Below the pieces are notes generated by a model. It made no database searches, was not told the DNA's origin, and was given only the letters and a program-made list of their open reading frames with translations. 64,000 nucleotides of DNA from Candidatus Sphingomonas phytovorans (GTDB lineage: Bacteria > Pseudomonadota > Alphaproteobacteria > Sphingomonadales > Sphingomonadaceae), in assembly GCA_029202385.1 (NCBI GenBank), contig CP119314.1, positions 4,639,001 to 4,703,000 of the forward strand. The letters are read 5' to 3'. Numbering within the stretch: position 1 is the stretch's first letter; each line of letters opens with the position of its first letter. Below, one piece after another: positions 1-64,000 of this stretch. Made by a program: the position numbers and the translations under genes.

Positions 1-724
1 CTTCCCCGCCCTTCTCGAACCATGCCATGGCGAGCGCGCGCGACGCCTCGGCCAGGATCGGCACGCTATGCGCATGGCGCGCGATGCCGAGCGGCTTCTC
101 GCTCTTGCCGCCCTGCCATGATTCGGCGCCGAGCAGGGTGAAGTTGCGGTCGAGGAACCACAGCAGCAGTTCGGCGCCCTCGCTGGTGCCCAATGCCTCG
201 GCATCGGCGGCCATGCGCGCCTGCATCGCCGGCCAGTCGGCCACGGCCGAACGGACATCCGCCAGATTATGCTCGAGCGCGGCGATCAGTTCGCGCCGCT
301 CGCGCGAATCGGCGCGCTCCATCTCGATATAGATCATCGATTCGGGCGATCCGCCCTCGCCATCGGCCCCGCCGACACTGGTCAGCACGCCGGACGCATC
401 GCGCGTGACGCTGAGCACCGGGTGGATGATCCGGTCGATCACGACATTATGCGCGCCGATCGTCGCCGCGATCGAATCGACCAGGAAAGGCATGTCGTCG
501 TTGACGATGGCGAGCCGCATGGTGCGGCGCGGTTCGGAGCCGGCGATCGGTTCGAGCGCGAGCACTGGCTTGCCGGGCGGCCGCGTTTCGGCGGTGGCGG
601 CGACGAAGGCGGCGGCATCAGCCCGCTCCGCCTTTCCGAACCCCTGCAATTCCCCTGGAAGTGCGCCCTTGGTCAGCCGGACAGCAAGCGCGTCCGACAG
701 CGATTTCAGCGTGGTCTTGGCCAT
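1..724 (-). CDS. NAD-specific glutamate dehydrogenase, large type (N-terminal part, cut by window edge)
   Basis: The minus frame is open from an ATG at 722-724 to the left edge, giving 241 codons. The product resembles the N-terminus of the very large (about 1,500-1,600 residue) bacterial NAD-dependent glutamate dehydrogenases, which deaminate glutamate to 2-oxoglutarate and ammonia in the cytoplasm. The most telling stretch reads MRLAIVNDDMPFLVDSIAAT, an ACT-like N-terminal region typical of this family, followed by IIHPVLSVTRD and LLLWFLDRNFTLLG. The catalytic domain lies outside the window. The gene points away from the accessory DNA to its right and probably marks the boundary of conserved chromosome. 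Confidence 0.88.
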   Translation of the reverse strand, partial: MAKTTLKSLSDALAVRLTKGALPGELQGFGKAERADAAAFVAATAETRPPGKPVLALEPIAGSEPRRTMRLAIVNDDMPFLVDSIAATIGAHNVVIDRIIHPVLSVTRDASGVLTSVGGADGEGGSPESMIYIEMERADSRERRELIAALEHNLADVRSAVADWPAMQARMAADAEALGTSEGAELLLWFLDRNFTLLGAESWQGGKSEKPLGIARHAHSVPILAEASRALAMAWFEKGGE

Positions 725-810
725 CGCAGCCCTATGCTCCCGCCCGTTGCGGGCTTCAACCCTTGTGGCGCTGCACAATGATTTTGGGGCGGGAGAGGGG
801 GCACAATCTC

Positions 811-944
811 CCTCTCCCCTTGTGGGAGAGGGTGGCCGAGCGAAGCGAGGTCGGGTGAGGGGGAGTGGGGCTCGGAACCTCGCGAGTGTCCCCCTCACCC
901 TTCCGTCGCTGCGCTCCTCCCTCCCTCTCCCACAAGGGGAGAGG
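811..944. repeat. Large imperfect inverted repeat (REP-like)
   Basis: The outer arms read cctctccccttgtgggagag on the left and its complement ctctcccacaaggggagagg on the right. Inner arms around gtgaggggga and tccccctcac continue the pairing, so about 134 bp can fold into one long branched hairpin. The left arm also carries its own small palindrome. It sits between the dehydrogenase start and the terminase stop. Palindromes of this make-up are often dispersed intergenic repeats in sphingomonads and xanthomonads; copy number cannot be judged from one window. Confidence 0.75.
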
Positions 945-958
945 ACGAAAAGGGATCG

Positions 959-2494
959 TCACAGCACCTCGCGGTACACCCGCGCCCATTCCTCCTCGCA
1001 CGTCTCCGCCCGCCGCCGCCCATAGCGTCCCGGATCGAGCCATCTCGGTTCCCGTGGCATCACCGCCTCGGCAAAGGTCAGCGCCAGCGCATCGGCATCG
1101 TCGGGCGAGGCGAGCCCGCGCGCCTTCATATGTTCCTTCTTCTCCAGCAGGATCGACACCTGGTCCGCCGCATACCCATACTCCACCCCGGTCAGGTCGG
1201 CCGCCAGCGCCTCTTCGTCCGGGATCGCCCCGCCCGACAGCCAGCCGCGCATGTTGGTCCACATCTCGGAGCGTTTGTTGGCGGTCTGCACCCGCAAATC
1301 CCCCGCCCACACCACCTCGCGCCCCCGCGCGCCGAACCAGATCTCGACCACATTCTCCACGCCGAGCTGGCGCAGCCGGTCGACCACCGCCGCCCCGATA
1401 TTCCCGGCATCGACGAAGATCGCATCGGGGTGCAACGCCTGCGCCTGCAACGCCACGTCCCCGGCCAGCGTCATCGCATCGACCCGCTGCCAGCGCTTCC
1501 ACGGCCGCGACCGCGCATCCCGCCCGCATCGGATGGCGAGCGTCGAATGATCGTCGCCGAAGCGCGCGCAATCCAGCCCGAAGATCACTGGATCGCTGGT
1601 CAGCCCGATCACGTCGCGCACCCGCGCCGCCTCGACCAGGTCGCCCGCGATGAACTGCATCGAGGAGGCCGAGGGGAACTGCCCGCGAACGCGCACCCGA
1701 ACGATATCGCTGTCCTCGCCATAGGTGGCGACCAGCTCGTCCAGATAGGCGCGGTTCACGCCCTCCACATTGCGGCTGTCGATCTGCGCCGCGTGCCACA
1801 AATGCCGGTGCCGCCCGAAACACTCGCGGAAAGGCCCCGAATTCAGCGTCGGGTTGCCGAAGGCGAGGAACAGGATCTCCGTCTCAGCATCGGTCAGCGC
1901 GCCCAGCGCCACCTCCCACACCTTCGCCGCGATGCCCGATGCCTCGTCGAAGATCAGGATGATTCGCTTGCCCTGGTTGTGCAGCCCGGCGAACGCCTCG
2001 GTATTGGCGATGCTCCAGGTGACGAGGTCGGATCGCCAGCCCCGCTCATGCCCCGGCACGGTGGAGACGAGCGACGTCGCGGTCGCGCGGAACCAGTCGC
2101 GGGTGAGCGACAAATTGTGCCACTTCGCGATCTCCGGCGCCGTCTTGGTGAGCAGCTGGCTCTCCGTATTGGCGGTGGCGACGATCCGCGTGTCGATGCC
2201 GGTATCGAGCCCCCATTTGACCAGCATCGCGATCAGCGCCGACTTGCCGATGCCATGGCCGGAGGCGCGGGCGATCCGGCACGGGGTGAAGCGCGTGGCG
2301 GGGTCGGAAAGATGCGCGGCGATGGTCGCCATTACGTCGCGCTGCCAGGCGCGGGGGCCGGTGACGTCGCGCAAGACGCCGTCGCCCCAGGGGAAGGCGA
2401 GTTCGGCATAGCCGAGCGGGTCATGCTTGAAATCCATCAGCCGGTCGGTCCACGCCTGGCGGGCGACGACCTCATCCATGGCGGGCTCATCCAT
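959..2494 (-). CDS. Phage terminase large subunit
   Basis: This is the ATPase-nuclease that packages phage DNA into capsids. With the ATG at 2494, which overlaps the small-subunit stop by 8 bp, the protein has 511 residues; an ATG at 2479 is an alternative. The upstream-extended frame to 2584 would overlap the small subunit by about 100 bp and is less likely. Visible motifs are a Walker A (ASGHGIGKSA, about residues 77-86), a Walker B (IILIFDEASG, about 177-186), a coupling-type motif in FLAFGNPT and a nuclease-type acidic stretch in GLDCARFGDD. No portal, protease or capsid gene follows, so the pair looks like a prophage relic although the frame is intact. Confidence 0.88.
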   Translation of the reverse strand: MDEPAMDEVVARQAWTDRLMDFKHDPLGYAELAFPWGDGVLRDVTGPRAWQRDVMATIAAHLSDPATRFTPCRIARASGHGIGKSALIAMLVKWGLDTGIDTRIVATANTESQLLTKTAPEIAKWHNLSLTRDWFRATATSLVSTVPGHERGWRSDLVTWSIANTEAFAGLHNQGKRIILIFDEASGIAAKVWEVALGALTDAETEILFLAFGNPTLNSGPFRECFGRHRHLWHAAQIDSRNVEGVNRAYLDELVATYGEDSDIVRVRVRGQFPSASSMQFIAGDLVEAARVRDVIGLTSDPVIFGLDCARFGDDHSTLAIRCGRDARSRPWKRWQRVDAMTLAGDVALQAQALHPDAIFVDAGNIGAAVVDRLRQLGVENVVEIWFGARGREVVWAGDLRVQTANKRSEMWTNMRGWLSGGAIPDEEALAADLTGVEYGYAADQVSILLEKKEHMKARGLASPDDADALALTFAEAVMPREPRWLDPGRYGRRRAETCEEEWARVYREVL

Positions 2495-3032
2495 GGCGGG
2501 GCGCCCTGGTATGCGCCTTGACGTAAACGGGCGCGGGGACGGGCGCGCCGCCACTGTCGCCGCCGCCGGGAGGGTCGCCGGCATGGGCGGCGGCCATATG
2601 GGCAGGCGTGTAATTGGCGACCCGGGCGAGCGACTTCTGGATCATCTCGACGACGTTGGGATCGCCCTTGTCCTCATCGGCGATGCGCCATTTCTTCGGC
2701 TGGCGGACGCGGAGCCATTGCAGCGCGGCGACGGGATCGGGCGGGAGATGGAGTCTGTACGTGGCGTAGACGGGCTCGGGATCGGCGGCGTGCTTGAAGA
2801 CCTTGGTGCGTTCCACGCTGCACCCGACGGCGCGGGAATAAAGTGCGCGTTCGACGCGGGCGTCGGCATGTTCCTTTCCCGCTATAACGGCTTCGGCGAA
2901 TGCCTCATGCGCGTTGCGCCAGCGATAGATGGTGCGGACGCAGACCCCGAAATGCTCGGCGAGTTCCTCATCGGTGGCGCCGAGGCGGCAGAGGTGGCGG
3001 GCCTGATCGGCAAAGGCGGGTTCGTAGATCAT
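2487..3032 (-). CDS. Phage terminase small subunit (helix-turn-helix)
   Basis: A 181-residue protein directly upstream of the large terminase and overlapping it by 8 bp. The N-terminal 50 residues form a helix-turn-helix (GATDEELAEHFGVCVRTIYRW), as in small terminases that recognise the packaging site and hand DNA to the large subunit. The middle contains KVFKHAADPEPVYATYRLH and WLRVRQPKKW, and the C-terminus is Pro/Gly/Ala-rich and probably disordered. Gene order (small then large) and overlap are those of a phage packaging operon, but no other phage gene is near. A HTH regulator is a weaker alternative. Confidence 0.75.
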   Translation of the reverse strand: MIYEPAFADQARHLCRLGATDEELAEHFGVCVRTIYRWRNAHEAFAEAVIAGKEHADARVERALYSRAVGCSVERTKVFKHAADPEPVYATYRLHLPPDPVAALQWLRVRQPKKWRIADEDKGDPNVVEMIQKSLARVANYTPAHMAAAHAGDPPGGGDSGGAPVPAPVYVKAHTRAPRHG

Positions 3033-3242
3033 GGTGCCGGGGGTAGCGGCGGTGGGACGGGGTTTGAATCGAGGGGGTGTGGTATTGGGAATGTCAGGAG
3101 GGTTGCTGACATTTTTGGGATAAGGGGTTCTGAGATTTAATCGTATATTATCAGTTGGTTATATAAGATTTTTTAGAGTCCTCGCTGAGGAGAAACCCCT
3201 CCGACTTCAGTCGGATACTGGCTTCAGCCTCTGACTCGCGCG

Positions 3243-3316
3243 ATAGTCTGTATCCTCGGAAAAAATGGGGCGGCCCGAAGGGCGTACGTCCCATTTTTTC
3301 CGAGGATACAGACTAT
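3243..3316 (+). promoter_or_regulatory. 27-bp perfect hairpin covering the tnpA start codon
   Basis: Bases 3243-3269 are the exact reverse complement of 3290-3316, separated by a 20-base loop. The 3' arm includes the A and T of the tnpA ATG (3315-3317). In transcripts the start region would be locked in a stem. IS200 elements are known to keep transposase expression very low with such a hairpin, which also blocks transcription entering from outside. Confidence 0.85.
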
Positions 3317-3734
3317 GGGCTATTCGACCGGTTGTCACACGACATTCCATCATCGCTATCATCTTGTCTGGGCACCGAAATATCGGTTCAAGGTGCTGCG
3401 CGGCGAGGTCCGGCTGCGGGTCCGTGAGATTATCCGGCAAGTCTGCGCCGAAATGGGCGTGACGATCATCAACGGCGCCTTGTCGAGCGACCACGTTCAT
3501 ATGTTCGTCGAAATCCCACCGCACATCTCGGTCAGCGATTTCGTGCGCCGCGCCAAAGGACGCTCGTCGCGCAAAATCCAACAGGAGTTCGAGCATATCC
3601 GTAAGCGCTACTGGGGGCAGCGTTTCTGGCAGCGAGGCTACTTCTCAACCACCTCCGGCAACATCACCGACGACATCATCATGCGGTATCTCGATAAACA
3701 CACCCACAAGGAAGGCTTCAGCCACTCACAATGA
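3315..3734 (+). CDS. tnpA: IS200-type transposase TnpA (Y1 HUH nuclease)
   Basis: A 139-residue single-domain transposase of the usual size for this family. The HUH metal-binding motif is His60-Val-His62 in SSDHVHMFVEIPP. The nucleophile is probably Tyr125 in DDIIMRYLDKH. The enzyme cuts and rejoins single-stranded DNA at the element ends during replication. The frame is intact and the start is the ATG partly buried in the preceding hairpin. No IS605-type tnpB is linked. Confidence 0.93.
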   Translation: MGYSTGCHTTFHHRYHLVWAPKYRFKVLRGEVRLRVREIIRQVCAEMGVTIINGALSSDHVHMFVEIPPHISVSDFVRRAKGRSSRKIQQEFEHIRKRYWGQRFWQRGYFSTTSGNITDDIIMRYLDKHTHKEGFSHSQ

Positions 3735-3765
3735 TCCTACCGGCGTCAGCCGGTATGTCGTTCAG

Positions 3766-4112
3766 CTCTATCCCGGCGGTGCTTGATGACAGCTTTGCGC
3801 CCCTTTGTCGCCGTTCGACCTCATTTCGTGTGATCTCAACAGAAGTGGTTCGCTGACCGAAGCATAATCTCGAACGACCGACTTTGGGGACGAAGCCGTC
3901 GTTCCCGGCTCGCCGCTGGGATGGCGGCTTTCGGCGAGAGCAGCCCCTCGGTTTTGCAAAAGCGCTATTGCCGATTGACCGAGGTGCGCCGTCAGCGGAC
4001 TGTCGCCTAACAGCCCGGCACCTGAGACGCCATACTCACACGATTACTGATGACGAAAGGGGGCGACGATCTCCGCTTGTGGTCCCTCGCCGGCCACTGC
4101 TACCTCCCGCCC
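3766..4112. other. Gene-poor spacer between the IS200 element and hsdM
   Basis: About 350 bp. No convincing gene is present: short frames on both strands lack family-like sequence. An in-frame extension of hsdM to 4050 exists but is unlikely to be translated. The hsd promoter presumably lies here; no clear -35/-10 pair stood out. Confidence 0.5.
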
Positions 4113-5564
4113 ATGTTCGAACAGACCTTCAAGAACCTCGACGATATTCTTCGCAAGGAAGCTGGCTGCGCTTCCGAACTGGACTACACTGAACAGACCA
4201 GTTGGCTGCTGTTCCTGAAATATCTGGACGATCTGGAGACGGCCCGCGCCACCGAAGCCGAACTGCGCGGGCAGGCTTACACGCCGATCATTGACGCCGC
4301 GCATCGCTGGGGTCTGTGGGCCGCACCGAAGGATGCTGCCGGCAAGCTCGACCACAACCGCGCCAGAACCGGGCCGGACCTGATCGGCTATGTGAACCGC
4401 GAACTGTTCCCCTATCTGGAGGGGTTCAAGGGCCGCGCTAACAGTGCCGACACAATCGAATACAAGATCGGCGAGATTTTCGGCGAAATCCGCAACAAGT
4501 TCCAGTCCGGCTACTCGCTGCGCGACGCGATCGACGCCATCGACCAGTTGTCCTTCGGCAGCCGAAACCAGAAGCACGAACTTTCCGAGCTGTACGAAGC
4601 CAAGATCAAGAACATGGGCAATGCCGGCCGCAATGGCGGGGAATATTACACCCCGCGCTCGCTGATCCGTGCGATGATCAAGGTGGTGAAGCCGACGCTG
4701 AACGACACCGTATATGACGGCGCGGCCGGTTCCTGCGGCTTCCTGTGCGAAGCCTACGACTATCTCCGTCCGATAGCGAAGACAGCCAGCGACCTCGAAC
4801 GGCTCCAGAAGCGCACCTTCTTCGCCAAGGAGAAGAAGAGCCTCGCCTACGTTATCGGCACGATGAACATGATTCTGCACGGGATCGAAGCGCCCAACAT
4901 CGTCCACACCAACACACTTGCCGAACCGGTGCTCGACATTCAGGAGAAAGACCGCTTCGACGTCATCCTGGCCAACCCGCCCTTCGGCGGCAAGGAGCGG
5001 CCGGAAATCCAGCAGAACTTCCCGATCAAAACCGGGGAGACCGCCTATCTGTTTCTCCAGCACTTCATCAAGTCGCTACGCGCGGGCGGATCGGCGGCGG
5101 TGGTGATCAAGAACACCTTCCTGTCCAACACCGACAATGCCAGCGTGGCGCTGCGTCGCGAGCTGCTGGAAAGCTGCAACCTGCACACCGTGCTCGACAT
5201 GCCCGGCGGCACCTTCCAAGGCGCGGGCGTCAAGACCGTGGTGCTGTTCTTCGACAAGGGCGAGCCGACCCGCAGCATCTGGTATTACCGGCTCGATCCC
5301 GGCCGCAACATGGGCAAGACCAACCCGCTGAATGATGCCGATATGACGGATTTCATCGAGCGGCAGGCGAGCTTCGCCGAGGGGCCGAACGCGTGGAGCG
5401 TGACAGCGGACACGCTTGATCCCGCGACCTTCGATCTAACCGTGCGCAACCCCAATGCGCCCGAAGCCAAGGCGCTGCGCAGTCCACTGGAGATACTGGA
5501 CGAGATTGCCGCGCTGGATGCTGAGAGTGCGGAGATTCTAGCGCGGGTGAGGGAATTGCTGTGA
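4113..5564 (+). CDS. hsdM: Type I restriction-modification methyltransferase subunit
   Basis: HsdM is the adenine-N6 methyltransferase of a type I complex (M2S methylase, R2M2S restriction enzyme). From the ATG at 4113 the product has 483 residues. The N-terminal helical domain begins MFEQTFKNLDDILRKEAG. The SAM-binding region follows GEYYTPRSLIRAMIKVV and VYDGAAGSCGFL, and the catalytic motif NPPF lies in VILANPPFGGKERPE. The upstream in-frame ATG at 4050 adds a stretch without family resemblance. The stop overlaps the hsdS start by 4 bp, which indicates coupled translation. Confidence 0.93.
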   Translation: MFEQTFKNLDDILRKEAGCASELDYTEQTSWLLFLKYLDDLETARATEAELRGQAYTPIIDAAHRWGLWAAPKDAAGKLDHNRARTGPDLIGYVNRELFPYLEGFKGRANSADTIEYKIGEIFGEIRNKFQSGYSLRDAIDAIDQLSFGSRNQKHELSELYEAKIKNMGNAGRNGGEYYTPRSLIRAMIKVVKPTLNDTVYDGAAGSCGFLCEAYDYLRPIAKTASDLERLQKRTFFAKEKKSLAYVIGTMNMILHGIEAPNIVHTNTLAEPVLDIQEKDRFDVILANPPFGGKERPEIQQNFPIKTGETAYLFLQHFIKSLRAGGSAAVVIKNTFLSNTDNASVALRRELLESCNLHTVLDMPGGTFQGAGVKTVVLFFDKGEPTRSIWYYRLDPGRNMGKTNPLNDADMTDFIERQASFAEGPNAWSVTADTLDPATFDLTVRNPNAPEAKALRSPLEILDEIAALDAESAEILARVRELL

Positions 5565-7402
5565 GCGCGGTCTGGAAGACGGCAGCATTGAGCGAAGTCT
5601 GTTCACTAATCGCACGCGGCGTTGCCCCGAGATATGTCGATGATGCAGGCACCCTCGTTCTGAATCAAAAATGTGTCCGCGACCATGGGCTTAACTACTC
5701 CTTGGGTCGCAGGCATGATGCGACAGCGAAGCGCGTTCCTCTTGATCGCTTCTTACAAGTAGGCGACGTGCTCATCAATTCCACTGGAACGGGCACTTTA
5801 GGTCGCGTCGCCCGAGTACGCCGCCATCCAGAGGAACCCACGACGGTCGACACACATGTAACGATCGTTCGCCCGAAGCCAGGAGAGTTTGACCTCGACT
5901 TCTTCGGTTATGCGCTGATTATGCTTGAAGACCAATTGGCTGCAAGCGGCGAGGGCGCGAGTGGCCAGACAGAATTGGCTCGATCAGTCGTCGCAAAATT
6001 TGAAATCAGCTACCCAACGGACCTGGCAGAACAGCGTCGGATTGTGGCTGTGCTGGATGATGCCTTCGCCGCCATCGCCACCGCAACTGCCAACGCCGAA
6101 AAGAACCTAGCCAACGCGCGAGAGTTGTTCGACGCGAGCGTTCGCGACACATTCGCGGACTCCGACCCATCTTGGGAACTCATGACGCTGAAGGAAGCGG
6201 CGCGGGATTTTGGGCGCGGCAAATCCAAGCATCGACCGCGCAACGATCCGAAGCTCTATGGTGGCGACTACCCGTTCATACAGACCGGAGATGTTCGGAA
6301 CAGTGATCATCTGATCAAGGAATACTCACAGACCTACAGCGAGGCAGGATTGGCGCAAAGCAAGCTTTGGCCAAGGGGAACGATCTGCATCACTATTGCT
6401 GCCAACATAGCTGAAACCGGCATTTTGGATTTTGATGCGTGCTTCCCGGACAGCGTGATCGGGATGGTCGTTGACCCGGCGCGAACGTCCAACAGCTATG
6501 TTGAATATCTGCTCCAATCGTTGAAAGCCGTCTTGCAAGCGAAGGGTAAGGGGAGCGCTCAAGCGAACATCAACCTTGCGACCTTCGAAAATGAGCGATT
6601 CCCATTTCCCCCTAAGGCTGTGCAAATGGAAATCGTCGCTCGATTGGGTGCGCTCTCTGAGCAAGTGCAAGGCATGGAAACCCTGTATGCTCAGAAGCTG
6701 ATATCTTTGGATGCCTTGAAACAAACCATCTTGCACCGCGCCTTTGCGGGCGAACTCGTCATGGCTGGGCCGGCGGCGGCCAATGATAACTGGAAAACCC
6801 CTGCGTTTACCGCGCATGTCATTGCGCTGGCCTATCGCCATCACTTTGCCTTGGGTACGGAGGCGACGTTTGGGCGGGTGAAGGCGCAAAAGGCATTGCA
6901 CCTTTGTGAGAGCGTTGGCGGCGTCGATCTGGGCCGCAACCCAGTCAAAGACGCGGCGGGGCCGAACGATTTCCAGCACATGCTCGCGGCCGAAGAGTGG
7001 GCGAAAGCGAACCAGTTCTTCGAGTTTGTGCAGAGACTGACGGGTAACGGTTATACCTTCAGGAAGCTTTCCAGGTTTAATGAAATGGTCGCCAAGGGAG
7101 CAGAGGCCTTGAAGCCGGTGCGGAATCGTCTGGAAAGCGCCATAGGGCTGATCGCTCCCATGAACTCGGAGCAGGCCGAATTGCTCGCTACTGTCCATGC
7201 AGCTTGGAATAACCTGCTTCTGGACGGCACGTACCCTACCGATGCGGCCATCATCCATGAGGCCCGCGAGAATTGGCACATCGCCAAGCAGAAATTCGGC
7301 GAAGGCAAATTTCGGCAGGCCATCGCAACCATCCGCGCAAAAGGCATCGAGCCGGACGGATCAGCGAAGCGCGTCGGCGGGCAGGAGGCCATGCTCTTTT
7401 GA
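5561..7402 (+). CDS. hsdS: Type I restriction-modification specificity subunit with C-terminal extension
   Basis: HsdS sets the DNA target of the complex. It starts at a GTG overlapping the hsdM stop (GTGA) and has 613 residues, longer than the usual 400-470. Two target-recognition domains are visible (about 1-150 and 190-380), each followed by a conserved helix: LAEQRRIVAVLDDAFAAI, and the second ending KQTILHRAFAGELV. After about residue 400 comes an extra domain of about 200 residues with KAQKALHLCE, GVDLGRNPVKDAAGPNDF and HAAWNNLLLDG, which is no part of the DNA-recognition fold. The tail recurs, as far as I recall, on other alphaproteobacterial S subunits; its role is not known to me. 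Confidence 0.9.
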   Translation: MSAVWKTAALSEVCSLIARGVAPRYVDDAGTLVLNQKCVRDHGLNYSLGRRHDATAKRVPLDRFLQVGDVLINSTGTGTLGRVARVRRHPEEPTTVDTHVTIVRPKPGEFDLDFFGYALIMLEDQLAASGEGASGQTELARSVVAKFEISYPTDLAEQRRIVAVLDDAFAAIATATANAEKNLANARELFDASVRDTFADSDPSWELMTLKEAARDFGRGKSKHRPRNDPKLYGGDYPFIQTGDVRNSDHLIKEYSQTYSEAGLAQSKLWPRGTICITIAANIAETGILDFDACFPDSVIGMVVDPARTSNSYVEYLLQSLKAVLQAKGKGSAQANINLATFENERFPFPPKAVQMEIVARLGALSEQVQGMETLYAQKLISLDALKQTILHRAFAGELVMAGPAAANDNWKTPAFTAHVIALAYRHHFALGTEATFGRVKAQKALHLCESVGGVDLGRNPVKDAAGPNDFQHMLAAEEWAKANQFFEFVQRLTGNGYTFRKLSRFNEMVAKGAEALKPVRNRLESAIGLIAPMNSEQAELLATVHAAWNNLLLDGTYPTDAAIIHEARENWHIAKQKFGEGKFRQAIATIRAKGIEPDGSAKRVGGQEAMLF

Positions 7403-9732
7403 ACGAAGCCGAGACCCGCGCCGAACTGATCGACCCCGCGCTGCGCGAGGCCGGCTGGGGTGTGATCGACGGCAGCCGCACCCGGCGCGAGGTGATCGCC
7501 CCCGGCCGGATCATGGGCAAGGGGAAGCGCGCCCGCGCGCTATCCTGCGATTACGTGCTGGTCTATCGCAATACGAAGCTTGCCACGCTCGAAGCCAAGG
7601 CGGCGACCAAGAGTTACACCGATGGCGTTGGGCAGGCGAAGGACTATGCCGCCCGGCTGCAATGCCGCTTCGCCTATGCCAGCAACGGCAAGCAGATTTA
7701 TCGCATGGACATGCAGACCGGCGCGGAAGGGCTGGTCGATGGCTACCCGACACCGCAGGAACTGTGGGATGCCACCTTTGCCGAGGCGAACCGCTGGCGC
7801 GACCGCTTCGCCGCCGTCGCCTATGAAACCGGCGGCGGCCGCTTCGAACCGCGCTATTACCAGCACAACGCGATCGAGCGCGTGCTGGAGGCAATCAGCG
7901 AGAACCGTGACCGTGTGCTGCTGACGCTCGCCACCGGCACAGGCAAGACCGCCATCGCCTTCCAGATCGCGTGGAAGCTGTTCCATGCCCGCTGGAACCT
8001 CTCCGACTGGAAGGCGGCCGGCGAGCCACAGCGGCATCCGCGCATCCTGTTCCTGGCCGATCGCAACATTCTCGCCGATCAGGCCTACAATAGCTTCTCG
8101 GCGTTCGACGATGGCGCGTTGGCGCGGATCACGCCGGGCGACATCAAGAAGAAGGGTACGGTGCCCAAGAACGCCAGCATCTTCTTCACCATCTTCCAGA
8201 CTTTCACCAGCGGCACCGACGCCAACGGCGATCCCGCGCCCTATTTCGGCGACTATCCGCCCGACTTCTTCGACTGCATCATCATCGATGAGTGCCATCG
8301 CGGCGGCGCGAAGGACGAGAGCGAATGGCGGGCGATCCTCGACTATTTCGCGCCCGCCGTGCAGATCGGCCTGACGGCCACGCCCAAGCGCAGGAACAAC
8401 GCCGACACCTACGCCTATTTCGGCCAGCCGGTTTACGCCTACTCGCTGAAAGAGGGGATCAACGACGGCTACCTGACGCCGTTCAAGGTCCGCCAAATCG
8501 GCACGACCATCGACGAATATGTCTATACGTCTGACGATGCCGTGATCGAAGGCGAGGTGCAGGACGGTAAGCGCTACACCGAAGGCGATTTCAACCGCAC
8601 GATCGAAATCCGTGAGCGCGAGGCTTACCGCGTTCGCACATTCATCAGCATGATTGACCAGCGCGAAAAGACGATCGTCTTCTGCGCGACGCAGGAACAC
8701 GCTGGCATTGTGCGCGACCTGATCAACCAGGAGAAGAGCAACACCAATCCGAACTATTGCGTCCGCGTCACCGCCTCGGACGGCACGATCGGCGATCAGT
8801 GGCTGCGCACCTTCCAGGACAACGACAAGACCATCCCGACCATCCTGACGACCTCACAGAAGCTTTCCACTGGGGTCGATGCGCGCAACGTCCGCAACAT
8901 CGTGTTGATGCGGCCGGTCAATTCCATGATCGAGTTCAAGCAGATCATCGGGCGCGGCACGCGGCTGTTCGATGGCAAGGACTATTTCACGATCCTCGAT
9001 TTCGTGAAGGCCTATGAGCACTTCAACGATCCCGAGTGGGACGGCGAGCCGCTGGACCCTGAGCCGCCCAAAGAACCGCGCAACGGGAAGCCGAAAGGCG
9101 ATCCACCGGAGCTTCCAGAACCGACGCCGGACCCCGAGCCTCCGAAAGCCAAGCTGGTGATCCGGCTGGCCGATGGAAAGGAACGCGCGTTCCAACATAT
9201 CAGCGCCACGACCTTCTGGAGCGTGGATGGCAAGCCGGTTTCGGCGCAGCAATTCATCGAAGACTTGTTCGGCCAGTTGCCCGATCTATTCCGCGATGAA
9301 GACGAGCTACGCACGATCTGGAGTCAGCCGGACACGCGGCGCAAGCTGGTGGAAGGTTTGGCTGAACGCGGCTTCACCGGCGAGGCGCTCGACGGCATTC
9401 GCCGGGCGACGGATGCGCAGGAAAGCGACCTGTTCGACGTGCTGGCCTTCATCGCTTGGGCGCGTCCGCCCCTCAAGCGGATCGAGCGGGCAGACATTCG
9501 GCGCGAAGCAATCCTCTCTCGCTATGATGACAAGCAGCGCGACTTTCTCGATTTCGTCCTGTCGCAATATGCCACCGTCGGCGAAAGCGAGCTAGACGAC
9601 GGCAAGCTGCCAGCCCTTCTTGGACTGAAGTATGGTACGCCCATGGATGCCCTGCGCGAGCTTGGATCGGTGGCTGAAATCCGCTCTACGTTCCTCGCAT
9701 TCCAGCGCGGCCTGTACGAAAGAGAGCGCTGA
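7399..9732 (+). CDS. hsdR: Type I restriction enzyme, translocase/endonuclease subunit
   Basis: HsdR translocates and cuts unmodified DNA. I place the start at TTG 7399-7401, which overlaps the hsdS stop (TTGA) and lies behind an AGGAGG ribosome-binding site at 7383-7388; the longer frame from 7273 runs antiphase inside hsdS. The product has 777 residues, like the EcoAI/EcoEI (type IB) group. The nuclease motif is Asp51 with Glu65-x-Lys67 (CDYVLVYR, LATLEAKAA). Helicase motifs are LATGTGKTAIAF, DECHRGG, GLTATPKRR and QIIGRGTRLFDG. A Pro-rich linker near residues 590-625 precedes the C-terminal domain that binds HsdM/S. All three genes are intact. Confidence 0.93.
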   Translation: MNEAETRAELIDPALREAGWGVIDGSRTRREVIAPGRIMGKGKRARALSCDYVLVYRNTKLATLEAKAATKSYTDGVGQAKDYAARLQCRFAYASNGKQIYRMDMQTGAEGLVDGYPTPQELWDATFAEANRWRDRFAAVAYETGGGRFEPRYYQHNAIERVLEAISENRDRVLLTLATGTGKTAIAFQIAWKLFHARWNLSDWKAAGEPQRHPRILFLADRNILADQAYNSFSAFDDGALARITPGDIKKKGTVPKNASIFFTIFQTFTSGTDANGDPAPYFGDYPPDFFDCIIIDECHRGGAKDESEWRAILDYFAPAVQIGLTATPKRRNNADTYAYFGQPVYAYSLKEGINDGYLTPFKVRQIGTTIDEYVYTSDDAVIEGEVQDGKRYTEGDFNRTIEIREREAYRVRTFISMIDQREKTIVFCATQEHAGIVRDLINQEKSNTNPNYCVRVTASDGTIGDQWLRTFQDNDKTIPTILTTSQKLSTGVDARNVRNIVLMRPVNSMIEFKQIIGRGTRLFDGKDYFTILDFVKAYEHFNDPEWDGEPLDPEPPKEPRNGKPKGDPPELPEPTPDPEPPKAKLVIRLADGKERAFQHISATTFWSVDGKPVSAQQFIEDLFGQLPDLFRDEDELRTIWSQPDTRRKLVEGLAERGFTGEALDGIRRATDAQESDLFDVLAFIAWARPPLKRIERADIRREAILSRYDDKQRDFLDFVLSQYATVGESELDDGKLPALLGLKYGTPMDALRELGSVAEIRSTFLAFQRGLYERER

Positions 9733-10292
9733 ACCTGAGCGGATCGGCGGCTATCAGTAAGAACCGGTCGGTCATGCCTCGATATCAAGCGGCTTAAATT
9801 GGTCGGAAGCGGTCGGGCACGCCGCCCAGTCTGGAATGGCAGTTTCCCTGTTTCCATCATCTGGAAGCTGCGAGCCCGCTCCCGGCCCAATTGTGGTCAC
9901 AAGCCGCTCCACAGGCACTCGCCTCGACCTTGCCGAAGGCCTGCGCCTTCGGCGTCGCGGATGGCAGCGCCGCACGTCACGAGCTTTCCCTTCACCACCT
10001 TTAGTGCCCCCTTCCCAAGCATGTTGGGAAGGAACAGCGCGGCTCCGCTTCGATCATCCGGATGAAATCCTCGCGCCGGCCTTCCGGCCCCATGCATCGC
10101 CCATTCATCCGTTGTGAGGGAAGGGCGGCGGGGCGGCGTCTTGGGAGTGGTGGAGCGCGTACGGCCTTCGCCCGGGCCGGTGGAAACGCCGTCTCGCAGC
10201 TCGCGCCAGGCAGGGCGTCCACGCCGCCCGCAATGTTCGGGCAATCCGTGGCCGTCAGCGTGGCAGCCAAAAAGACGGACGAGGAATTCTCA
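9733..10292. other. Non-coding stretch with two perfect hairpins, between hsdR and the response regulator
   Basis: About 560 bp with no gene I can support. It holds two compact palindromes: 9932-9953 (stem gccgaaggc, loop ctgc) and 10010-10032 (stem ccttcccaa, loop gcatg). Neither is followed by a T run, so they are only possible terminators or REP-like units. The promoter for the two-component operon should lie in the right half. Confidence 0.55.
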
Positions 10293-10964
10293 TTGCGGAT
10301 ATTGTTGGTCGAGGATGATCCGGAAATGGCAATGGCGCTTCGGTGCACGCTTCAGCGCGACGACATGATCGTCGATCTCGCGCCGCGGCTGCGCTGCGCC
10401 GAGGCGTCGCTCGCCATGGCCTGTTATGACGCGGTGCTGCTCGACCGGAGCCTGCCTGACGGCGACGGGCTCGCCCTGCTCGGCCCGTTGCGCCAGGCCG
10501 GGCGCGGTACGCCGGTGATCGTGCTCACCGCGAAGGGGGACCTGGCCGACCGGATCGACGGGCTGGATGCCGGCGCCGACGATTACATGGCGAAGCCCTT
10601 CGCCACGGAGGAGCTGCTTGCCCGGCTGCGCGCGATCAGCCGGCGGCCGTCCGACCTGTCGCCCTCGACGGTCACCGCCGGCCGGCTGGTCTTCGATTTC
10701 CGGGAACGGGTCGCGAGCATCGGTGGCGTCCCGCTCGTCCTGCCGCGCCGGGAGCTGCTGCTGCTCGAGGCGCTGGTTCGGCGTCTTGGCAGGACGGTCC
10801 AGCGCGGCTTCATCGAGGATGCGGTCTATGGCTTCGACGACGAGGTGCATTCCAATTCGCTCGACGCCCATGTGTCGCGGCTGCGGCGCAAGCTGGTCGA
10901 GGGCGATGCCGGCGTGGAGATCCACGCCATTCGCGGCGTCGGCTATCTGCTGAAACAGGCCTGA
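10293..10964 (+). CDS. OmpR-family response regulator
   Basis: A two-domain DNA-binding response regulator of 223 residues. The receiver domain starts LRILLVEDDPEMAMAL, with the phospho-acceptor Asp in YDAVLLDRSLPDGDG, the Thr in VIVLTAKGD and the Lys in YMAKPF. The winged-helix output domain ends in DAHVSRLRRKLVEG and IRGVGYLLK. I chose the TTG at 10293, with GAGGA at 10281-10285 and normal spacing, because the frame upstream (open to 10062) has no family sequence. The stop overlaps the kinase start by 1 bp. It would act on promoters after phosphorylation by the adjacent kinase; target genes are unknown. Confidence 0.9.
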   Translation: MRILLVEDDPEMAMALRCTLQRDDMIVDLAPRLRCAEASLAMACYDAVLLDRSLPDGDGLALLGPLRQAGRGTPVIVLTAKGDLADRIDGLDAGADDYMAKPFATEELLARLRAISRRPSDLSPSTVTAGRLVFDFRERVASIGGVPLVLPRRELLLLEALVRRLGRTVQRGFIEDAVYGFDDEVHSNSLDAHVSRLRRKLVEGDAGVEIHAIRGVGYLLKQA

Positions 10965-12346
10965 TGCCGGCGCGCGCCGGCCCGTCGCTCCGCGCGCAAT
11001 TCCGCTGGCGGCTGGTGACTCTCCAGGCGCTGATCCTGGCCGCCGTCGTCGCGCTGCTGGTCGCCGGGCTGATGGCGCAGGGGGCGTTCGACCTGTACGA
11101 GCCCGGCGACGATGTCATCGCCGCCGTGCGCGAGGCGGCGGTGCGCGCGCCGGGGGGCGGGATCGCGCTGCGGCGCACGCCGGCGCTGGCGTCGCTCGAG
11201 GCCGGCGTGCCCGATCTGTGGTTCACCGTGAAGGATCGTGCCGGCCACCGCCTGTCGCACGGCGCGGTGCCGGGCGAATTCGCCGGGATCGGCGCGGCGC
11301 TCGACCGGGTGGGGCAGGCGCGGCTCGGCTGGAACCTCGGCGATCCGCCCCGGCCGACCGCGCGCCTCCAGTGGATCCATACCCCGGCCGGCGCGCTCCA
11401 GGTGATGACCGGCCCCGGCCTACATGCGCCCTGGTACCGGCTGGTGGGCTCCGCGCTGCTGCTTGTCCTGCTCTTCCTCCTGCCGATCCTGGCGATGATG
11501 GGGCTCGCCACCTGGCTCGCCACGCCGGTCGTGGTGCGCTCGGCGCTGGCGGGGCTCGATGGCGCGATCGGCGAGGCGGAGCGGATCGATATCGAGCGGC
11601 GCGGCGCGCGGCTGCCTGTCGAGACGGTCCCGCGCGAGGTCAGGCCGCTGGTCGATGCGGTCAACGCGACCCTGGCGCGGCTCGACGAGGGGCATGAACG
11701 GCACCGGCGCTTCCTGGCCGATGCGGCGCACGAACTGCGCACGCCGATCGCGATCCTCACCACGCGGCTCGGGCTGCTGCCCGACGATCCGGTCAGGGCG
11801 CGGCTGGTGGAGGATGCCGGGCGGCTGGCCAACCTCGCCGACCAGCTGCTCGATCTCGAGCGGCTCAGGCGGCAGGGGCGGGCCGACATGGCCCCGCTCG
11901 ACCTGGTCGCGCTGGCGCGCGACGTCGCCGCCGATCTCGCGCCGATGGCGATCGGGGCCGGCTATACGCTCGGGCTCGAATCGGCCGGCGGCCCGGTGGA
12001 GGCGCTGGCCGACCGCTCGTCGCTCGAACGCGCGCTGATCAACCTCGTCCAGAATGCGATCGGCCATGGCGGCCGGCGCGGCGCGATCGTCGTTCGGGTC
12101 GGCCCCGACGCCGCCATCGAGGTGCATGACGAAGGACCCGGCATCCCGGAGGCCGAGCGGTCGCGGATGTTTGAGCCCTTCCGTCGCCTCGGCGCCGGGG
12201 GCGATGGCGCCGGCCTCGGCCTGAATCTCGCCGGGGAGATCGTCGCGCTTCACGGCGGCCGGATCGTCGCGCTCGACAGCCCGGGCGGCGGCCTGTGCAT
12301 GCGGATCGAATTGCCCGGGCTGGACGCGGAAAGGCGCGGGCGATGA
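10964..12346 (+). CDS. Sensor histidine kinase
   Basis: A 460-residue inner-membrane sensor kinase, partner of the preceding regulator (TGATG overlap). An N-terminal membrane helix (LQALILAAVVALLVAGLMAQ) is followed by a periplasmic domain of about 130 residues and a second helix (LLLVLLFLLPILAMMGLATWLA). HAMP-like and dimerisation segments follow, with the phosphorylatable His in ADAAHELRTPIAILTTRL. The ATPase domain shows NLVQNAIGHG (N box), DEGPGIPEAE (G1) and GAGLGLNLAGEIVALHGG (G2). The signal sensed cannot be told from sequence. Confidence 0.92.
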   Translation: MPARAGPSLRAQFRWRLVTLQALILAAVVALLVAGLMAQGAFDLYEPGDDVIAAVREAAVRAPGGGIALRRTPALASLEAGVPDLWFTVKDRAGHRLSHGAVPGEFAGIGAALDRVGQARLGWNLGDPPRPTARLQWIHTPAGALQVMTGPGLHAPWYRLVGSALLLVLLFLLPILAMMGLATWLATPVVVRSALAGLDGAIGEAERIDIERRGARLPVETVPREVRPLVDAVNATLARLDEGHERHRRFLADAAHELRTPIAILTTRLGLLPDDPVRARLVEDAGRLANLADQLLDLERLRRQGRADMAPLDLVALARDVAADLAPMAIGAGYTLGLESAGGPVEALADRSSLERALINLVQNAIGHGGRRGAIVVRVGPDAAIEVHDEGPGIPEAERSRMFEPFRRLGAGGDGAGLGLNLAGEIVALHGGRIVALDSPGGGLCMRIELPGLDAERRGR

Positions 12347-12421
12347 TCATCGCGCAAGGTTCGCGCAATCCTGGCCGCCTACGCCGATCCTGGCCGCATG
12401 GCGCTGGCTGGAGGAAAGTGG

Positions 12422-13087
12422 ATGCCGGAAGCGATTCCGTCGAAGTCGGGAAGGCGCGGCGCCACGCGGGGTGTCGCCGAGACGCTGCGCTTCCTGCGTG
12501 CGCTGGTGGCGCGGCCGTCTCAGGTGGGGGCTATCCTGCCCTCGGGGCAGGCGCTGGCGCGGCTGATCACCAGCGGGGTGGAGCCCGGGGTTGGCGTGAT
12601 CGAGCTTGGGCCGGGCACCGGCGTGTTCACCCGGGCGCTGCTGGCGCGCGGCGTGCGGGAGCGCGACTTGACCTTGATCGAATCCGATCCCTTGTTCGGC
12701 CGGGCGTTGCGCGGGGCCTTTCCGGAGGCACGGCTGCTGGCGCTCGACGCGGACCGGCTGGGCGGATTCCTGCTGCCGGACGCCATGCCGGTGGCGGCGG
12801 TGATCAGCGGGTTACCGCTGCTGAACATGCCGCGGCGCAAGGTCTTCGCGATCCTGCGCGGGGCGTTCGCGCATCTCGGTGCGGGCGGGGCGCTGTACCA
12901 GTTCACTTATGGTCGGCGCTGCCCGGTGCCGCGGCCAATCCTCGACCGGCTCGGGCTGAAGGCGGTGGTGGTCGGCCGCGCGGTGCTGAACGTGCCGCCC
13001 GCGACCGTCTATCGCATCACGCGCCGCGCCCCGCTCCGGGCCGGGCGTCACCAAGCTGTCAGGATTCTGACACGTGGCGCGGCCTAG
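12422..13087 (+). CDS. SAM-dependent methyltransferase, phospholipid N-methyltransferase (PmtA)-like
   Basis: A 221-residue class I methyltransferase. The SAM motif I is VIELGPGTGVFTRALL and motif II is LIESDPLFG. The N-terminal region TLRFLRALVARPSQVGAILPSG matches the membrane-associating start seen in PmtA and rRNA-dimethylase-like phospholipid methyltransferases, and AVISGLPLLNMP corresponds to the active-site loop. The likely role is methylation of phosphatidylethanolamine on the way to phosphatidylcholine. The ATG at 12422 is preferred because GGAGGAAAG lies just before it; an in-frame ATG at 12398 lacks such a site. It may belong to the preceding two-component transcript (75-bp gap). 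Confidence 0.75.
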   Translation: MPEAIPSKSGRRGATRGVAETLRFLRALVARPSQVGAILPSGQALARLITSGVEPGVGVIELGPGTGVFTRALLARGVRERDLTLIESDPLFGRALRGAFPEARLLALDADRLGGFLLPDAMPVAAVISGLPLLNMPRRKVFAILRGAFAHLGAGGALYQFTYGRRCPVPRPILDRLGLKAVVVGRAVLNVPPATVYRITRRAPLRAGRHQAVRILTRGAA

Positions 13088-13131
13088 CATCGGCCGGCCA
13101 GGCAACGAGTCGCCTGGTGTGGAGAAAATAC

Positions 13132-13350
13132 ATGGGTATTCTGGATTTTGCTGAAGAAGCCGCCGGCGCCTTCGCCGGGGACAAGGCGCTCGAAGCCGTC
13201 GATCCCAATGCGGGGCTGCTCGCCAAGGCGGCCGCAGCCGTTGCCGGGTTCGAGGGCGTCAAGGCAGTGAAGGAGCATTTCGCCGAGGGCGAGGCCCAGC
13301 CGGCCGACGACAGCGAGGCGCCGCCAAGCGACGACGACAGCGGCAACTGA
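13132..13350 (+). CDS. Small acidic protein of unknown function
   Basis: A 72-residue protein starting ATG 13132 behind GGAGAAAA. The first 50 residues are Ala/Gly/Glu-rich and probably helical (ILDFAEEAAGAFAGDKALEA). The last 20 are a disordered acidic tail rich in Asp, Glu, Ser and Pro. I do not recognise a family. It lies 44 bp after the methyltransferase gene and is followed by a hairpin, so it probably ends that transcript. Confidence 0.7.
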   Translation: MGILDFAEEAAGAFAGDKALEAVDPNAGLLAKAAAAVAGFEGVKAVKEHFAEGEAQPADDSEAPPSDDDSGN

Positions 13351-13390
13351 CGCCCGGGCGCCCGGCTCTCTCAGGCAAGGGCCGGGCGTC
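13349..13390. terminator. Possible bidirectional terminator hairpin
   Basis: The arms gacgcccgg (13349-13357) and ccgggcgtc (13382-13390) pair perfectly around an inner GC-rich stem. It lies between the convergent small acidic protein gene and the efflux operon. There is no strong T tract, so termination is inferred from position. Confidence 0.45.
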
Positions 13391-13476
13391 GCGCTTTCAG
13401 TGCCTGCCCGTATGCGTCCCCGTATGCGTCATCGCTACCTGTCTTTCCCGCGCTGGTTCCTGCCCCTCCAGGGCAG

Positions 13477-14874
13477 TCAGAGCCCCGCCGTGCAGCTCCC
13501 CTCGCCGGGCACGCACATCGACCATCCGCCCCCCATCGCCTGGTAGAGCTGGATCCGCGCCGACAGGGCGTCGGTACGGACCTGGACCAGCGCCAGTTGC
13601 GCGCCGAGCAGGCCGCGCTGCGCATCGAGCTGTTCGAGATAGGGCGAATAGCCCTCGCGGTAGCGATTGGTCGCCAGCCGCAGCCCTTCGGCCAGCGCGT
13701 CGCGCTGGCGCTGTGCCGAGGCAGCCTGCTGGTCGAGACGCGCGGCCGCGGCCAGCGCGTCCTCGACCTCGCGGAACGCCGTCAACGCCGCACGGCGATA
13801 GGCGAAGGCGGCCTGGTCGCGCTGCGCGCCCGCCGCTTCAGCCTGCGCGGTCAGCCGCCCGCCCTGAAACAGGGGCGCTAGGATACTGGCGCCGAGCGAC
13901 CAGATCGTGATCGGGTCCTGCAGCACCGTAGAAAACGCGGCGCCAGCGGCGGCGGTGAGCTGCACTTGTGGCAGGAAACGCTTGCGCGCCGCCGCCAGCG
14001 ACCTGTCGCTCGCCGCGAGCTGATACTCGGCCTGGGCCACGTCGGGGCGGCGGCGCAGCAGCTCCGAGGGCAGGCCGGCGGGAATGGCGGGCTCGGCCAG
14101 CCGGTCAAGCGCGAGACCACGCGCGACCGCCTGCGGGGTCTCGCCGGTCAGCGCGCTGAGCGAGTCCTCGGTCCGGGCGATGCCGAGCTCGATCTGGGGG
14201 ACGATCTGCGCGGTCGCCTCATATTCGGCCTCGGCCTGCTGCAGCTCGAGCTTGGGGGAATAGCCGCGGCTGACGCGCGACCGGGCGATGCGCAGCGAAT
14301 CCGACCGCGCCGCGAGGGTGGAGCGGGCGACCTCAAGCCGGGCGTCGAGGCCGCGCAGCGTGACATAGCCGTTCGCTGTCGCCCCCGCGACCGAAAGCCG
14401 GACGGCGTCGCGCGCCGCCTCGCTCGCCAGATAGGCATCGCGCGCGGCGGAGCGTTGATCGGCAAGGCGGCCGAACAGGTCGATCTCGTAACTGGCCTCG
14501 ATCTGCGGCTGCAGCGCGGTCTGGTTCAGCGGCAGGCCAAAGGCGTTGACCGAGCGCGACGGGCCGCCGCCGATGCCGGCATCGAGCGTGGGGAGCAGCC
14601 GCGACCGGGCCAGCGCGATATTGGCCCGCGCCTCGCGCACGCGGCCGGCGGCGATGGCGATGTCGGGGTTGTTGGCCAGCGCCTTTTCGACCAGCGCGGT
14701 CAGCGCCGGATCGCCGAACGCCTGCCACCAGTCGCGGTCGAGCGGCGCGACTGGCCCGGCATCGGTGCGCCAGGCGGGCGGCGGGGCGAGGGGGGTGACC
14801 CGGGCGGTCTCCACCGCCGGACCGGCGCAGGAGGCGAGCAGCAGCAGCGCCGTGCAGGATGCAGCCCTGATCAC
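13477..14874 (-). CDS. Outer-membrane efflux channel lipoprotein (NodT/TolC family)
   Basis: A 465-residue outer-membrane factor that gives the efflux pump an exit through the outer membrane. It starts at a GTG at 14874 overlapping the adaptor-gene stop (GTGA). A lipoprotein signal is visible (ALLLLASC, lipobox Cys near residue 17). The body has the duplicated helical-hairpin pattern of the family, with PDIAIAAGRVREARANIALARS, YEIDLFGRLADQRSAARDAYLAS and LLRRRPDVAQAEYQL. Much longer antisense and alternative frames across this region are shadows of the GC-rich sequence. Confidence 0.9.
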   Translation of the reverse strand: MIRAASCTALLLLASCAGPAVETARVTPLAPPPAWRTDAGPVAPLDRDWWQAFGDPALTALVEKALANNPDIAIAAGRVREARANIALARSRLLPTLDAGIGGGPSRSVNAFGLPLNQTALQPQIEASYEIDLFGRLADQRSAARDAYLASEAARDAVRLSVAGATANGYVTLRGLDARLEVARSTLAARSDSLRIARSRVSRGYSPKLELQQAEAEYEATAQIVPQIELGIARTEDSLSALTGETPQAVARGLALDRLAEPAIPAGLPSELLRRRPDVAQAEYQLAASDRSLAAARKRFLPQVQLTAAAGAAFSTVLQDPITIWSLGASILAPLFQGGRLTAQAEAAGAQRDQAAFAYRRAALTAFREVEDALAAAARLDQQAASAQRQRDALAEGLRLATNRYREGYSPYLEQLDAQRGLLGAQLALVQVRTDALSARIQLYQAMGGGWSMCVPGEGSCTAGL

Positions 14875-15992
14875 GGGCGCTTCCCGCCGCGCGTGTCGAT
14901 GCTGAGCTCGACCGACATGCCGGGGCGAAGCCGCGCGGCGAGCGGCTGGCCGGGATCGATCGCCACGCGCACCGCGATCCGCTGCGCCACCTTCACGAAA
15001 TTGCCGGTGGCGTTGTCGGATTTCAGGACGGCGAACTCGGACCCGGCGGCGGGCGACATGTTTTCGACATGGCCGGTCAGCGCCGCGCTGCCCAGTGCGT
15101 CGACCTTGAAGCGCGCGCGCTGGCCGATCGCCATGTCGCGCGTCTGCGCTTCCTTGTAATTGGCGACGACCCAGACATTGTGCGGCACGAGGAACAGCAA
15201 TTGAGTGCCGGCCGTGACATAGGCGCCGCGGCGCACGCCGATTTCGGAAAGCTGGCCTGCCTCGGGCGCGCGGATGATGGTGTTGTCGAGATCGATCTGG
15301 GCGAGATGGAGCTGTGCTTTGGCCGCCTCCACCGCCGCCTCGAGCCCGGCGCGGCCGACCAGCACGGTGCGCACGTCCTGCGTGCCGATCGAGCGGCTCG
15401 CCTGGGCCTGGCGCACGCCCGCCTCGGCGGCGAGCAGGGTGGCGCGGGTCTGGTCGAATTCGCGGGTGGAGATCGATCCGTCGGCGACCAGCGCCTGGGC
15501 GCGCTTCATATCCGCCTGGGCGCGGACGAGTTGGGCGCTGGCATTGGCGATGCCGGCATCCTGGCTCTGGATCGCGACCTCGCGCGAGCGCTGCGCCTGG
15601 CTCGAATTGGCGAGGGCCGCCTGTTGCGCGGCGACGTTCGCCACGGCCTGCGCGACCCGCGCGCGGTAGATCCGGTCGTCGATCGTCGCCAGGACCTGGC
15701 CGGCCTTCACCTCGGCGAAGTCCTGCACCGGAACGTCGGTGACATAGCCGCTGACCTGCGGGCTGATGATCGTCACCCGGCCGCGGACATAGGCATTGTC
15801 GGTGCGTTCGGTCCAGCCGGCGAACGGGGGCAGGCGCCATGCATAGAGGATGGCGAGGATGGCGCAGAGCGCCAGCACGACGATCAGGAAGACCGTCGGG
15901 GGTGTCTTGACCGCGGGGCGCCAGCCGGGAGGCGAATCGATCTGACGTTCGATTTCCGGCGCTTCGGGCGTTGCCTCGTTGGTTTCGCTCAT
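14871..15992 (-). CDS. Membrane-fusion (adaptor) protein of an EmrAB-type efflux pump
   Basis: A 373-residue HlyD/EmrA-type adaptor linking the inner-membrane transporter to the outer-membrane channel. The ATG at 15992 lies one base after the transporter stop. A single N-terminal membrane helix (TVFLIVVLALCAILAILYAW) is followed by the lipoyl-like half TDNAYVRGRVTIISPQVSGYV, a long coiled coil rich in Ala/Gln/Glu, the second half-motif IIRAPEAGQLSEIGVRRGAYV and a beta-barrel (VVANYKEAQTRDM). Gene order, spacing and family together define a tripartite drug exporter. Confidence 0.92.
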   Translation of the reverse strand: MSETNEATPEAPEIERQIDSPPGWRPAVKTPPTVFLIVVLALCAILAILYAWRLPPFAGWTERTDNAYVRGRVTIISPQVSGYVTDVPVQDFAEVKAGQVLATIDDRIYRARVAQAVANVAAQQAALANSSQAQRSREVAIQSQDAGIANASAQLVRAQADMKRAQALVADGSISTREFDQTRATLLAAEAGVRQAQASRSIGTQDVRTVLVGRAGLEAAVEAAKAQLHLAQIDLDNTIIRAPEAGQLSEIGVRRGAYVTAGTQLLFLVPHNVWVVANYKEAQTRDMAIGQRARFKVDALGSAALTGHVENMSPAAGSEFAVLKSDNATGNFVKVAQRIAVRVAIDPGQPLAARLRPGMSVELSIDTRGGKRP

Positions 15993-15993
15993 T

Positions 15994-17655
15994 TCATTGC
16001 CCCTGTTGCGCCTGTGTCTTTTGCATTGCCTGTTGCAGCAGGATGATCGGCGATTGTTCGCCCCGCCGGCGGATCGACCAGCGGATTGCATAGCCCCACA
16101 AGGCGACGAGGATAGCGAGCACGCCGACCAGCAGGAACACGTCGTTATAGGCGAGGATGTTCGCCTCGCGCGCGACCTGCTGCGCCAGGATCGCTGCGCC
16201 CTCCGCGCTGCGCAGCGCCGGATCGCCGATCACGCCACCGACCGCGCCGCCACCTGCCCGCACCCGCGCGGCGACCAGCGGATCGGTCATCACGATATGC
16301 TGGACCAGGGCGTGCGAATGGAATTTCTCCCGGATCACCTGGAAGGTGCCGAGCAGCGCATTGCCGATCAGGCCGCCCATGCTCTGGCTGATGCTGAACA
16401 GCACGACGAAGCTGACGAAGTTCCGCCCGCCGGCGAGCAGGGTCCGCGCGATGCCGATCACCATCGCCTGCGCCAGGAACAGCAGCGAGGCGAAGCCGAT
16501 GATCGCCTGGCTGAGATAGAAGCTGCTTGGGCGGGTGAGGTTGGTCGCATCGGCATCCATGAACGACCCGATCACGATCAGCACCACCGCGACGGTGATC
16601 GGCCGGGCGACATTGTCGGGGCGGAAGGTGAGCACCGCGGTGGCGAGGCCGGCGATAGAGGCGACCACGATGATGATATTGAGGACGACCATCTGGTCGT
16701 TGATCATGCCGAGCACGGTCAGCAGTCCGACCGATCCGAACGCCTGTTCCGACAGGAGGATCCGGACCGACGCCGCGACCGCCATCAGCCGCAGGACTTC
16801 CCTCGTGGCGAGCCAGCGGGTGTTGATCAGCGGGTTGGCGCGGCGATGCTCAACGATCAGCGCCGCCGCGATCAGCGCAACGCTGGCGGCGAGTGCCCAA
16901 CCCATCCAGGGCTGGTCGGTCCACCATTCGATCCGCCCTTCGGAGAGCACCGCGATCATCAGCCATAGCCCGGGCGCGAGCAGGCCGAAGGTGAGGAAAT
17001 CGAGCGGCTCGAACACCTCCTCGCGCTCGCTCGGAGGCAGCGGCACCATCATCACCGCCACCAGCGAGGCCAGCGCCAGCCCCATTTCGAACCAGTAGAG
17101 ATTGTGCCAGTCGCCCCATTCGAGCAGCCGGGGCGAGAAGACCCGCGCCAGCGGCGAGGCGAGCTGCGGGATGCTGATGCCCATCATCACGCCGGCGAGC
17201 CGCTTTGCGGCTGGCATCGCCTGCATGAGGTAGAGGAGCGTCAGGGTGGAAAGGCCGCTCGCCGCGATCCCGCTCATCGCGCGCACCGCCACCGATGTCC
17301 AGAAATCATGAACGAAGAGATGAAGCAGCGTCGTCGCGGCATAAGCGCCGAGGGTATAGCGAATGAACGGCTGCAACCCGAATTGCTGGCGGTACTTCAC
17401 CAGCAGCAGGTTGGCCGTCACATTGGTCATGAAATAGGCGGCGGTGAGCCACGCGCTCTCGTTGCTGTTGAGACCAAGCGTGCCCTGCGCGAAGTTCAGA
17501 TTGACCGTCACCAGCGCGTTGCCGAGGCCGCCGGTGACGCCGATGAGGCACCCGATCAGGAAATAGAAGAAACGGCGGCGCGCAGGGTGATCGGGATTGG
17601 CCGGCGACCCCGGCATCGTCGGCTTTTCGTGCGGCTTGAAGACGTATTCCGCCAC
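15994..17655 (-). CDS. MFS transporter, DHA2 family (EmrB-like)
   Basis: The proton-driven inner-membrane pump of the tripartite system, with about 14 hydrophobic segments. I take the GTG at 17655 as start because AAGGAAGG lies just upstream; ATG 17616 is the alternative, and the frame is open to 17718. Family features are the first helix FFYFLIGCLIGVTGGLGNAL, the conserved LNSNESAWLTAAYFMTN and a Gly/Pro-rich segment AKRLAGVMMGISIPQLASP. Substrates are probably toxic hydrophobic compounds. It is first in the operon emrB-emrA-nodT. No regulator gene is adjacent. Confidence 0.9.
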   Translation of the reverse strand: MAEYVFKPHEKPTMPGSPANPDHPARRRFFYFLIGCLIGVTGGLGNALVTVNLNFAQGTLGLNSNESAWLTAAYFMTNVTANLLLVKYRQQFGLQPFIRYTLGAYAATTLLHLFVHDFWTSVAVRAMSGIAASGLSTLTLLYLMQAMPAAKRLAGVMMGISIPQLASPLARVFSPRLLEWGDWHNLYWFEMGLALASLVAVMMVPLPPSEREEVFEPLDFLTFGLLAPGLWLMIAVLSEGRIEWWTDQPWMGWALAASVALIAAALIVEHRRANPLINTRWLATREVLRLMAVAASVRILLSEQAFGSVGLLTVLGMINDQMVVLNIIIVVASIAGLATAVLTFRPDNVARPITVAVVLIVIGSFMDADATNLTRPSSFYLSQAIIGFASLLFLAQAMVIGIARTLLAGGRNFVSFVVLFSISQSMGGLIGNALLGTFQVIREKFHSHALVQHIVMTDPLVAARVRAGGGAVGGVIGDPALRSAEGAAILAQQVAREANILAYNDVFLLVGVLAILVALWGYAIRWSIRRRGEQSPIILLQQAMQKTQAQQGQ

Positions 17656-17781
17656 GCTCCTGCCTTCCTTGCCCTCGCGTTCCCCCGACTCGATCCGGAC
17701 GATCAGCGGGCGAGCCACGGAAAAGGGCTTAGGTGGCCGACATTGCCGCCGTCAATCGAGAGCCGCGATGCGAGATGGCGT

Positions 17782-19062
17782 TCAGCTTGCCGCCTGGCGC
17801 ATGGCGCGCTGGGTAAGCACGGTGTCGCCGCCGACGGCCGCGACGATGTCGAGCGTGCCGCCATCGCCGGCACGGGCCAGCAGGACGACATAGTCCCCGG
17901 CGTGGAGACCGGTGTCGATCGAGACCCTGGCAAGCGTCGGGCGGGCGTCAAGCACGGTCGCCGGGTCGGCCGGGGCCGAAGGGGCTGTCGGTCTCTTCGC
18001 GTCGCGCTCAGCCTTCACCACGCCCTTGATGCCGCCCTCGAAGCCTTCGAGGAACTCGGTCAGCGCACCGGCGGGCACGCCGGCGCGGCGGGCATGGGAC
18101 AGCACGGCGGCATATTCGGTCAGGCGAGTCTTGTCGTAATCGGCGCCGAAGACGAGCTTCACGACCGGTGTCATCGGGGCGCGGAGTTGCACGGCGATGC
18201 CGGCATGGTCGAGCAGCGCCTGGTAGGAGACGGGATCGGCGTCGGCGGCGGCGGCGAAATCATGTGCGCGGGCAAGCGCGCGATAGAGCGTGCTGCGCGT
18301 GCGCGTGTCGGCCGCGCGCACCGCGGCGGCGGTCTGCTGCGCGAGCATCAACTGGTCGGTGAGGCTGCCGGTGGGCGGCGTCGTGCCGATGCCCTGCACC
18401 GGTGGGGTTTCCTCGGCGCTATCCTCGATGCCGGCGCTTGGGCCGTCGGCCCAGGCCGGGGCTGATGCCGCCGGCTTGGGCGCGGCGCGGCGCGACGCAT
18501 CGACCTCGGCATCGAGCTTCGCCTGGGTCTCGGCGTCGACCAGTTCCTTCCAGTTGATCACGCCATAGATATAGTCGATCGAATCCTCGTCCGAGGAAAA
18601 GGGCATCAGGATGCCGCGATACATGGTGTTGTGGCCGCGCGTGTTGACGAATTCGGCTTCGAAACCGATCGGCGCGCGATTCGCGATGATCTGCAGATAA
18701 TGGTCGGTCAGGCGCGACAGCAGCGACCGGCTGGGCACCTGGGCGATATGGGTGACGCTGTGATCAAGCGCGCATTCCTCGCGCAGCAGCCGGCCGAGAT
18801 AGGGGATCGCCGGATCCTCGATACCGTTCGAGAAATCGAGCAGCACGCTGTGCGGGCCGAAATCGGCGATGTTGGCGGGATCGAGATCCTCGATCGACGG
18901 ATAGGCGCGGCCGCGCAGCAGCGAAACCCAGTGATTATAGGCGCGGACATGCATGCGGCGCTCGTCGGTGCCGATGTCGAGGCGTGGCTCGTCGACGCCG
19001 CTCGCGCCGGTATCGTGATCGTGATCCACCCGATCCTCTTCGAAACCGCGGACGTTATCCAT
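17782..19062 (-). CDS. PAS-domain protein (PAS_5-like), function unknown
   Basis: A 426-residue cytoplasmic protein. The first half contains a PAS-like fold: YNHWVSLLRGRAYPSIEDLD, SVLLDFSNGIEDPAIPYLG and the end MPFSSDEDSIDYIYGVINW. This layout is common in alphaproteobacterial PAS_5 proteins that resemble the Caulobacter motility regulators. A low-complexity Ala/Pro linker leads to a helical C-terminal region (SLTDQLMLAQQTAAAVRAADTR). No kinase, cyclase or DNA-binding domain is visible, so it may work by protein contact. The ATG at 19062 is preferred over 19080. Confidence 0.75.
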   Translation of the reverse strand: MDNVRGFEEDRVDHDHDTGASGVDEPRLDIGTDERRMHVRAYNHWVSLLRGRAYPSIEDLDPANIADFGPHSVLLDFSNGIEDPAIPYLGRLLREECALDHSVTHIAQVPSRSLLSRLTDHYLQIIANRAPIGFEAEFVNTRGHNTMYRGILMPFSSDEDSIDYIYGVINWKELVDAETQAKLDAEVDASRRAAPKPAASAPAWADGPSAGIEDSAEETPPVQGIGTTPPTGSLTDQLMLAQQTAAAVRAADTRTRSTLYRALARAHDFAAAADADPVSYQALLDHAGIAVQLRAPMTPVVKLVFGADYDKTRLTEYAAVLSHARRAGVPAGALTEFLEGFEGGIKGVVKAERDAKRPTAPSAPADPATVLDARPTLARVSIDTGLHAGDYVVLLARAGDGGTLDIVAAVGGDTVLTQRAMRQAAS

Positions 19063-19236
19063 GCAGAAAGCTACCCTCAAGGGCCTGGATCAGCCCGCTG
19101 TCCCGCCCTTCTGCGCCGCGCGTGGTAAACGTTGCGTAAAGGGGGCGGTTGCAGCCTGAGCGCTTGTCAGCCGGCGAGACAGGTGATAAGCGCCGCCCCC
19201 TCGCGAAAGCCCGTCCACGGGCCGCACGGGGGATAT

Positions 19237-19312
19237 GCCGCTTTAGCTCAGTTGGTAGAGCATCGCATTCGTAATGCGGGGGTCACAGGTTCGAGTCCTG
19301 TAAGCGGCACCA
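19237..19312 (+). tRNA. tRNA-Thr (anticodon CGT), CCA encoded
   Basis: A 76-nt cloverleaf with acceptor arms gccgctt/aagcggc, a D arm with agctcagttggtagagc, anticodon stem tcgca/tgcgg around the loop ttcgtaa (CGT at 19270-19272), a T arm with ggttcgagtcc and a templated CCA end. It reads ACG threonine codons. A tyrosine integrase gene follows within 150 bp in the same orientation, so its 3' end is the likely integration site of the island. Confidence 0.97.
19288..19312 (+). other. Probable left attachment site (3' end of tRNA-Thr)
   Basis: Integrases of the P4 type normally recombine at the T-arm/acceptor end of a tRNA gene and restore it. The tRNA is complete and the integrase begins just downstream, so the left att core should lie here. 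I found no second copy of the tRNA 3' end in the window, so the right end is probably beyond 64000. Confidence 0.6.
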
Positions 19313-19462
19313 GTCCATAACGGGAACCCTCCTAGAAAACCGCAGAAATCTGCGGTAAACTGCCTCTCGGCGGTCCCATGAAGTCTCATTATGTTCCGCC
19401 GTGGCCCACTCAAAAGGGACCACGAAACGTGGGGCCACGAGCAGTTCAGGAGGCGTGGCCCC

Positions 19463-20680
19463 ATGCTTACGGTTACACAGATTCGAGCGCTTAAGCCCGC
19501 CCCGCGTCCCTTTAAGGTTTTTGATTCCGACGGGCTCTTTCTCCTGGTCCAGCCGTCCGGAGCCCTACTCTGGCGTTTTCGCTACAGAAAGTTCGGCGTG
19601 GAGCGCAAACTATCGCTCGGCAGCTTTCCGGACGTCACTTTGCAGCAGGCCCGCAAGGAGCGCGACAAGGCTCAGGCCCAGCTGATCGACGATATCGATC
19701 CCGCGGAAGAAAAGCGCCAACGCCGCTTGAAAGCCGAACTTGCGGCGCAGACCACATTCAAGCTGGTTGCCGAGGAATTCATCCAGAAGATGGAGCGGGA
19801 AGGGAAGTCGCCAGCCACGATCAAGAAGGCGCGCTGGTTTCTGGAGCTGCTTGAGGGGATTGCGGAGCGCCCGATCGCGTCGATCACCCCGCACGAGTTG
19901 CTCGACGCATTGAAGCGAATCGAGCGCCGCGGGCATCACGAAACCGCGCTTCGGTTGCGGTCGTTTGCCGGCCGGGTGTTTCGCTATGGCTTTGCTACAC
20001 TGCGGACCGAACATAATCCCGCTGACATCCTGCGCGGGGCGCTGATCGTTCCCAAGACAAAGCACCATGCCGCGATCGTCGAACCGGCCAAGGTTGGCGT
20101 GCTCCTGCGCGCGATCGACGAATATGAAGGGCGTCCGGAGACGGTCTTCGCCTTGAAACTGGCGCCGCACGTTTTTCTGCGGCCCGGCGAACTGCGCCAA
20201 GCCAAATGGAGCGAGATCGATTTCGTGGATAAGGTCTGGCGTATCCCTGCCGAACGGATGAAGATGAAGCAGCCTCACACTGTGCCGCTGTCCCGGCAGT
20301 CGCTCTATCTGCTCCGCGCGTTGCGGACTGTCGCACGACCCGGTGAGTTCCTCTTTCCAGCGCTTCACACGACGAAGCGATCTATCTGCGAGAATACCCT
20401 GAACGTGGCGCTTCGGCGCCTGGGTTATGGCTCAGACGAAATGACCAGCCATGGTTTTCGCGCGATGGCTAGCACGCTCCTCAACGAGTCTGGCTTGTGG
20501 CATCCTGACGCGATCGAACGCGCTCTCGCTCATGGTGAAAAGGATAAAGTCAGGGCTGCTTATCATCGAGGTGCGCACTGGGCCGAACGGGTGCGGATGG
20601 CGCAATGGTGGTCTGATCATCTCGACGACCTTCGCTCGGGCGGCAAGGTCATCAAAGGTAAGTTTCGAAAACGGGCCTGA
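19463..20680 (+). CDS. int: P4-type tyrosine integrase
   Basis: A 405-residue site-specific recombinase. ATG 19463 is chosen because AGGAGG sits at 19448-19453. The N-terminal arm-binding domain (DUF4102 type) shows PFKVFDSDGLFLLVQPSG and KLSLGSFPDVTLQQAR. The catalytic residues are in place: Arg240 in FLRPGELRQAKW, His330 and Arg333 in SHGFRAMAS, His357 in LAHGEKD and Tyr367 in RAAYHRG. The frame is intact. Its position next to the tRNA gene marks the left end of a large genomic island and suggests the island may still excise. Confidence 0.95.
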   Translation: MLTVTQIRALKPAPRPFKVFDSDGLFLLVQPSGALLWRFRYRKFGVERKLSLGSFPDVTLQQARKERDKAQAQLIDDIDPAEEKRQRRLKAELAAQTTFKLVAEEFIQKMEREGKSPATIKKARWFLELLEGIAERPIASITPHELLDALKRIERRGHHETALRLRSFAGRVFRYGFATLRTEHNPADILRGALIVPKTKHHAAIVEPAKVGVLLRAIDEYEGRPETVFALKLAPHVFLRPGELRQAKWSEIDFVDKVWRIPAERMKMKQPHTVPLSRQSLYLLRALRTVARPGEFLFPALHTTKRSICENTLNVALRRLGYGSDEMTSHGFRAMASTLLNESGLWHPDAIERALAHGEKDKVRAAYHRGAHWAERVRMAQWWSDHLDDLRSGGKVIKGKFRKRA

Positions 20681-20822
20681 GGTAAAGATTGGACCGTGAG
20701 CAGTCTGGCCGCTTTGGGAAGACTCAGAGCTAGCTGCCGTTTGCGCACTCTGATCCGAGCGGGCGGCTTTCACCCTAGATGCCAAGCGCATCCTCTAAGA
20801 CGCTAATACCAGCGAGCATTGA

Positions 20823-21086
20823 TCAGTACCCGTGAGCCCATTGGCGTAGTTCCAGGGACATGATGCGCCAGGGTTGGTCGACAAGCTTGTTCCAGGCATG
20901 GCAGCAATGATCGAGGATGTCGTCATGGGATGAGAAGATGCGGTTGGAGAGCCAGTTGTCGCGCATGAACTGCCAGACATTTTCGACCGGATTGAGCTCT
21001 GGGCAGCGTGGCGGCAGGGGCATGAGCGTGATGTTGGCGGGCACGACGAGTTCGTTGGATCCATGCCACCCGGCCTGATCGAGCAG
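20823..21086 (-). pseudogene. IS630-family transposase, C-terminal remnant
   Basis: About 88 codons of a DDE_3 transposase C-terminus: LVVPANITLMPLPPRCPELNPVENVWQ contains the final catalytic Glu of the DDE triad, and the protein ends RQWAHGY. The N-terminal two thirds are missing. The fragment abuts a resolvase gene in a different frame, with the junction near 21083-21092. Confidence 0.85.
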
Positions 21087-21426
21087 CCGCGAACATCGTC
21101 AGCAGCATCCGACCCGTGGGCGAGCGCGTGTCCACCTCCGACCCGCCGAAGTCGAGCACGCGAAGGCCCACCTGTTTGCCCTCCAGCAGCGCCACGATGC
21201 CGAGCAGGTCCGCCGTCGAGCGCGCCAGCCGGTCGAGCCGGGACACCACCAGCGTGTCGCCCTCCCGCACGAAGTCCAAGACCGCATCGAGCTGCCCCCG
21301 CTGCCCGACCGACGACGCCTGCTCCCGGAACACCTTCGTGCAACCCGTTGCAGCCAGCGCCGTCTCCTGCGCCTCCAACCCCGCCACCTGCTCGACCGTC
21401 GAGGTCCGCGCATACCCGACAAGCAT
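21087..21426 (-). pseudogene. Serine recombinase (resolvase), truncated
   Basis: The catalytic N-terminal domain of a Tn3-type resolvase or invertase. It starts MLVGYARTSTVEQVAGLEAQ with the nucleophilic Ser in GYARTS and continues through VVSRLDRLARST to GRMLLTMFAA. There the family sequence stops and IS630-derived DNA is read out of frame to 20923. The E-helix and the DNA-binding domain are lost, so it is almost certainly inactive. AGGA lies 8 bases before the ATG at 21426. An imperfect palindrome at 21436-21454 (ctgcgt/acgcag) could be a remnant of the res region. Confidence 0.82.
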
Positions 21427-21665
21427 CTGATTATCCTGCGTTATTTCTACGCAGAACCATGCCACACCCTGCCGCTAAGTCACGAGGATTGTTGGATTAT
21501 TGACAACAAAAGTGGGACGCAGCGGATCTCCGCAACGTCCCACATGCCCCCAGAACCTGCGAGACACTGCCTCACTCGCACCGGCACCAGTTCAACGAGA
21601 CACCGCTCCGCCACGATCGCCAAGATCAGATGGCCGAGGGCTTACGCGACGCGGCTGTCCACATC

Positions 21666-22001
21666 TCATGCAGCGGCGAACGTGTTCTCCTGTGCCAACT
21701 GTTCAATGATAATCTTGGCTAAGGAACGATAGATATTCGGCGACGGGGTATCGGTTGTAACAAAGCGGATCGCCGCAACATGGTAGTCTGTTCCAAGCTG
21801 CGCGTTCGCATCCAAGATGCCGTCCAACACCTGTGTTCGCACGTCTTCCGCCTCGATCAATGGTGCCTCATTGCTGATCGACATGCGCTCAACGACAGGC
21901 TTCGCATCAGCAGGCTCGCCGAGTTTCAACCCGAGCAGGTTATGAGCAGGGCCGGTGATGCGGATCACCTGATACCAGTCGCCATCTCTACTGAACTGCA
22001 T
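21666..22001 (-). CDS. Putative immunity protein for the third toxin fragment
   Basis: A 111-residue protein starting at ATG 22001, two bases after the stop of a toxin-like fragment; a TTG at 22007 would overlap that stop. It has no signal peptide and is predicted cytoplasmic. It includes WYQVIRITGPAHNLLGLKLGE and ends RSLAKIIIEQLAQEN. I do not recognise the family. The immunity role rests on its position directly behind a Rhs-type C-terminal toxin, on size, and on the two similar toxin/immunity pairs next to it. Confidence 0.55.
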   Translation of the reverse strand: MQFSRDGDWYQVIRITGPAHNLLGLKLGEPADAKPVVERMSISNEAPLIEAEDVRTQVLDGILDANAQLGTDYHVAAIRFVTTDTPSPNIYRSLAKIIIEQLAQENTFAAA

Positions 22002-22003
22002 AA

Positions 22004-22417
22004 TCAAAATCCTGGTGCTGGGAAGCGACGCTGCGCCGCATTGTGAGCAGCATTATAGCCTGGCGACACGTTTCGCATATACCAGGCTTCCGCTGTCTCA
22101 TGCCTCAAAAGCTGCAAGTCGGCCGCTCCATAAGTTCCGCTTTCGAGCCGCTGCCAAGAAGCAGCAATGCCGGCGTCGCTGTCGAAACGACCTATCGTTG
22201 CCGGAATACCAAGGCTCTCGTAACGATCAAGCACCTGCTCATTCATGAATAGGTGGTCTTTGACCTTCTGAATATTCGATGCCTTGTATCCCGTGTTTCC
22301 AGCAATGCTACCCACATCCGTAGTGCTGGCCCGAATAGCATCATAGGCTTCATCCGCAGAGCCGAGGATAGAACCCGATCCGGTCTGTCGAAGCGCAGTT
22401 GTCTCTGCGGAGATTAT
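22004..22417 (-). pseudogene. Orphan polymorphic-toxin C-terminal domain without start codon
   Basis: An open stretch of 137 codons that begins immediately after, and in the same frame as, the TAA stop of the upstream immunity gene. It has no ATG; the first possible start is a GTG at 22315. The sequence includes GYKASNIQKVKDHLFMNE, SWQRLESGTYGAADLQLLRHE and NAAHNAAQRRFPAP. This pattern (KVKDHLF..., LL-HE..., AH-A) is one I associate with C-termini of Rhs and contact-dependent toxins, though I cannot name the family. It looks like a displaced Rhs-CT tip kept with its immunity gene as a silent cassette. Confidence 0.6.
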
Positions 22418-22813
22418 TTAGCCGGTTATTTGTATTTCATTGGAGATCAAACCATCCCAACGTAGAGCCAACGCGTATTCAGCGTTCCTCTCAAGCCGGT
22501 AAGTCGCCCGCTTGAACAGTAGCGCGGACACCTTGTCGGTTTTTGCCTCAATCTTAAACGGCAATTCGATCCTCAGTTTCTCTCCGGGTGCCAATGTCCG
22601 CATTGCTATCGGAGAGTTGGGAGTGACGATCTCATATCCGAGAGGCTCAAGGCGCTCCGCCCCACGCCTGATTTCCAAACCAACTCGCTCCGCATTTAGT
22701 AAAAATCGATCGAGGGAAACGTCGGCTTCGCTCGGTCCATCGTTGCAAAATGTCACGACCAAGCAAGCTTCGCTGCCCAAGATACCGCCATTTTCAATAT
22801 ACAGTTTCATCAC
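22418..22813 (-). CDS. Putative cytoplasmic immunity protein of the metallopeptidase-like toxin cassette
   Basis: A 131-residue protein (ATG 22813 or 22810) starting 6 bp after the stop of the orphan Rhs toxin. The pattern looks all-beta: MKLYIENGGILGSEACLVVTF, TPNSPIAMRTLAPGEKLRIEL and EYALALRWDGLISNEIQI. There is no signal peptide, so the target toxin should act in the cytoplasm. The family is not recognised and the role is inferred from gene order. The region is visibly less GC-rich than the flanking core genes. Confidence 0.6.
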   Translation of the reverse strand: MMKLYIENGGILGSEACLVVTFCNDGPSEADVSLDRFLLNAERVGLEIRRGAERLEPLGYEIVTPNSPIAMRTLAPGEKLRIELPFKIEAKTDKVSALLFKRATYRLERNAEYALALRWDGLISNEIQITG

Positions 22814-22819
22814 AATTCC

Positions 22820-25579
22820 TCAGTAGCGGCCTGCTTTGACGAGGTCGAGATGGTGTTCCAGCATCACCGCTTCCGGATACGAGAGCCGGCTTGGTGAGTT
22901 GAGCATAATCGACTTTGCCCGGTACTCGTAGGCATCGATGCTTCGACCGCCCAACTCCATCGTTCCTGGTCGCGCTCGCAGCGAATCTAGCGCATGCAGA
23001 CCCTCCTCGTAAAATGTCGAGGCATTAGGATTCTCGGGAAGATAGATCGTTCGCTCCGTGGTATTTAAATCCCAATCGACGATACGACGCTCAAACAGGC
23101 CTGCCGCGTTGTTTTCGGCGAGCTTAGCATTAGCCAAATCGGTTCCAATTTCAAATTTTACGCCCCGCTTTGAGAGGTAGTTGTACCACAAATCGAACTT
23201 CGCTTGTGGAACGGGGTTCAGGCCTGGCTCAAAGGGATTGTCGATCGATCGTAGCACTGTGCTGTCTGCGGCGATCGTCGTCGAGAAAGCGCGCTCGGAG
23301 GCTGGGCCGCGCAACGCTCCGATGGCGCCGGGCACCTCACGCAGCAGGGCGTATCCGCCGACCGCCAGCGATGCAATCCCATAAGCTTGCTCGCCATACC
23401 CGTTCACACCCGGGACGGCGTTGAGCACTATGCCACCCACGGTCGATTTTGCATCGTAGCTGCCATCCCACCATCCCCGCGCGCCAGCCTGACCATAGTC
23501 CAGAGCGATACCCAATCCCGCCCACCCCAGGGCGCCGATAGCCTCTCCTCCAAGGACCGCCGCGCCCACACCGCCTGTCGCGAGCAACGCGGCGGACACC
23601 GCGCCATAGGTAGCAGTTACCTTGAGGGCGTCCCGCCCTTGCTTGGCGTAATCCGCCTGGAATGCGGCTTCGCGTTCCTTGAAAGCCGGCTCTATCGCGG
23701 CAAGCAACTTGTCGAACGCCGATTTGTCCGCTCCGGTGGCGTTTTCCCGCATCGCCATTAATTCCAGGCGACTACGCTCGAGAGAATCGAGATCTTGCCG
23801 AAGAATGCCCTTCCTGGCGTAATCGATCCCACCACCAAGATTGTTGGACGGCAGGAATGTTTGCCGGAACGTGGCTGCGCCGTCCGCACCATGTACGTTA
23901 AGATCGTGGAGGCTCGACACCCAGGTCGCATCGGGGGTGGCGCGAACATACCCGACCGTGCCGACGCCCTGATAACCACTCCGCGCCGCAGCAATGGCTT
24001 TTGGTGATGCGGTGACCACGACGTCCGCCATCTCGCCCGGTTGCGAACCCACCCCCGCCTGGGGCGCGTCGCTGCTGGTATCGTAGCCAAAATAGTTACG
24101 TTTGGCCGCCGCCCTGGCCTCGAACGCGCGCGACGAATATCCGAAAAATGCCGCTTGATCGTCCAGTGTCGCCGTCGCGATGTTAAGGCTCAAACGGCCA
24201 TCCGGCCCCACGATGATCCCCGACTGCGGACTACCGAGGGAGCTGGCGGCCTGATTGGGCTTATTGGCATTTGAACTGGATTGACCGACACTCTGCCCGC
24301 CTTTGGCGAGGCCTTTTGTGATCTGTTCGCCAACCAGTTGGCCGATGGTCGCGCCGATGACATCGGGAAGCGCGGCGATCACGTTATCGCCGAAGCTGGA
24401 ACCATCGATCAGGCTTCTCGTCGCCCCTCCGGCGATAGCGCCGAGCACGCCCGATACCAGACGCCCCCCAAAGCCACCAAAGTTCGTTGCCCCGTTGACG
24501 CCCGAGACGACGGCGCCGACGGCAACGCCCGACCAATCGAACCTGGTTTGAAGCTTGGTCGCCACGGCGATGCCTTGGGTTACGGCATTGCCCAGGGCCC
24601 CGCGCGCCACGTCCTGAATATTTTTACCGATTCCCGACGCGTCCTTCAGAAAGCCGACCTGCCCCAGCCCTTCGCCGATGCCAGCGCTGATTCCCGCCAG
24701 GGCAACTGCTTTCCAGCTGAACTTGTCCTGGATGCCGGTTGCGATGCCGACCCCCTGGCTCACGGCGCTCGCGATCGCACCAGTCGCAGTCGCCCCTACG
24801 ATCGAACCAGCGGTGGCCGCGGTCGCCGTCGACACACCCGCGGCGCTGAAAAGAGTCCCAAAAAACTTCGACACGGGCACTTTGATGACCAGCGTTACCG
24901 CAACGGCGACGGCCGCCAGCAGGATCGCGCCCAGAATACCGCAGCCATTCTTCTTGGGCGGCGGCGGTGCGGGCATGGTCGGCGCGGCCGGCAGGGTCGG
25001 CATGGCGTCGCCGATCGCCTCGCCGGGGTTGTAGACGCGGAAGGTCTCGCTGGTGTTGTGGAAGTTGGTGACCTTGTTGGGGATCGACAGCGCCTGCCCG
25101 GCGACCAGCGTGGCATTCCCCGTCAGGCCGTTCGCGTCGGCGATCAGGTACCAGAGGTTGGCATCGCCCCAGGCGGCCCGGGCGATCGATTGCAGCGTGT
25201 CGCCGTTCCGCGCGGTGTACATCGCCGCCACCGGACCGGGATAGCTCGCGTTGATCGGCTGGAAATTCTGGTCGAAATCGGCGCTCTCCACGGGCCGCCC
25301 GTTGCGGAACCCGCCCTTGTCGCGCGGCGCGTTGCGATCCAGCGCCAGTTCCTGCGCATAGTCGATCAGGCTCGGGCTGGGGCCGCTATTGCCGACATCG
25401 CCGATGCGACGGCCGTCGAAATAATAATAGAGCTGCCGCGCCCCGAGCACATTGTTGATCTTCTCCTCGCGGACCAGCACCTGCCCATAAGCGTCGTTGC
25501 GATAGGAGAGGACGCGGTTAGCCTGGGTATCGACGACCTGCTTCAGATGCGTCGCGCCGGGCTTTCCTTCGGCGGGCAA
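22820..25579 (-). CDS. Orphan Rhs/YD-repeat toxin cassette with zincin-like C-terminus
   Basis: A 919-residue protein equal to the last part of a YD-repeat toxin. After about 10 unrelated residues it joins the last YD repeats and continues, over a 1208-bp block shared with the main Rhs gene, through a LysM-like segment (MYTARNGDTLQSIARAAWGD), a Pro-rich linker and a hydrophobic segment (ILGAILLAAVAVAVTLVIK). Beyond about residue 412 the sequence differs from the main gene. The last 130 residues (FDLWYNYLSKRGVKFEIG, TFYEEGLHALDSLR, RAKSIMLN) contain an EExxHxxD pattern, suggestive of a metallopeptidase-type toxin. An ATG exists at 25579, but the cassette could be silent until recombined into the long gene. 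Confidence 0.72.
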   Translation of the reverse strand: MPAEGKPGATHLKQVVDTQANRVLSYRNDAYGQVLVREEKINNVLGARQLYYYFDGRRIGDVGNSGPSPSLIDYAQELALDRNAPRDKGGFRNGRPVESADFDQNFQPINASYPGPVAAMYTARNGDTLQSIARAAWGDANLWYLIADANGLTGNATLVAGQALSIPNKVTNFHNTSETFRVYNPGEAIGDAMPTLPAAPTMPAPPPPKKNGCGILGAILLAAVAVAVTLVIKVPVSKFFGTLFSAAGVSTATAATAGSIVGATATGAIASAVSQGVGIATGIQDKFSWKAVALAGISAGIGEGLGQVGFLKDASGIGKNIQDVARGALGNAVTQGIAVATKLQTRFDWSGVAVGAVVSGVNGATNFGGFGGRLVSGVLGAIAGGATRSLIDGSSFGDNVIAALPDVIGATIGQLVGEQITKGLAKGGQSVGQSSSNANKPNQAASSLGSPQSGIIVGPDGRLSLNIATATLDDQAAFFGYSSRAFEARAAAKRNYFGYDTSSDAPQAGVGSQPGEMADVVVTASPKAIAAARSGYQGVGTVGYVRATPDATWVSSLHDLNVHGADGAATFRQTFLPSNNLGGGIDYARKGILRQDLDSLERSRLELMAMRENATGADKSAFDKLLAAIEPAFKEREAAFQADYAKQGRDALKVTATYGAVSAALLATGGVGAAVLGGEAIGALGWAGLGIALDYGQAGARGWWDGSYDAKSTVGGIVLNAVPGVNGYGEQAYGIASLAVGGYALLREVPGAIGALRGPASERAFSTTIAADSTVLRSIDNPFEPGLNPVPQAKFDLWYNYLSKRGVKFEIGTDLANAKLAENNAAGLFERRIVDWDLNTTERTIYLPENPNASTFYEEGLHALDSLRARPGTMELGGRSIDAYEYRAKSIMLNSPSRLSYPEAVMLEHHLDLVKAGRY
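24342..25549 (-). repeat. 1208-bp direct repeat, copy in the orphan cassette
   Basis: This copy matches 27515-28722 at a constant offset of 3173 bp, with scattered substitutions and no visible gap. It encodes the last YD repeats, the LysM-like segment and the hydrophobic/glycine-rich region just before the variable toxin tip. The right boundary is sharp after cttcagatg. Recombination between the copies would swap the lipase tip for the metallopeptidase-like tip and delete about 3.2 kb. Confidence 0.9.
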
Positions 25580-25594
25580 GGATCGCGCTATCGG

Positions 25595-26407
25595 TCAGGA
25601 TGTCGTTGGGGTGGTGTCAGGAGCAGATTTCGGATTGATGAGCGACTCGTGATACGCTCTCTGCTCGCGCTCGTTCTGCGCGTCTTGCGCCTTGCGCTTC
25701 GCTATGATCGCATCAACCGGCACACCCTTTGCCTTCAACAGCGCCAGGAGTTGACGTTGCTGCTTGCGCGCCACGGGGAACTCGCGATCGATGATGCGGA
25801 TATCCGCGAAGCGTGCCAGCCTGTCGAGATTATGACTGTAGCCGCGCTCGACTAACTCGATCGCCTTGTCCATCTGACCTAGAGAGGTCGCCGTCTCAGC
25901 GATTGTTCTACCTTTATACTCACGGTTGATGTCGGCCCCGGCGTCGAGAAGGATGTAATAGTTTCGCCAGTCTTTGTGATGGATGCCGACCGATAGAGCC
26001 ATCTGCAGCGCGGTATCTGCTCCCTCGGCTTCTGCCGTGTTGGGATCACCACCCCGCGCCAGCAGCAGCTTGAGGAATGTTGGATCGTCATAGGTCGCCG
26101 CTACCAACATCGGGGCATAGTTACCCGCTGCTTGGTTGGGATTGGCTCCGGCATCAAGCAGCGCCCGTATCCCCGGTTGGTTGCGACAGGTCAGCGCCCA
26201 CAGCAGCGGCGTGAACCCGTCTTCACCCCGCGCATTGGCTGAGACGCCTTGCCCGACAAGGCGCTTGACTTCGGTCGCGTCCCCCTCGCACGCCCCATTG
26301 GCCAACGCGCGTACTTGCGGATCGGGGAACACCTGTTCGGCGGTATGTCCCCCAACCTCATGTTGCGAACAGCCCATCAGCAGCACTCCCAAAACCGACA
26401 GCAGCAT
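25595..26407 (-). CDS. Ankyrin-repeat lipoprotein, probable immunity to the lipase-type Rhs toxin
   Basis: A 270-residue protein. I prefer ATG 26407 because GGAGGGAAGG lies just upstream; the frame is also open to 26449, overlapping the Rhs stop. It begins MLLSVLGVLLMGC, a short lipoprotein signal with the lipobox Cys at residue 13, so it should be anchored in the cell envelope. Ankyrin-like repeats follow: EDGFTPLLWALTCRNQPGIR, YAPMLVAATYDDPTFLKLLL and a third ending YYILLDAGADIN. Ankyrin immunity proteins facing the periplasm are known partners of lipase effectors. Position directly behind the lipase-tipped Rhs gene supports the pairing. Confidence 0.8.
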   Translation of the reverse strand: MLLSVLGVLLMGCSQHEVGGHTAEQVFPDPQVRALANGACEGDATEVKRLVGQGVSANARGEDGFTPLLWALTCRNQPGIRALLDAGANPNQAAGNYAPMLVAATYDDPTFLKLLLARGGDPNTAEAEGADTALQMALSVGIHHKDWRNYYILLDAGADINREYKGRTIAETATSLGQMDKAIELVERGYSHNLDRLARFADIRIIDREFPVARKQQRQLLALLKAKGVPVDAIIAKRKAQDAQNEREQRAYHESLINPKSAPDTTPTTS

Positions 26408-26439
26408 CGTCCTTCCCTCCCGGATCGCATCGTCATACC

Positions 26440-29400
26440 TCAAGGCCATGTCCGCATCGTAGCGTATTTGTAGAACATCGACGACAGCAAGGCACTGGTC
26501 GCGTGCCGCGCCGTGCCGTCGAAGCCGGCGAGGTCCGATGTCGGCGTGGAGAGGAAGTTGCTCTGGTCGCGTGACAGCTGCTCGACCGCCGGCAGCCCGA
26601 CGACCCGTCCCCGGGTCGGTGTGCCCAGCTGGTCGTTCAAGCCGTGCAGGAACTCGCCCTGAACATAGTAGGAAGTGACCAACTCGTTCACGCGGCTGAA
26701 GTTCGCGTTGTAGCGCGCCAGCGTGTTGGAATGCACCCCGGCCGGATCGAACACGGTCGCACGCAGACCGGTGACAAGTGCCTGCGCGGTTGCCAAGCCA
26801 CCACCCAGCGAGTGGCCTGTGAACGACAGTTTACTCTGTAAAGTATCACGCAAATCGACCGCATTGTCGATCGCCCGTTGATATTGAGGGGATACCTTTC
26901 CGAGACTTTGCAAGGCGTTGGATTTCCAGTCTGCGCCGGAGTCGGTCCCGCGGTTGGCATAGATGTAGTTCTCGCCTGGCGCGACATAGAGCGCCGAGAA
27001 GTATCCCGACGCGGTATCGGTCAACCGGGACGGATCGAACCCCAAGCTGCGCACCTGAGCACCACTCAGACGACTATAGCCCTTGGGTAGCATCTCAGGG
27101 ATGGTCCGGTCAAAATACACCTCGGTCGAGATCAATGCACGGTCGATCGCGCCCTTGAACCGGAAGAACCCATCCTTAACCTTGGTGCTGAGGCTGCTTG
27201 CCCCGACACGCCTCGCATCGAGGTCGAGCCGCTCGCTTAGCGCCGTCGCCAGTAAGGCAGTCTGCGCATCACTGGCACTGCCGGTCTGTGACAGCGCAGC
27301 GGCATAGGCACGTTCTTCCGCTGGGGTGTGAGCGGTTATGCCCGCCCCGCCGGCCCCGCCTTGATCGAGGAAACCGCTGATATCGCCGCGCTGGAGCTTG
27401 CCCAGCTGACGCACATAGCTCTTGGCATCTTTGGTCGAGATACCGGCCTTCTCCAAGGCCGACACCTGCTTGCCGAAATCAACCGTCCGTTGGACGCCAT
27501 CGGCCACTATCTGCCCGATGGTCGCACCGATGACATCGGGAAGCGCGGCGATCACGTTATCGCCGAAGCTGGAACCATCGATCAGGCTTCTCGTCGCCCC
27601 TCCGGCAATAGCGCCGAGCACGCCCGATACCAGACGCCCCTCAAAGCCACCAAAGTTCGTTGCCCCGTTGACGCCCGAGACGACGGCGCCGACGGCAACG
27701 CCCGACCAATCGAACCTGGTTTGAAGCCTGGTTGCGACGGCGATGCCTTGGGTCGCGGCATTGCCCAGGGCCCCGCGAGCAACGTCCTGAATATTTTTAC
27801 CGATTCCCGACGCGTCCTTCAGAAAGCCGACCTGCCCCAGCCCTTCGCCGATGCCAGCGCTGATTCCCGCCAGGGCAACTGCTTTCCAGCTGAACTTGTC
27901 CTGGATGCCGGTTGCGATGCCGACCCCCTGGCTCACAGCGCTTGCGATCGCACCAGTCGCAGTCGCCCCTACGATCGAACCAGCGGTAGCCGCGGTAGCC
28001 GTCGACGCACCCGCGGCGCTGAAAAGAGTCCCAAAAAACTTCGACACGGGCACTTTGATGACCAGCGTTACCGCAACGGCGACGGCCGCCAGCAGGATCG
28101 CGCCCAGAATACCGCAGCCATTCTTCTTGGGCGGAGGCGGTGCGGGCATGGTCGGCGCAGCCGGCAGGGTCGGCATGGCGTCGCCGATCGCCTCGCCGGG
28201 GTTGTAGACGCGGAAGGTCTCGCTGGTGTTGTGGAAGTTGGTGACCTTGTTGGGGATCGACAGCGTCTGCCCGGCGACCAGCGTGGCATTCCCCGTCAGG
28301 CCGTTCGCGTCGGCGATCAGGTACCAGAGGTTCGCGTCGCCCCACGCGGCCCGGGCGATCGATTGCAGCGTGTCGCCGTTCCGCGCGGTGTACATCGCCG
28401 CCACCGGACCCGGATAGCTCGCGTTGATTGGCTGGAAATTCTGGTCGAAATCGGCGCTCTCCACGGGCCGCCCGTTGCGGAACCCGCCCTTGTCGCGCGG
28501 CGCGTTGCGATCCAGCGCCAGTTCCTGCGCATAGTCGATCAGGCTCGGGCTGGGGCCGCTATTGCCGACATCGCCGATGCGACGGCCGTCGAAATAATAA
28601 TAGAGCTGCCGCGCCCCGAGCACATTGTTGATCTTCTCCTCGCGGACCAGCACCTGCCCATAGGCGTCGTTGCGATAGGAGAGGACGCGGTTGGCCTGGG
28701 TATCGACGACCTGCTTCAGATGACCATTCTCATCGTAGCTGAGCCTGGAGAAGCCCGATGCCCATTGGCCCGTATTGGGGTTGCTCCGGTCAGTCGGGTC
28801 AACGCGGATGGCGAGTTGCTTCGCTTCATCCCACCATTCATAGCTGTAGACTGTCTCGGTCGTGACGGTCGACTTCACCAGGCTGCTATGGGTGATCACC
28901 CCCTGGTCGAGCCCCGTATAGCCGCTGCCGGCGACATAGGCCCTGTAGTCGTTGTGGATCGTCGTGATGACGTTGCCGTTCGCGGCATCGGTCTCGGTCT
29001 GGTCGGTGACCCGGTTGTTCCGGTCATAGGTCAAGGTGCGAGTAAAAGAGACGGCGCCATCAGGCGCAAACTGGGTATAGCTCGTCACCCTGCCCAGCGC
29101 ATCGTTGGTACGCCGCGCGCGCACCACGCCGGCGATGATCGTATCCTCGAGATAACCATCGGCGGTATAGGTGTAGGTCTCCACCTCCGAAGAACCCGCC
29201 GTTGTCGCCGTCTTGCGATTGCCCGCAGGATCATAGGTAAGGGCGACCCCGGCATTGCCGGCGACGATGTTCCCGCCCAACAGCGTGCCCATCGTCAGAA
29301 CGAAGCGATTCATGCTGTCATATTTGTACCAATAGTCCTGGGTTCGCTCCGTCCCGTCGACCCCGTCATTATAGATGCTCTTCACCTCGCGGCGATTGCC

Positions 29401-32400
29401 ATTGGCGTCGTATTTATAGGTGATTTCCGCCTTGGCGTCCTTGAAACGCACCACGCGATTCAGTTCGTCATAGCTGACCGAGGCGTTCTGATAGATAATC
29501 GGCGACGCATCCGTGCTGTTATAGGTTTCGAGCGTGCGGTTTCCTTCATTGTCATACTGGAAGGTGGACCGCATGCGCAGCGTATTGTCAGTGATGCTCG
29601 CGATATAGCCGTTGTTGTAATAGGTGTAGGAGATCGACTGCCCGGTCGAGCCGGTCTGGCCGACGAGATGGCCCGCGAGGTCATAGGTGTAGTGCGAGCT
29701 ATGGCCGCCAAAGTCCTGCCGCCAGTTTATCTGGCCGAAGAGGCCGCGATTCTCATAGGAATTGAGGCCGGCGGAATTGGTGGTGATCGTCTGCCACCCG
29801 CCGAAATTGCCGAGACCGATGGTACCAAGAAGATTGCTGGCGATGCTGTACCAGGTATAGGAATATGTCGTCGCCAAGCCGCCGAAGCTGACCGTGCTGA
29901 CCACCCGCCCCTGCACATCGTAATCGGTCGTCTCGGCGACCGTACCACCATAGACCGAGTTGCTGTGCTTGATGCGCTGGCCAAGCCCGTCATAGCTATA
30001 ATAGTCGACCAGCCGGACGCCTGGCGAATTACCGTTGACGCGTACCGGATGGTCGACCTGGATCAGCCGGCCAGCCTTGTCATAGGTGTTATTGGTGACG
30101 GCACCGAGCCCATCGGTGATCTTTCGCAGATCGCCGAAGATATCGTACCCGTACGCCTTCTGGCTATTGTCTGGATTGAACTCGCCGATGGTGAGCGCCG
30201 TGTCGCCGCCCTGCCCACTGCCGGCCAGCAGGGTCTGGGTGAAGAATTTCTGGTTCGCGTCCCTCTTGCCGACGAGGCGGCCGGATTGGTCATAATAATA
30301 ATATTCGGTGGGCGACTGCCTGGTCGTGACGCCGGATTCGTCAGTCACATCGACCTGTGGACTGATCTTGCCGGTCAGCCTGCCCATCGTGTTGTAGTTG
30401 AAGCTGGTGATACGGCCATTGCCGTCAGTCTCGGAAGCGATCTCCCCGAATGCGTTGAAGCTTTGCGTGCGGTGGACGAGATATTGGGACGCCACGGCGG
30501 TGTCGATGCGCCACACCAGCGCGTTGTTGGTCGTATCGGCATAACGATCGCTCTGGATCGCGAGATACCCCATCGCATGGTCGGCATGGTTGAGCGTCGG
30601 CAGGATCGTGTTGTCGGCTGCGTACGCATCGTAATAATATTCGAGATTCCGGGTGCCTGTGCCCGGCCGCACACCCGCCGCATCGACGTCCCAGGCAAAG
30701 ATGCCACCTGCCTTGGAAATGGTGACGGCCGTGAAGGCCCCGGTGGATCCCCGGTCACGCCAGTACAGGACGATCTTCGCCACGCCGTTCTGCTTCGGAT
30801 CGAACAATACTTTGGCGGCCATCCCCGGCGCGCCGCTGAAGGTGCTCATGGACTGGCTGTCATAGCCGAATGTCAGCGTTGCCTCGGAACGGGAGACCAG
30901 CGTATCAACGTTATAAGTCTCATATTCTATCGGATAGCTACGGCTTGAGTAGAAATCCGCGAGATCCTTCGCGTTATAGGTCCAATTCCCTCCCCCGCTT
31001 TGCGGGATCCATGACGACCAGGCGCCGTCCCGGAAATAGCGGAACTGCTGCCAGGTAACCGTCTGGCCAGGCGGCGGCCTCAGGATAATCTCCCTCGATG
31101 CGTCCTTATATTGCGTTAGCAGTGATGCCTGCCCCCCGACGGTGAGCGTACCGTGGAGCTTCGTGCCATCGGCGAGTTCGACCCAATATTCGACCGGACC
31201 GCCAACGCCGGTGACATCGACTGCCGCCAGGCCGTTCTGGCCGTAACCGGCCGGATTGACGCCGACCGGCACTGACCAGCCACCGCTGCTGCCGAGCGGC
31301 CTGTAGCGCATGTTCACGGGCGCGGCTGGCAGGCCCGAGAGGATCAACCAGTCGCGGCCGGAATCATTCGTGAGCATCGCCTGGCCGGGACCGCGCACAT
31401 CGACCAATATGACATTGTCCAGGACCGGGCTGCCATTGCTGTTTCTCGACAGGACAGCCTGTTTGGAATCGTAGATTTTGCCGGCCGCGTCCATGGCCAG
31501 ATATTTGATGTCCCAGCTGCTGTTTGCCGGCAGGCCGTTGAACGGCGACTGAGTCAAATCATAGGTGAACCACCCCGCGATATTCGAGCCCATCGAATTA
31601 TTCAGCTGAGTCGCTGTTAATTTTTGATACGCCCCGCCCGACCCGGTCGGCCGGACAAACATCTGAACAACGGTGGCATTGGCGTTTTCGTTCTGGAAGT
31701 GAAGTTTCGGCGCCGGATATACTTTTTCATAAGATGTTGCGTACCTTGGCCCTTCAAAGTCCGGCCCAGGTATCGGCATCTCAATAATCATGCTCGGCTG
31801 AGCAATAACAACCTGTCCGCCCGGCACGTCCTGCGTAAGAGTGAACGAAACCATACCTGAGGTGAATAGATAACTAGAAAAACGAACGGAGGTCGCATCA
31901 TTGGTAAGGTTGTTGGAAGGAGTAAAATCCCCCAAGGAACGTGTCCCCTGCGCATCCGTGATGATGACATGGACCACACCATTTCCATAGAAGACAGCGC
32001 GATCAGCCAATATCGTGAGCGACCCCCAGTCCCCTGTCCCGTTACTTTCCCAACCACGCGCGATCAATACATCGAATGAGACGCCGCCACCGGTAGCTGT
32101 AGTCCGGCTTTCCGGACTCTCGGTGGGCTTGACCGCGGGGTTGTTCGTCACCTCCACTTTGTTCACCTTCTCAACCACGTCTCCGTCCGCATAGAAGGAG
32201 GCGACACCGTGGCCGGTCGGATCGGGAATGAGTTCGGGGCGGATCGGATTGGCACCGATATTGTTGCTGGCCTGCTGGAATGTCTCGATCAATTGATTGC
32301 GCTTGTCGAAGATACTTAACGTCAAGGATACTCCAGAAAGATTATTAAAGACCTGATCGATGTTGCTCTTGGTTTTCAGGTCGACAGTACCGGTGCTCTG

Positions 32401-35400
32401 CAACAGCATAGTTGCGTTGCCATTCTTGTCATAGGCGTAAACCTTGGTGATGCCGTCCTTGAAATTGGTACGCCACACCCGTCCAGCCATGTCATAGTCG
32501 GCGAACTGCTGGGCATTGGCCTTGACGCCTCCCGTATTCGTCCCCTGGGCGATGATCTCGCCATAGCTATTGTAATATTCGTCGGTGGTGTCCCCGAACG
32601 TCCATACGGAACCGTTCAACACGCCCATTTTGCGGCTGGTTTCACGACCCGCCGCATCGTAGCTGAAGAAGTTTCCGTTCGTTTCCAAACTGCCGTTGGA
32701 CTTCTGGCGGCTATAAGTCTGCGCGACCAACTGTCCCGCTACGTCATAATAATAATTGGTACCGAATCCCGTAGGGTCGGTCATGCGCGTCAGACGCCCG
32801 GCGGTATAGGTATAGATCGTCTCGCGATCGGCTGCGGTCAACGTCCCGTCGCCACGTTGGATCGTCCGCAAGACCTGGTTGAGGCCATTGTAGCGAATAT
32901 CAGTGGTCGGGGTTATATTTTCGACGCCGCGATAGTCCGTAAAAGGCGTTCGCGTCGTTCGCGTCTCACGACCCATATAATCATATTCGTGCTTGGTATA
33001 ATCCAGGTTCGCCTCGGTCTTCTTCGTGACCTGACCGAGCCCGTTATACTCGTAGCGAATGACGGAACCGGCATTCGATGAGGACAGCGCGCCGTTTCCG
33101 CCAACCGTGGAAGCCTCCACCGCGCCGCGTGTCTCGGTCAGGCGGCGACCGTTCCTGTCATAGGTGAAGGTTGTGTTGCGATTGGCGGTGTCGGTGGCAA
33201 GCGCATTCGGGATGGCGGGCGGGACGCCAAGCGTGGCAGCGGCTGGCCTTTGGGCGTAGCGCGTTTCGCTCAGCGCATTGCCTTCTGCATCCAGTGTCCA
33301 ACTTGTCAGATAGCCTTCCTGGTCGACCGATGCGATCTTGCGGTTAAGCCTGTCGTAATAGGAAAAGACCTCATTGCCATTGGCATCGGTCGATTTCACG
33401 ACATTGCCGTTCGCGTCATAGGTGACCGTGTTGCGCACCGTATCGCTGGCCGAGGGGATGTAAGACGATCCGTTCCAGTAGCCGGTCCTGACGCCCAGCA
33501 TCTGGGTGGCGGTGCGGCGATTGGCCCGGTCATATTCATAGGTCGTCAGGCGCGCCTCGGTCGACGGGGCCGCCGGCCAGAGGGAATTCGGCGTCGCCGG
33601 CAGCGCTACTGGCGTGCCGAACACCCGGCTGGCCGTGAGATTGCCGTTGGCATCGTAGCTGAAGGTCGACAGCGTCCCGAGCGCGTTGATCTCACCGGTC
33701 TTGCGGTCGAGACTGTCGTAGCGGAACAGGGTTCGCGCGCCGGCGGCATCCCGGCTTTCGATCAAATTGCCGCGCCAGTCGTAGTAATAATATTCGGTGG
33801 GCACGGCCATGGTGCCGGCGGTACCGGTGGCCACGGCGTCACCGGTGGTCGTGCTCAGGCGATCGAGCGCATCATAGCTGTATCGGGTGGTCCGCCGGTA
33901 ATCGAAATTGTCCGCCTCGGTCTTCCGGACGAGGTTGCCGCGGCGGTCATAGTCATAGCTGTTGACCACGGCGGAACCGGCGAGATTGCCGGCACTGTCA
34001 TAGGTCGCCAGCGGCAGCGTTTCGTTGATCAGCAGGCCCCGCTTGTCATAGACATTCGTCGTGATCCCGCCGAGCTTGTTCCTGACCTGGACGCGCTCGC
34101 CATAGGCGTTGAGCGTATAGACTTCGCTGTTATTCTCGGCATCGGTGGTTCGAACCAGACGCCCGAGCTTGTCATAATTGAACCAGGTCGTGGCATCGAT
34201 ACCCGTTGGCACATAAGCGGGTATCGTCGTCTGCGTTGCCGTTGCGCTGGTCACCATTGGCGCGATGATATTGAACGACCCGGTACCAGCTCCCGAGGAC
34301 TCCATATATAGTTCAAGCCGTGCGCTGACGGCGCCCGCCGGAACCGTGACGAAGCCCGAGATTTTGGTGTCATAGGATTGGGGACCGGATAGCGTTCCGA
34401 CAAAGCTTCCTTCGGACATTCGGTTGCCGTTCACATCGGACCACCACACATGCAGCGTGAGCTGGCGGACTGCACCGAGCCCTTCCACCCCAGCCTGAAT
34501 CGCCAGTCGTTCGCCGGCGGTGACCTCAAACCAGCTATTCTCGCCTGTAAAAATAGAGGTGACCTGACCGCCCGCAGTCGCGGTGAAGTCGCTCCTGATA
34601 TAGTTTTTGCCGTTCCAGACACCGGTAAACAACGGGCTATTGAAAGTTAGCCCGGAAGAAGCAATCCACCGATCCCAGTTGCCGGGGCCAGCAAACTGAC
34701 TGTTCTCGATACGATTGAGCGGAAGCAGCGTGGGCGGCGTACCGGCGGCAGGTGTCCCCGCGATCCGACTGCTATACCGAGTGACCGACTCGACCTCGCC
34801 GAACCGGGTATAGGAGGTTCCGGTGGCGTAATTCTCGGCATCTATCTTGAGGGTCAGCCGCCCGTTCTTGTCATAATAGCTGTAGGTTGCATTGCCGCGC
34901 GGATCGATGACCCTCCAGACATTGCCGAAATTGTCATAGGTATAGAAGGTGATGACATCGCCGGTCGTGCCCGACTCAGCTTTGGAGGCAAGCTGGCCAA
35001 GCGCGTCATAGGTGCGGATCGTAACCGAATTGCGCGCATCGGTTTCGGTGACGACACGGTCGAGCGCGTCGTAGCTATATCTTGTGGTTGCCTGGTCCGA
35101 TGTGCCGGCAGCGACGACATGCTGTTCCACGCGCCCTGCGGCATCATAGGAAAACGTCTCGGTGACGTTGGCATATTGAGCGAGATAGTCGGATGCCGAA
35201 TAATTCGCCGAAGGCCTGCGGCCCTCGCGCCAGCCATATTGAATGAAATGCTCGAAGGGATTGATTCCCGCCGCAGCGATATCCGGATTCTGATCCAGAT
35301 AATAAGCGGTATTGAACATCGCATTGGGATTGCGCCGCTCGCGCCAGCCAGCCAGGTCGTAATGATATGACGGCGTCAATCCGGACGGGCCGATGTCGGC

Positions 35401-38400
35401 ATATGTTGCCAGATAGTATTTTTCATCGATGCCGGCGCCGGGGAGGGCGGCAAGACCGGTCAGATTCGGTATCCTGACGATGGCGACGACCCTGCCAAGG
35501 GCGTCGTAATTCTTGTGAACGATATTCCTCAGAGCATCGGTCGTATCGATCACATGGCCGACCGCGTCATAGGCATAGGTGGTGGTGCGTGCATCCGTGG
35601 TGCCGAATGCCTCGGTCGACGATGTGATCTGCCCCATCTGGTCGAGCGTCAACCGGGTGGCGATGTTTGCGGGATCGGTCGTGGTTTCGAGCCGGCCCGC
35701 GCTGTCATAGCTGAACTGGGTGATACGCACATTCGTCGGCGAGACGATGCTGATCGTGTCGACAGTGGTGGCATCGCCGACCGACTGGACCGACTCGTAG
35801 CGCGATTGCCGCAGCACCTTGCCGAGCTTGTCATATTCGTAGCGCGTGACGTAGCCGAGCGCATCGACACTATAGCTCAGCTGTCCCTTGCGGTCGTAAA
35901 GCGAACGCGTCGTACGATCGTTGGCGCTCGACGGCAGCCACGCGTCCATCGCGGCGAGCGACGGGTCTCCGGTCGCCGTGTAGAATGTCGCGACCTGCAC
36001 CTGTTTGGTCAGTTGTCCCTTTGCATCATAGGTCGAAACCGTGACCTGGCCCAACGCGTCGATGCTGTAGGTCAGCCGGCCGACGGCATCGTACACCGCG
36101 CGCGAAACGCGGGTGCCGGGGGCCGAGGCGAAGCTCGCGACCTGGCCCGCGATCCATGTCGCGGCGTACAGGCCCGTGCCATCGGCGCCGATCACGCCGT
36201 CATAGGCCACCGTGCGGATGACCTTGCCCTGGGCATTATAGGCATATTCGGTCACATGGCCGAGCCCGTCGATCTCGAAACGAAGCTGGCCGTCCTTGTC
36301 ATAGGCGTAGCGGGTGACGCGGTCGCCTGTCTTGATCGCGGGCAGCGCGAGCGCGGCTTCGGTCACCTCGAGCGGCAGAAGGGCCGGGTTGACGGTGTTC
36401 AGATATTCGCGCGTCGCGACCAGCCGGCCATCGGCGTCATAGCTGTTGGCGACCACACCGCCGAGCGCATCGATCGTGGCGATCCTGCGCCCCGCCTTGT
36501 CATAGACGTAGCGCGTGATCTTGCCGTTGGCATCGGTAACGGCGACGAGGTTATCGCGGGCGTCATAGGCGTAGTATGTGATGTTGTTGAGCGCGTCGGT
36601 AACGCTGACGAGCCGCCCGTCGCGATCATAGGCCGATCTGGTGACCTTGCCGTTGGCGTTGGTGAGTTGGACCGCCCGTCCGAACGCGTCATAGCCGTAG
36701 CTGGTGGTGATTGCCTTGCCGCCGACGGCCGCATCTACCACTTCGGTCTTCAGCAGGCCAAGCCGATCATAGCTGCGGGTCGAGACGATGATCGCGGCGC
36801 CATCGCGCGGCACCGTGCTGCCGATGAGGTTACCAAAGGCATTATAGGTGAAGCTCGAGACGTTACCGTTGGCATCGATGGACTGCTTCACCGTCCCGTC
36901 GACGTTGAAATCGAAATGGGTGGCAGTATCGAGCGCCGCCGACGACAGGCCGGTGATCGCACTGCGGACGGCCGAAGTGATCTCCCCGCCGGTCCAGTCA
37001 TTGATTGCCGCCGGTGCAAGCTTGGCCGCATAGGCAATCATATCGCTTCGCTGGCCAAAGCTGTTGTAGCGATGCTCGACCACCGCGCCGAGCGCGTCGA
37101 TCTCATAGGCGAGATCGCCCTCCGCCGTGTAGTAATAGAGCGTTCTCGCGCCCGAAGCTTCAGTACCCTTCGGCCCGCGCTTGGCGGCCAGGCGGCCGGC
37201 CTTGTCGTAACTGTAGGTCCAGCCGTAATCGACATAGACTTGGTCGATCTGCGCCTGGTTGGGATTGGAGAGTGCGGCCAGGACGGTATTGCCGATGCCT
37301 GAAAGCTCGCTCGTCAGCCGGCCCAGCGCGTCATAGCGCTGGCTATAGGTCCGCGGATCAGTGCCCCCAGACTGGGTAACGGTCGAGACCAGCTTGCCCA
37401 CGGCGTTGTAGCGATAGGTCGTGGTGATCGTGACACTGCCGGTCAGGCTTCGGGTTTCAGTCAGGGCCTGGCCAAAGGCGTTGCGGGTCCAGCCGATCGT
37501 TTCGAGGGTCGCGCCGGCTGGGGCGGCGGGCAGGCCGGCAAGCGTCGGCGGCGTTGCGATCAGCGCGGCAGGATCAAGCTTCTGTCCCTTGATCTGCTGG
37601 TCGACATAACCGGCCGCGGTGTAGCGAAAGCGGGTGAGATTGCCCTCGCCGTCGATGGTTGCCGCCAGGAAGCCGCGCGCATCGTAGAGCATCCATTGCC
37701 TGACATCGCGCGCGGTGTCGGGGGTAACGCTTGCGAGAAGGTCCGCGAGGCTGCCCGTTGCGCGGATGTTCCCGGCGGTACCGGTCGCGTTGGCATAGGC
37801 GATCGTCTGGATCTTGGTTCCGCTGGCATCGTAGATCGACTGGGTAAGATACCCCTCGGCATTCAGCGTGCCGGTGACGTTACCCTCGGCGTCGTAGAAG
37901 ATCCGGCTTGTCCGGTCGTTGGCGGCATCGACGGCGGGGACGTAGCTGGGGGCACGGAAACGTGTCGTTACGACAGGCGCGGCGGCGATGATCGCGTCGC
38001 CGGGAGCCGAGTTGACCGCCTTGATCCAGAAGATCGGCAACACCTGATTGTCGGACGCGCTGAAGGTGCGCGTGATCGCGATGCGGGTGCCTGTGGTGGT
38101 GCTCAGGCCCGAGATGGTCATTCCGGTGCCGCTAAGTGGTGTAAGCGTGCCCGGTCCCGAAAGGATCACCGCTGAACCGTCACTGGCATTGCCCCACGCC
38201 GTCTGCGTTCCCCAGATTTCAAGGACGCCGCCGGTCGTTGTGCCGGAACCCATCAGTGTCACCACGAAGGTCACGATCTGCCCAGGACTGACCATTGGCA
38301 GATAGGCGTTGAAGAACCTGGCCTGCCCCGTCGCCGAGGTGGTGAAGCGATAGGCATTGGCGCCATCAATCGTGCCCGCGGCAGTGACGGTCACGCCGGC

Positions 38401-41400
38401 ATCGTAGGACCACAAGCTCCCATTGTCGGGGTTGAGCCACTGGTTGGTCTCGGCTGCCTTCAGCGTCGCGATCTGGGCTGCCGACATGCGCGTGGCATAT
38501 TGGGTGGTAGAGACGAGTTGCGAGGCGCCGTCATAGGCATAGATCGTGGTCGCCCCGGTCCCGTCGACCGTCTGCACCAGGCGCTCGGAGAGATCGTAGA
38601 TATTGAACGTCCAACGGTCGTCACCGCTTGCCGTCGGGCGCAAGGAGGCGAGGGTCACTGCGGTCGGGTTGCCGTTGCCGTCGATCAGCGTGCCGAACTG
38701 GGTCGGGGTCAGCCGCGTCGCGTATTGCGTCGTGCTGGTGACGCTGCCTTCGCCGTCATAGCGATACTCCGTGAGCGCCCCGAGGGAATCCACCTCGGCG
38801 GTCTTGCGGCCCGCGGCATCGTAGAAATAATGGGTGCGATTGTTGAGACCGTCCGTGGTGAGCCTGAGCCGCCCGAGCGCGTCATATTTATAGGTGGTCG
38901 TGGCAGCCGTCGGAGTACCGGCACTGTCGAGGAGTTGTGCAAGACTGCCCGTCGCGCGCAAATTGCCGGCGACGGCATTGGCATAGGCGAGCGTCTGAAT
39001 CCTGGTGCCGCCGGTATCGTAGATCGACTGGGTGAGATAGCCTTCGGCATCCAGTGTGCCGGTGACGTTGCCGTCTGCATCGTAGAAGATCCGGCTTGTC
39101 CGGTCGTTGGCGGCGTCGGCGGTTGGGATGTAGCTGGCCGTGTGGAAGCGCGTGGTGACGACCGGGGCGGCCGCGATGATCGCGTCGCCTGCCGACGCTG
39201 TGATCGCCTTGATCCAGAAGATCGGCAATAGCTGGGTGTCGGCCGTGCTGAAGGTGTGCGTGATCGCAATGCGTGTCGCCGCGGTGGTGCTCAGCCCCGA
39301 AACCGTCGTGCTCGCGCCAATGCCCGGCGTTAGCGTGCCCGGCCCTGAAAGAATCGTTGCGGTTGCGTCGCTGGCATTGCCCCAGGCAGTCTGCGCGCCC
39401 CAGAGATCGAGGACCCCCCCTGTCGTGGTACCCGACGCCATCAGCGTTATCACCAGAGTAACGGTCTGCCCCGCGCTGACCACCGGCAAATAGGCATTGA
39501 AAATCCTGGCCTGCCCCGATGAGCCGACGGTGAACTTGAAGGCGTTCGCACCATCGATGGTGCCGGCCGCAGTGACGGTCATTCCGGCATCGTATGACCA
39601 TAGGGTCCCATCGTTGGGATTGAGGAACTGATTCGTTTCGGCGGCCTTCAGCGTCGCGATCTGGGCTGCCGACATACGCGTGGCATATTGAGTGGAGGAG
39701 ATCAGCCGCGAGGCGCCGTCATAGGCATAGACCGTGGTCGCCCCGGTCGCGTCGATCGTCTGCACCAGGCGCCCGGAAAGATCGTAGATGTTGAACGTCC
39801 AGCGATCGTCGGCGTTTGCCGTCGGGCGCAGGGAAGCGAGGCTCACTGCGGTCGGGTTGCCGCTTCCGTCAACCAGCGTGCCGAGCTGGGCCGGGGTCAG
39901 TCGTGTCGCATATTGCGTCGTACTGGTGACATTGTTCTGCGCGTCATACCGATATTCGGTGATCGCGCCCAGCGCGTCGATCTGCGCGGTCTTCCGCCCC
40001 ACGGCGTCGTAGAAATAATAGGTGCGGTTGCCGAGCGGGTCGGTCGCCAGCTTAACCTGGCCGAGTGCGTCATATTTGTAGCTCGATACCGCCGTCGCGA
40101 CGCCGCTCGCGGCCTGTGTGTAGCTGATCAGCTCTCCGGCAAGGTTGTAGACCGACACCTGGGTCAAACCGCTGGCAAGCGTAACGGTGGTCGTCTGCGT
40201 GGCGTCGGCAAAGGCGATCGTCGTTTGCAGGCCGTTGGAATTGCTGGTCGATATGGTCCGGCCAAGGCCGTCATAGGCGAAGCTGTCGACCTTGCTCGCA
40301 TTGCCGGCGAAGGTGCGCCGGACAAGCAGTTCGCCTGCCTGGTTGTAGGCGTAGACGGTCTCGCTCTTCTCCGACGCCGTATCGAACTCGCCGGTCGAGA
40401 GCAGTCTCGAATAGCCCCGCACAACAGCGACATTGCCACGGGCATCATAGACCGTCTCGGTGCGCCTTCCGGCGCTCTTGTCGCGGCCTGCGATCCAGTT
40501 GGATATCTGCGTGGCAGTTGGAATGTCGGTTGGCTGAAGACCGGAGACAGGATATTTGCCGTCCAGATACTCGATCGCGCTGGTTCGGTTTCCGTACGCG
40601 TCATAGCCATAGGCGGTCACCGCCCCTTCGGCCGAGATCGCGTATCGAAGCGTAAGATCGGCGTTGTAGACATACCGGATGGTCTGGGGTGTCCCGGCCA
40701 CGCCAGGTCCGGCCCCATCGGGATCGGGAACCAGATAGCGCGTCTCGGTAAGCAACTGGTTGTTCTGGTAGGCCCAGCTGACCGTGTTGCCCAGCGCGTC
40801 GCGCTGGCTGGTCCGGTTGCCATCGGCATCATAACCGTAGACGATGATGTTGCCATCGCCCTGGTCGACCGAAATGACGTCGCCGTTCGCATTGTAGGCG
40901 AATTGCTGGACGCGTGGCGCGCTTGCCCCGTTGGCCGGCGGGGTCACGATCTGGGTGAGATTCCCGTTCGCGTCATATTTGAGCACGGTCTTCTGGTTTA
41001 GCGCATCCCTGACGGTCGTCTGCCGCGCGACGGTGTCGTAGCTGAACGTCGTCGTGCGCGTGGCTGTGCCTGCGACCGCCTGCGTCACCGTCTCGACACG
41101 GTTCGATGAATCATAGGTGATGGCGACAGAGGATCCGTCCGTCTCGGTGATCGAGGAGACACGGCCCGACGTGTCATATCCGTAGGTCGTCACATAGGTC
41201 TTGCCGTCGCCAATGGCATTGTCGCCGGGGGACAGATCGACGGTGACCGTCGCCAGTCGATTGGAGCCGTCATAGCCATAGCGAGTCCGTGTCAGCGTCC
41301 TGGCTGTATTGGTCGCCAGATCCGTATAGCCGGTCACGATCTGGGTGATGCGCCCGCTCGACCAGCTATATTGCTCGTAGCTGCCGTCCTGCGTCGTCAC

Positions 41401-42186
41401 CTTGTCCAGCGCCGCGCCGAGATAGGAGAAGGTGAGCTTCTGGCCGACCGTATCCGACACCTCGGTGACGCGCCAATTCGCACCATTGGCGTAATAATAT
41501 TGGGTGAGCGGGCTGCCGTTGTTGGACCAAGTCCAAACGCCGCCCGCATAAGTCAGGTTGTCGGTGCTCGCCGTGCCGGCGCTTGCAATATATTTTGAGG
41601 TCGCAGTGTCCCAGCTATAGGTGCTGCTGGTACCGTCGCTCTTGATCCGGGTGATCGTGCTCCCGCTGCTGTTAACGGTGCCGGTCAGCCCATAGACGCC
41701 GTGCGCTGCGTATTTTTCAGTGAGCTGGGTGTCGCCATCGGTCCAGGTCCACACCCCGCTCGCATAGGTCAGCTTGTCATAGGCGCCGGCCCCGTCCGTC
41801 GCGATGTAAGCCGATGCCGTCGCATTCCAGCTATAGGTGATGACCGATCCGTCGCCTGAATCGCGCTTGATCGTGCTGCCTGCAGTATTGAGCGTGCCCG
41901 TCAGGCCGTGGACGCCGCGCGTCGTGCTCTGCCGCCAATGGTCGTTATTGTCGCCATCGGCGACGTCCTCGAAGCTGTTATAGGTCCGCCCGATTGCCGA
42001 ATCCGGCCCGCGCCCCACCAGGAACTCGTCGCGCTGCGTGATCAGCAGATTGCCGGTCGCCGCGTTCACTGAGATCTGCTCACCGTTCCGTCCGAACGAT
42101 CCCGATCCCAGCAGGCCCAACGACTTCAGCGTCGCAGCCGACCCACGCTCAAAGCCAGCGCCAAGCCCGGTGAAAATCGAAACCAT
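26440..42186 (-). CDS. Giant Rhs/YD-repeat polymorphic toxin with lipase-like C-terminus
   Basis: A single 5248-codon frame. The N-terminus (GSFGRNGEQISVNAATGNLL) has no signal peptide. Dozens of YD repeats follow (forms like YDALGRL, YDANGN), which in this family build a hollow shell around the toxin. Inserted are a duplicated jelly-roll-like unit (about 37.8-40.1 kb), another beta domain (about 34.2-34.7 kb), a WREGR-type repeat block (35.2-35.5 kb) and a beta-rich region (30.8-32.2 kb). Near the end are a LysM-like segment (about 28243-28392) and a hydrophobic stretch (about 28030-28115). The tip (about 26440-27500) shows FTGHSLGGGLATAQAL with the Ser nucleophile and TVFDPAGVH, as in lipases. 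The likely role is contact killing by a phospholipase. No T6SS, PAAR or signal sequence is visible, so the export route is unknown. Confidence 0.93.
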   Translation of the reverse strand: MVSIFTGLGAGFERGSAATLKSLGLLGSGSFGRNGEQISVNAATGNLLITQRDEFLVGRGPDSAIGRTYNSFEDVADGDNNDHWRQSTTRGVHGLTGTLNTAGSTIKRDSGDGSVITYSWNATASAYIATDGAGAYDKLTYASGVWTWTDGDTQLTEKYAAHGVYGLTGTVNSSGSTITRIKSDGTSSTYSWDTATSKYIASAGTASTDNLTYAGGVWTWSNNGSPLTQYYYANGANWRVTEVSDTVGQKLTFSYLGAALDKVTTQDGSYEQYSWSSGRITQIVTGYTDLATNTARTLTRTRYGYDGSNRLATVTVDLSPGDNAIGDGKTYVTTYGYDTSGRVSSITETDGSSVAITYDSSNRVETVTQAVAGTATRTTTFSYDTVARQTTVRDALNQKTVLKYDANGNLTQIVTPPANGASAPRVQQFAYNANGDVISVDQGDGNIIVYGYDADGNRTSQRDALGNTVSWAYQNNQLLTETRYLVPDPDGAGPGVAGTPQTIRYVYNADLTLRYAISAEGAVTAYGYDAYGNRTSAIEYLDGKYPVSGLQPTDIPTATQISNWIAGRDKSAGRRTETVYDARGNVAVVRGYSRLLSTGEFDTASEKSETVYAYNQAGELLVRRTFAGNASKVDSFAYDGLGRTISTSNSNGLQTTIAFADATQTTTVTLASGLTQVSVYNLAGELISYTQAASGVATAVSSYKYDALGQVKLATDPLGNRTYYFYDAVGRKTAQIDALGAITEYRYDAQNNVTSTTQYATRLTPAQLGTLVDGSGNPTAVSLASLRPTANADDRWTFNIYDLSGRLVQTIDATGATTVYAYDGASRLISSTQYATRMSAAQIATLKAAETNQFLNPNDGTLWSYDAGMTVTAAGTIDGANAFKFTVGSSGQARIFNAYLPVVSAGQTVTLVITLMASGTTTGGVLDLWGAQTAWGNASDATATILSGPGTLTPGIGASTTVSGLSTTAATRIAITHTFSTADTQLLPIFWIKAITASAGDAIIAAAPVVTTRFHTASYIPTADAANDRTSRIFYDADGNVTGTLDAEGYLTQSIYDTGGTRIQTLAYANAVAGNLRATGSLAQLLDSAGTPTAATTTYKYDALGRLRLTTDGLNNRTHYFYDAAGRKTAEVDSLGALTEYRYDGEGSVTSTTQYATRLTPTQFGTLIDGNGNPTAVTLASLRPTASGDDRWTFNIYDLSERLVQTVDGTGATTIYAYDGASQLVSTTQYATRMSAAQIATLKAAETNQWLNPDNGSLWSYDAGVTVTAAGTIDGANAYRFTTSATGQARFFNAYLPMVSPGQIVTFVVTLMGSGTTTGGVLEIWGTQTAWGNASDGSAVILSGPGTLTPLSGTGMTISGLSTTTGTRIAITRTFSASDNQVLPIFWIKAVNSAPGDAIIAAAPVVTTRFRAPSYVPAVDAANDRTSRIFYDAEGNVTGTLNAEGYLTQSIYDASGTKIQTIAYANATGTAGNIRATGSLADLLASVTPDTARDVRQWMLYDARGFLAATIDGEGNLTRFRYTAAGYVDQQIKGQKLDPAALIATPPTLAGLPAAPAGATLETIGWTRNAFGQALTETRSLTGSVTITTTYRYNAVGKLVSTVTQSGGTDPRTYSQRYDALGRLTSELSGIGNTVLAALSNPNQAQIDQVYVDYGWTYSYDKAGRLAAKRGPKGTEASGARTLYYYTAEGDLAYEIDALGAVVEHRYNSFGQRSDMIAYAAKLAPAAINDWTGGEITSAVRSAITGLSSAALDTATHFDFNVDGTVKQSIDANGNVSSFTYNAFGNLIGSTVPRDGAAIIVSTRSYDRLGLLKTEVVDAAVGGKAITTSYGYDAFGRAVQLTNANGKVTRSAYDRDGRLVSVTDALNNITYYAYDARDNLVAVTDANGKITRYVYDKAGRRIATIDALGGVVANSYDADGRLVATREYLNTVNPALLPLEVTEAALALPAIKTGDRVTRYAYDKDGQLRFEIDGLGHVTEYAYNAQGKVIRTVAYDGVIGADGTGLYAATWIAGQVASFASAPGTRVSRAVYDAVGRLTYSIDALGQVTVSTYDAKGQLTKQVQVATFYTATGDPSLAAMDAWLPSSANDRTTRSLYDRKGQLSYSVDALGYVTRYEYDKLGKVLRQSRYESVQSVGDATTVDTISIVSPTNVRITQFSYDSAGRLETTTDPANIATRLTLDQMGQITSSTEAFGTTDARTTTYAYDAVGHVIDTTDALRNIVHKNYDALGRVVAIVRIPNLTGLAALPGAGIDEKYYLATYADIGPSGLTPSYHYDLAGWRERRNPNAMFNTAYYLDQNPDIAAAGINPFEHFIQYGWREGRRPSANYSASDYLAQYANVTETFSYDAAGRVEQHVVAAGTSDQATTRYSYDALDRVVTETDARNSVTIRTYDALGQLASKAESGTTGDVITFYTYDNFGNVWRVIDPRGNATYSYYDKNGRLTLKIDAENYATGTSYTRFGEVESVTRYSSRIAGTPAAGTPPTLLPLNRIENSQFAGPGNWDRWIASSGLTFNSPLFTGVWNGKNYIRSDFTATAGGQVTSIFTGENSWFEVTAGERLAIQAGVEGLGAVRQLTLHVWWSDVNGNRMSEGSFVGTLSGPQSYDTKISGFVTVPAGAVSARLELYMESSGAGTGSFNIIAPMVTSATATQTTIPAYVPTGIDATTWFNYDKLGRLVRTTDAENNSEVYTLNAYGERVQVRNKLGGITTNVYDKRGLLINETLPLATYDSAGNLAGSAVVNSYDYDRRGNLVRKTEADNFDYRRTTRYSYDALDRLSTTTGDAVATGTAGTMAVPTEYYYYDWRGNLIESRDAAGARTLFRYDSLDRKTGEINALGTLSTFSYDANGNLTASRVFGTPVALPATPNSLWPAAPSTEARLTTYEYDRANRRTATQMLGVRTGYWNGSSYIPSASDTVRNTVTYDANGNVVKSTDANGNEVFSYYDRLNRKIASVDQEGYLTSWTLDAEGNALSETRYAQRPAAATLGVPPAIPNALATDTANRNTTFTYDRNGRRLTETRGAVEASTVGGNGALSSSNAGSVIRYEYNGLGQVTKKTEANLDYTKHEYDYMGRETRTTRTPFTDYRGVENITPTTDIRYNGLNQVLRTIQRGDGTLTAADRETIYTYTAGRLTRMTDPTGFGTNYYYDVAGQLVAQTYSRQKSNGSLETNGNFFSYDAAGRETSRKMGVLNGSVWTFGDTTDEYYNSYGEIIAQGTNTGGVKANAQQFADYDMAGRVWRTNFKDGITKVYAYDKNGNATMLLQSTGTVDLKTKSNIDQVFNNLSGVSLTLSIFDKRNQLIETFQQASNNIGANPIRPELIPDPTGHGVASFYADGDVVEKVNKVEVTNNPAVKPTESPESRTTATGGGVSFDVLIARGWESNGTGDWGSLTILADRAVFYGNGVVHVIITDAQGTRSLGDFTPSNNLTNDATSVRFSSYLFTSGMVSFTLTQDVPGGQVVIAQPSMIIEMPIPGPDFEGPRYATSYEKVYPAPKLHFQNENANATVVQMFVRPTGSGGAYQKLTATQLNNSMGSNIAGWFTYDLTQSPFNGLPANSSWDIKYLAMDAAGKIYDSKQAVLSRNSNGSPVLDNVILVDVRGPGQAMLTNDSGRDWLILSGLPAAPVNMRYRPLGSSGGWSVPVGVNPAGYGQNGLAAVDVTGVGGPVEYWVELADGTKLHGTLTVGGQASLLTQYKDASREIILRPPPGQTVTWQQFRYFRDGAWSSWIPQSGGGNWTYNAKDLADFYSSRSYPIEYETYNVDTLVSRSEATLTFGYDSQSMSTFSGAPGMAAKVLFDPKQNGVAKIVLYWRDRGSTGAFTAVTISKAGGIFAWDVDAAGVRPGTGTRNLEYYYDAYAADNTILPTLNHADHAMGYLAIQSDRYADTTNNALVWRIDTAVASQYLVHRTQSFNAFGEIASETDGNGRITSFNYNTMGRLTGKISPQVDVTDESGVTTRQSPTEYYYYDQSGRLVGKRDANQKFFTQTLLAGSGQGGDTALTIGEFNPDNSQKAYGYDIFGDLRKITDGLGAVTNNTYDKAGRLIQVDHPVRVNGNSPGVRLVDYYSYDGLGQRIKHSNSVYGGTVAETTDYDVQGRVVSTVSFGGLATTYSYTWYSIASNLLGTIGLGNFGGWQTITTNSAGLNSYENRGLFGQINWRQDFGGHSSHYTYDLAGHLVGQTGSTGQSISYTYYNNGYIASITDNTLRMRSTFQYDNEGNRTLETYNSTDASPIIYQNASVSYDELNRVVRFKDAKAEITYKYDANGNRREVKSIYNDGVDGTERTQDYWYKYDSMNRFVLTMGTLLGGNIVAGNAGVALTYDPAGNRKTATTAGSSEVETYTYTADGYLEDTIIAGVVRARRTNDALGRVTSYTQFAPDGAVSFTRTLTYDRNNRVTDQTETDAANGNVITTIHNDYRAYVAGSGYTGLDQGVITHSSLVKSTVTTETVYSYEWWDEAKQLAIRVDPTDRSNPNTGQWASGFSRLSYDENGHLKQVVDTQANRVLSYRNDAYGQVLVREEKINNVLGARQLYYYFDGRRIGDVGNSGPSPSLIDYAQELALDRNAPRDKGGFRNGRPVESADFDQNFQPINASYPGPVAAMYTARNGDTLQSIARAAWGDANLWYLIADANGLTGNATLVAGQTLSIPNKVTNFHNTSETFRVYNPGEAIGDAMPTLPAAPTMPAPPPPKKNGCGILGAILLAAVAVAVTLVIKVPVSKFFGTLFSAAGASTATAATAGSIVGATATGAIASAVSQGVGIATGIQDKFSWKAVALAGISAGIGEGLGQVGFLKDASGIGKNIQDVARGALGNAATQGIAVATRLQTRFDWSGVAVGAVVSGVNGATNFGGFEGRLVSGVLGAIAGGATRSLIDGSSFGDNVIAALPDVIGATIGQIVADGVQRTVDFGKQVSALEKAGISTKDAKSYVRQLGKLQRGDISGFLDQGGAGGAGITAHTPAEERAYAAALSQTGSASDAQTALLATALSERLDLDARRVGASSLSTKVKDGFFRFKGAIDRALISTEVYFDRTIPEMLPKGYSRLSGAQVRSLGFDPSRLTDTASGYFSALYVAPGENYIYANRGTDSGADWKSNALQSLGKVSPQYQRAIDNAVDLRDTLQSKLSFTGHSLGGGLATAQALVTGLRATVFDPAGVHSNTLARYNANFSRVNELVTSYYVQGEFLHGLNDQLGTPTRGRVVGLPAVEQLSRDQSNFLSTPTSDLAGFDGTARHATSALLSSMFYKYATMRTWP
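27515..28722 (-). repeat. 1208-bp direct repeat, copy inside the giant Rhs gene
   Basis: Partner of 24342-25549 in the same orientation. It marks the border between the constant Rhs body and the exchangeable toxin tip. Differences are mostly single third-position changes, indicating a duplication followed by some divergence. Confidence 0.9.
37790..38890 (-). repeat. Internal tandem duplication of the Rhs gene, distal copy
   Basis: The sequence repeats 1188 bp further on (396 codons, frame kept). The unit encodes YD repeats, YATRMSAAQIATLKAAETNQ and a jelly-roll-like domain (LNPDNGSLWSYDAG to APVVTTRF). Boundaries are approximate. Confidence 0.85.
38978..40078 (-). repeat. Internal tandem duplication of the Rhs gene, proximal copy
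   Basis: The first copy in reading direction, offset by 1188 bp from the distal one. The beta domains read LNPNDGTLWSYDAG here and LNPDNGSLWSYDAG in the other copy, so the copies have diverged by substitution. Confidence 0.85.
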
Positions 42187-42538
42187 GGAATCCCCCAGCT
42201 CAAACCCAAAGCCGGCGGGAACGAAGAAATGTCCCGCCTATTGTAGGGGATCAGGAAATTCCGCTCATTGTTTAGAAGTTTTTTTGATCCGGTTTCGATT
42301 ATTCAATAACCTATTGTAATATATGTGGAATATTGCGACGCGATGATCGCGTCACCTACTCCGCAGCGAAACCATACTACCATATCCTACGCAAAATGTG
42401 GGAACGTTTGTGGTACCAAGCTGAAGAATTCTAAAATTTATCATGCAAGATCAATACCCGAAGCTGCTGCGGCGAAAGGACCGGTCGTTATCTTCGCCTG
42501 CCTTCCCTCCGGATGAACAGGGGCGGCTACTGATCGAT
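42187..42538. other. AT-richer gene-free region upstream of the giant Rhs gene
   Basis: About 350 bp of clearly lower GC than the surroundings (for example around 42290-42330). No gene is supported. It probably carries the Rhs promoter on the minus strand. A GGGGGA sequence just before the ATG at 42186 is the likely ribosome-binding site. Confidence 0.5.
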
Positions 42539-42748
42539 TCAATGCTGTCTGTTCTCGACGCTGTAGAACATGGGATTGCGTAGCCAGTCGGCTATGGCGG
42601 ATTCGCGCCAGCCGACGCAGCGGGCGCCGATCTGGAGGTTATGCGGGAACGTGCCGTTCTCCATCTTGCGATACATGGTCGAGCGGCTGAGCCCGGTGCG
42701 GTCGAGCACGGTCTTGAGCCGGAGGATGCGGTCTGGGGCATCGGTCAT
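42539..42748 (-). CDS. AlpA-family phage/island regulator
   Basis: A 69-residue helix-turn-helix protein of the AlpA/excisionase type: LRLKTVLDRTGLSRSTMYRKMENG and VGWRESAIADWL are the family hallmarks. In P4-like islands such proteins activate integrase or excision. Here it lies about 22 kb from int but inside the same island, next to parB and the tra genes. Length and motif are normal for the family. Confidence 0.9.
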   Translation of the reverse strand: MTDAPDRILRLKTVLDRTGLSRSTMYRKMENGTFPHNLQIGARCVGWRESAIADWLRNPMFYSVENRQH

Positions 42749-43487
42749 GGGTTTGATCCTGTTTGTTCGCTTGTGGGAACTGACGGACAGGATTGGGAAC
42801 CGCCGTGCCGATGCAAGGGGGCCTGCTTCGTCCTGCGCCGAGGCGCGTTATAAAGGTACCTTCAGGCCCCTCATGATCGGGGTCGGTTCGAACGGAGGAT
42901 TCCCAGGGCGTCTCACGCCGGTGGCGTGACCGCGCTCTACGCCGCATGCGCGGCGTCGAGTCGCAATGCGTCTCGGCCCGTTCGGGTAACGATCGCCTGA
43001 CGCGGAAGGCCGGCTGCGCGCCGGCCAAACGGTGCGCCGGGATCAATAGAGCGCGCACCGGCGGACTTCTGCGAAGCCGCCAGGGGTCGCAGCGCTTTCG
43101 TGTTCGGCGCGGCACACTCGATCCGGCCGGGGGTCGCGGCGGCGGCTGGCCCCCAGGCCCGCGCGCACGCCGCCGCGCCGGCCGACCGGATTTCGAGGGT
43201 GCATATCTGATGGCTCCTGCGGGAGCCGGCGCGGCGCGGTGCGCCGCGAGAGAGGGCTGCGGACAGCGCGTCGCGCTGGCGTTGGTTTATCCGGCCGCGG
43301 CCAAGGGGGTGGGCGTCGCTGCCCTCTAGTCCCGCCGCGGCGTGCCGCAACCCGAGCAAGCTCGGGTCCTCCTCTTCGTTCCGGTCCTTCGGATGCGGCC
43401 CGCCTCCGCCGGCGGGACTGCCGGTCCGCTCCTTGCCGCCCACCCCCTTCGCCGGGGCCGGTGTGTGTTTGAAAAGGAGTAAGGACC
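42749..43487. other. GC-rich stretch without a supported gene, upstream of parB
   Basis: About 740 bp. Frames are open on both strands because of the high GC content, but none has family-like sequence or a good start. The last 60 bp hold the parB ribosome-binding site (AAGGAG, 43475-43480). A regulatory leader or centromere-like ParB site is possible; I could not identify repeated ParB boxes. Confidence 0.5.
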
Positions 43488-45218
43488 ATGGAACTGAAAC
43501 ATATCGACATCGCCAGACTGAGCGTTTCGACCGTCAACATGCGCGGTGTGAAGAAGGCCGCCGACATCGCCAACATCCTGCCGTCGGTGCGGGCGCGCGG
43601 CGTGCTGGTGCCCTTGATCGTGCGAGCCAATGGCAGCCCCGACACCTACGAGATCGTCGCGGGCAAGCGACGTTATCATGCGGCGCTGGCGGTCATGGAA
43701 GAGGGCGGTGGCATCGACGAACTGCCCTGCGCGGTGATGGAAGCAGGGGATGACGCGGCAGCGCTCGAAGCCTCGCTGATCGAGAACATCGCCCGGCTCG
43801 ATCCCGACGAGGTGACCCGCTGGGACACCTTCACCCGGCTGGTCCGTGAAGGCCGCAGCCCAGAGGACATCGCGATCACCTTCGGGCTGACCGAGGTGCA
43901 GGTGAAGCGCACGCTGGCGCTCGGCAATCTCATGCCGCGCATCCGCAGCCTCTACCGGACGGAGAAGATCGATGCGGTGACCGTGCGGCATCTGACGCTG
44001 GCATCGAAGGCGCAGCAGCGCGACTGGCTGGCGCTCCACGACGATCCCGACACCTATTGTCCGACCGGGCATCAGTTGAAGGGCTGGCTGTTCGGCGGCA
44101 CCTCGATCCCGACACAGGTGGCGCTGTTCGACCTCGCGACGTTCGAGGGCGCGATCGTCGCCGATCTGTTCGGCGAGGACAGTTATTTCGCGGAGGTCGA
44201 GCAGTTCTGGACCGCGCAGAATGCGGCCGTCGCTGTCCGGGCCGAGGCGTACCGCGCAGCGGGCTGGCGCGAGGTCGTGATCTTCGAACCCGGCCAGTCC
44301 TTCCACGCATGGGAACATGAGCGGCGCGGCAAGAAGCAGGGCGGCAGGGTCTATATCGCCCTGGGCTTTCGCGGCGAGGTGACGTTCCACGAAGGCTTTG
44401 TGACGCTGAAAGAGGCGCGCAAGCTCACAAAGGGCGAGACGGTCGAGAAGCCGATCCGTTCTGAGATCACGGCTTCCGGTCAGGACTATGTCGACCTGCA
44501 TCGCCATGCGGCGGTGCGCGCGAAGCTGGTGACGGAGCCGGGTGTCGCGCTGCGGGTGCCGGTTGCGCACATGATCGCCGGATCGCCGCTCTGGACGGTC
44601 AAGGTCGAGCAGCAGCGCGCGGGCAGCGACGCGATCACCGAGAGTATCGAAACCTGTCCCTCGGAAACCGCGTTCGACGCCCAACGCCGCACGGTGCTGG
44701 CGCTGCTTGGGTTCGATCCCGAGACACCAACCGTCACCGGTGGCAATGGATTGGACGAGGGACTGTCGGTGCTGCTCGTCAAGCTGCTGGCGCTCGACGA
44801 TGCGCAGGTGCTTGATGTGCTTGCCATCGTGATGGGCGAGACGCTCGATGCGCGCAGCGACATCACGGACGTGCTTGGCATGCATCTGGCGGTGGACATG
44901 GCCTCCGTCTGGCAGGCCGATGACGCCTTTCTCGAACCGATCCGCGATCGCGAGGTGTTGCTTGCGATGGTCGGCGAGGTCGCGGGCGAGATGGTCGCCA
45001 AGGCCAATGTCGGCGAGAAAGGCAAGACCTTGCGCGGGATCATCCGCGATCATCTCACCGGGGCCGGTGGTCGTACCAAGGTCGAGGGCTGGGTGCCGCG
45101 CTGGCTGCGTTTCCCGGCCAGCCACTACACGCCGCGCGGTGGCGTGGGTGCCGTCTCACGCTCCGAGCGTGTCGCTCCGTTGATAATGCAGTCCGAACCA
45201 CTCCGCAATGCGGCGTGA
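43488..45218 (+). CDS. ParB/RepB/Spo0J-family partition-like protein (plasmid/ICE type)
   Basis: A 576-residue protein with a good ribosome-binding site. The ParB N-terminal nuclease/CTPase-type domain covers about residues 1-110: MELKHIDIARLSVSTVNMRG, VLVPLIVRANG, YEIVAGKRRYHAAL and ASLIENIARLDPDEVTRW. The helix-turn-helix lies in ITFGLTEVQVKRTLALGNL. The long remainder is typical of ParB-like proteins of alphaproteobacterial plasmids and integrative elements. No parA is next to it, so its role may be regulation or maintenance of the island rather than classical partition. Confidence 0.9.
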   Translation: MELKHIDIARLSVSTVNMRGVKKAADIANILPSVRARGVLVPLIVRANGSPDTYEIVAGKRRYHAALAVMEEGGGIDELPCAVMEAGDDAAALEASLIENIARLDPDEVTRWDTFTRLVREGRSPEDIAITFGLTEVQVKRTLALGNLMPRIRSLYRTEKIDAVTVRHLTLASKAQQRDWLALHDDPDTYCPTGHQLKGWLFGGTSIPTQVALFDLATFEGAIVADLFGEDSYFAEVEQFWTAQNAAVAVRAEAYRAAGWREVVIFEPGQSFHAWEHERRGKKQGGRVYIALGFRGEVTFHEGFVTLKEARKLTKGETVEKPIRSEITASGQDYVDLHRHAAVRAKLVTEPGVALRVPVAHMIAGSPLWTVKVEQQRAGSDAITESIETCPSETAFDAQRRTVLALLGFDPETPTVTGGNGLDEGLSVLLVKLLALDDAQVLDVLAIVMGETLDARSDITDVLGMHLAVDMASVWQADDAFLEPIRDREVLLAMVGEVAGEMVAKANVGEKGKTLRGIIRDHLTGAGGRTKVEGWVPRWLRFPASHYTPRGGVGAVSRSERVAPLIMQSEPLRNAA

Positions 45219-45225
45219 GGCCCTT

Positions 45226-45253
45226 GCCCGGCGGCACCCGCGTGTCGCCGGGC
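45226..45253 (+). terminator. GC-rich hairpin after parB
   Basis: The stem gcccggcg (45226-45233) with cgccgggc (45246-45253) is followed by ttcttgt. It lies 8 bp past the parB stop and 20 bp before the next start, so it could terminate or attenuate the transcript. Confidence 0.5.
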
Positions 45254-45272
45254 TTCTTGTGGGACATATGTC

Positions 45273-45494
45273 ATGACCATCGAACCCGACCCCGCCACGC
45301 TTGCCCGGCTTGAAGCGGCGCTGCGCTCGATGCCTGTTATCGAACGTGAAATCTTCCTCGCGGCGCGACTGGACAGCCTAAGCTATGCCGAGATCGCACG
45401 CCGTACCGGACGGACCGCGCGCGATGTCGAGCGGCGCTTCGCCGCCGCGCTGGGTCACATCCTTCGGTCCATGGACAGGGGCGGCGGGCCTTGA
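45273..45494 (+). CDS. Small sigma-70 region 4-like protein
   Basis: A 73-residue protein resembling only region 4 of ECF sigma factors: ALRSMPVIEREIFLAARLDS then LSYAEIARRTGRTARDVERRF, a helix-turn-helix that in sigma factors binds the -35 element. No region 2 is present, so it cannot act as a complete sigma factor. Such mini-proteins recur next to parB and tra genes in sphingomonad islands; it may act as a local regulator. Confidence 0.8.
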   Translation: MTIEPDPATLARLEAALRSMPVIEREIFLAARLDSLSYAEIARRTGRTARDVERRFAAALGHILRSMDRGGGP

Positions 45495-45551
45495 GCCTGC
45501 CGCCTCGCTCTTGTGCTTGTCCCTCCCTTTGCCCCACAGTCGAGCCTATCC

Positions 45552-46505
45552 ATGAAGACCGACCTCGATCATCTGCCTTCCGCCAAGCGGCGCGATCTTG
45601 AACGGATCGTCGAGATCCTGTTCGCCGAGTTCGACGACGCGACCGCGCTTGCCACCCAGAAGTGGAAGAAGCAGGGCCGCATCCTCAAGGTCATCCTCTA
45701 CGGTTCCCATGCGCGCGGCGACTGGGTCGACGACCCGGTCGGCGGCTATTCCTCGGACTATGATATCCTCGTGGTGGTCAGCGACGAGCGGCTGACCGAT
45801 GTGGTCGAGTTCTGGTCCAAGGCCGACGACCATCTGCTGCGCGAGGTGACGATCGCCAAGCGCATCTCGGCGCCGGTCAATTTCATCGTCCACAGCATGG
45901 CGGACGTGAACGCCCAGTTGCAGCAGGGCCGTCCGTTCTTCATCGATATCATCGGCGATGGCATCGCGCTGTATGAGGCTGGCGATCAGCCGTTCGTCGA
46001 CCCGCAACCGCTGACGCCGGACGCCGCGTTGAAGGAAGCGCGGAAGTATTTTGAGGAGTGGTATGCGAGCGCTTCTCGCCGGTTCGAATTAGCGCGCGGA
46101 GCGATGGACAAGGGCTATTCGAACGAGGCTGCCTTTGACCTGCACCAAGCGACTGAGCGTTTCTATCACACTCTCTTGCTAACCCTGTCGCTCTATAGCC
46201 CGAAATCGCACCGCCTGAACTTCCTGCGCGGGCAGGCCGAGCCCTTGGTGTTCGACCTCATTCAGGTGTGGCCGCGCAACACGCGGTTCGCGCAGCGCTC
46301 GTTCGAGCTGTTGCGCCAGGCCTATGTCAACGCGCGCTATTCGCCGCACTACAAGATCAGTCCGCAGGAACTGGAATGGCTCGCCGAGCGGATCGAACTG
46401 CTCCAGAAGCTGGTCAGGGAAGCGTGCGACGCGCATCTCGCGACGCTTGAGAAGGCGGCCGCCGCGTCCGCTGCCGCGCCGGACCGACCCGACAGCGCCG
46501 CCTGA
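45552..46505 (+). CDS. MNT-HEPN fusion: nucleotidyltransferase plus HEPN domain
   Basis: A 317-residue protein from ATG 45552; the frame is open to 45513. Residues about 25-130 form a minimal nucleotidyltransferase with VILYGSHARGDWVDDP and YSSDYDILVVV (G-S, then D-x-D). Residues about 160-280 are a HEPN-like helical domain (AARKYFEEW-type start, AFDLHQATERFYHTLLL, KSHRLNFLRGQ). In HEPN/MNT toxin-antitoxin pairs these are two proteins, where the MNT adds AMP to and silences the HEPN RNase. Here both are in one chain, so control would be in cis. It may serve island maintenance or defence. The canonical RxxxxxH motif of active HEPN RNases is not obvious. Confidence 0.85.
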   Translation: MKTDLDHLPSAKRRDLERIVEILFAEFDDATALATQKWKKQGRILKVILYGSHARGDWVDDPVGGYSSDYDILVVVSDERLTDVVEFWSKADDHLLREVTIAKRISAPVNFIVHSMADVNAQLQQGRPFFIDIIGDGIALYEAGDQPFVDPQPLTPDAALKEARKYFEEWYASASRRFELARGAMDKGYSNEAAFDLHQATERFYHTLLLTLSLYSPKSHRLNFLRGQAEPLVFDLIQVWPRNTRFAQRSFELLRQAYVNARYSPHYKISPQELEWLAERIELLQKLVREACDAHLATLEKAAAASAAAPDRPDSAA

Positions 46506-46523
46506 ACTTCAAGTCCTGCGCGG

Positions 46524-46856
46524 TCAGGCCTCCCCTTCGGGAGGTTGCGCCAGCGCGAACGCGCGCTGGCCGCGCCGCCGCCATAAGGTAATGGCTTCGT
46601 CCCGCCGGTCGCTCCGCAACCTCGCAGCGGCCTCGACGAGCAACCCGAACACCACCGCGCGGTCATCGTCGGTCAACGCGATCAGACCAGCCTTGGCGAC
46701 AAGGCCACCCAGTTCGATCAACTGGCGCGTTCGCTCGCGGCGCTTCACTTGCCAGTCGCGCCGGTCATTGCGCGCTGCCTTCAGCTGAACGCGGTGCCGG
46801 TTCGCCTGTGTCCGGCGCAGCGCGGCGCACGTTGCCGCGAGTGTTCGGGCGAACAT
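46524..46856 (-). CDS. traD: Conjugal transfer protein TraD (Ti-plasmid type)
   Basis: A 110-residue protein. The core RTRQLIELGGLVAKAGLIAL and VVFGLLVEAAARL matches the short TraD accessory proteins encoded next to TraA relaxases. The ATG at 46856 is preceded by CCGGAG and overlaps the traC end by 92 bp in another frame, an unusually long overlap, so the functional start might be further downstream. TraD assists DNA processing at oriT; its exact action is not known. Confidence 0.8.
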   Translation of the reverse strand: MFARTLAATCAALRRTQANRHRVQLKAARNDRRDWQVKRRERTRQLIELGGLVAKAGLIALTDDDRAVVFGLLVEAAARLRSDRRDEAITLWRRRGQRAFALAQPPEGEA

Positions 46857-47088
46857 CGCTACTCCGGTGAAAGAATGCTGCGCCGCTTTTGCGCCAGCCC
46901 TCCTTGAGTCCTGGGTCTTTTGTCGTGACGGCGGTCAGCAACGCCCCGGCCAGCAGTTCGACCGGTAGCGCGTCGGCGCCGGTGGTAATGACCAGCTCGC
47001 CAAGCTGGACGAGCTTGCGCTCCTTCAGGTGTTTGGCCTTGTCGCCAAGCACCTTCAGCTCGGCGTCGAAATCGCGGGGTTTGCGCAT
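46765..47088 (-). CDS. traC: Conjugal transfer protein TraC (Ti-plasmid type)
   Basis: A 107-residue protein, MRKPRDFDAELKVLGDKAKH then RKLVQLGELVITTGADALPVE, the pattern of TraC-like relaxosome accessory proteins. It is transcribed away from oriT, divergent from traA, as in Ti plasmids. After AFFH the C-terminal 30 residues look unconserved and coincide with the traD overlap. Confidence 0.8.
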   Translation of the reverse strand: MRKPRDFDAELKVLGDKAKHLKERKLVQLGELVITTGADALPVELLAGALLTAVTTKDPGLKEGWRKSGAAFFHRSSDVRPNTRGNVRRAAPDTGEPAPRSAEGSAQ

Positions 47089-47158
47089 CGGCTCATCCTC
47101 ATTTGCACGTTGAGGATGATCCAGTTATCGGCTCGGTCGATCAGGCGCAATGTGCTGA

Positions 47159-47232
47159 AATCTCTTGGGATTACCGCGTCCCGAGATTGATGAAATCTTT
47201 CGAGGGCGCGCTTATACGTCGTGCCGACGTGG
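47159..47232 (+). other. oriT: Origin of transfer (oriT), Ti/RSF1010-like nic region
   Basis: Between divergent traC and traA lies gggcgcgctta (47204-47214). It resembles the nic core shared by RSF1010 and Ti-type oriT (GGGCGC then CTTA). It is followed at once by a perfect 6-bp inverted repeat acgtcg/cgacgt around tgc (47216-47230), placed as in those origins. A longer imperfect repeat (aatctc..ggga with tcccgagatt, 47159-47188) lies upstream, and a 9-bp hairpin sits at 47093-47119. Together these are the expected landing site for TraA. Confidence 0.8.
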
Positions 47233-47259
47233 CTTTTGAGGTGTAGATGGATCGCCGTC

Positions 47260-50190
47260 ATGGCGATCTACCATTTCTCGGCCAAGGTCATCTCGCGCGC
47301 TGCCGGATCGAGCGCGGTTGCGGCTGCCGCCTACCGCTCCGCCTCGCGGCTGCACGACCAGCGGCTCGATCGCCATCACGACTTCTCGAACAAGGCCGGC
47401 GTCATCCACTCCGAGGTGATGCTGCCGGACGGCGCGCCTGAGCATCTCGCCGACCGCGAGAAACTGTGGAACGCGGTCGAGGCGGCCGAGAAGCGGATCG
47501 ACGCGCAACTGGCGCGCGAGATCGAGTTCGCGATCCCGCGCGAGCTGGACCAGGCCGAGGGCATCCGGCTGGCGCGTGCGTTCGTCCGCGCCGAGTTTGT
47601 CGATCGTGGCATGATCGCTGATCTCAATGTCCATTGGGATATCGGCGCCGATGGCGAGGCCAGGCCCCACGCCCATGTGATGCTGACCCTACGCGACGTT
47701 GGCGAGGACGGGTTCGGCCGGAAGAACCGCGACTGGAATCGCACGGACCTGTTGGAGCGTTGGCGCGAGCGCTGGGCCGAGCATGCGAACCGGCGGCTCG
47801 CCGAGCTCGATATCGATGCACGGATCGATCACCGCTCGCTTGAGGCGCAGGGCATCGACCTTGAGCCGCAGCACAAGATCGGGCCGGCCGCGTCGCGCAT
47901 GGTCGCGCAAGGCCTGGCATCCGAACGGCTCGTAGAACACCAGGCCATCGCCCGCGCCAATGGCGAGAAGCTGCTGGCGAACCCGGCGCTCGCGCTCGAC
48001 GCGATCACGCACCAGCAGGCGACATTCACGCACCGCGACCTCGCGATGTTCGTCCATCGCCATAGCGAGGGGAAGGAGCAGTTCGACCAGGTGATGGCGG
48101 CAGTGAAAGCCACGCCCGAGCTGGTCGCGCTTGGCAAGGACGGACGAGGCGAAGATCGGTTCACCAGCCGTGAGATGATCGAGACCGAGCAACGGCTGGA
48201 ACGCGCCACGACCGCGATGGCCGAACGGCTTGGGCATGGTCTTCCGGCGGCGACGCTGGACCGTGCCATCGCCGCCGCCGAAAGTGGCGGCCTGGTGTTG
48301 GGACAAGACCAACGCGCCGCGGTGGTGCGTCTAGCGAGCGGCCGCGACCTCGACATTGTCATAGGTTATGCCGGCACCGGAAAATCGGCGATGCTCGCGG
48401 TCGCGCGCGAAGCGTGGGAGAGCGCCGGCTATCGGGTCCAGGGCTTGGCGCTGTCGGGTATCGCGGCGGAAAATCTCGAAAGTGGTTCGGGCATCGCGTC
48501 ACGCACCATCGCCAGCCTGGAGTATCAATGGTCGCAGGGTCGCGATCTCCTGACGAACCGCGACGTGTTGGTGATCGACGAAGCCGGGATGATCGGTTCG
48601 CGGCAGATGGAGCGCGTGATCGCCGAAGCGGAGAAGCGCGGCGCGAAGGTCGTGCTGGTCGGCGATCCCGAACAGCTCCAGGCGATCGAGGCGGGAGCCG
48701 CGTTCCGCTCGATCGCGGAACGGCACGGCAGCGTCGAGATCACCGACATCCGACGCCAGCGCGCGGACTGGCAGCGCGATGCCACCCGGCAGCTTGCCAC
48801 CGGTCGAACCGGGGAGGCGCTCCATGCCTATGACGAGCATGGCCATGTCCACGCCGCCGAGACGCGCGAGCAGGCGCGCGTTGATCTGGTCGACCGCTGG
48901 GACCGTGATCGTATCGCCGCGCCGACGGCGACGCGGATCATCCTCACGCACACCAATGACGAGGTGCAGATGCTCAACCGGGCCGCCCGCGAGCGGCTGC
49001 GTGTCGCCGGCCAGCTTGGCGAGGATGTCACGCTTCGGACCGAGCGAGGGCAGCGAACGTTCGCCTCCGGCGACCGGATCATGTTCCTCAAGAATGAGCG
49101 CGGGCTTGGCGTGAAGAACGGTTCGCTCGGCGTCGTCCAGAACGTCACCAGCGCGCGCATGGCGGTGATGCTCGATGATGGGCGCGCGGTGGCGTTCGAC
49201 CTCAAGGATTATAACCGGATCGATCACGGCTACGCCGCGACGATCCACAAGGCGCAAGGGATGACGATCGATCGGGCGCATGTGCTGGCGACGCCGGGGC
49301 TTGATCGGCACGCCGCCTATGTCGCGCTGTCACGCCACCGCGACAGCGTCGACCTTCATTATGGCCGCGACGATTTTGCCGAACCCGCAAAGCTCGTGCG
49401 CGCGCTATCGCGCGATCGCGCCAAGGACATGGCCTCGGACTACACCCGAGATCCTTCGACGGCGCTCAGGAGAGCCTTTGCCGATCGGCGGCAGATACGC
49501 TTGCCCGAACCGGTGGTTGAGAAAGCGAAGCCTGCTCCGCTACGCGATCCGTTCGCGGGCCTCGGCCTGCGGCCGGTCACGCTACCGCCATCGCGCGGCA
49601 TGTTCGACGGGGTGCGGATCGCGACACCGCAGCCGGTGGGCATCACGCAATCGCTTGGGCTGGAAGCTGCCGTGCAGCGGTTCGCCCGCACCACCGCGGA
49701 TATCCTGCGGATGCGCAACGACGGCTATACCGAGTTGCCGCACCAGCGCATCGCGTTCGACAAGGCGCGCGCGGCGCTGGATGCGGCCCGCCCCGACGCT
49801 TCCCGGGATCTCCGTGCGGCGTTCGCGCGCCAGCCTCACCTGATCGATGAAACAGCCAGGGGTCGCACCAGCGCGGCGATGCGCGCGATGAAACTGGAAG
49901 CGGAACTGCGCGCCAATCCGGCGCGTCGCGCCGATCGGTTCGTGGAGGACTGGCGGAAGCTCGCCACAGCCCATCGGACGCTGCGCCATGCCGGCGACGA
50001 TGCGGGTGTCCGCGCCATCGGGCAGCAGATGAGTGTCCTGGGTAAAAGCATGGAGCGCGATGCGCAGGCCGAGTCGCTGGTCAGGAAGCGGCTTCCGGAA
50101 CTCGGCATGCGGATGCGCGAGGGCGCGTCGATATTCCACAGCATCCAGGACTGGCTCGGCCTCTCGCGTGGTCGCGGCCTTGGGCGATAG
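47260..50190 (+). CDS. traA: TraA relaxase-helicase (MOBQ, Ti type)
   Basis: A 976-residue conjugative relaxase. ATG 47260 gives the family start MAIYHFSAKVISRAAGSSAV; the frame is open to 47221. The relaxase domain contains the likely nucleophile Tyr25 (AAAAYRSASRL) and the metal-binding histidines in GEARPHAHVMLTLR. The helicase domain has Walker A DIVIGYAGTGKSAM, DEAGMIGSRQ, VLVGDPEQLQAI, and late motifs YAATIHKAQGMTIDR and YVALSRHR. It nicks oriT and unwinds the transferred strand. The gene is intact. No type IV secretion genes are in view, so the island is at least mobilizable. Confidence 0.95.
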   Translation: MAIYHFSAKVISRAAGSSAVAAAAYRSASRLHDQRLDRHHDFSNKAGVIHSEVMLPDGAPEHLADREKLWNAVEAAEKRIDAQLAREIEFAIPRELDQAEGIRLARAFVRAEFVDRGMIADLNVHWDIGADGEARPHAHVMLTLRDVGEDGFGRKNRDWNRTDLLERWRERWAEHANRRLAELDIDARIDHRSLEAQGIDLEPQHKIGPAASRMVAQGLASERLVEHQAIARANGEKLLANPALALDAITHQQATFTHRDLAMFVHRHSEGKEQFDQVMAAVKATPELVALGKDGRGEDRFTSREMIETEQRLERATTAMAERLGHGLPAATLDRAIAAAESGGLVLGQDQRAAVVRLASGRDLDIVIGYAGTGKSAMLAVAREAWESAGYRVQGLALSGIAAENLESGSGIASRTIASLEYQWSQGRDLLTNRDVLVIDEAGMIGSRQMERVIAEAEKRGAKVVLVGDPEQLQAIEAGAAFRSIAERHGSVEITDIRRQRADWQRDATRQLATGRTGEALHAYDEHGHVHAAETREQARVDLVDRWDRDRIAAPTATRIILTHTNDEVQMLNRAARERLRVAGQLGEDVTLRTERGQRTFASGDRIMFLKNERGLGVKNGSLGVVQNVTSARMAVMLDDGRAVAFDLKDYNRIDHGYAATIHKAQGMTIDRAHVLATPGLDRHAAYVALSRHRDSVDLHYGRDDFAEPAKLVRALSRDRAKDMASDYTRDPSTALRRAFADRRQIRLPEPVVEKAKPAPLRDPFAGLGLRPVTLPPSRGMFDGVRIATPQPVGITQSLGLEAAVQRFARTTADILRMRNDGYTELPHQRIAFDKARAALDAARPDASRDLRAAFARQPHLIDETARGRTSAAMRAMKLEAELRANPARRADRFVEDWRKLATAHRTLRHAGDDAGVRAIGQQMSVLGKSMERDAQAESLVRKRLPELGMRMREGASIFHSIQDWLGLSRGRGLGR

Positions 50191-50200
50191 ATATTGCTGC

Positions 50201-50821
50201 ATGGAGCAGGACACCCCCCACGACGTCGATACCAGCCTCGCCGCCCATGCGTTCGGCGAACTCCGCGCCGAGATCAGCCTGCTTCGCCGTGCGGTCGAGC
50301 GGCTGACGGACGAGCGCATCGCGCAACCCGATTATGCGCCGAGCCTTGAGGCCGTCGGCAAGCGGCTGGAGGATGTCTGCGCCTGGGCGCGGCGCGTGTC
50401 GGAGAAGCCGGCGCTGCAGCTGACGCCCGAGTCCCTCGGACGTGAAATCACCGAAGCGGCGGCAAATAGCCGTGAACAGGATCAGCAGGCGCTGGAGCGA
50501 GCAGCCAGCGCCATGGAGGCGGCCGGTGCCCGCATCGACGCGATGATTGCGCGGTCTCGATCGGTCGCAGAGCAGAACCGCGAGGTGCTGCATAACCGTG
50601 TCGCGTTTGCGGTCGCCGGCATGGTCCTGTTCGCGATCCTACCGGGAATGATTGCGCGGTCACTCCCGGTTAGTTGGGCCGTGCCAGAACGAATCGCCGC
50701 TCGCACGGTTGGAACAGACATGTGGCATGCCGGTCAGCAGATGATGAAAAAGGCCGATCCGGAACGCTGGGGCCAGCTCGTGGCCCATGAGCAGGAGCAA
50801 GCCGATCCCGCACATAGATAA
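50201..50821 (+). CDS. DUF6118-type membrane protein linked to TraA
   Basis: A 206-residue protein from ATG 50201, 10 bp after traA. An N-terminal coiled-coil part (ELRAEISLLRRAVERLTDER) and a second coiled coil (QDQQALERAASAMEAAGARI) lead to one membrane helix (VAFAVAGMVLFAILPGMIAR), and the C-terminus ends RWGQLVAHEQEQ. Proteins of this kind regularly follow TraA in alphaproteobacterial elements. The function is unknown; a link between relaxosome and membrane is plausible. Confidence 0.75.
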   Translation: MEQDTPHDVDTSLAAHAFGELRAEISLLRRAVERLTDERIAQPDYAPSLEAVGKRLEDVCAWARRVSEKPALQLTPESLGREITEAAANSREQDQQALERAASAMEAAGARIDAMIARSRSVAEQNREVLHNRVAFAVAGMVLFAILPGMIARSLPVSWAVPERIAARTVGTDMWHAGQQMMKKADPERWGQLVAHEQEQADPAHR

Positions 50822-51180
50822 GGGCAGCTATGCGCCTCAATCTCTGCCATTCAACCATCGCCGAACTGATCTCGAAATCCGCTATTCGTTCAGCGAGCGT
50901 CCAATGGAGACAATGGTGGAAAGCGGCTGGTCCGCTGTGGAGCGGCGAAGCGCGGTAACAGATCGCTCGTTCAAGCATATTCGATCGTCAGCTAAGCGAG
51001 CTAATTTAAACGTTCGGCGCATGTAATAGCTATCTTGCTGGCGTAGACAGCCGAATGCTGAATATTCTCGTCAAGTACACCGATCTTCAAAAGCGTAAGG
51101 CTCGGCGAGGGCAGTGCTTCCCACCTGGCCGAGATTGTGAGACCGTCTTCACTGCCTTGGCATCCGCGTACGAATCTACT
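50822..51180. other. Spacer between the transfer genes and the dnd region
   Basis: About 360 bp with no supported gene. A 45-codon frame at 50830 lacks family resemblance. Base composition drops compared with traA, consistent with a junction between separately acquired modules. Confidence 0.5.
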
Positions 51181-51480
51181 CTAGTCACGAGCGCCCATCG
51201 GCTTTGGACCGCGCGCCAACCGTGGTATCGCCTTGATCTCAGTTGGCTCAAGTTCGACCGCTTGCATAAGTTCCGACAAGCTCATCTCCAGTGCCACGGC
51301 AATCCTTGCGATCGAGATCAGCCCAGCGTTGATCTCCCCGCGCTCGAGCTTCCCGAACGCTCCCCGGTCGAAATTCGCAATAGCTGCAAAAGCCTCCTGA
51401 GAATGCCCCTTCGCCTCTCGAAGGGCGCGAACGCGTTTGCCGAATACAACCTGAATCTGTGGAGCCGCCATCTCCTGCAC
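51181..51480 (-). CDS. XRE-family transcriptional regulator
   Basis: A 99-residue HTH protein (GTG 51480 or ATG 51471). The HTH region is FGKRVRALREAKGHSQEAFA followed by FDRGAFGKLERGEINAGL, and the C-terminal tail is short. It is divergent from dndB across a 150-bp gap. Control of the phosphorothioation operon is the simplest inference, by analogy with controller proteins of restriction systems. No effector domain is present. Confidence 0.85.
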   Translation of the reverse strand: MQEMAAPQIQVVFGKRVRALREAKGHSQEAFAAIANFDRGAFGKLERGEINAGLISIARIAVALEMSLSELMQAVELEPTEIKAIPRLARGPKPMGARD

Positions 51481-51630
51481 AATTGCCAGAACCTGGGATT
51501 TCGTCCACGGTATAAATATCCCCGTTATATTGATCTCATAAGGTGCTCATGCTAAATTGCCGGCGCGCGCAGATCGGGCTGCTGGCCCACTTCGGACGAT
51601 TGTGCTGGAATCAGGCAAGGGATCCCGGGA
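51481..51630. promoter_or_regulatory. Divergent promoter region of the XRE gene and the dnd operon
   Basis: AT-rich for this genome, with tataaat at 51511-51517 and ttatat at 51525-51530 as possible -10 elements. Around them aatat (51515-51519) and atatt (51527-51531) form a short dyad that could be an XRE operator. This is a visual call only. Confidence 0.4.
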
Positions 51631-52680
51631 ATGAATTCTTATGAGTTCGCGGCTATTCGCGGGGTTCAGGCGGGGCGCGCGTACTATGTGATCATGGTTC
51701 CGCTGCGTTCGCTCGGGCGCCTCCTCTCCTTTGACGAAGAGGAACTTCCACTTCGGCTACGGGCTCAGCGCGAGCTAAACAAAACGCGGATTCCGGCGAT
51801 CACTCGCTATATCAACGAGAATCCTAGCGAATACGTGCTATCGGCCCTTTCCGCGTCGATCGGCGGCGCGTTCAGCTTCGAGCCAGTCCCTGGGCAGCGT
51901 TCAATCGGCACGTTAAGCGTGGACATGCAAGCAACGATCCTAGTCAACGACGGCCAACATCGCCGCGCTGGTATCGTCGAGGCGATCAGGGAGCGCCCGA
52001 CGCTCGGCAATGAGACGATCGCGGTGACACTGTTCCCAGACGAGGGGCTTGAGCGCTCGCAGCAGATGTTCGTTGACCTCAACCAGCACGGCGTCAGACC
52101 CGCACGCTCGTTGAGACTTTTCTTCGACGGCCGCGACGAGGCGGCTCGGCTGACGCGTCAGGTCGCCGCCGCGATTCCGTTGCTCCGCGACATGACCGAT
52201 TTCACGCGGTCGAACCTGCCGGCGGGATCGCGCAAGCTCTTCGCGTTCAGCAACCTCCACACGGCGATCACGACGTTGGTGTCGGACGCGGCGCTGCCGG
52301 CGACCGCCAACGACCCGTCCCTCGTCGTCGAGTTCTGGGAGGCGGTGATCGCCAACATGCCCGATTGGATCGCCGCCGGTAGGCGCGAGGTCAGTTCTGC
52401 AGACTTGAGGCGCGAGACCATCCACGCACACGGCATCGCGCTCGAGGCCATCGCGATTGCGGGTGCGCGCATGATCGTCGAGCGGCCTGACGGGTGGCGC
52501 GCGCCGCTCACTGGCCTGCGTGACATCGATTGGTCGCGCGGCAACACCAGCGACTGGGAGGGGCGCGCGCTAGTCAACGGCCGCATCAACAGGTCGCGCA
52601 CCAGCGTGCTGCTAACGGCCGAGCTCATTTCCCGGGCGCTGGCCAACAAAGACGCTGACGACGCGGACCGGATGGGTTAA
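51631..52680 (+). CDS. dndB: DNA phosphorothioation protein DndB (DGQHR family)
   Basis: A 349-residue protein. The signature DGQHRR lies at residues 107-112 (ILVNDGQHRRAGI), followed by VDLNQHGVRPARSLRLFFD, as in DndB. DndB binds DNA and modulates transcription and frequency of phosphorothioation; it is not needed for the sulfur chemistry. It starts the operon. The gap to dndC is 23 bp. Confidence 0.93.
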   Translation: MNSYEFAAIRGVQAGRAYYVIMVPLRSLGRLLSFDEEELPLRLRAQRELNKTRIPAITRYINENPSEYVLSALSASIGGAFSFEPVPGQRSIGTLSVDMQATILVNDGQHRRAGIVEAIRERPTLGNETIAVTLFPDEGLERSQQMFVDLNQHGVRPARSLRLFFDGRDEAARLTRQVAAAIPLLRDMTDFTRSNLPAGSRKLFAFSNLHTAITTLVSDAALPATANDPSLVVEFWEAVIANMPDWIAAGRREVSSADLRRETIHAHGIALEAIAIAGARMIVERPDGWRAPLTGLRDIDWSRGNTSDWEGRALVNGRINRSRTSVLLTAELISRALANKDADDADRMG

Positions 52681-52703
52681 GATTTCAGATCAAGGCGGGT
52701 CCA

Positions 52704-54209
52704 ATGAAGAACGACAATCGAGAAGACGACAATTCGCGCCTCAGGCGCATCCATGACGACGTCCGCGAGATTTACCTCTCCGACAGCCGCCCCTGGGTCG
52801 TGGGCTACTCTGGCGGCAAGGATTCCACGACGGCTTTGCAGCTGATCTGGGCGGCGATCTCCACGCTCCCGCCCGAGAAGCGATCCAAGACGATATATGT
52901 GATCAGCTCGGACACCCTGGTCGAGACGCCGGTCGTCTCCAACTACATCGACGTATCGCTGAAGCGCATCGCGCAGGCCGCGATCGAGCAGGACATGCCG
53001 GTCGTCACGCACAAGGTCGTACCTGACGTCGACCGCAGCTTCTGGGTGAACCTGATCGGTCGCGGCTATCCGGCTCCGTCACGGCGCTTCCGCTGGTGCA
53101 CCGAGCGGCTGAAGATCGAGCCGGCCAATGACTTCATCCGCAGCCGCGTCGCCGAGTTCGGCGAGGTCGTAATGGTGCTGGGCGTGCGGAGCCAGGAATC
53201 CGCCACCCGCGCCCAGGTCATGTCACTCCACGCCATCGAAGGATCGCGGCTGTCCAAACACTCGTCGCTGCTCAACGCGTTCGTCTACGCGCCGATTGCC
53301 GACTTCTCGACCGACGATGTCTGGACCTACCTGCTTCAGAACCAGTCGCCCTGGGGAAACGACAACCGCGACCTCGTTGCCATGTACCGCAACGCTTCCT
53401 CTGCAGGCGAATGCCCTCTCGTGGTCGACACCTCGACGCCGTCGTGCGGCAACTCGCGGTTTGGCTGCTGGGTCTGCACGGTCGTCGAGCGCGACAAGGC
53501 GATGGAGGCGATGATCGATTCCGGCGAGGAGTGGCTTACCCCGCTCCTCGAGTTCCGCGACAAGCTGTCGGAGACGCAGGATCCCGCGCGCAAGTTGGAG
53601 TTCCGCGACTACCGTCGGCGCACGGGCGGCGTGTCCTTCATCGGCGACACCGACCGCGTGATGCCGGGACCCTACACGATGGATTTCCGGCGCGAGTTGT
53701 TGCGCGGGCTGCTCGAGACGCAGCGTCAGGTAGCCGTCGAGGCACCCGCCGGCGAGGCGCCGATCCTGATCCATCCGCACGAGCTCCACGAGATCCGGCG
53801 GCTGTGGCGCACCGAGCGCGGCGACTGGCAGGATTCGGTACCGCGGATCGTGCGCGAGACGCTCGGCAAGGATGCCGGCTTCGTTGAGCCCGACTGGGTG
53901 TCGGAGGACGCTGTCGCGTTCACGACCGAGGACGGGGAACTTCTGAACGCGATCTGCGCGGAGAACGACGTGCCGACCGAGCTGGTGATGCGCCTGCTCG
54001 ACGTCGAGCGCGCATCGCACGGCCTCAAGCGCCGCCATGCCGTACACACCCGGATCGAGGACGTGTTCAAACTCGACTGGCGCGACCTCGACACCGTCGT
54101 CGCCGAACGCCGGGAGAAGCTGGGCATCGTGCCGGCCTCTACCAACGGTGAGACCGGCGACGACGAGGAGCTTGAGCTTCCGTTTGACGGCGAGGAGGAC
54201 GCCCGATGA
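52704..54209 (+). CDS. dndC: DNA phosphorothioation protein DndC (PAPS reductase-like ATPase)
   Basis: A 501-residue protein that activates the DNA backbone for sulfur insertion. The ATP-pyrophosphatase loop is SGGKDST (residues 36-42). Cysteines at 132 (RFRWCTERLK), 237, 248, 255 and 258 (STPSCGNSRFGCWVCTVVER) fit the iron-sulfur site described for DndC. The long acidic C-terminus ends ELELPFDGEED. The stop overlaps the dndD start (ATGA). Confidence 0.95.
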   Translation: MKNDNREDDNSRLRRIHDDVREIYLSDSRPWVVGYSGGKDSTTALQLIWAAISTLPPEKRSKTIYVISSDTLVETPVVSNYIDVSLKRIAQAAIEQDMPVVTHKVVPDVDRSFWVNLIGRGYPAPSRRFRWCTERLKIEPANDFIRSRVAEFGEVVMVLGVRSQESATRAQVMSLHAIEGSRLSKHSSLLNAFVYAPIADFSTDDVWTYLLQNQSPWGNDNRDLVAMYRNASSAGECPLVVDTSTPSCGNSRFGCWVCTVVERDKAMEAMIDSGEEWLTPLLEFRDKLSETQDPARKLEFRDYRRRTGGVSFIGDTDRVMPGPYTMDFRRELLRGLLETQRQVAVEAPAGEAPILIHPHELHEIRRLWRTERGDWQDSVPRIVRETLGKDAGFVEPDWVSEDAVAFTTEDGELLNAICAENDVPTELVMRLLDVERASHGLKRRHAVHTRIEDVFKLDWRDLDTVVAERREKLGIVPASTNGETGDDEELELPFDGEEDAR

Positions 54210-56212
54210 TCCTCCGCACCATCGAGATTGAGAACTTCGGCCTCTACTCCGGCCGGCAGGTCCTTGACCTGGTCCCGCGTCGCAGTCCCGGGTGCGAGAC
54301 CCCGGTCGTTCTGTTCGGCGGTCGCAACGGCGCTGGCAAGACCACTCTGCTTGAGGCCGTCCGCCTCGCGCTCTACGGTCGGCTCGCGCTCGGTCACCGG
54401 GTCGGCCAGAACGAGTACGAGCAGCACCTGCGGTCGCGCATGCACGTCGGCCCCGGCGGCCGCGTCGCTGGTTCGGCCTCCGTCGGCCTCGAGTTCGACT
54501 ATTCTGAAGGCGGCCGGATCCAGCGCTACCGCGTCGTCCGCCGCTGGTCGCCGAAGGGCGCGAGCGCCGGCGAGGTGCTGCTGCTCGAGAAGGACGGCAA
54601 GCCGGTCGAATCCGTTCCGCGCGAGGAGTGGCACCACTTCCTGCAGGAGCTGATCCCGCCGGGCGTATCGCAGCTGTTCTTTTTCGACGGCGAGAAGATC
54701 GCGGAGATTGCCAACGACGAGGTAGACGAATCGCTGGGCGACGCGGTGCGCGGCCTGCTCGGGATCGAGCTCGTCGGGCGCCTGCGGACCGACCTCGGAC
54801 TGTTCATGGCCCGCCGCGCCAAGTCCGGAGATGCCGTCGCCGCAGCCAAGCTCGAGGAGGTCGTCCGCGAGGAGGAGAGGCTCGGCGCGCGCATCTCCGA
54901 GATGCAGGAAACCGTGGCCGAGCTGGTCTCGCGCCGGGCCGGCCAGGCACGCCTCGCCTCGAACGCTCGCCAACGCTTCGCGGCCGAGGGCGGCGACGCC
55001 GCCAACCAACGTGCCATGCTCGAGGCGGCACGTGACGAGACGCGCCACCAGATCAGCCGCCGCGAGACCGAGCTGCGCGAGCTCGCCGGCGGCCTGCTGC
55101 CCTTCGCCATGGCACCCCGCGTTGGTGAACGGCTAATGAACCTGCTGTCGCGCTCGAACGGTGGGAGCGGCGCGGAGGCGGCGGCGCTGCGCGAGCGCCT
55201 GCTGACGTGGCGCGCGACCGGCCATCCGCCGCGCGCCGCTTTATGGAAGGACGGTCACTGGCGCGATCTCGAGGCATTCCTGATCGCAGCGGCGCTGGCG
55301 CCCGCCAACTTCTCCGACGAGCCGCTTTCGGATCTGGAATCCGGGGAGCGCGCCGCGCTGCTGCATCAGCTGCGCGAGGTCCGCGAGGTCACGGCCGCTA
55401 GGTCCGCGCTGATCGCATCCGAGCTGCACCGTCTCGGCGGGCGCCTGAAGGACGTTGAGGCCAACCTCGTCCGGGCCTCGGGCGAGGGCGCCGGTGTCGT
55501 CCTCGACGAGCTCGTCCTCGCCGAGCAGCAGGTCGGCGCGCTCGACGCCGAGCTGAAGGCGCGGGAGGAGGAGCTGAAGGCGCTCACATATCGCCAGAAG
55601 TCGCTCGGACGCGAGCGCGAGCGTCTTCTCAAGGCGCAGTCCGAGGCGGCGGCGTCCGAGGGACGTGCCGCGCTGGCGGGCCGCATCGGTATCGCGCTCC
55701 AGCAGTACGAGGACCGCTTGCTTGAGACCAAGTTGAGCCGCCTCCAGTCGGAATTCGTACAGCGCTTCAACCACCTCGCCCGCAAGGGCGGGTTCCTGGC
55801 TGACGCGCGCATCGACCGGACGACGTTCGAGACCACGCTGATCGACCGGGACGGCAACGAGATCACTAAGTCGGCGCTCTCCGCTGGCGAGAAGCAGATC
55901 TACGCGATCGCGATGCTGTGGGCGCTCGCCCACACCAGCGGCCGGGCGCTGCCGATGATCATCGACACCCCGCTTGCACGCCTCGATTCCGAGCATCGCG
56001 CCGCGCTAGTCGAGCGGTACTTCCCCGAGGCGAGCCATCAGGTGATAGTGCTCTCAACGGACACCGAGGTCGACGACAGACTGCTGGAGCGGCTCATGCC
56101 GGCGGTCAGCCACACGTACCGGCTGGACTACGACCCGGAGCAGCGGTCGACGACCGCCCGTCCGGGCTACTTCGATGACGAGGAGCGCACCGATGCGGTT
56201 CACCAAGCTTAA
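54206..56212 (+). CDS. dndD: DNA phosphorothioation protein DndD (SMC-like ATPase)
   Basis: A 668-residue ABC/SMC-type ATPase. Walker A is GGRNGAGKTT at residues 38-47; FFFDGEKIAEIANDEVDESL is typical of DndD; coiled-coil regions fill the middle. The signature motif lies in KSALSAGEKQIYAIAMLWAL and Walker B in LPMIIDTPLARLDSEHR. DndD is thought to couple ATP hydrolysis to DNA structure changes during sulfur incorporation with DndC and DndE. Length is normal. Confidence 0.95.
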   Translation: MILRTIEIENFGLYSGRQVLDLVPRRSPGCETPVVLFGGRNGAGKTTLLEAVRLALYGRLALGHRVGQNEYEQHLRSRMHVGPGGRVAGSASVGLEFDYSEGGRIQRYRVVRRWSPKGASAGEVLLLEKDGKPVESVPREEWHHFLQELIPPGVSQLFFFDGEKIAEIANDEVDESLGDAVRGLLGIELVGRLRTDLGLFMARRAKSGDAVAAAKLEEVVREEERLGARISEMQETVAELVSRRAGQARLASNARQRFAAEGGDAANQRAMLEAARDETRHQISRRETELRELAGGLLPFAMAPRVGERLMNLLSRSNGGSGAEAAALRERLLTWRATGHPPRAALWKDGHWRDLEAFLIAAALAPANFSDEPLSDLESGERAALLHQLREVREVTAARSALIASELHRLGGRLKDVEANLVRASGEGAGVVLDELVLAEQQVGALDAELKAREEELKALTYRQKSLGRERERLLKAQSEAAASEGRAALAGRIGIALQQYEDRLLETKLSRLQSEFVQRFNHLARKGGFLADARIDRTTFETTLIDRDGNEITKSALSAGEKQIYAIAMLWALAHTSGRALPMIIDTPLARLDSEHRAALVERYFPEASHQVIVLSTDTEVDDRLLERLMPAVSHTYRLDYDPEQRSTTARPGYFDDEERTDAVHQA

Positions 56213-56564
56213 AATCTCGGCTGACGCCGAGAGCCGCCTCAGGTCGCTCCGCCAGCGCACGGGCATGACGCCCAACCTCCTCTGCCGCATGGCGATCATG
56301 CTGTCGCTGGAGGAGGGACCGGTGGGCGCCGGCACGGCCACCGACGACGGTGGAAACGAGTTCAACGCCTACACGTTAACCGGCGATCACAACGGCCTCA
56401 TCGTCGCAATGCTGCGACTCGTTGAGGAGGAGGCCGAGGGTCGCCGCGTACCCGACGACGAGTTGCTCGCTCGGCTGCGTGCGCACATCCACCGAGGTGT
56501 CGCCACGCTCTCGGTCCGCGCCAAGGGCCCGGGGGACGTAGCGGTACTGGCCGCCGCCGCATGA
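56193..56564 (+). CDS. dndE: DNA phosphorothioation protein DndE
   Basis: A 123-residue protein from ATG 56193 (GAGGAGC upstream), overlapping dndD by 20 bp. It starts MRFTKLKISADAESRLRSLR with RTGMTPNLLCRMAIMLSLEE, the compact helical DndE pattern, and has the EFNAYTLTGDHNGLIVAML block. DndE binds nicked DNA and completes the DndCDE core. The stop overlaps the next start by 4 bp. Confidence 0.92.
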   Translation: MRFTKLKISADAESRLRSLRQRTGMTPNLLCRMAIMLSLEEGPVGAGTATDDGGNEFNAYTLTGDHNGLIVAMLRLVEEEAEGRRVPDDELLARLRAHIHRGVATLSVRAKGPGDVAVLAAAA

Positions 56565-57730
56565 CCGTGGCAGCGGACATGCCGCTCTACCTCGACAACA
56601 ACGCGACCACGCCGACCGACCGGCGCGTTGTGGACGCGATGCTGCCCTACTTCACCGAAGTGTTCGGTAACCCCTCCAGCGTTGAGCACCTTCACGGCAA
56701 CCGCGCGCAAGCCGCCGTCGCGAGAGCCCGTTCCCAAGTGGCCGCACACCTCGGCGCCCGAGACAACGAGATCGTGTTCACGGGCAGTTGCACCGAGGCC
56801 AGCAACATCGCAATTCTCGGTGCTGCGCGCGCGCGTCCGGGCCGGCGTCACCTGATCACTTCGGCCGTCGAGCACCCGGCCGTCCTGGAGCCGTTCCGCC
56901 AACTCGAGCGCGAGGGATTTGAGGTGACGGTCCTTGGGGTTGACGAATTCGGGCAGGTCGATCCGGCCGCGGTCGAGGCGGCGATCCGCGAGGACACCGG
57001 CCTGATCTCGATCATGGGCGCCAACAACGAGGTTGGCACGACACAGCCGATCGGTGCGATCGGCGCACTGTGCGAGCTGCGAGGAATCCTCTTCCACACC
57101 GACCTCGCTCAGGTGCTCGCCCACCGTAAGGTCGACGTCATCGCCGAGCACATCCACCTCGCCAGCGTCTCGGGCCACAAGGCCTATGGCCCGAAGGGCG
57201 TGGGCGCTCTCTACGTCCGTTCGCGATCGCCGCGCGCTCGGTTGGAGCAGACCGTCTGGGGTGGCGGACAGGAGCGCGGCTTGCGCTCGGGCACGCTCGC
57301 CGTGCCCATGATAGTGGGCCTCGGCGAGGCGCTCGCGATCGCCGGTCGCGAGGCTGCGCGGGAAGGCGCTCGCCTCGCCGCCATGTGTGCCGACCTCGCC
57401 GATACGATTGTCAGGACCGTCGACGGAGCCGTTGCCAACGGCCATCCGACCGAGCGTATTCCCGGCAACGTCTCGCTGTCCATCGTCGGCATCGAGCCGC
57501 TGGCGCTGATGCATCGACTCAACCAGGTCGCAAGCTTCTCGGCGTCGAGCGCCTGTGCGACCGACAAGGTTCAGACCAGCCACGTCCTGTTGGCAATGTT
57601 CGGCGACACGCAACGCGCGCGGCAAGCGTTCCGCGTCTCACCGGGCCGTTTCACGACCTCAAAGGAACTGGACGCCTTCGCCGGCGCTCTCGTCGATGTG
57701 GTCGCCGAGCTGCGCCGATTCGCGGCCTGA
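56561..57730 (+). CDS. Cysteine desulfurase of the dnd operon (DndA-like)
   Basis: A 389-residue PLP enzyme that takes sulfur from cysteine and passes it to DndC. The PLP lysine is Lys207 in SVSGHKAYGPKGVG; the persulfide-forming cysteine is Cys332 in SASSACATDKVQTSHVL; the start LYLDNNATTP is canonical for NifS/IscS. It is the fifth gene, after dndE. dndA is often upstream or absent (IscS substitutes), so the order B-C-D-E-A is a useful marker of this lineage. Confidence 0.9.
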   Translation: MTVAADMPLYLDNNATTPTDRRVVDAMLPYFTEVFGNPSSVEHLHGNRAQAAVARARSQVAAHLGARDNEIVFTGSCTEASNIAILGAARARPGRRHLITSAVEHPAVLEPFRQLEREGFEVTVLGVDEFGQVDPAAVEAAIREDTGLISIMGANNEVGTTQPIGAIGALCELRGILFHTDLAQVLAHRKVDVIAEHIHLASVSGHKAYGPKGVGALYVRSRSPRARLEQTVWGGGQERGLRSGTLAVPMIVGLGEALAIAGREAAREGARLAAMCADLADTIVRTVDGAVANGHPTERIPGNVSLSIVGIEPLALMHRLNQVASFSASSACATDKVQTSHVLLAMFGDTQRARQAFRVSPGRFTTSKELDAFAGALVDVVAELRRFAA

Positions 57731-57736
57731 GACGGG

Positions 57737-58432
57737 GTGACCTACCCTGCAGACGAGGTCGAGGAGAAGCTCGTGGATGTTCCCGAGCTATTCCTATTCC
57801 TACGTCGAGCGGTTCCCGACGCGACCGTCGTAACGCACGACAGGGCGTTCATAAACAACATCGCGTTCGCCTTGCAGTATCTAGACCATCTGCTCCAAAC
57901 GATAGCGGCGCCGGACGTCCGCATCACGATCCACAGCCAGACATGCAAGTCGATCGTGATGTGCGGCATGGGAATCGTCGAGGCGATCCTGTGGTTCGGG
58001 GTGAAAAAGGCGGGACAGGCGAACACCTCGTCTTGGCAAGAGAGCAGCAAGCAGACCGGTACGCCCTTCGATAGGTTCGGCAAGCGGCTCAGGATCGACA
58101 GCATTCTAATGGAGGAGGTCAGTCCGCCACAGCACGAGGAGATGACCCTCGATACGCTCATCAAGAAGGTCGAATCCAGAGGATTGCTCGGGCTTTCCGA
58201 CCACAGGGTGTACGGCACACTCAAGGCACTGCGGCAACTGAGGAACAGAGTCCACATTCATGACGTGGGGACTGCGGACGATACCGACTGGTACAAGTTT
58301 ACCGGCCGCGAAGTCGTGATGCTACTGAATTGTCTAAATGCGATTTTCTCCACCAACCTGTTTAACCCGGAACCGCACCATATCGATCTGCTGTCTTTCC
58401 TTGACCCCGTTCGGGTGGAGCGGAAGCGATGA
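57737..58432 (+). CDS. Unknown protein with HEPN-like motif, first gene of the dnd-linked module
   Basis: A 231-residue protein from a GTG 6 bp after the desulfurase stop, overlapping the helicase gene by 4 bp. It is mostly helical. The segment VYGTLKALRQLRNRVHIHDV contains R-x5-H in an R-N-x-x-H context, as in HEPN ribonucleases and related abortive-infection proteins. Other parts (SQTCKSIVMCGMGIVEAILW) are not recognised. No nuclease of PD-ExK or HNH type is visible. It could be the killing component, but this is inference from motif and position only. Confidence 0.6.
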   Translation: MTYPADEVEEKLVDVPELFLFLRRAVPDATVVTHDRAFINNIAFALQYLDHLLQTIAAPDVRITIHSQTCKSIVMCGMGIVEAILWFGVKKAGQANTSSWQESSKQTGTPFDRFGKRLRIDSILMEEVSPPQHEEMTLDTLIKKVESRGLLGLSDHRVYGTLKALRQLRNRVHIHDVGTADDTDWYKFTGREVVMLLNCLNAIFSTNLFNPEPHHIDLLSFLDPVRVERKR

Positions 58433-60360
58433 AGTCGGAGAACGCCCAGCCGCCGAACCTCAAGCGACTTCCGACGCCGCTGCTGCTCGAAACCTCAACC
58501 GACAACATCATTCGATCCTTCTTCGAGCCCGCATTAAGGGCTTCCACTAGTTACGACCGTGGTGTCGGCTACTTCACCTCAGGTTGGCTGCGGCTCGCTT
58601 CAGCTGGCCTCGATGGCTTCGCAGAGAATGGCGGCAAGGCCCGCTTCCTCGTCAGCCCGCACCTCTCAGAGGATGACTGGATCGCGATCCGCGACGGCAG
58701 TGAAGCGAAGAATGATGCAATCCTTCGGGATGCGCTCCTGTCAGTAGTCGAGGAACTTAAGTCACTCGGTGATGACCCGGCGGTTGCAATGCTCGCTGCG
58801 CTGGTCGCCACGGGCACACTGGAATTCAAGATCGCTATGCCCGTTGGTGCGCTGGACGGGGATTTCCACGACAAGTTCGGGGTCTTCCGCGACGACTTGG
58901 GAAACGCGATCGCATTTCATGGTTCGCAGAACGACAGCGAGAAGGCTTACCGGAACTTCGAGGCCATCAGTCTATACTATAGCTGGCTGGGGAGGATCGA
59001 GTCGCAGCGAGTCAATTCGCATAAGGAACGATTCGATCGGCTGTGGAATAATCTCGACGAGAACCTGCGTTCGATCGCTGTTCCGGAGGTGGTCATCAAT
59101 GAGCTCAAACTCATCCACCGTCGTCGACAGGAGCGTAACGGCCCCGGCCACCAAGTTGTCGATGACGCCAGATGGCAGCATCAGACCCAAGCCGTGGACG
59201 CCTTCTGCGCCGCTGGAGCGGGCGTCCTCGAAATGGCGACCGGTACGGGCAAAACGAGAACCGCGCTCAAGATACTAGACCGCCTGCTCCACGAAAGAAG
59301 GGTCACTAGCTGCGTGGTGACCATGTCGGGAACCGACCTGCTGGATCAGTGGTACGAAGAGCTGGCGGCTAGAGACGACCTCGTCATCCACAGGTCCTAC
59401 GGTGGCCATCACGAGGAGCTGTCATTTCTAAACGACCCTGCCGGTGCCGTCCTGCTTGCGTCCCGCCAAGCGCTACCCGCCATAGTGACGCGCATGCCGC
59501 GGACCCTGCCCGCGAACGCGCTGCTGATCTGCGACGAGGTTCACGGCATGGGCTCGGCATCGATGGTGCGCGAGCTGAGCGGCGAACTCGTCCGCTTTCG
59601 CTACCGGCTCGGCCTCAGCGCCACACCCGAGCGCGAATACGATGCTGAGGGAACGGATTTCGTTGAGCGGGAGATCGGTCCGGTCGTGTTCCGGTTCGGC
59701 CTTGAGGAAGCAATCCGGAAGGGTATCCTCTGCGGGTTCGACTATATTGAGCTCGGTTACGAGTTTTCGGACGAGGACAAGGTGGCGGTGCGCGCTGCAA
59801 TCGCCGCCTATCATGCGCGGCGAAAGGCCGGCAGGGACCCGGGAATCGAATCAATGTACCGGGAAATCGCAGCCGTCGGGAAGACGACTCGCAGTAAGCT
59901 GCCGGCATTCACTGACTTCATCAGACGTAGGCCAGAGGTGTTGAAGCGGGCAGTATTGTTCGTGGAGACCTCCGATTTCGGACTGGACGTCCAGCACATC
60001 ATCCTACCCATCGCCCGGAACTACCATACCTACTACGCCGAGGACGATCGTCGGAATCTGGTCCGCTTCGCATCGGGGGAGCTGGAAACGGTCATCACCT
60101 GTCACCGTATCTCCGAGGGCATCGACATTCGTTCAGTGAACGCGATCATCCTCTTCGCTTCCTCCCGGGCCAGGCTCGAAACGGTACAGAGGCTGGGGCG
60201 CTGTCTGCGCAAGGATCCAAGCAATCCCTCGAAGCGCGCTCTGGTTGTCGATTTCATCAGGCACGACGACATCTCGGACGAACCCGATAGCCTTCCGACC
60301 AGCGATCAGGCACGAAGCGCTTGGCTCCGGAAGCTCGCGCGGATCGGTGCAGACAACTAA
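58429..60360 (+). CDS. PLD-like plus SF2 helicase, candidate phosphorothioation-dependent restriction enzyme
   Basis: A 643-residue protein. The N-terminal 200 residues look like a phospholipase-D-type nuclease: His147-x-Lys149 in DGDFHDKFGVFRD, then HGSQNDSEKAYRNFE. A helicase follows with MATGTGKT (269-276), DEVH (369-372), LSATPERE (about 396-403), CHRISEGIDI and LETVQRLGRCLRK. The combination resembles the helicase family repeatedly linked to dnd clusters and called phosphorothioation system restriction enzyme. It would translocate and cut DNA lacking sulfur. ATGA overlap with the upstream gene. Confidence 0.8.
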   Translation: MKSENAQPPNLKRLPTPLLLETSTDNIIRSFFEPALRASTSYDRGVGYFTSGWLRLASAGLDGFAENGGKARFLVSPHLSEDDWIAIRDGSEAKNDAILRDALLSVVEELKSLGDDPAVAMLAALVATGTLEFKIAMPVGALDGDFHDKFGVFRDDLGNAIAFHGSQNDSEKAYRNFEAISLYYSWLGRIESQRVNSHKERFDRLWNNLDENLRSIAVPEVVINELKLIHRRRQERNGPGHQVVDDARWQHQTQAVDAFCAAGAGVLEMATGTGKTRTALKILDRLLHERRVTSCVVTMSGTDLLDQWYEELAARDDLVIHRSYGGHHEELSFLNDPAGAVLLASRQALPAIVTRMPRTLPANALLICDEVHGMGSASMVRELSGELVRFRYRLGLSATPEREYDAEGTDFVEREIGPVVFRFGLEEAIRKGILCGFDYIELGYEFSDEDKVAVRAAIAAYHARRKAGRDPGIESMYREIAAVGKTTRSKLPAFTDFIRRRPEVLKRAVLFVETSDFGLDVQHIILPIARNYHTYYAEDDRRNLVRFASGELETVITCHRISEGIDIRSVNAIILFASSRARLETVQRLGRCLRKDPSNPSKRALVVDFIRHDDISDEPDSLPTSDQARSAWLRKLARIGADN

Positions 60361-60604
60361 GGGAAAGTTCCGCTACACGTGGCGGATGCGCGGGAACCCG
60401 TGCTTGGGGAGGGCCGGGAAAATTCCACTTCATCCTGAAATAGAAGAGGCGGCTACGGCGGTGCTCGACGCCGTGGACCAGCCCGTGGAATTCAAGCGTC
60501 GACTGCTCGCGCTAATCCGTAACGACGCCGAGGACGGTGCGAGCGACGGTGACGTCGCTGGCGTAGTCGCGTCTGCAAACGCGGAATCGGACACGGGGCA
60601 CTGA
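60347..60604 (+). CDS. Small protein of the dnd-linked module
   Basis: An 85-residue protein. The probable start is the GTG at 60347, overlapping the helicase stop by 14 bp; an ATG at 60386 is the alternative. It reads GKFRYTWRMRGNPCLGRAGK then IEEAATAVLDAVDQPVEFKR, a basic N-terminus and a helical acidic C-terminus. I do not recognise it. It ends 2 bp before the ATPase gene, so it is clearly part of the operon; an adaptor role is conceivable. Confidence 0.65.
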   Translation: MQTTKGKFRYTWRMRGNPCLGRAGKIPLHPEIEEAATAVLDAVDQPVEFKRRLLALIRNDAEDGASDGDVAGVVASANAESDTGH

Positions 60605-60606
60605 GC

Positions 60607-62580
60607 ATGGACATTCGCATCACAGGATGGCGCTGCCAGAACATTCGCGGCAACCTTCGCGACGTCGCGATCGACCTCACCATGACGCCCCCTCGGTGGA
60701 CGCTCATCCAGATGAGCAATGGCGGTGGCAAGACGACCACGACCTCATTGATCCGCGCGGCGCTGACGGGTGTCGAACCCACCGCTACATTCGTCAAAGC
60801 GCTTCGACCCGAAGATGGCGCCACCAATGGCACCTTCGAGCTCAACCTCCTGATCGATGGTGCGCTCCATCGGATCCAGCTGCTGTTCGACTATCTGACA
60901 GGGAACTCGCGCGTTACCACCTCTCGAGCGGCGACTCTCGGCGGCGGCATGATGGACATCCATTCTCTGCCCGCAGATTCCGCCACCCTCAAGTCGCCAG
61001 AGTTCGTCGAGCTGTTCGTGTTCGATGGCGAACTCGCGCGGAAGATTCGCGACAACGGTTCGGATCGGGCCAGCAAGGCCATTGAGACGTTGTATGGGAT
61101 CGACAAGCTGGGTGGTCTCCGAGACCAGATCGAGAAATTGCTTGAGGCCGAGCAGAAGCGGGTCGCTGGTATCACGCAGGCTAAGGAAAAGGGCTGGGTC
61201 CAGAAGTACAAGACAGACATGGAAGCCGCTCGCGCCAAGCTCGTGGCTTTGGAGAAGCGGCGCGACGATGTTACTGCGAAGAAGGCGTACGAGACGGCTG
61301 AGTGCGACCGTCTCACCAAGGAGATCGGCGACCAGATCAACCAGAACAAGGCTGCAAAGGACGAACTCGAGGATCTCGAGAGCCAGTTGAACAGCGTCGA
61401 CCTTGTCATCCTCCAGCAGACCGGCGATCTTCGAGGAAAGCTCATCTCCCCGTTCCTATCCGCGCCCCACTCCCTCGAACGCCTCCGCGAACTGGGGTCA
61501 CAGCTTCAGGAGCTCAAGCTGCCCGAGGCGGCTACGGCCGAATTCTTCCATGAGCTGTCCCATTCCACCAACTGCGTGTGCGACCGGGAGATAACACCCG
61601 AGATCAAAGAGAAGATCGTGGCAAAGGCGGCCACGTTCATGGGTGCCGAGGAATCCGGGGTTCTGAACAGCATGAAGACCATGGTTCGGAGCACCAGCGA
61701 CGATCCGATCAGCCTCGACCAGCCGGTGGAAACGCTCAGGGGGCGCCTGCGGGAACGCCAGAGAGTAACCCAGAGGCTTCACCGACAGCGCGCCGCCTGG
61801 GTCAAGGCCGGAGGCATCGAACTGTCGGACAAGCAGGCGCTGGCGGAAGAGCACCGGAGCAAGGCCGCGAAGCTGGAATCGGAACTCGAGAGGATTGAAA
61901 GCGACGATCCCTCATTCCACATCACTAACGGACTTGGCTGGGAACAGAACATCCCGAAGTGCCGCGAGGTCGTCGCCCAGCGCGAGGAAACCTATAATAC
62001 CAGTACACAGACCCACAAGCTGCTCGTCCAGTCCCGTGCGACACAGGCTGTCATCCAGGCGATCGAGAAGGAGGCGCTGAACCGCATCAAGGAGAAGGTG
62101 CGGCAGGCTACGAATCTGAAGATCGCGAAGCTGGTCCCGGGCGAGCAACTCCAAGTGGTCCGCATCGGCAAGTCACTTGAACTCTCGTCGCGCAACCTCG
62201 CCCGAAAGGACAACGTCAGCGAGGGTCAGAGCCTTTCAATCGCATACGCCTTTCTGGCCAGTCTCTTCGAGACCGCGACGCACCGGCTACCTTTCGTAAT
62301 CGACAGTCCCGCGATACCGCTCGACAGCGAGATGAGGCGCGAGGTGATCAAGGTGGTGCCGGAGCTCTTCGAGCAGACGATCATGTTCGTCATCTCAACG
62401 GAGCGAAAGGACTTCGCGGAGAGGTTCTACGGGCGCGACGGAGCGCGGTTCATCACCCTCGTCCGCGGACCCGATGGATCGGTCGATCCGCGTGAAGGCC
62501 AGACCGAGTTCGATGAGTTTCAAGATGAGGATGACGCGATAATCGAGACGCCGGCTACCTCAGAGGCAAGCGCTATATGA
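60607..62580 (+). CDS. Second DndD-like SMC ATPase
   Basis: A 657-residue ABC/SMC-type ATPase. Walker A is MSNGGGKTTT at residues 36-45. ELFVFDGELARKIRDNG parallels the FFFDGE block of DndD. Long coiled coils (about 175-265 and 420-500) flank a hook with Cys-x-Cys (HSTNCVCDREITPE). The signature is VSEGQSLSIAYAFLA and the Walker B region FVIDSPAIPLDSEMRREV. It is clearly distinct from the true DndD upstream. A likely role is DNA sensing or loading for the restriction step. Confidence 0.82.
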   Translation: MDIRITGWRCQNIRGNLRDVAIDLTMTPPRWTLIQMSNGGGKTTTTSLIRAALTGVEPTATFVKALRPEDGATNGTFELNLLIDGALHRIQLLFDYLTGNSRVTTSRAATLGGGMMDIHSLPADSATLKSPEFVELFVFDGELARKIRDNGSDRASKAIETLYGIDKLGGLRDQIEKLLEAEQKRVAGITQAKEKGWVQKYKTDMEAARAKLVALEKRRDDVTAKKAYETAECDRLTKEIGDQINQNKAAKDELEDLESQLNSVDLVILQQTGDLRGKLISPFLSAPHSLERLRELGSQLQELKLPEAATAEFFHELSHSTNCVCDREITPEIKEKIVAKAATFMGAEESGVLNSMKTMVRSTSDDPISLDQPVETLRGRLRERQRVTQRLHRQRAAWVKAGGIELSDKQALAEEHRSKAAKLESELERIESDDPSFHITNGLGWEQNIPKCREVVAQREETYNTSTQTHKLLVQSRATQAVIQAIEKEALNRIKEKVRQATNLKIAKLVPGEQLQVVRIGKSLELSSRNLARKDNVSEGQSLSIAYAFLASLFETATHRLPFVIDSPAIPLDSEMRREVIKVVPELFEQTIMFVISTERKDFAERFYGRDGARFITLVRGPDGSVDPREGQTEFDEFQDEDDAIIETPATSEASAI

Positions 62581-63173
62581 CATTGCGGCGACCCAGAGGG
62601 ATGAAAGAGTACTTCAGGGACGTGCAGGGCCGAACTGATGCCGGTGCCCGGTTCGAGACGGACTTCGAGCAGTTCTACCTCTGTCTCATGGTCGGATTGG
62701 AGGATGGAAGGCTGGCGCCTGAATCAGAGCTCGAACCGGCCGAATTCACCAAGGACTACACCGCCCCGTTCCAGCCTTTCGCCCCAGTACTGGCGGGACT
62801 GCTGGTCGACGCGCAGTTGCGACGGCAGGACATTCCGCGAACGAAGGAGAGCCTGCAGCAGGAGGTCTCCAACCTCATCGACGTCGGCAATACGAGCACG
62901 AGGCTGAACCCCGACGCCACGAAACTACTCAGCCGCTATGCCGCCCGGGGCTTCACATTGATCCAGGCCGCCATCCCAAAGCCCCGTACGCTCGAGGATT
63001 TCCTCGTCGCATACCATCTGCGCTGGAGTGGTCAGGTCGGCGATCCATCGATTGCCCAGGAACCCTCCTCGTCCGTTGAAACCGTTAACGAGGTCGTAGC
63101 GGCCGGCGGTGAACTGCGCGTAGTGGGCGATGATCCGCCAACCACGAATGACGCCTCGGCAGAAGCCCAGTAG
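62577..63173 (+). CDS. Unknown protein of the dnd-linked module
   Basis: A 198-residue protein overlapping the ATPase stop by 4 bp (ATGA). It reads GMKEYFRDVQGRTDAGARFE and FEQFYLCLMVGLEDGRL in the first third, ESLQQEVSNLIDVGNTSTRL and YAARGFTLIQAAIPKPRTL in the middle, and a disordered tail after about residue 155. No catalytic motif is evident. Size and coupling to the ATPase suggest it is its partner, in the way DndE accompanies DndD. It ends the tightly overlapping run (115-bp gap follows). Confidence 0.65.
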   Translation: MTLRRPRGMKEYFRDVQGRTDAGARFETDFEQFYLCLMVGLEDGRLAPESELEPAEFTKDYTAPFQPFAPVLAGLLVDAQLRRQDIPRTKESLQQEVSNLIDVGNTSTRLNPDATKLLSRYAARGFTLIQAAIPKPRTLEDFLVAYHLRWSGQVGDPSIAQEPSSSVETVNEVVAAGGELRVVGDDPPTTNDASAEAQ

Positions 63174-63288
63174 GGGCGCTTAATCGGCAGACGCCGCGCG
63201 AAACGCACTACGCCGATCGCGAACCGTCCGGACATTCGGCATGTCAGAGAAAACGCGTCGTCCGGTTGCCGTATGATCGGGGCTGTGC

Positions 63289-63858
63289 ATGATGAGACCG
63301 AATACCTTCGACGGGGATGACATGTACGAAGAAATGGAGGCGAGGCCGGTTCCGCCCGCTTGGAAAGTGCTTCACAGGCGATGGACGCGGCCGAACAAGC
63401 AGCTGTCCTTCTGGACGTTCCTGCTCGTGGGTATCGTAGTCCTCGGTGGACTGGCGGTGTGGATCGAGGGCTACCGCTACTTTAACTTCGTTCCGACCGA
63501 TAAGCAGTCGTCTGCAGACCGCGCGCCTCTACAACTTGCGCTAGCGACTGCAGGCCTCGCCGTGGCGGGACCTGCGGCGATGCAGCTGCTCTACAGTAGA
63601 GACAAGCTCGCGATCGTCACCGCTATCCTGCTATTCACCGTCGAAATGATCTCCGCAATGTACCTGATGGTGTTTGGCGTTCCAAAGGACTGCGGCACCA
63701 TAGTCGGCGGTGTCACCTGTGTCGGGATCGCGATCGTCGCTTGGGTTCTGGCCAATGGCGAGGACGACATCTTCCAGGACGATGTCCCCAACGATGTGCC
63801 GGCCGGTGGGGATCCGATGCGTCACCTGCCGGGCGGCCCCGCTCCGGCGAAAGTCTAG
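63289..63858 (+). CDS. Membrane protein of unknown function
   Basis: A 189-residue protein with about four hydrophobic helices (FLLVGIVVLGGLAVWIEGY; LATAGLAVAGPAAMQLLY; AIVTAILLFTVEMISAMYLM; VTCVGIAIVAWVLA) and polar termini. The start may be ATG 63289, 63292 or 63322. It precedes a DndB-like gene by 3 bp. I do not recognise the family. It may belong to the defence cluster or be a passenger. Confidence 0.65.
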   Translation: MMRPNTFDGDDMYEEMEARPVPPAWKVLHRRWTRPNKQLSFWTFLLVGIVVLGGLAVWIEGYRYFNFVPTDKQSSADRAPLQLALATAGLAVAGPAAMQLLYSRDKLAIVTAILLFTVEMISAMYLMVFGVPKDCGTIVGGVTCVGIAIVAWVLANGEDDIFQDDVPNDVPAGGDPMRHLPGGPAPAKV

Positions 63859-63861
63859 ACC

Positions 63862-64000
63862 ATGTCGACGATATACCCGCTGCAAGTACCAGCTCTCAGG
63901 GTCGATCAACCCGTAGGCACTTTCTTCGCGGTCGTACTGAAGGCCCGCACCCTCCTCGATGTCGCCTACAGCGACGTCGTCAGCGCCAGGCGAGAGTCGG
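63862..64000 (+). CDS. DndB-like DGQHR-family protein (5' part, cut by window edge)
   Basis: 46 codons to the window edge, starting MSTIYPLQVPALRVDQPVGT then FFAVVLKARTLLDVAYSDVV. This opening (short strand, Q-P-x-G-x-F, alkaline loop, LLDV/Y-DV) is characteristic, as I remember it, of the DGQHR-domain proteins related to DndB. The motif itself would lie outside the window. It would be a second DndB homologue in the same cluster. Confidence 0.6.
   Translation, partial: MSTIYPLQVPALRVDQPVGTFFAVVLKARTLLDVAYSDVVSARRES

What the first reader, a model, noticed from the sequence alone, without database searches (positions are those of the whole stretch)
51631..64000. Phosphorothioation operon continuing into an unusual restriction-like module
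dndB-C-D-E plus a desulfurase gene run with overlaps or tiny gaps straight into five more genes: HEPN-motif protein, PLD-helicase, 85-residue protein, DndD-like ATPase, 198-residue unknown. None looks like DndF, DndG or DndH. The make-up is closer to the PbeABCD-type partner described with archaeal DndCDEA, or to helicase-type dnd restriction genes, but with its own small proteins. The overlaps imply one functional unit. It may be an undescribed bacterial variant of sulfur-based defence.
Basis: partly seen in the sequence, partly recalled or inferred. Interest (0 to 1): 0.88.

Follow-up and report, generated by a model that had tools for sequence, protein, structure and literature searches.

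The report
PbeABCD sulfur defence with added HEPN
This stretch holds a known kind of bacterial sulfur-on-DNA defence (dnd modification genes plus a PbeABCD module) with one uncommon extra gene, a probable RNA-cutting HEPN protein, built into the operon; it is a modest new variant, not a new system.

Summary
In detail: dndB-C-D-E-A (51631-57730) runs with overlaps and short gaps into five more genes (57737-63173). Four of the five genes are PbeA, PbeB (weakest), PbeC and PbeD, in published order. PbeA scores 640 bits against a PADLOC PbeA model. PbeC carries the CxC zinc hook seen in 10 of 10 PbeCs aligned. PbeA, PbeC and PbeD match Halorubrum trapanicum CBA1232, whose PbeAC Xiong et al. 2019 placed in their tree. 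PbeABCD is published as widespread in bacteria.

What remains unusual is the fifth gene, 57737-58432. Its predicted fold resembles HEPN RNases, with an invariant RN-x4-H motif in 13 of 13 rows. Its close subfamily is rare and tied to one branch of PbeA: all 6 close relatives (52-79%) on contigs of at least 3.9 kb share an exact contig length with a close PbeA homolog, and HEPN and PbeA diverge together (r = 0.96). Published work puts HEPN genes mostly at the edges of dnd loci; here it sits inside, with a 4-base overlap to pbeA.

The operon continues past the window into a broken DGQHR gene. Best reading: a PT-tagging PbeABCD system with a built-in RNase effector.

The parts
51631..52680 (+). 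DndB (DGQHR protein), probable regulator of the modification genes
   Evidence: TIGR03233 404 bits over cut-off 328; DGQHR motif at residue 107
52704..54209 (+). DndC, PAPS-reductase-like sulfurtransferase; its C-terminus weakly resembles the small-protein families Sp-DndD and PbeB
   Evidence: TIGR03183 584 bits over cut-off; SGGKD motif; PF20306 E 0.001 and PADLOC PbeB E 0.014 at residues about 409-456
54206..56212 (+). DndD ATPase of the modification set
   Evidence: TIGR03185 496.5 bits over cut-off; Walker A and B-like motifs present, no CxC
56175..56564 (+). DndE
   Evidence: TIGR03184 94 bits over cut-off 71.85
56561..57730 (+). Cysteine desulfurase (DndA/IscS-like)
   Evidence: TIGR03235 445.6 bits, below its cut-off of 480; SSAC motif
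57737..58432 (+). HEPN-like protein, 231 aa, GTG start, probable RNase; the unusual part
58429..60360 (+). PbeA: HKD (PLD-type) nuclease domain fused to SF2 helicase
   Evidence: PADLOC PbeA 639.8 bits; H147xK149, GSQN, Walker A, DEVH and QRLGR motifs intact and aligned in 10 of 10 PbeAs
60347..60604 (+). PbeB-type small protein; start uncertain (GTG 60347 or ATG 60386)
   Evidence: Position between pbeA and pbeC; BLAST E 1e-4 to the Priestia megaterium small protein; Sp-CxC E 0.064
60607..62580 (+). PbeC: CxC-type ABC ATPase
   Evidence: PADLOC PbeC 62 bits; CVC at residue 323, CxC in 10 of 10 aligned PbeCs; BLAST to PbeC of other loci, best E 4e-140
62577..63173 (+). PbeD
   Evidence: BLAST to PbeD in 10 of 21 loci, E 1e-32 (L017), 3e-27 (L018), 5e-16 (L019); fold model inconclusive
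63289..63858 (+). Membrane protein with four hydrophobic segments (TMp), probable accessory of the same operon
   Evidence: Hydropathy; relatives beside a DGQHR gene in L034 (E 2e-10) and L043 (E 3e-8)
63862..64000 (+). First codons of a DGQHR_dnd_1 (TIGR04172) gene that runs past the window to about 65158 (window numbering) and is split into two frames
   Evidence: Two pieces match TIGR04172 profile positions 1-210 and 202-381

Best explanation
A phosphorothioate (PT) self/non-self defence operon. DndA, C, D and E put sulfur into the backbone of host DNA at chosen sites, under DndB control. PbeC, with PbeD and the small PbeB, scans DNA, and PbeA (HKD nuclease plus helicase) acts on DNA that fails the test, stopping phage replication. 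The HEPN protein, translationally coupled to pbeA by an overlap, is an RNase arm: when the Pbe complex meets unmarked DNA, or fails to stop it, HEPN cuts RNA and halts the cell or the phage. Shown here by sequence: the Dnd genes, PbeA and PbeC with key motifs, PbeD homology, gene order and overlaps, a HEPN-like model with an invariant motif, and linkage and co-divergence of HEPN with PbeA. Published for a relative, not shown here: PT dependence and block of viral DNA replication (PMC6459918). Inferred, partly after PMC10853773: DNA scanning by PbeC/D, DNA attack by PbeA. Inferred by me: RNase activity, its gating by Pbe, and the suicide or back-up role.
For: Families and motifs. Same core order in other loci. 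HEPN fold and invariant motif. In Methylobacterium sp. D53M the tags are ACLBYG_25300 (HEPN) and ACLBYG_25280 (PbeD), as expected for the same order. HEPN and PbeA identities over seven loci: r = 0.96, reached by 13 of 5040 label permutations. Third-position GC is 0.80-0.87 in dndBCDE-A but 0.72-0.77 in HEPN, pbeA, pbeC and pbeD, so HEPN looks like part of the pbe block.
Confidence: 0.6

Rival explanations
1. The dnd-pbeABCD core is the whole working system, and HEPN is an independent toxin-like stabiliser of the island whose toxicity is held in check by a neighbouring gene product.
For: HepT-type HEPN toxins are the closest folds; the locus lies on an island beside tRNA-Thr with a tyrosine integrase, a ParB-domain protein and a MobA/MobL relaxase, where addiction genes are common (general knowledge).
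Against: No nucleotidyltransferase (MNT) partner among the Pfam hits of the operon proteins. HEPN overlaps pbeA by 4 bases and co-diverges with it.
Confidence: 0.2
2. HEPN is a non-enzymatic binding subunit that helps assemble or regulate the Pbe complex.
For: Linkage and co-divergence with PbeA; its motif spacing (R-x5-H, or R-x3-H) is not the R-x4-H recalled for HepT toxins.
Against: R169, N170 and H175 are invariant in 13 of 13, as expected for an active site; R-x4-6-H is the usual HEPN range (recalled).
Confidence: 0.15
3. HEPN is a passenger captured between two unrelated modules.
For: Absent from the other 26 pbeA loci; the search of 5.8 billion proteins listed 13 family members, the first being the window's own.
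Against: Exact contig-length match with PbeA in 6 of 6 close relatives on contigs of 3.9 kb or more (6 of 8 if the distant P0013 and P0014 are counted), co-divergence r = 0.96, same order implied by locus tags in Methylobacterium.
Confidence: 0.05

Closest known systems
DndCDEA-PbeABCD (Xiong et al. 2019, PMC6459918; abstract, passages and sections 8 and 10 seen)
   Same: PbeA PLD-Res-helicase, 66-aa PbeB, ATPase PbeC and 152-aa PbeD after dndCDEA in the same order; bacterial members reported there. PbeA, PbeC and PbeD of the window match the locus of H. trapanicum CBA1232 (43, 31 and 28% identity), a strain whose PbeAC that paper places in its tree.
   Different: The window adds dndB at the front, HEPN between the desulfurase and pbeA, and a TMp-DGQHR pair after pbeD.
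CxC ABC-ATPase / clade-2 DndE systems (Rakesh, Aravind and Krishnan 2024, PMC10853773; abstract, passages and sections 16 and 17 seen)
   Same: HKD+SF2 nuclease, small protein SP, CxC ATPase; the paper equates these with PbeABCD and reports tandem DndD and CxC systems in 936 bacterial and 41 archaeal taxa.
   Different: [quoted passage not shown] here HEPN is inside the operon and overlaps pbeA. PbeD as a DndE relative could not be confirmed here.
HEPN RNases: HepT of MntA-HepT, AbiV, Csm6 HEPN domain
   Different: No detectable sequence family; a beta insert at about residues 97-133; no MNT partner seen in the operon; linked to a PT system.
DndFGH
   Same: Also paired with dnd modification genes.
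   Different: None of its families among the listed hits of the ten proteins.

Membership tests
Dnd PT modification (DndBCDE plus desulfurase) | DndC, DndD and DndE over curated cut-offs in one operon with a desulfurase | tested here: met
   TIGR03183, TIGR03185, TIGR03184 and TIGR03233 over cut-off; the desulfurase is below the DndA cut-off (445.6 against 480).
Dnd PT modification (DndBCDE plus desulfurase) | Phosphorothioate present in the DNA | not testable with these tools
   Needs iodine cleavage, LC-MS or SMRT reads.
PbeABCD | PbeA: HKD nuclease plus SF2 helicase | tested here: met
   639.8 bits; motifs intact in alignment with nine others.
PbeABCD | PbeC: CxC-type ABC ATPase | tested here: met
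   CVC at residue 323; CxC in 10 of 10. PADLOC PbeC score is modest, 62 bits; the textbook Walker A pattern scanned for was not matched exactly.
PbeABCD | PbeB small protein between pbeA and pbeC | tested here: inconclusive
   Right position and size; E 1e-4 to one other small protein, Sp-CxC E 0.064.
PbeABCD | PbeD after pbeC, homologous to known PbeD | tested here: met
   E 1e-32 to 1e-7 in 10 of 21 loci, incl. H. trapanicum 5e-16.
PbeABCD | PT-dependent block of viral replication | not testable with these tools
   Shown only for the archaeal system (PMC6459918).
Clade-2 DndE (for PbeD) | Two ribbon-helix-helix units; relation to DndE | tested here: inconclusive
   [not shown]
HEPN RNase | HEPN helical fold | tested here: inconclusive
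   [not shown]
HEPN RNase | R-x4-6-H motif (recalled definition) | tested here: met
   R169-x5-H175 invariant in 13 of 13.
HEPN RNase | RNA cleavage | not testable with these tools
DndFGH | DndF, DndG or DndH in the locus or genome | tested here: inconclusive
   No such family among the hits listed for the ten proteins (three lists capped). Whole-genome scans for TIGR03237 and TIGR03238 were empty, but their controls were silent too.

The most novel reading that the evidence does not exclude
A distinct alphaproteobacterial subtype of PbeABCD in which a dedicated HEPN RNase, co-inherited with PbeA, is an integral effector switched on by Pbe sensing of unmarked DNA. A sulfur-on-DNA system would then kill or arrest through RNA, which could also bear on the published puzzle that PbeABCD stops viruses without visible DNA cleavage.
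Probability: 0.3. Interest if true: 0.6.

Novelty: new variant of a known kind. Interest (0 to 1): 0.36.

Why it matters
How PbeABCD stops viruses is disputed: block of replication without cleavage (Xiong 2019) or DNA cleavage or suicide by the HKD nuclease (Rakesh 2024). A subtype with a co-inherited, operon-internal HEPN offers a clean genetic test of whether an RNA-cutting suicide arm can be wired to PT sensing. It also shows that the PbeABCD core carries exchangeable accessory genes around it.

Tried and rejected
Standard DndFGH set: rejected for the ten proteins on family searches. Genome-wide absence of DndFGH is not claimed, because the control genomes were silent. Fold of PbeD by prediction gave a poor model and no match, so the clade-2 DndE identity is left open. 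Profile comparisons of PbeD with DndE and with dnd_assoc_4-type PbeD gave nothing firm, nor did dnd_assoc_4-type PbeD against DndE. HEPN against the PDB by sequence gave one row at E 0.059. The window's HEPN and the 'LRQFRN-x-ILHGKI' proteins of L033, L043 and L044 align only around the motif (P-value 0.02), so they are not claimed as one family. HEPN was sought in viral contigs and phage records (none), in plasmids (one at 26%), in genome contigs (one at 30%, records near the window's genome may be left out), in 385 genomes of the class (own only) and in 199 genomes of another family (none, where the tool warns that an empty answer alone shows nothing). In 100 relatives, PbeA at E 1e-3 was found in 12 genomes, the own one counted; apart from the own gene all were weak or partial (best E 4e-32). 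Promoter and terminator scan: not above shuffles. The Natrinema A29 helicase region proved not to be its pbe locus.

Papers: PMC10853773 abstract, passages, sections 16 and 17; PMC6459918 abstract, passages, sections 8 and 10; PMC12839542 passages only; all others search listings only. Searches made for HEPN with dnd, pbe or phosphorothioation in print; for SspABCD with PbeABCD; most subscription papers are not held.

Full report
WHAT IS THERE. The genes are real and packed as described. Family searches name DndB, DndC, DndD, DndE and a cysteine desulfurase at 51631-57730. Then come a 231-residue protein without any family, a helicase that is PADLOC PbeA at 639.8 bits, a small protein, a DndD-like ATPase and a 198-residue protein without a family.

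FOUR OF FIVE ARE PbeABCD. PbeA (40-52% identity), PbeC (27-39%) and PbeD (22-46%) occur together in that order in 10 of 21, among them Halorubrum trapanicum CBA1232, a strain whose PbeAC Xiong et al. place in their tree. The other 11 are more distant PbeA matches in which PbeD was not found with the window's protein; in several of them a gene in the PbeD place was matched with PbeDs of other loci. The window's PbeC has the CxC zinc hook (CVC at residue 323), conserved in 10 of 10 PbeCs aligned; the HKD, Walker A, DEVH and QRxGR motifs of PbeA are intact in the window and in the nine others. PbeB is the weakest identification: right place and size, one weak BLAST match, Sp-CxC at E 0.064. The paper of 2019 defines PbeA, B (66 aa), C and D (152 aa) in this order after dndCDEA and reports them in bacteria; the paper of 2024 equates them with the CxC ATPase systems. 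So the central claim of an undescribed module does not stand.

HOW COMMON, AND WITH WHAT. PbeA at E 1e-40 was found in 4 of 385 genomes of the class, 5 of 398 of the phylum and 5 of 328 of the family; each count includes the window's own genome. Adding 5 loci from four genomes of the family gives 26 loci: 14 carry dndC in the stretch read, 2 carry SspABCD-type genes instead (L046 by PADLOC; L045 by likeness to L046), 1 shows only a dndD at its edge, 1 (L030) only a desulfurase and part of a dndB, and 8 show neither (one of them, L035, is cut by a contig end beside pbeA). The core carries changing neighbours: a sigma-70-region-4 protein before pbeA in 8 of 26, a RelA/SpoT-domain protein in 4, a GmrSD-type protein after pbeD in 4, a TMp-DGQHR pair in 5, and the 'HEPN2' family in 4 (Pfam checked on one or two members each; the DGQHR genes of L034 and L043 by NCBIfam). 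HEPN2 is a motif-based label; the two members tested hit no Pfam family.

LINKAGE TO PbeA. Eight HEPN relatives lie on contigs of at least 3.9 kb. For the six close ones (52-79% identity) the longest-contig length equals that of a close PbeA relative (59-81%) in every case, and four of these lengths recur among PbeD relatives. The other two, P0013 and P0014 (38-40%), match none of the 120 PbeA rows listed (3406 passed the cut). P0005, P0010, P0012 and P0015 lie on contigs of 1.4-1.7 kb and cannot be judged. In reverse, of ten PbeA relatives at 59-81%, six match a HEPN contig, three do not (P0046, P0047, P0049) and one contig is too short (P0048). Over seven loci HEPN and PbeA identities correlate at 0.96; 13 of 5040 label permutations reach that. 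Third-position GC groups HEPN with pbe rather than with dnd. No member of this family was found in the other 26 pbeA loci; in 385 class genomes only the own genome has it. Distant relatives in Parapedobacter (30%, at a contig edge) and on a Synechococcus plasmid (26%) have no dnd or pbe match in the stretches held.

After pbeD comes a membrane protein (63289-63858) and then a DGQHR_dnd_1 gene that runs past the window and is split between two frames. The whole lies on an island: tRNA-Thr at 19237-19312, a phage-type integrase at 19391-20680, and a 123-column repeat of 19292-19414 at 65556-65676, 84% identical.

MECHANISM. See best explanation. PT tagging and Pbe interference follow from published work on a relative; the RNase arm is inference from fold, motif, overlap and co-inheritance. 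I give 0.6 to that reading as a whole, about 0.95 to the plain statement 'dnd plus PbeABCD'.

VERDICT. An ordinary core with one interesting, clade-restricted extra gene: new variant of a known kind, interest 0.36.

Noticed in passing
L046 2739-13837 (Sphingomonadaceae plasmid CP099618.1); also L045: SspA-B-C-D (PADLOC 365, 335, 1087 and 434 bits) run straight into pbeA, a small protein and pbeC: a PbeABCD module behind the other PT modification system. L045 has a similar set on the opposite strand, with pbeA after pbeD.
   Followed up: partly
L020, L034, L039, L043, L044, L048, L056, L057: A long protein (732-1026 residues where read) with a sigma-70 region 4 domain (Pfam run on two) sits directly before pbeA, in four loci after a RelA/SpoT-domain gene: a recurrent accessory.
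   Followed up: partly
L033 10906-11859, L043 4842-5747, L044 4874-5773: A different family with an LRQFRN-x-ILHGKI stretch (possible HEPN) lies between the desulfurase and pbeA, on the opposite strand; a relative is in L031.
   Followed up: partly
L017 14521-16359, L032 4544-6358, L033 4335-6209, L055: A roughly 600-residue GmrSD-type restriction protein (Pfam GmrSD_N and GmrSD_C on the L017 member) follows pbeD in four relatives without HEPN.
   Followed up: partly
window 63862 onward, to about 65158: DGQHR_dnd_1 gene split over two reading frames: a real frameshift or an assembly error.
   Followed up: partly
window 19237-20680 and 65556-65676 (past the window end): Probable boundaries of a roughly 46-kb integrative island at tRNA-Thr, with a second integrase-like start beside the far repeat (by eye).
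   Followed up: partly
window 26440-42186: A single open frame of 5248 residues, Rhs/YD-repeat-like by eye, inside the same island.
   Followed up: no
window 43488-45218 and 47221-50190: ParB-domain protein and MobA/MobL relaxase with helicase domains, suggesting the island is mobilisable.
   Followed up: partly
window 3315-9732: Type I restriction set (HsdM, HsdS and HsdR domains) behind an IS200-like transposase, outside the island.
   Followed up: partly
window 52704-54209, residues 409-456: The DndC C-terminus weakly matches the small-protein families Sp-DndD (E 0.001) and PbeB (E 0.014), possibly a fused copy.
   Followed up: no
L016 65-2686: A distant HEPN relative in Parapedobacter lies next to a deaminase-domain gene (Pfam dCMP_cyt_deam_1), reminiscent of anti-phage deaminases (recalled).
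   Followed up: partly
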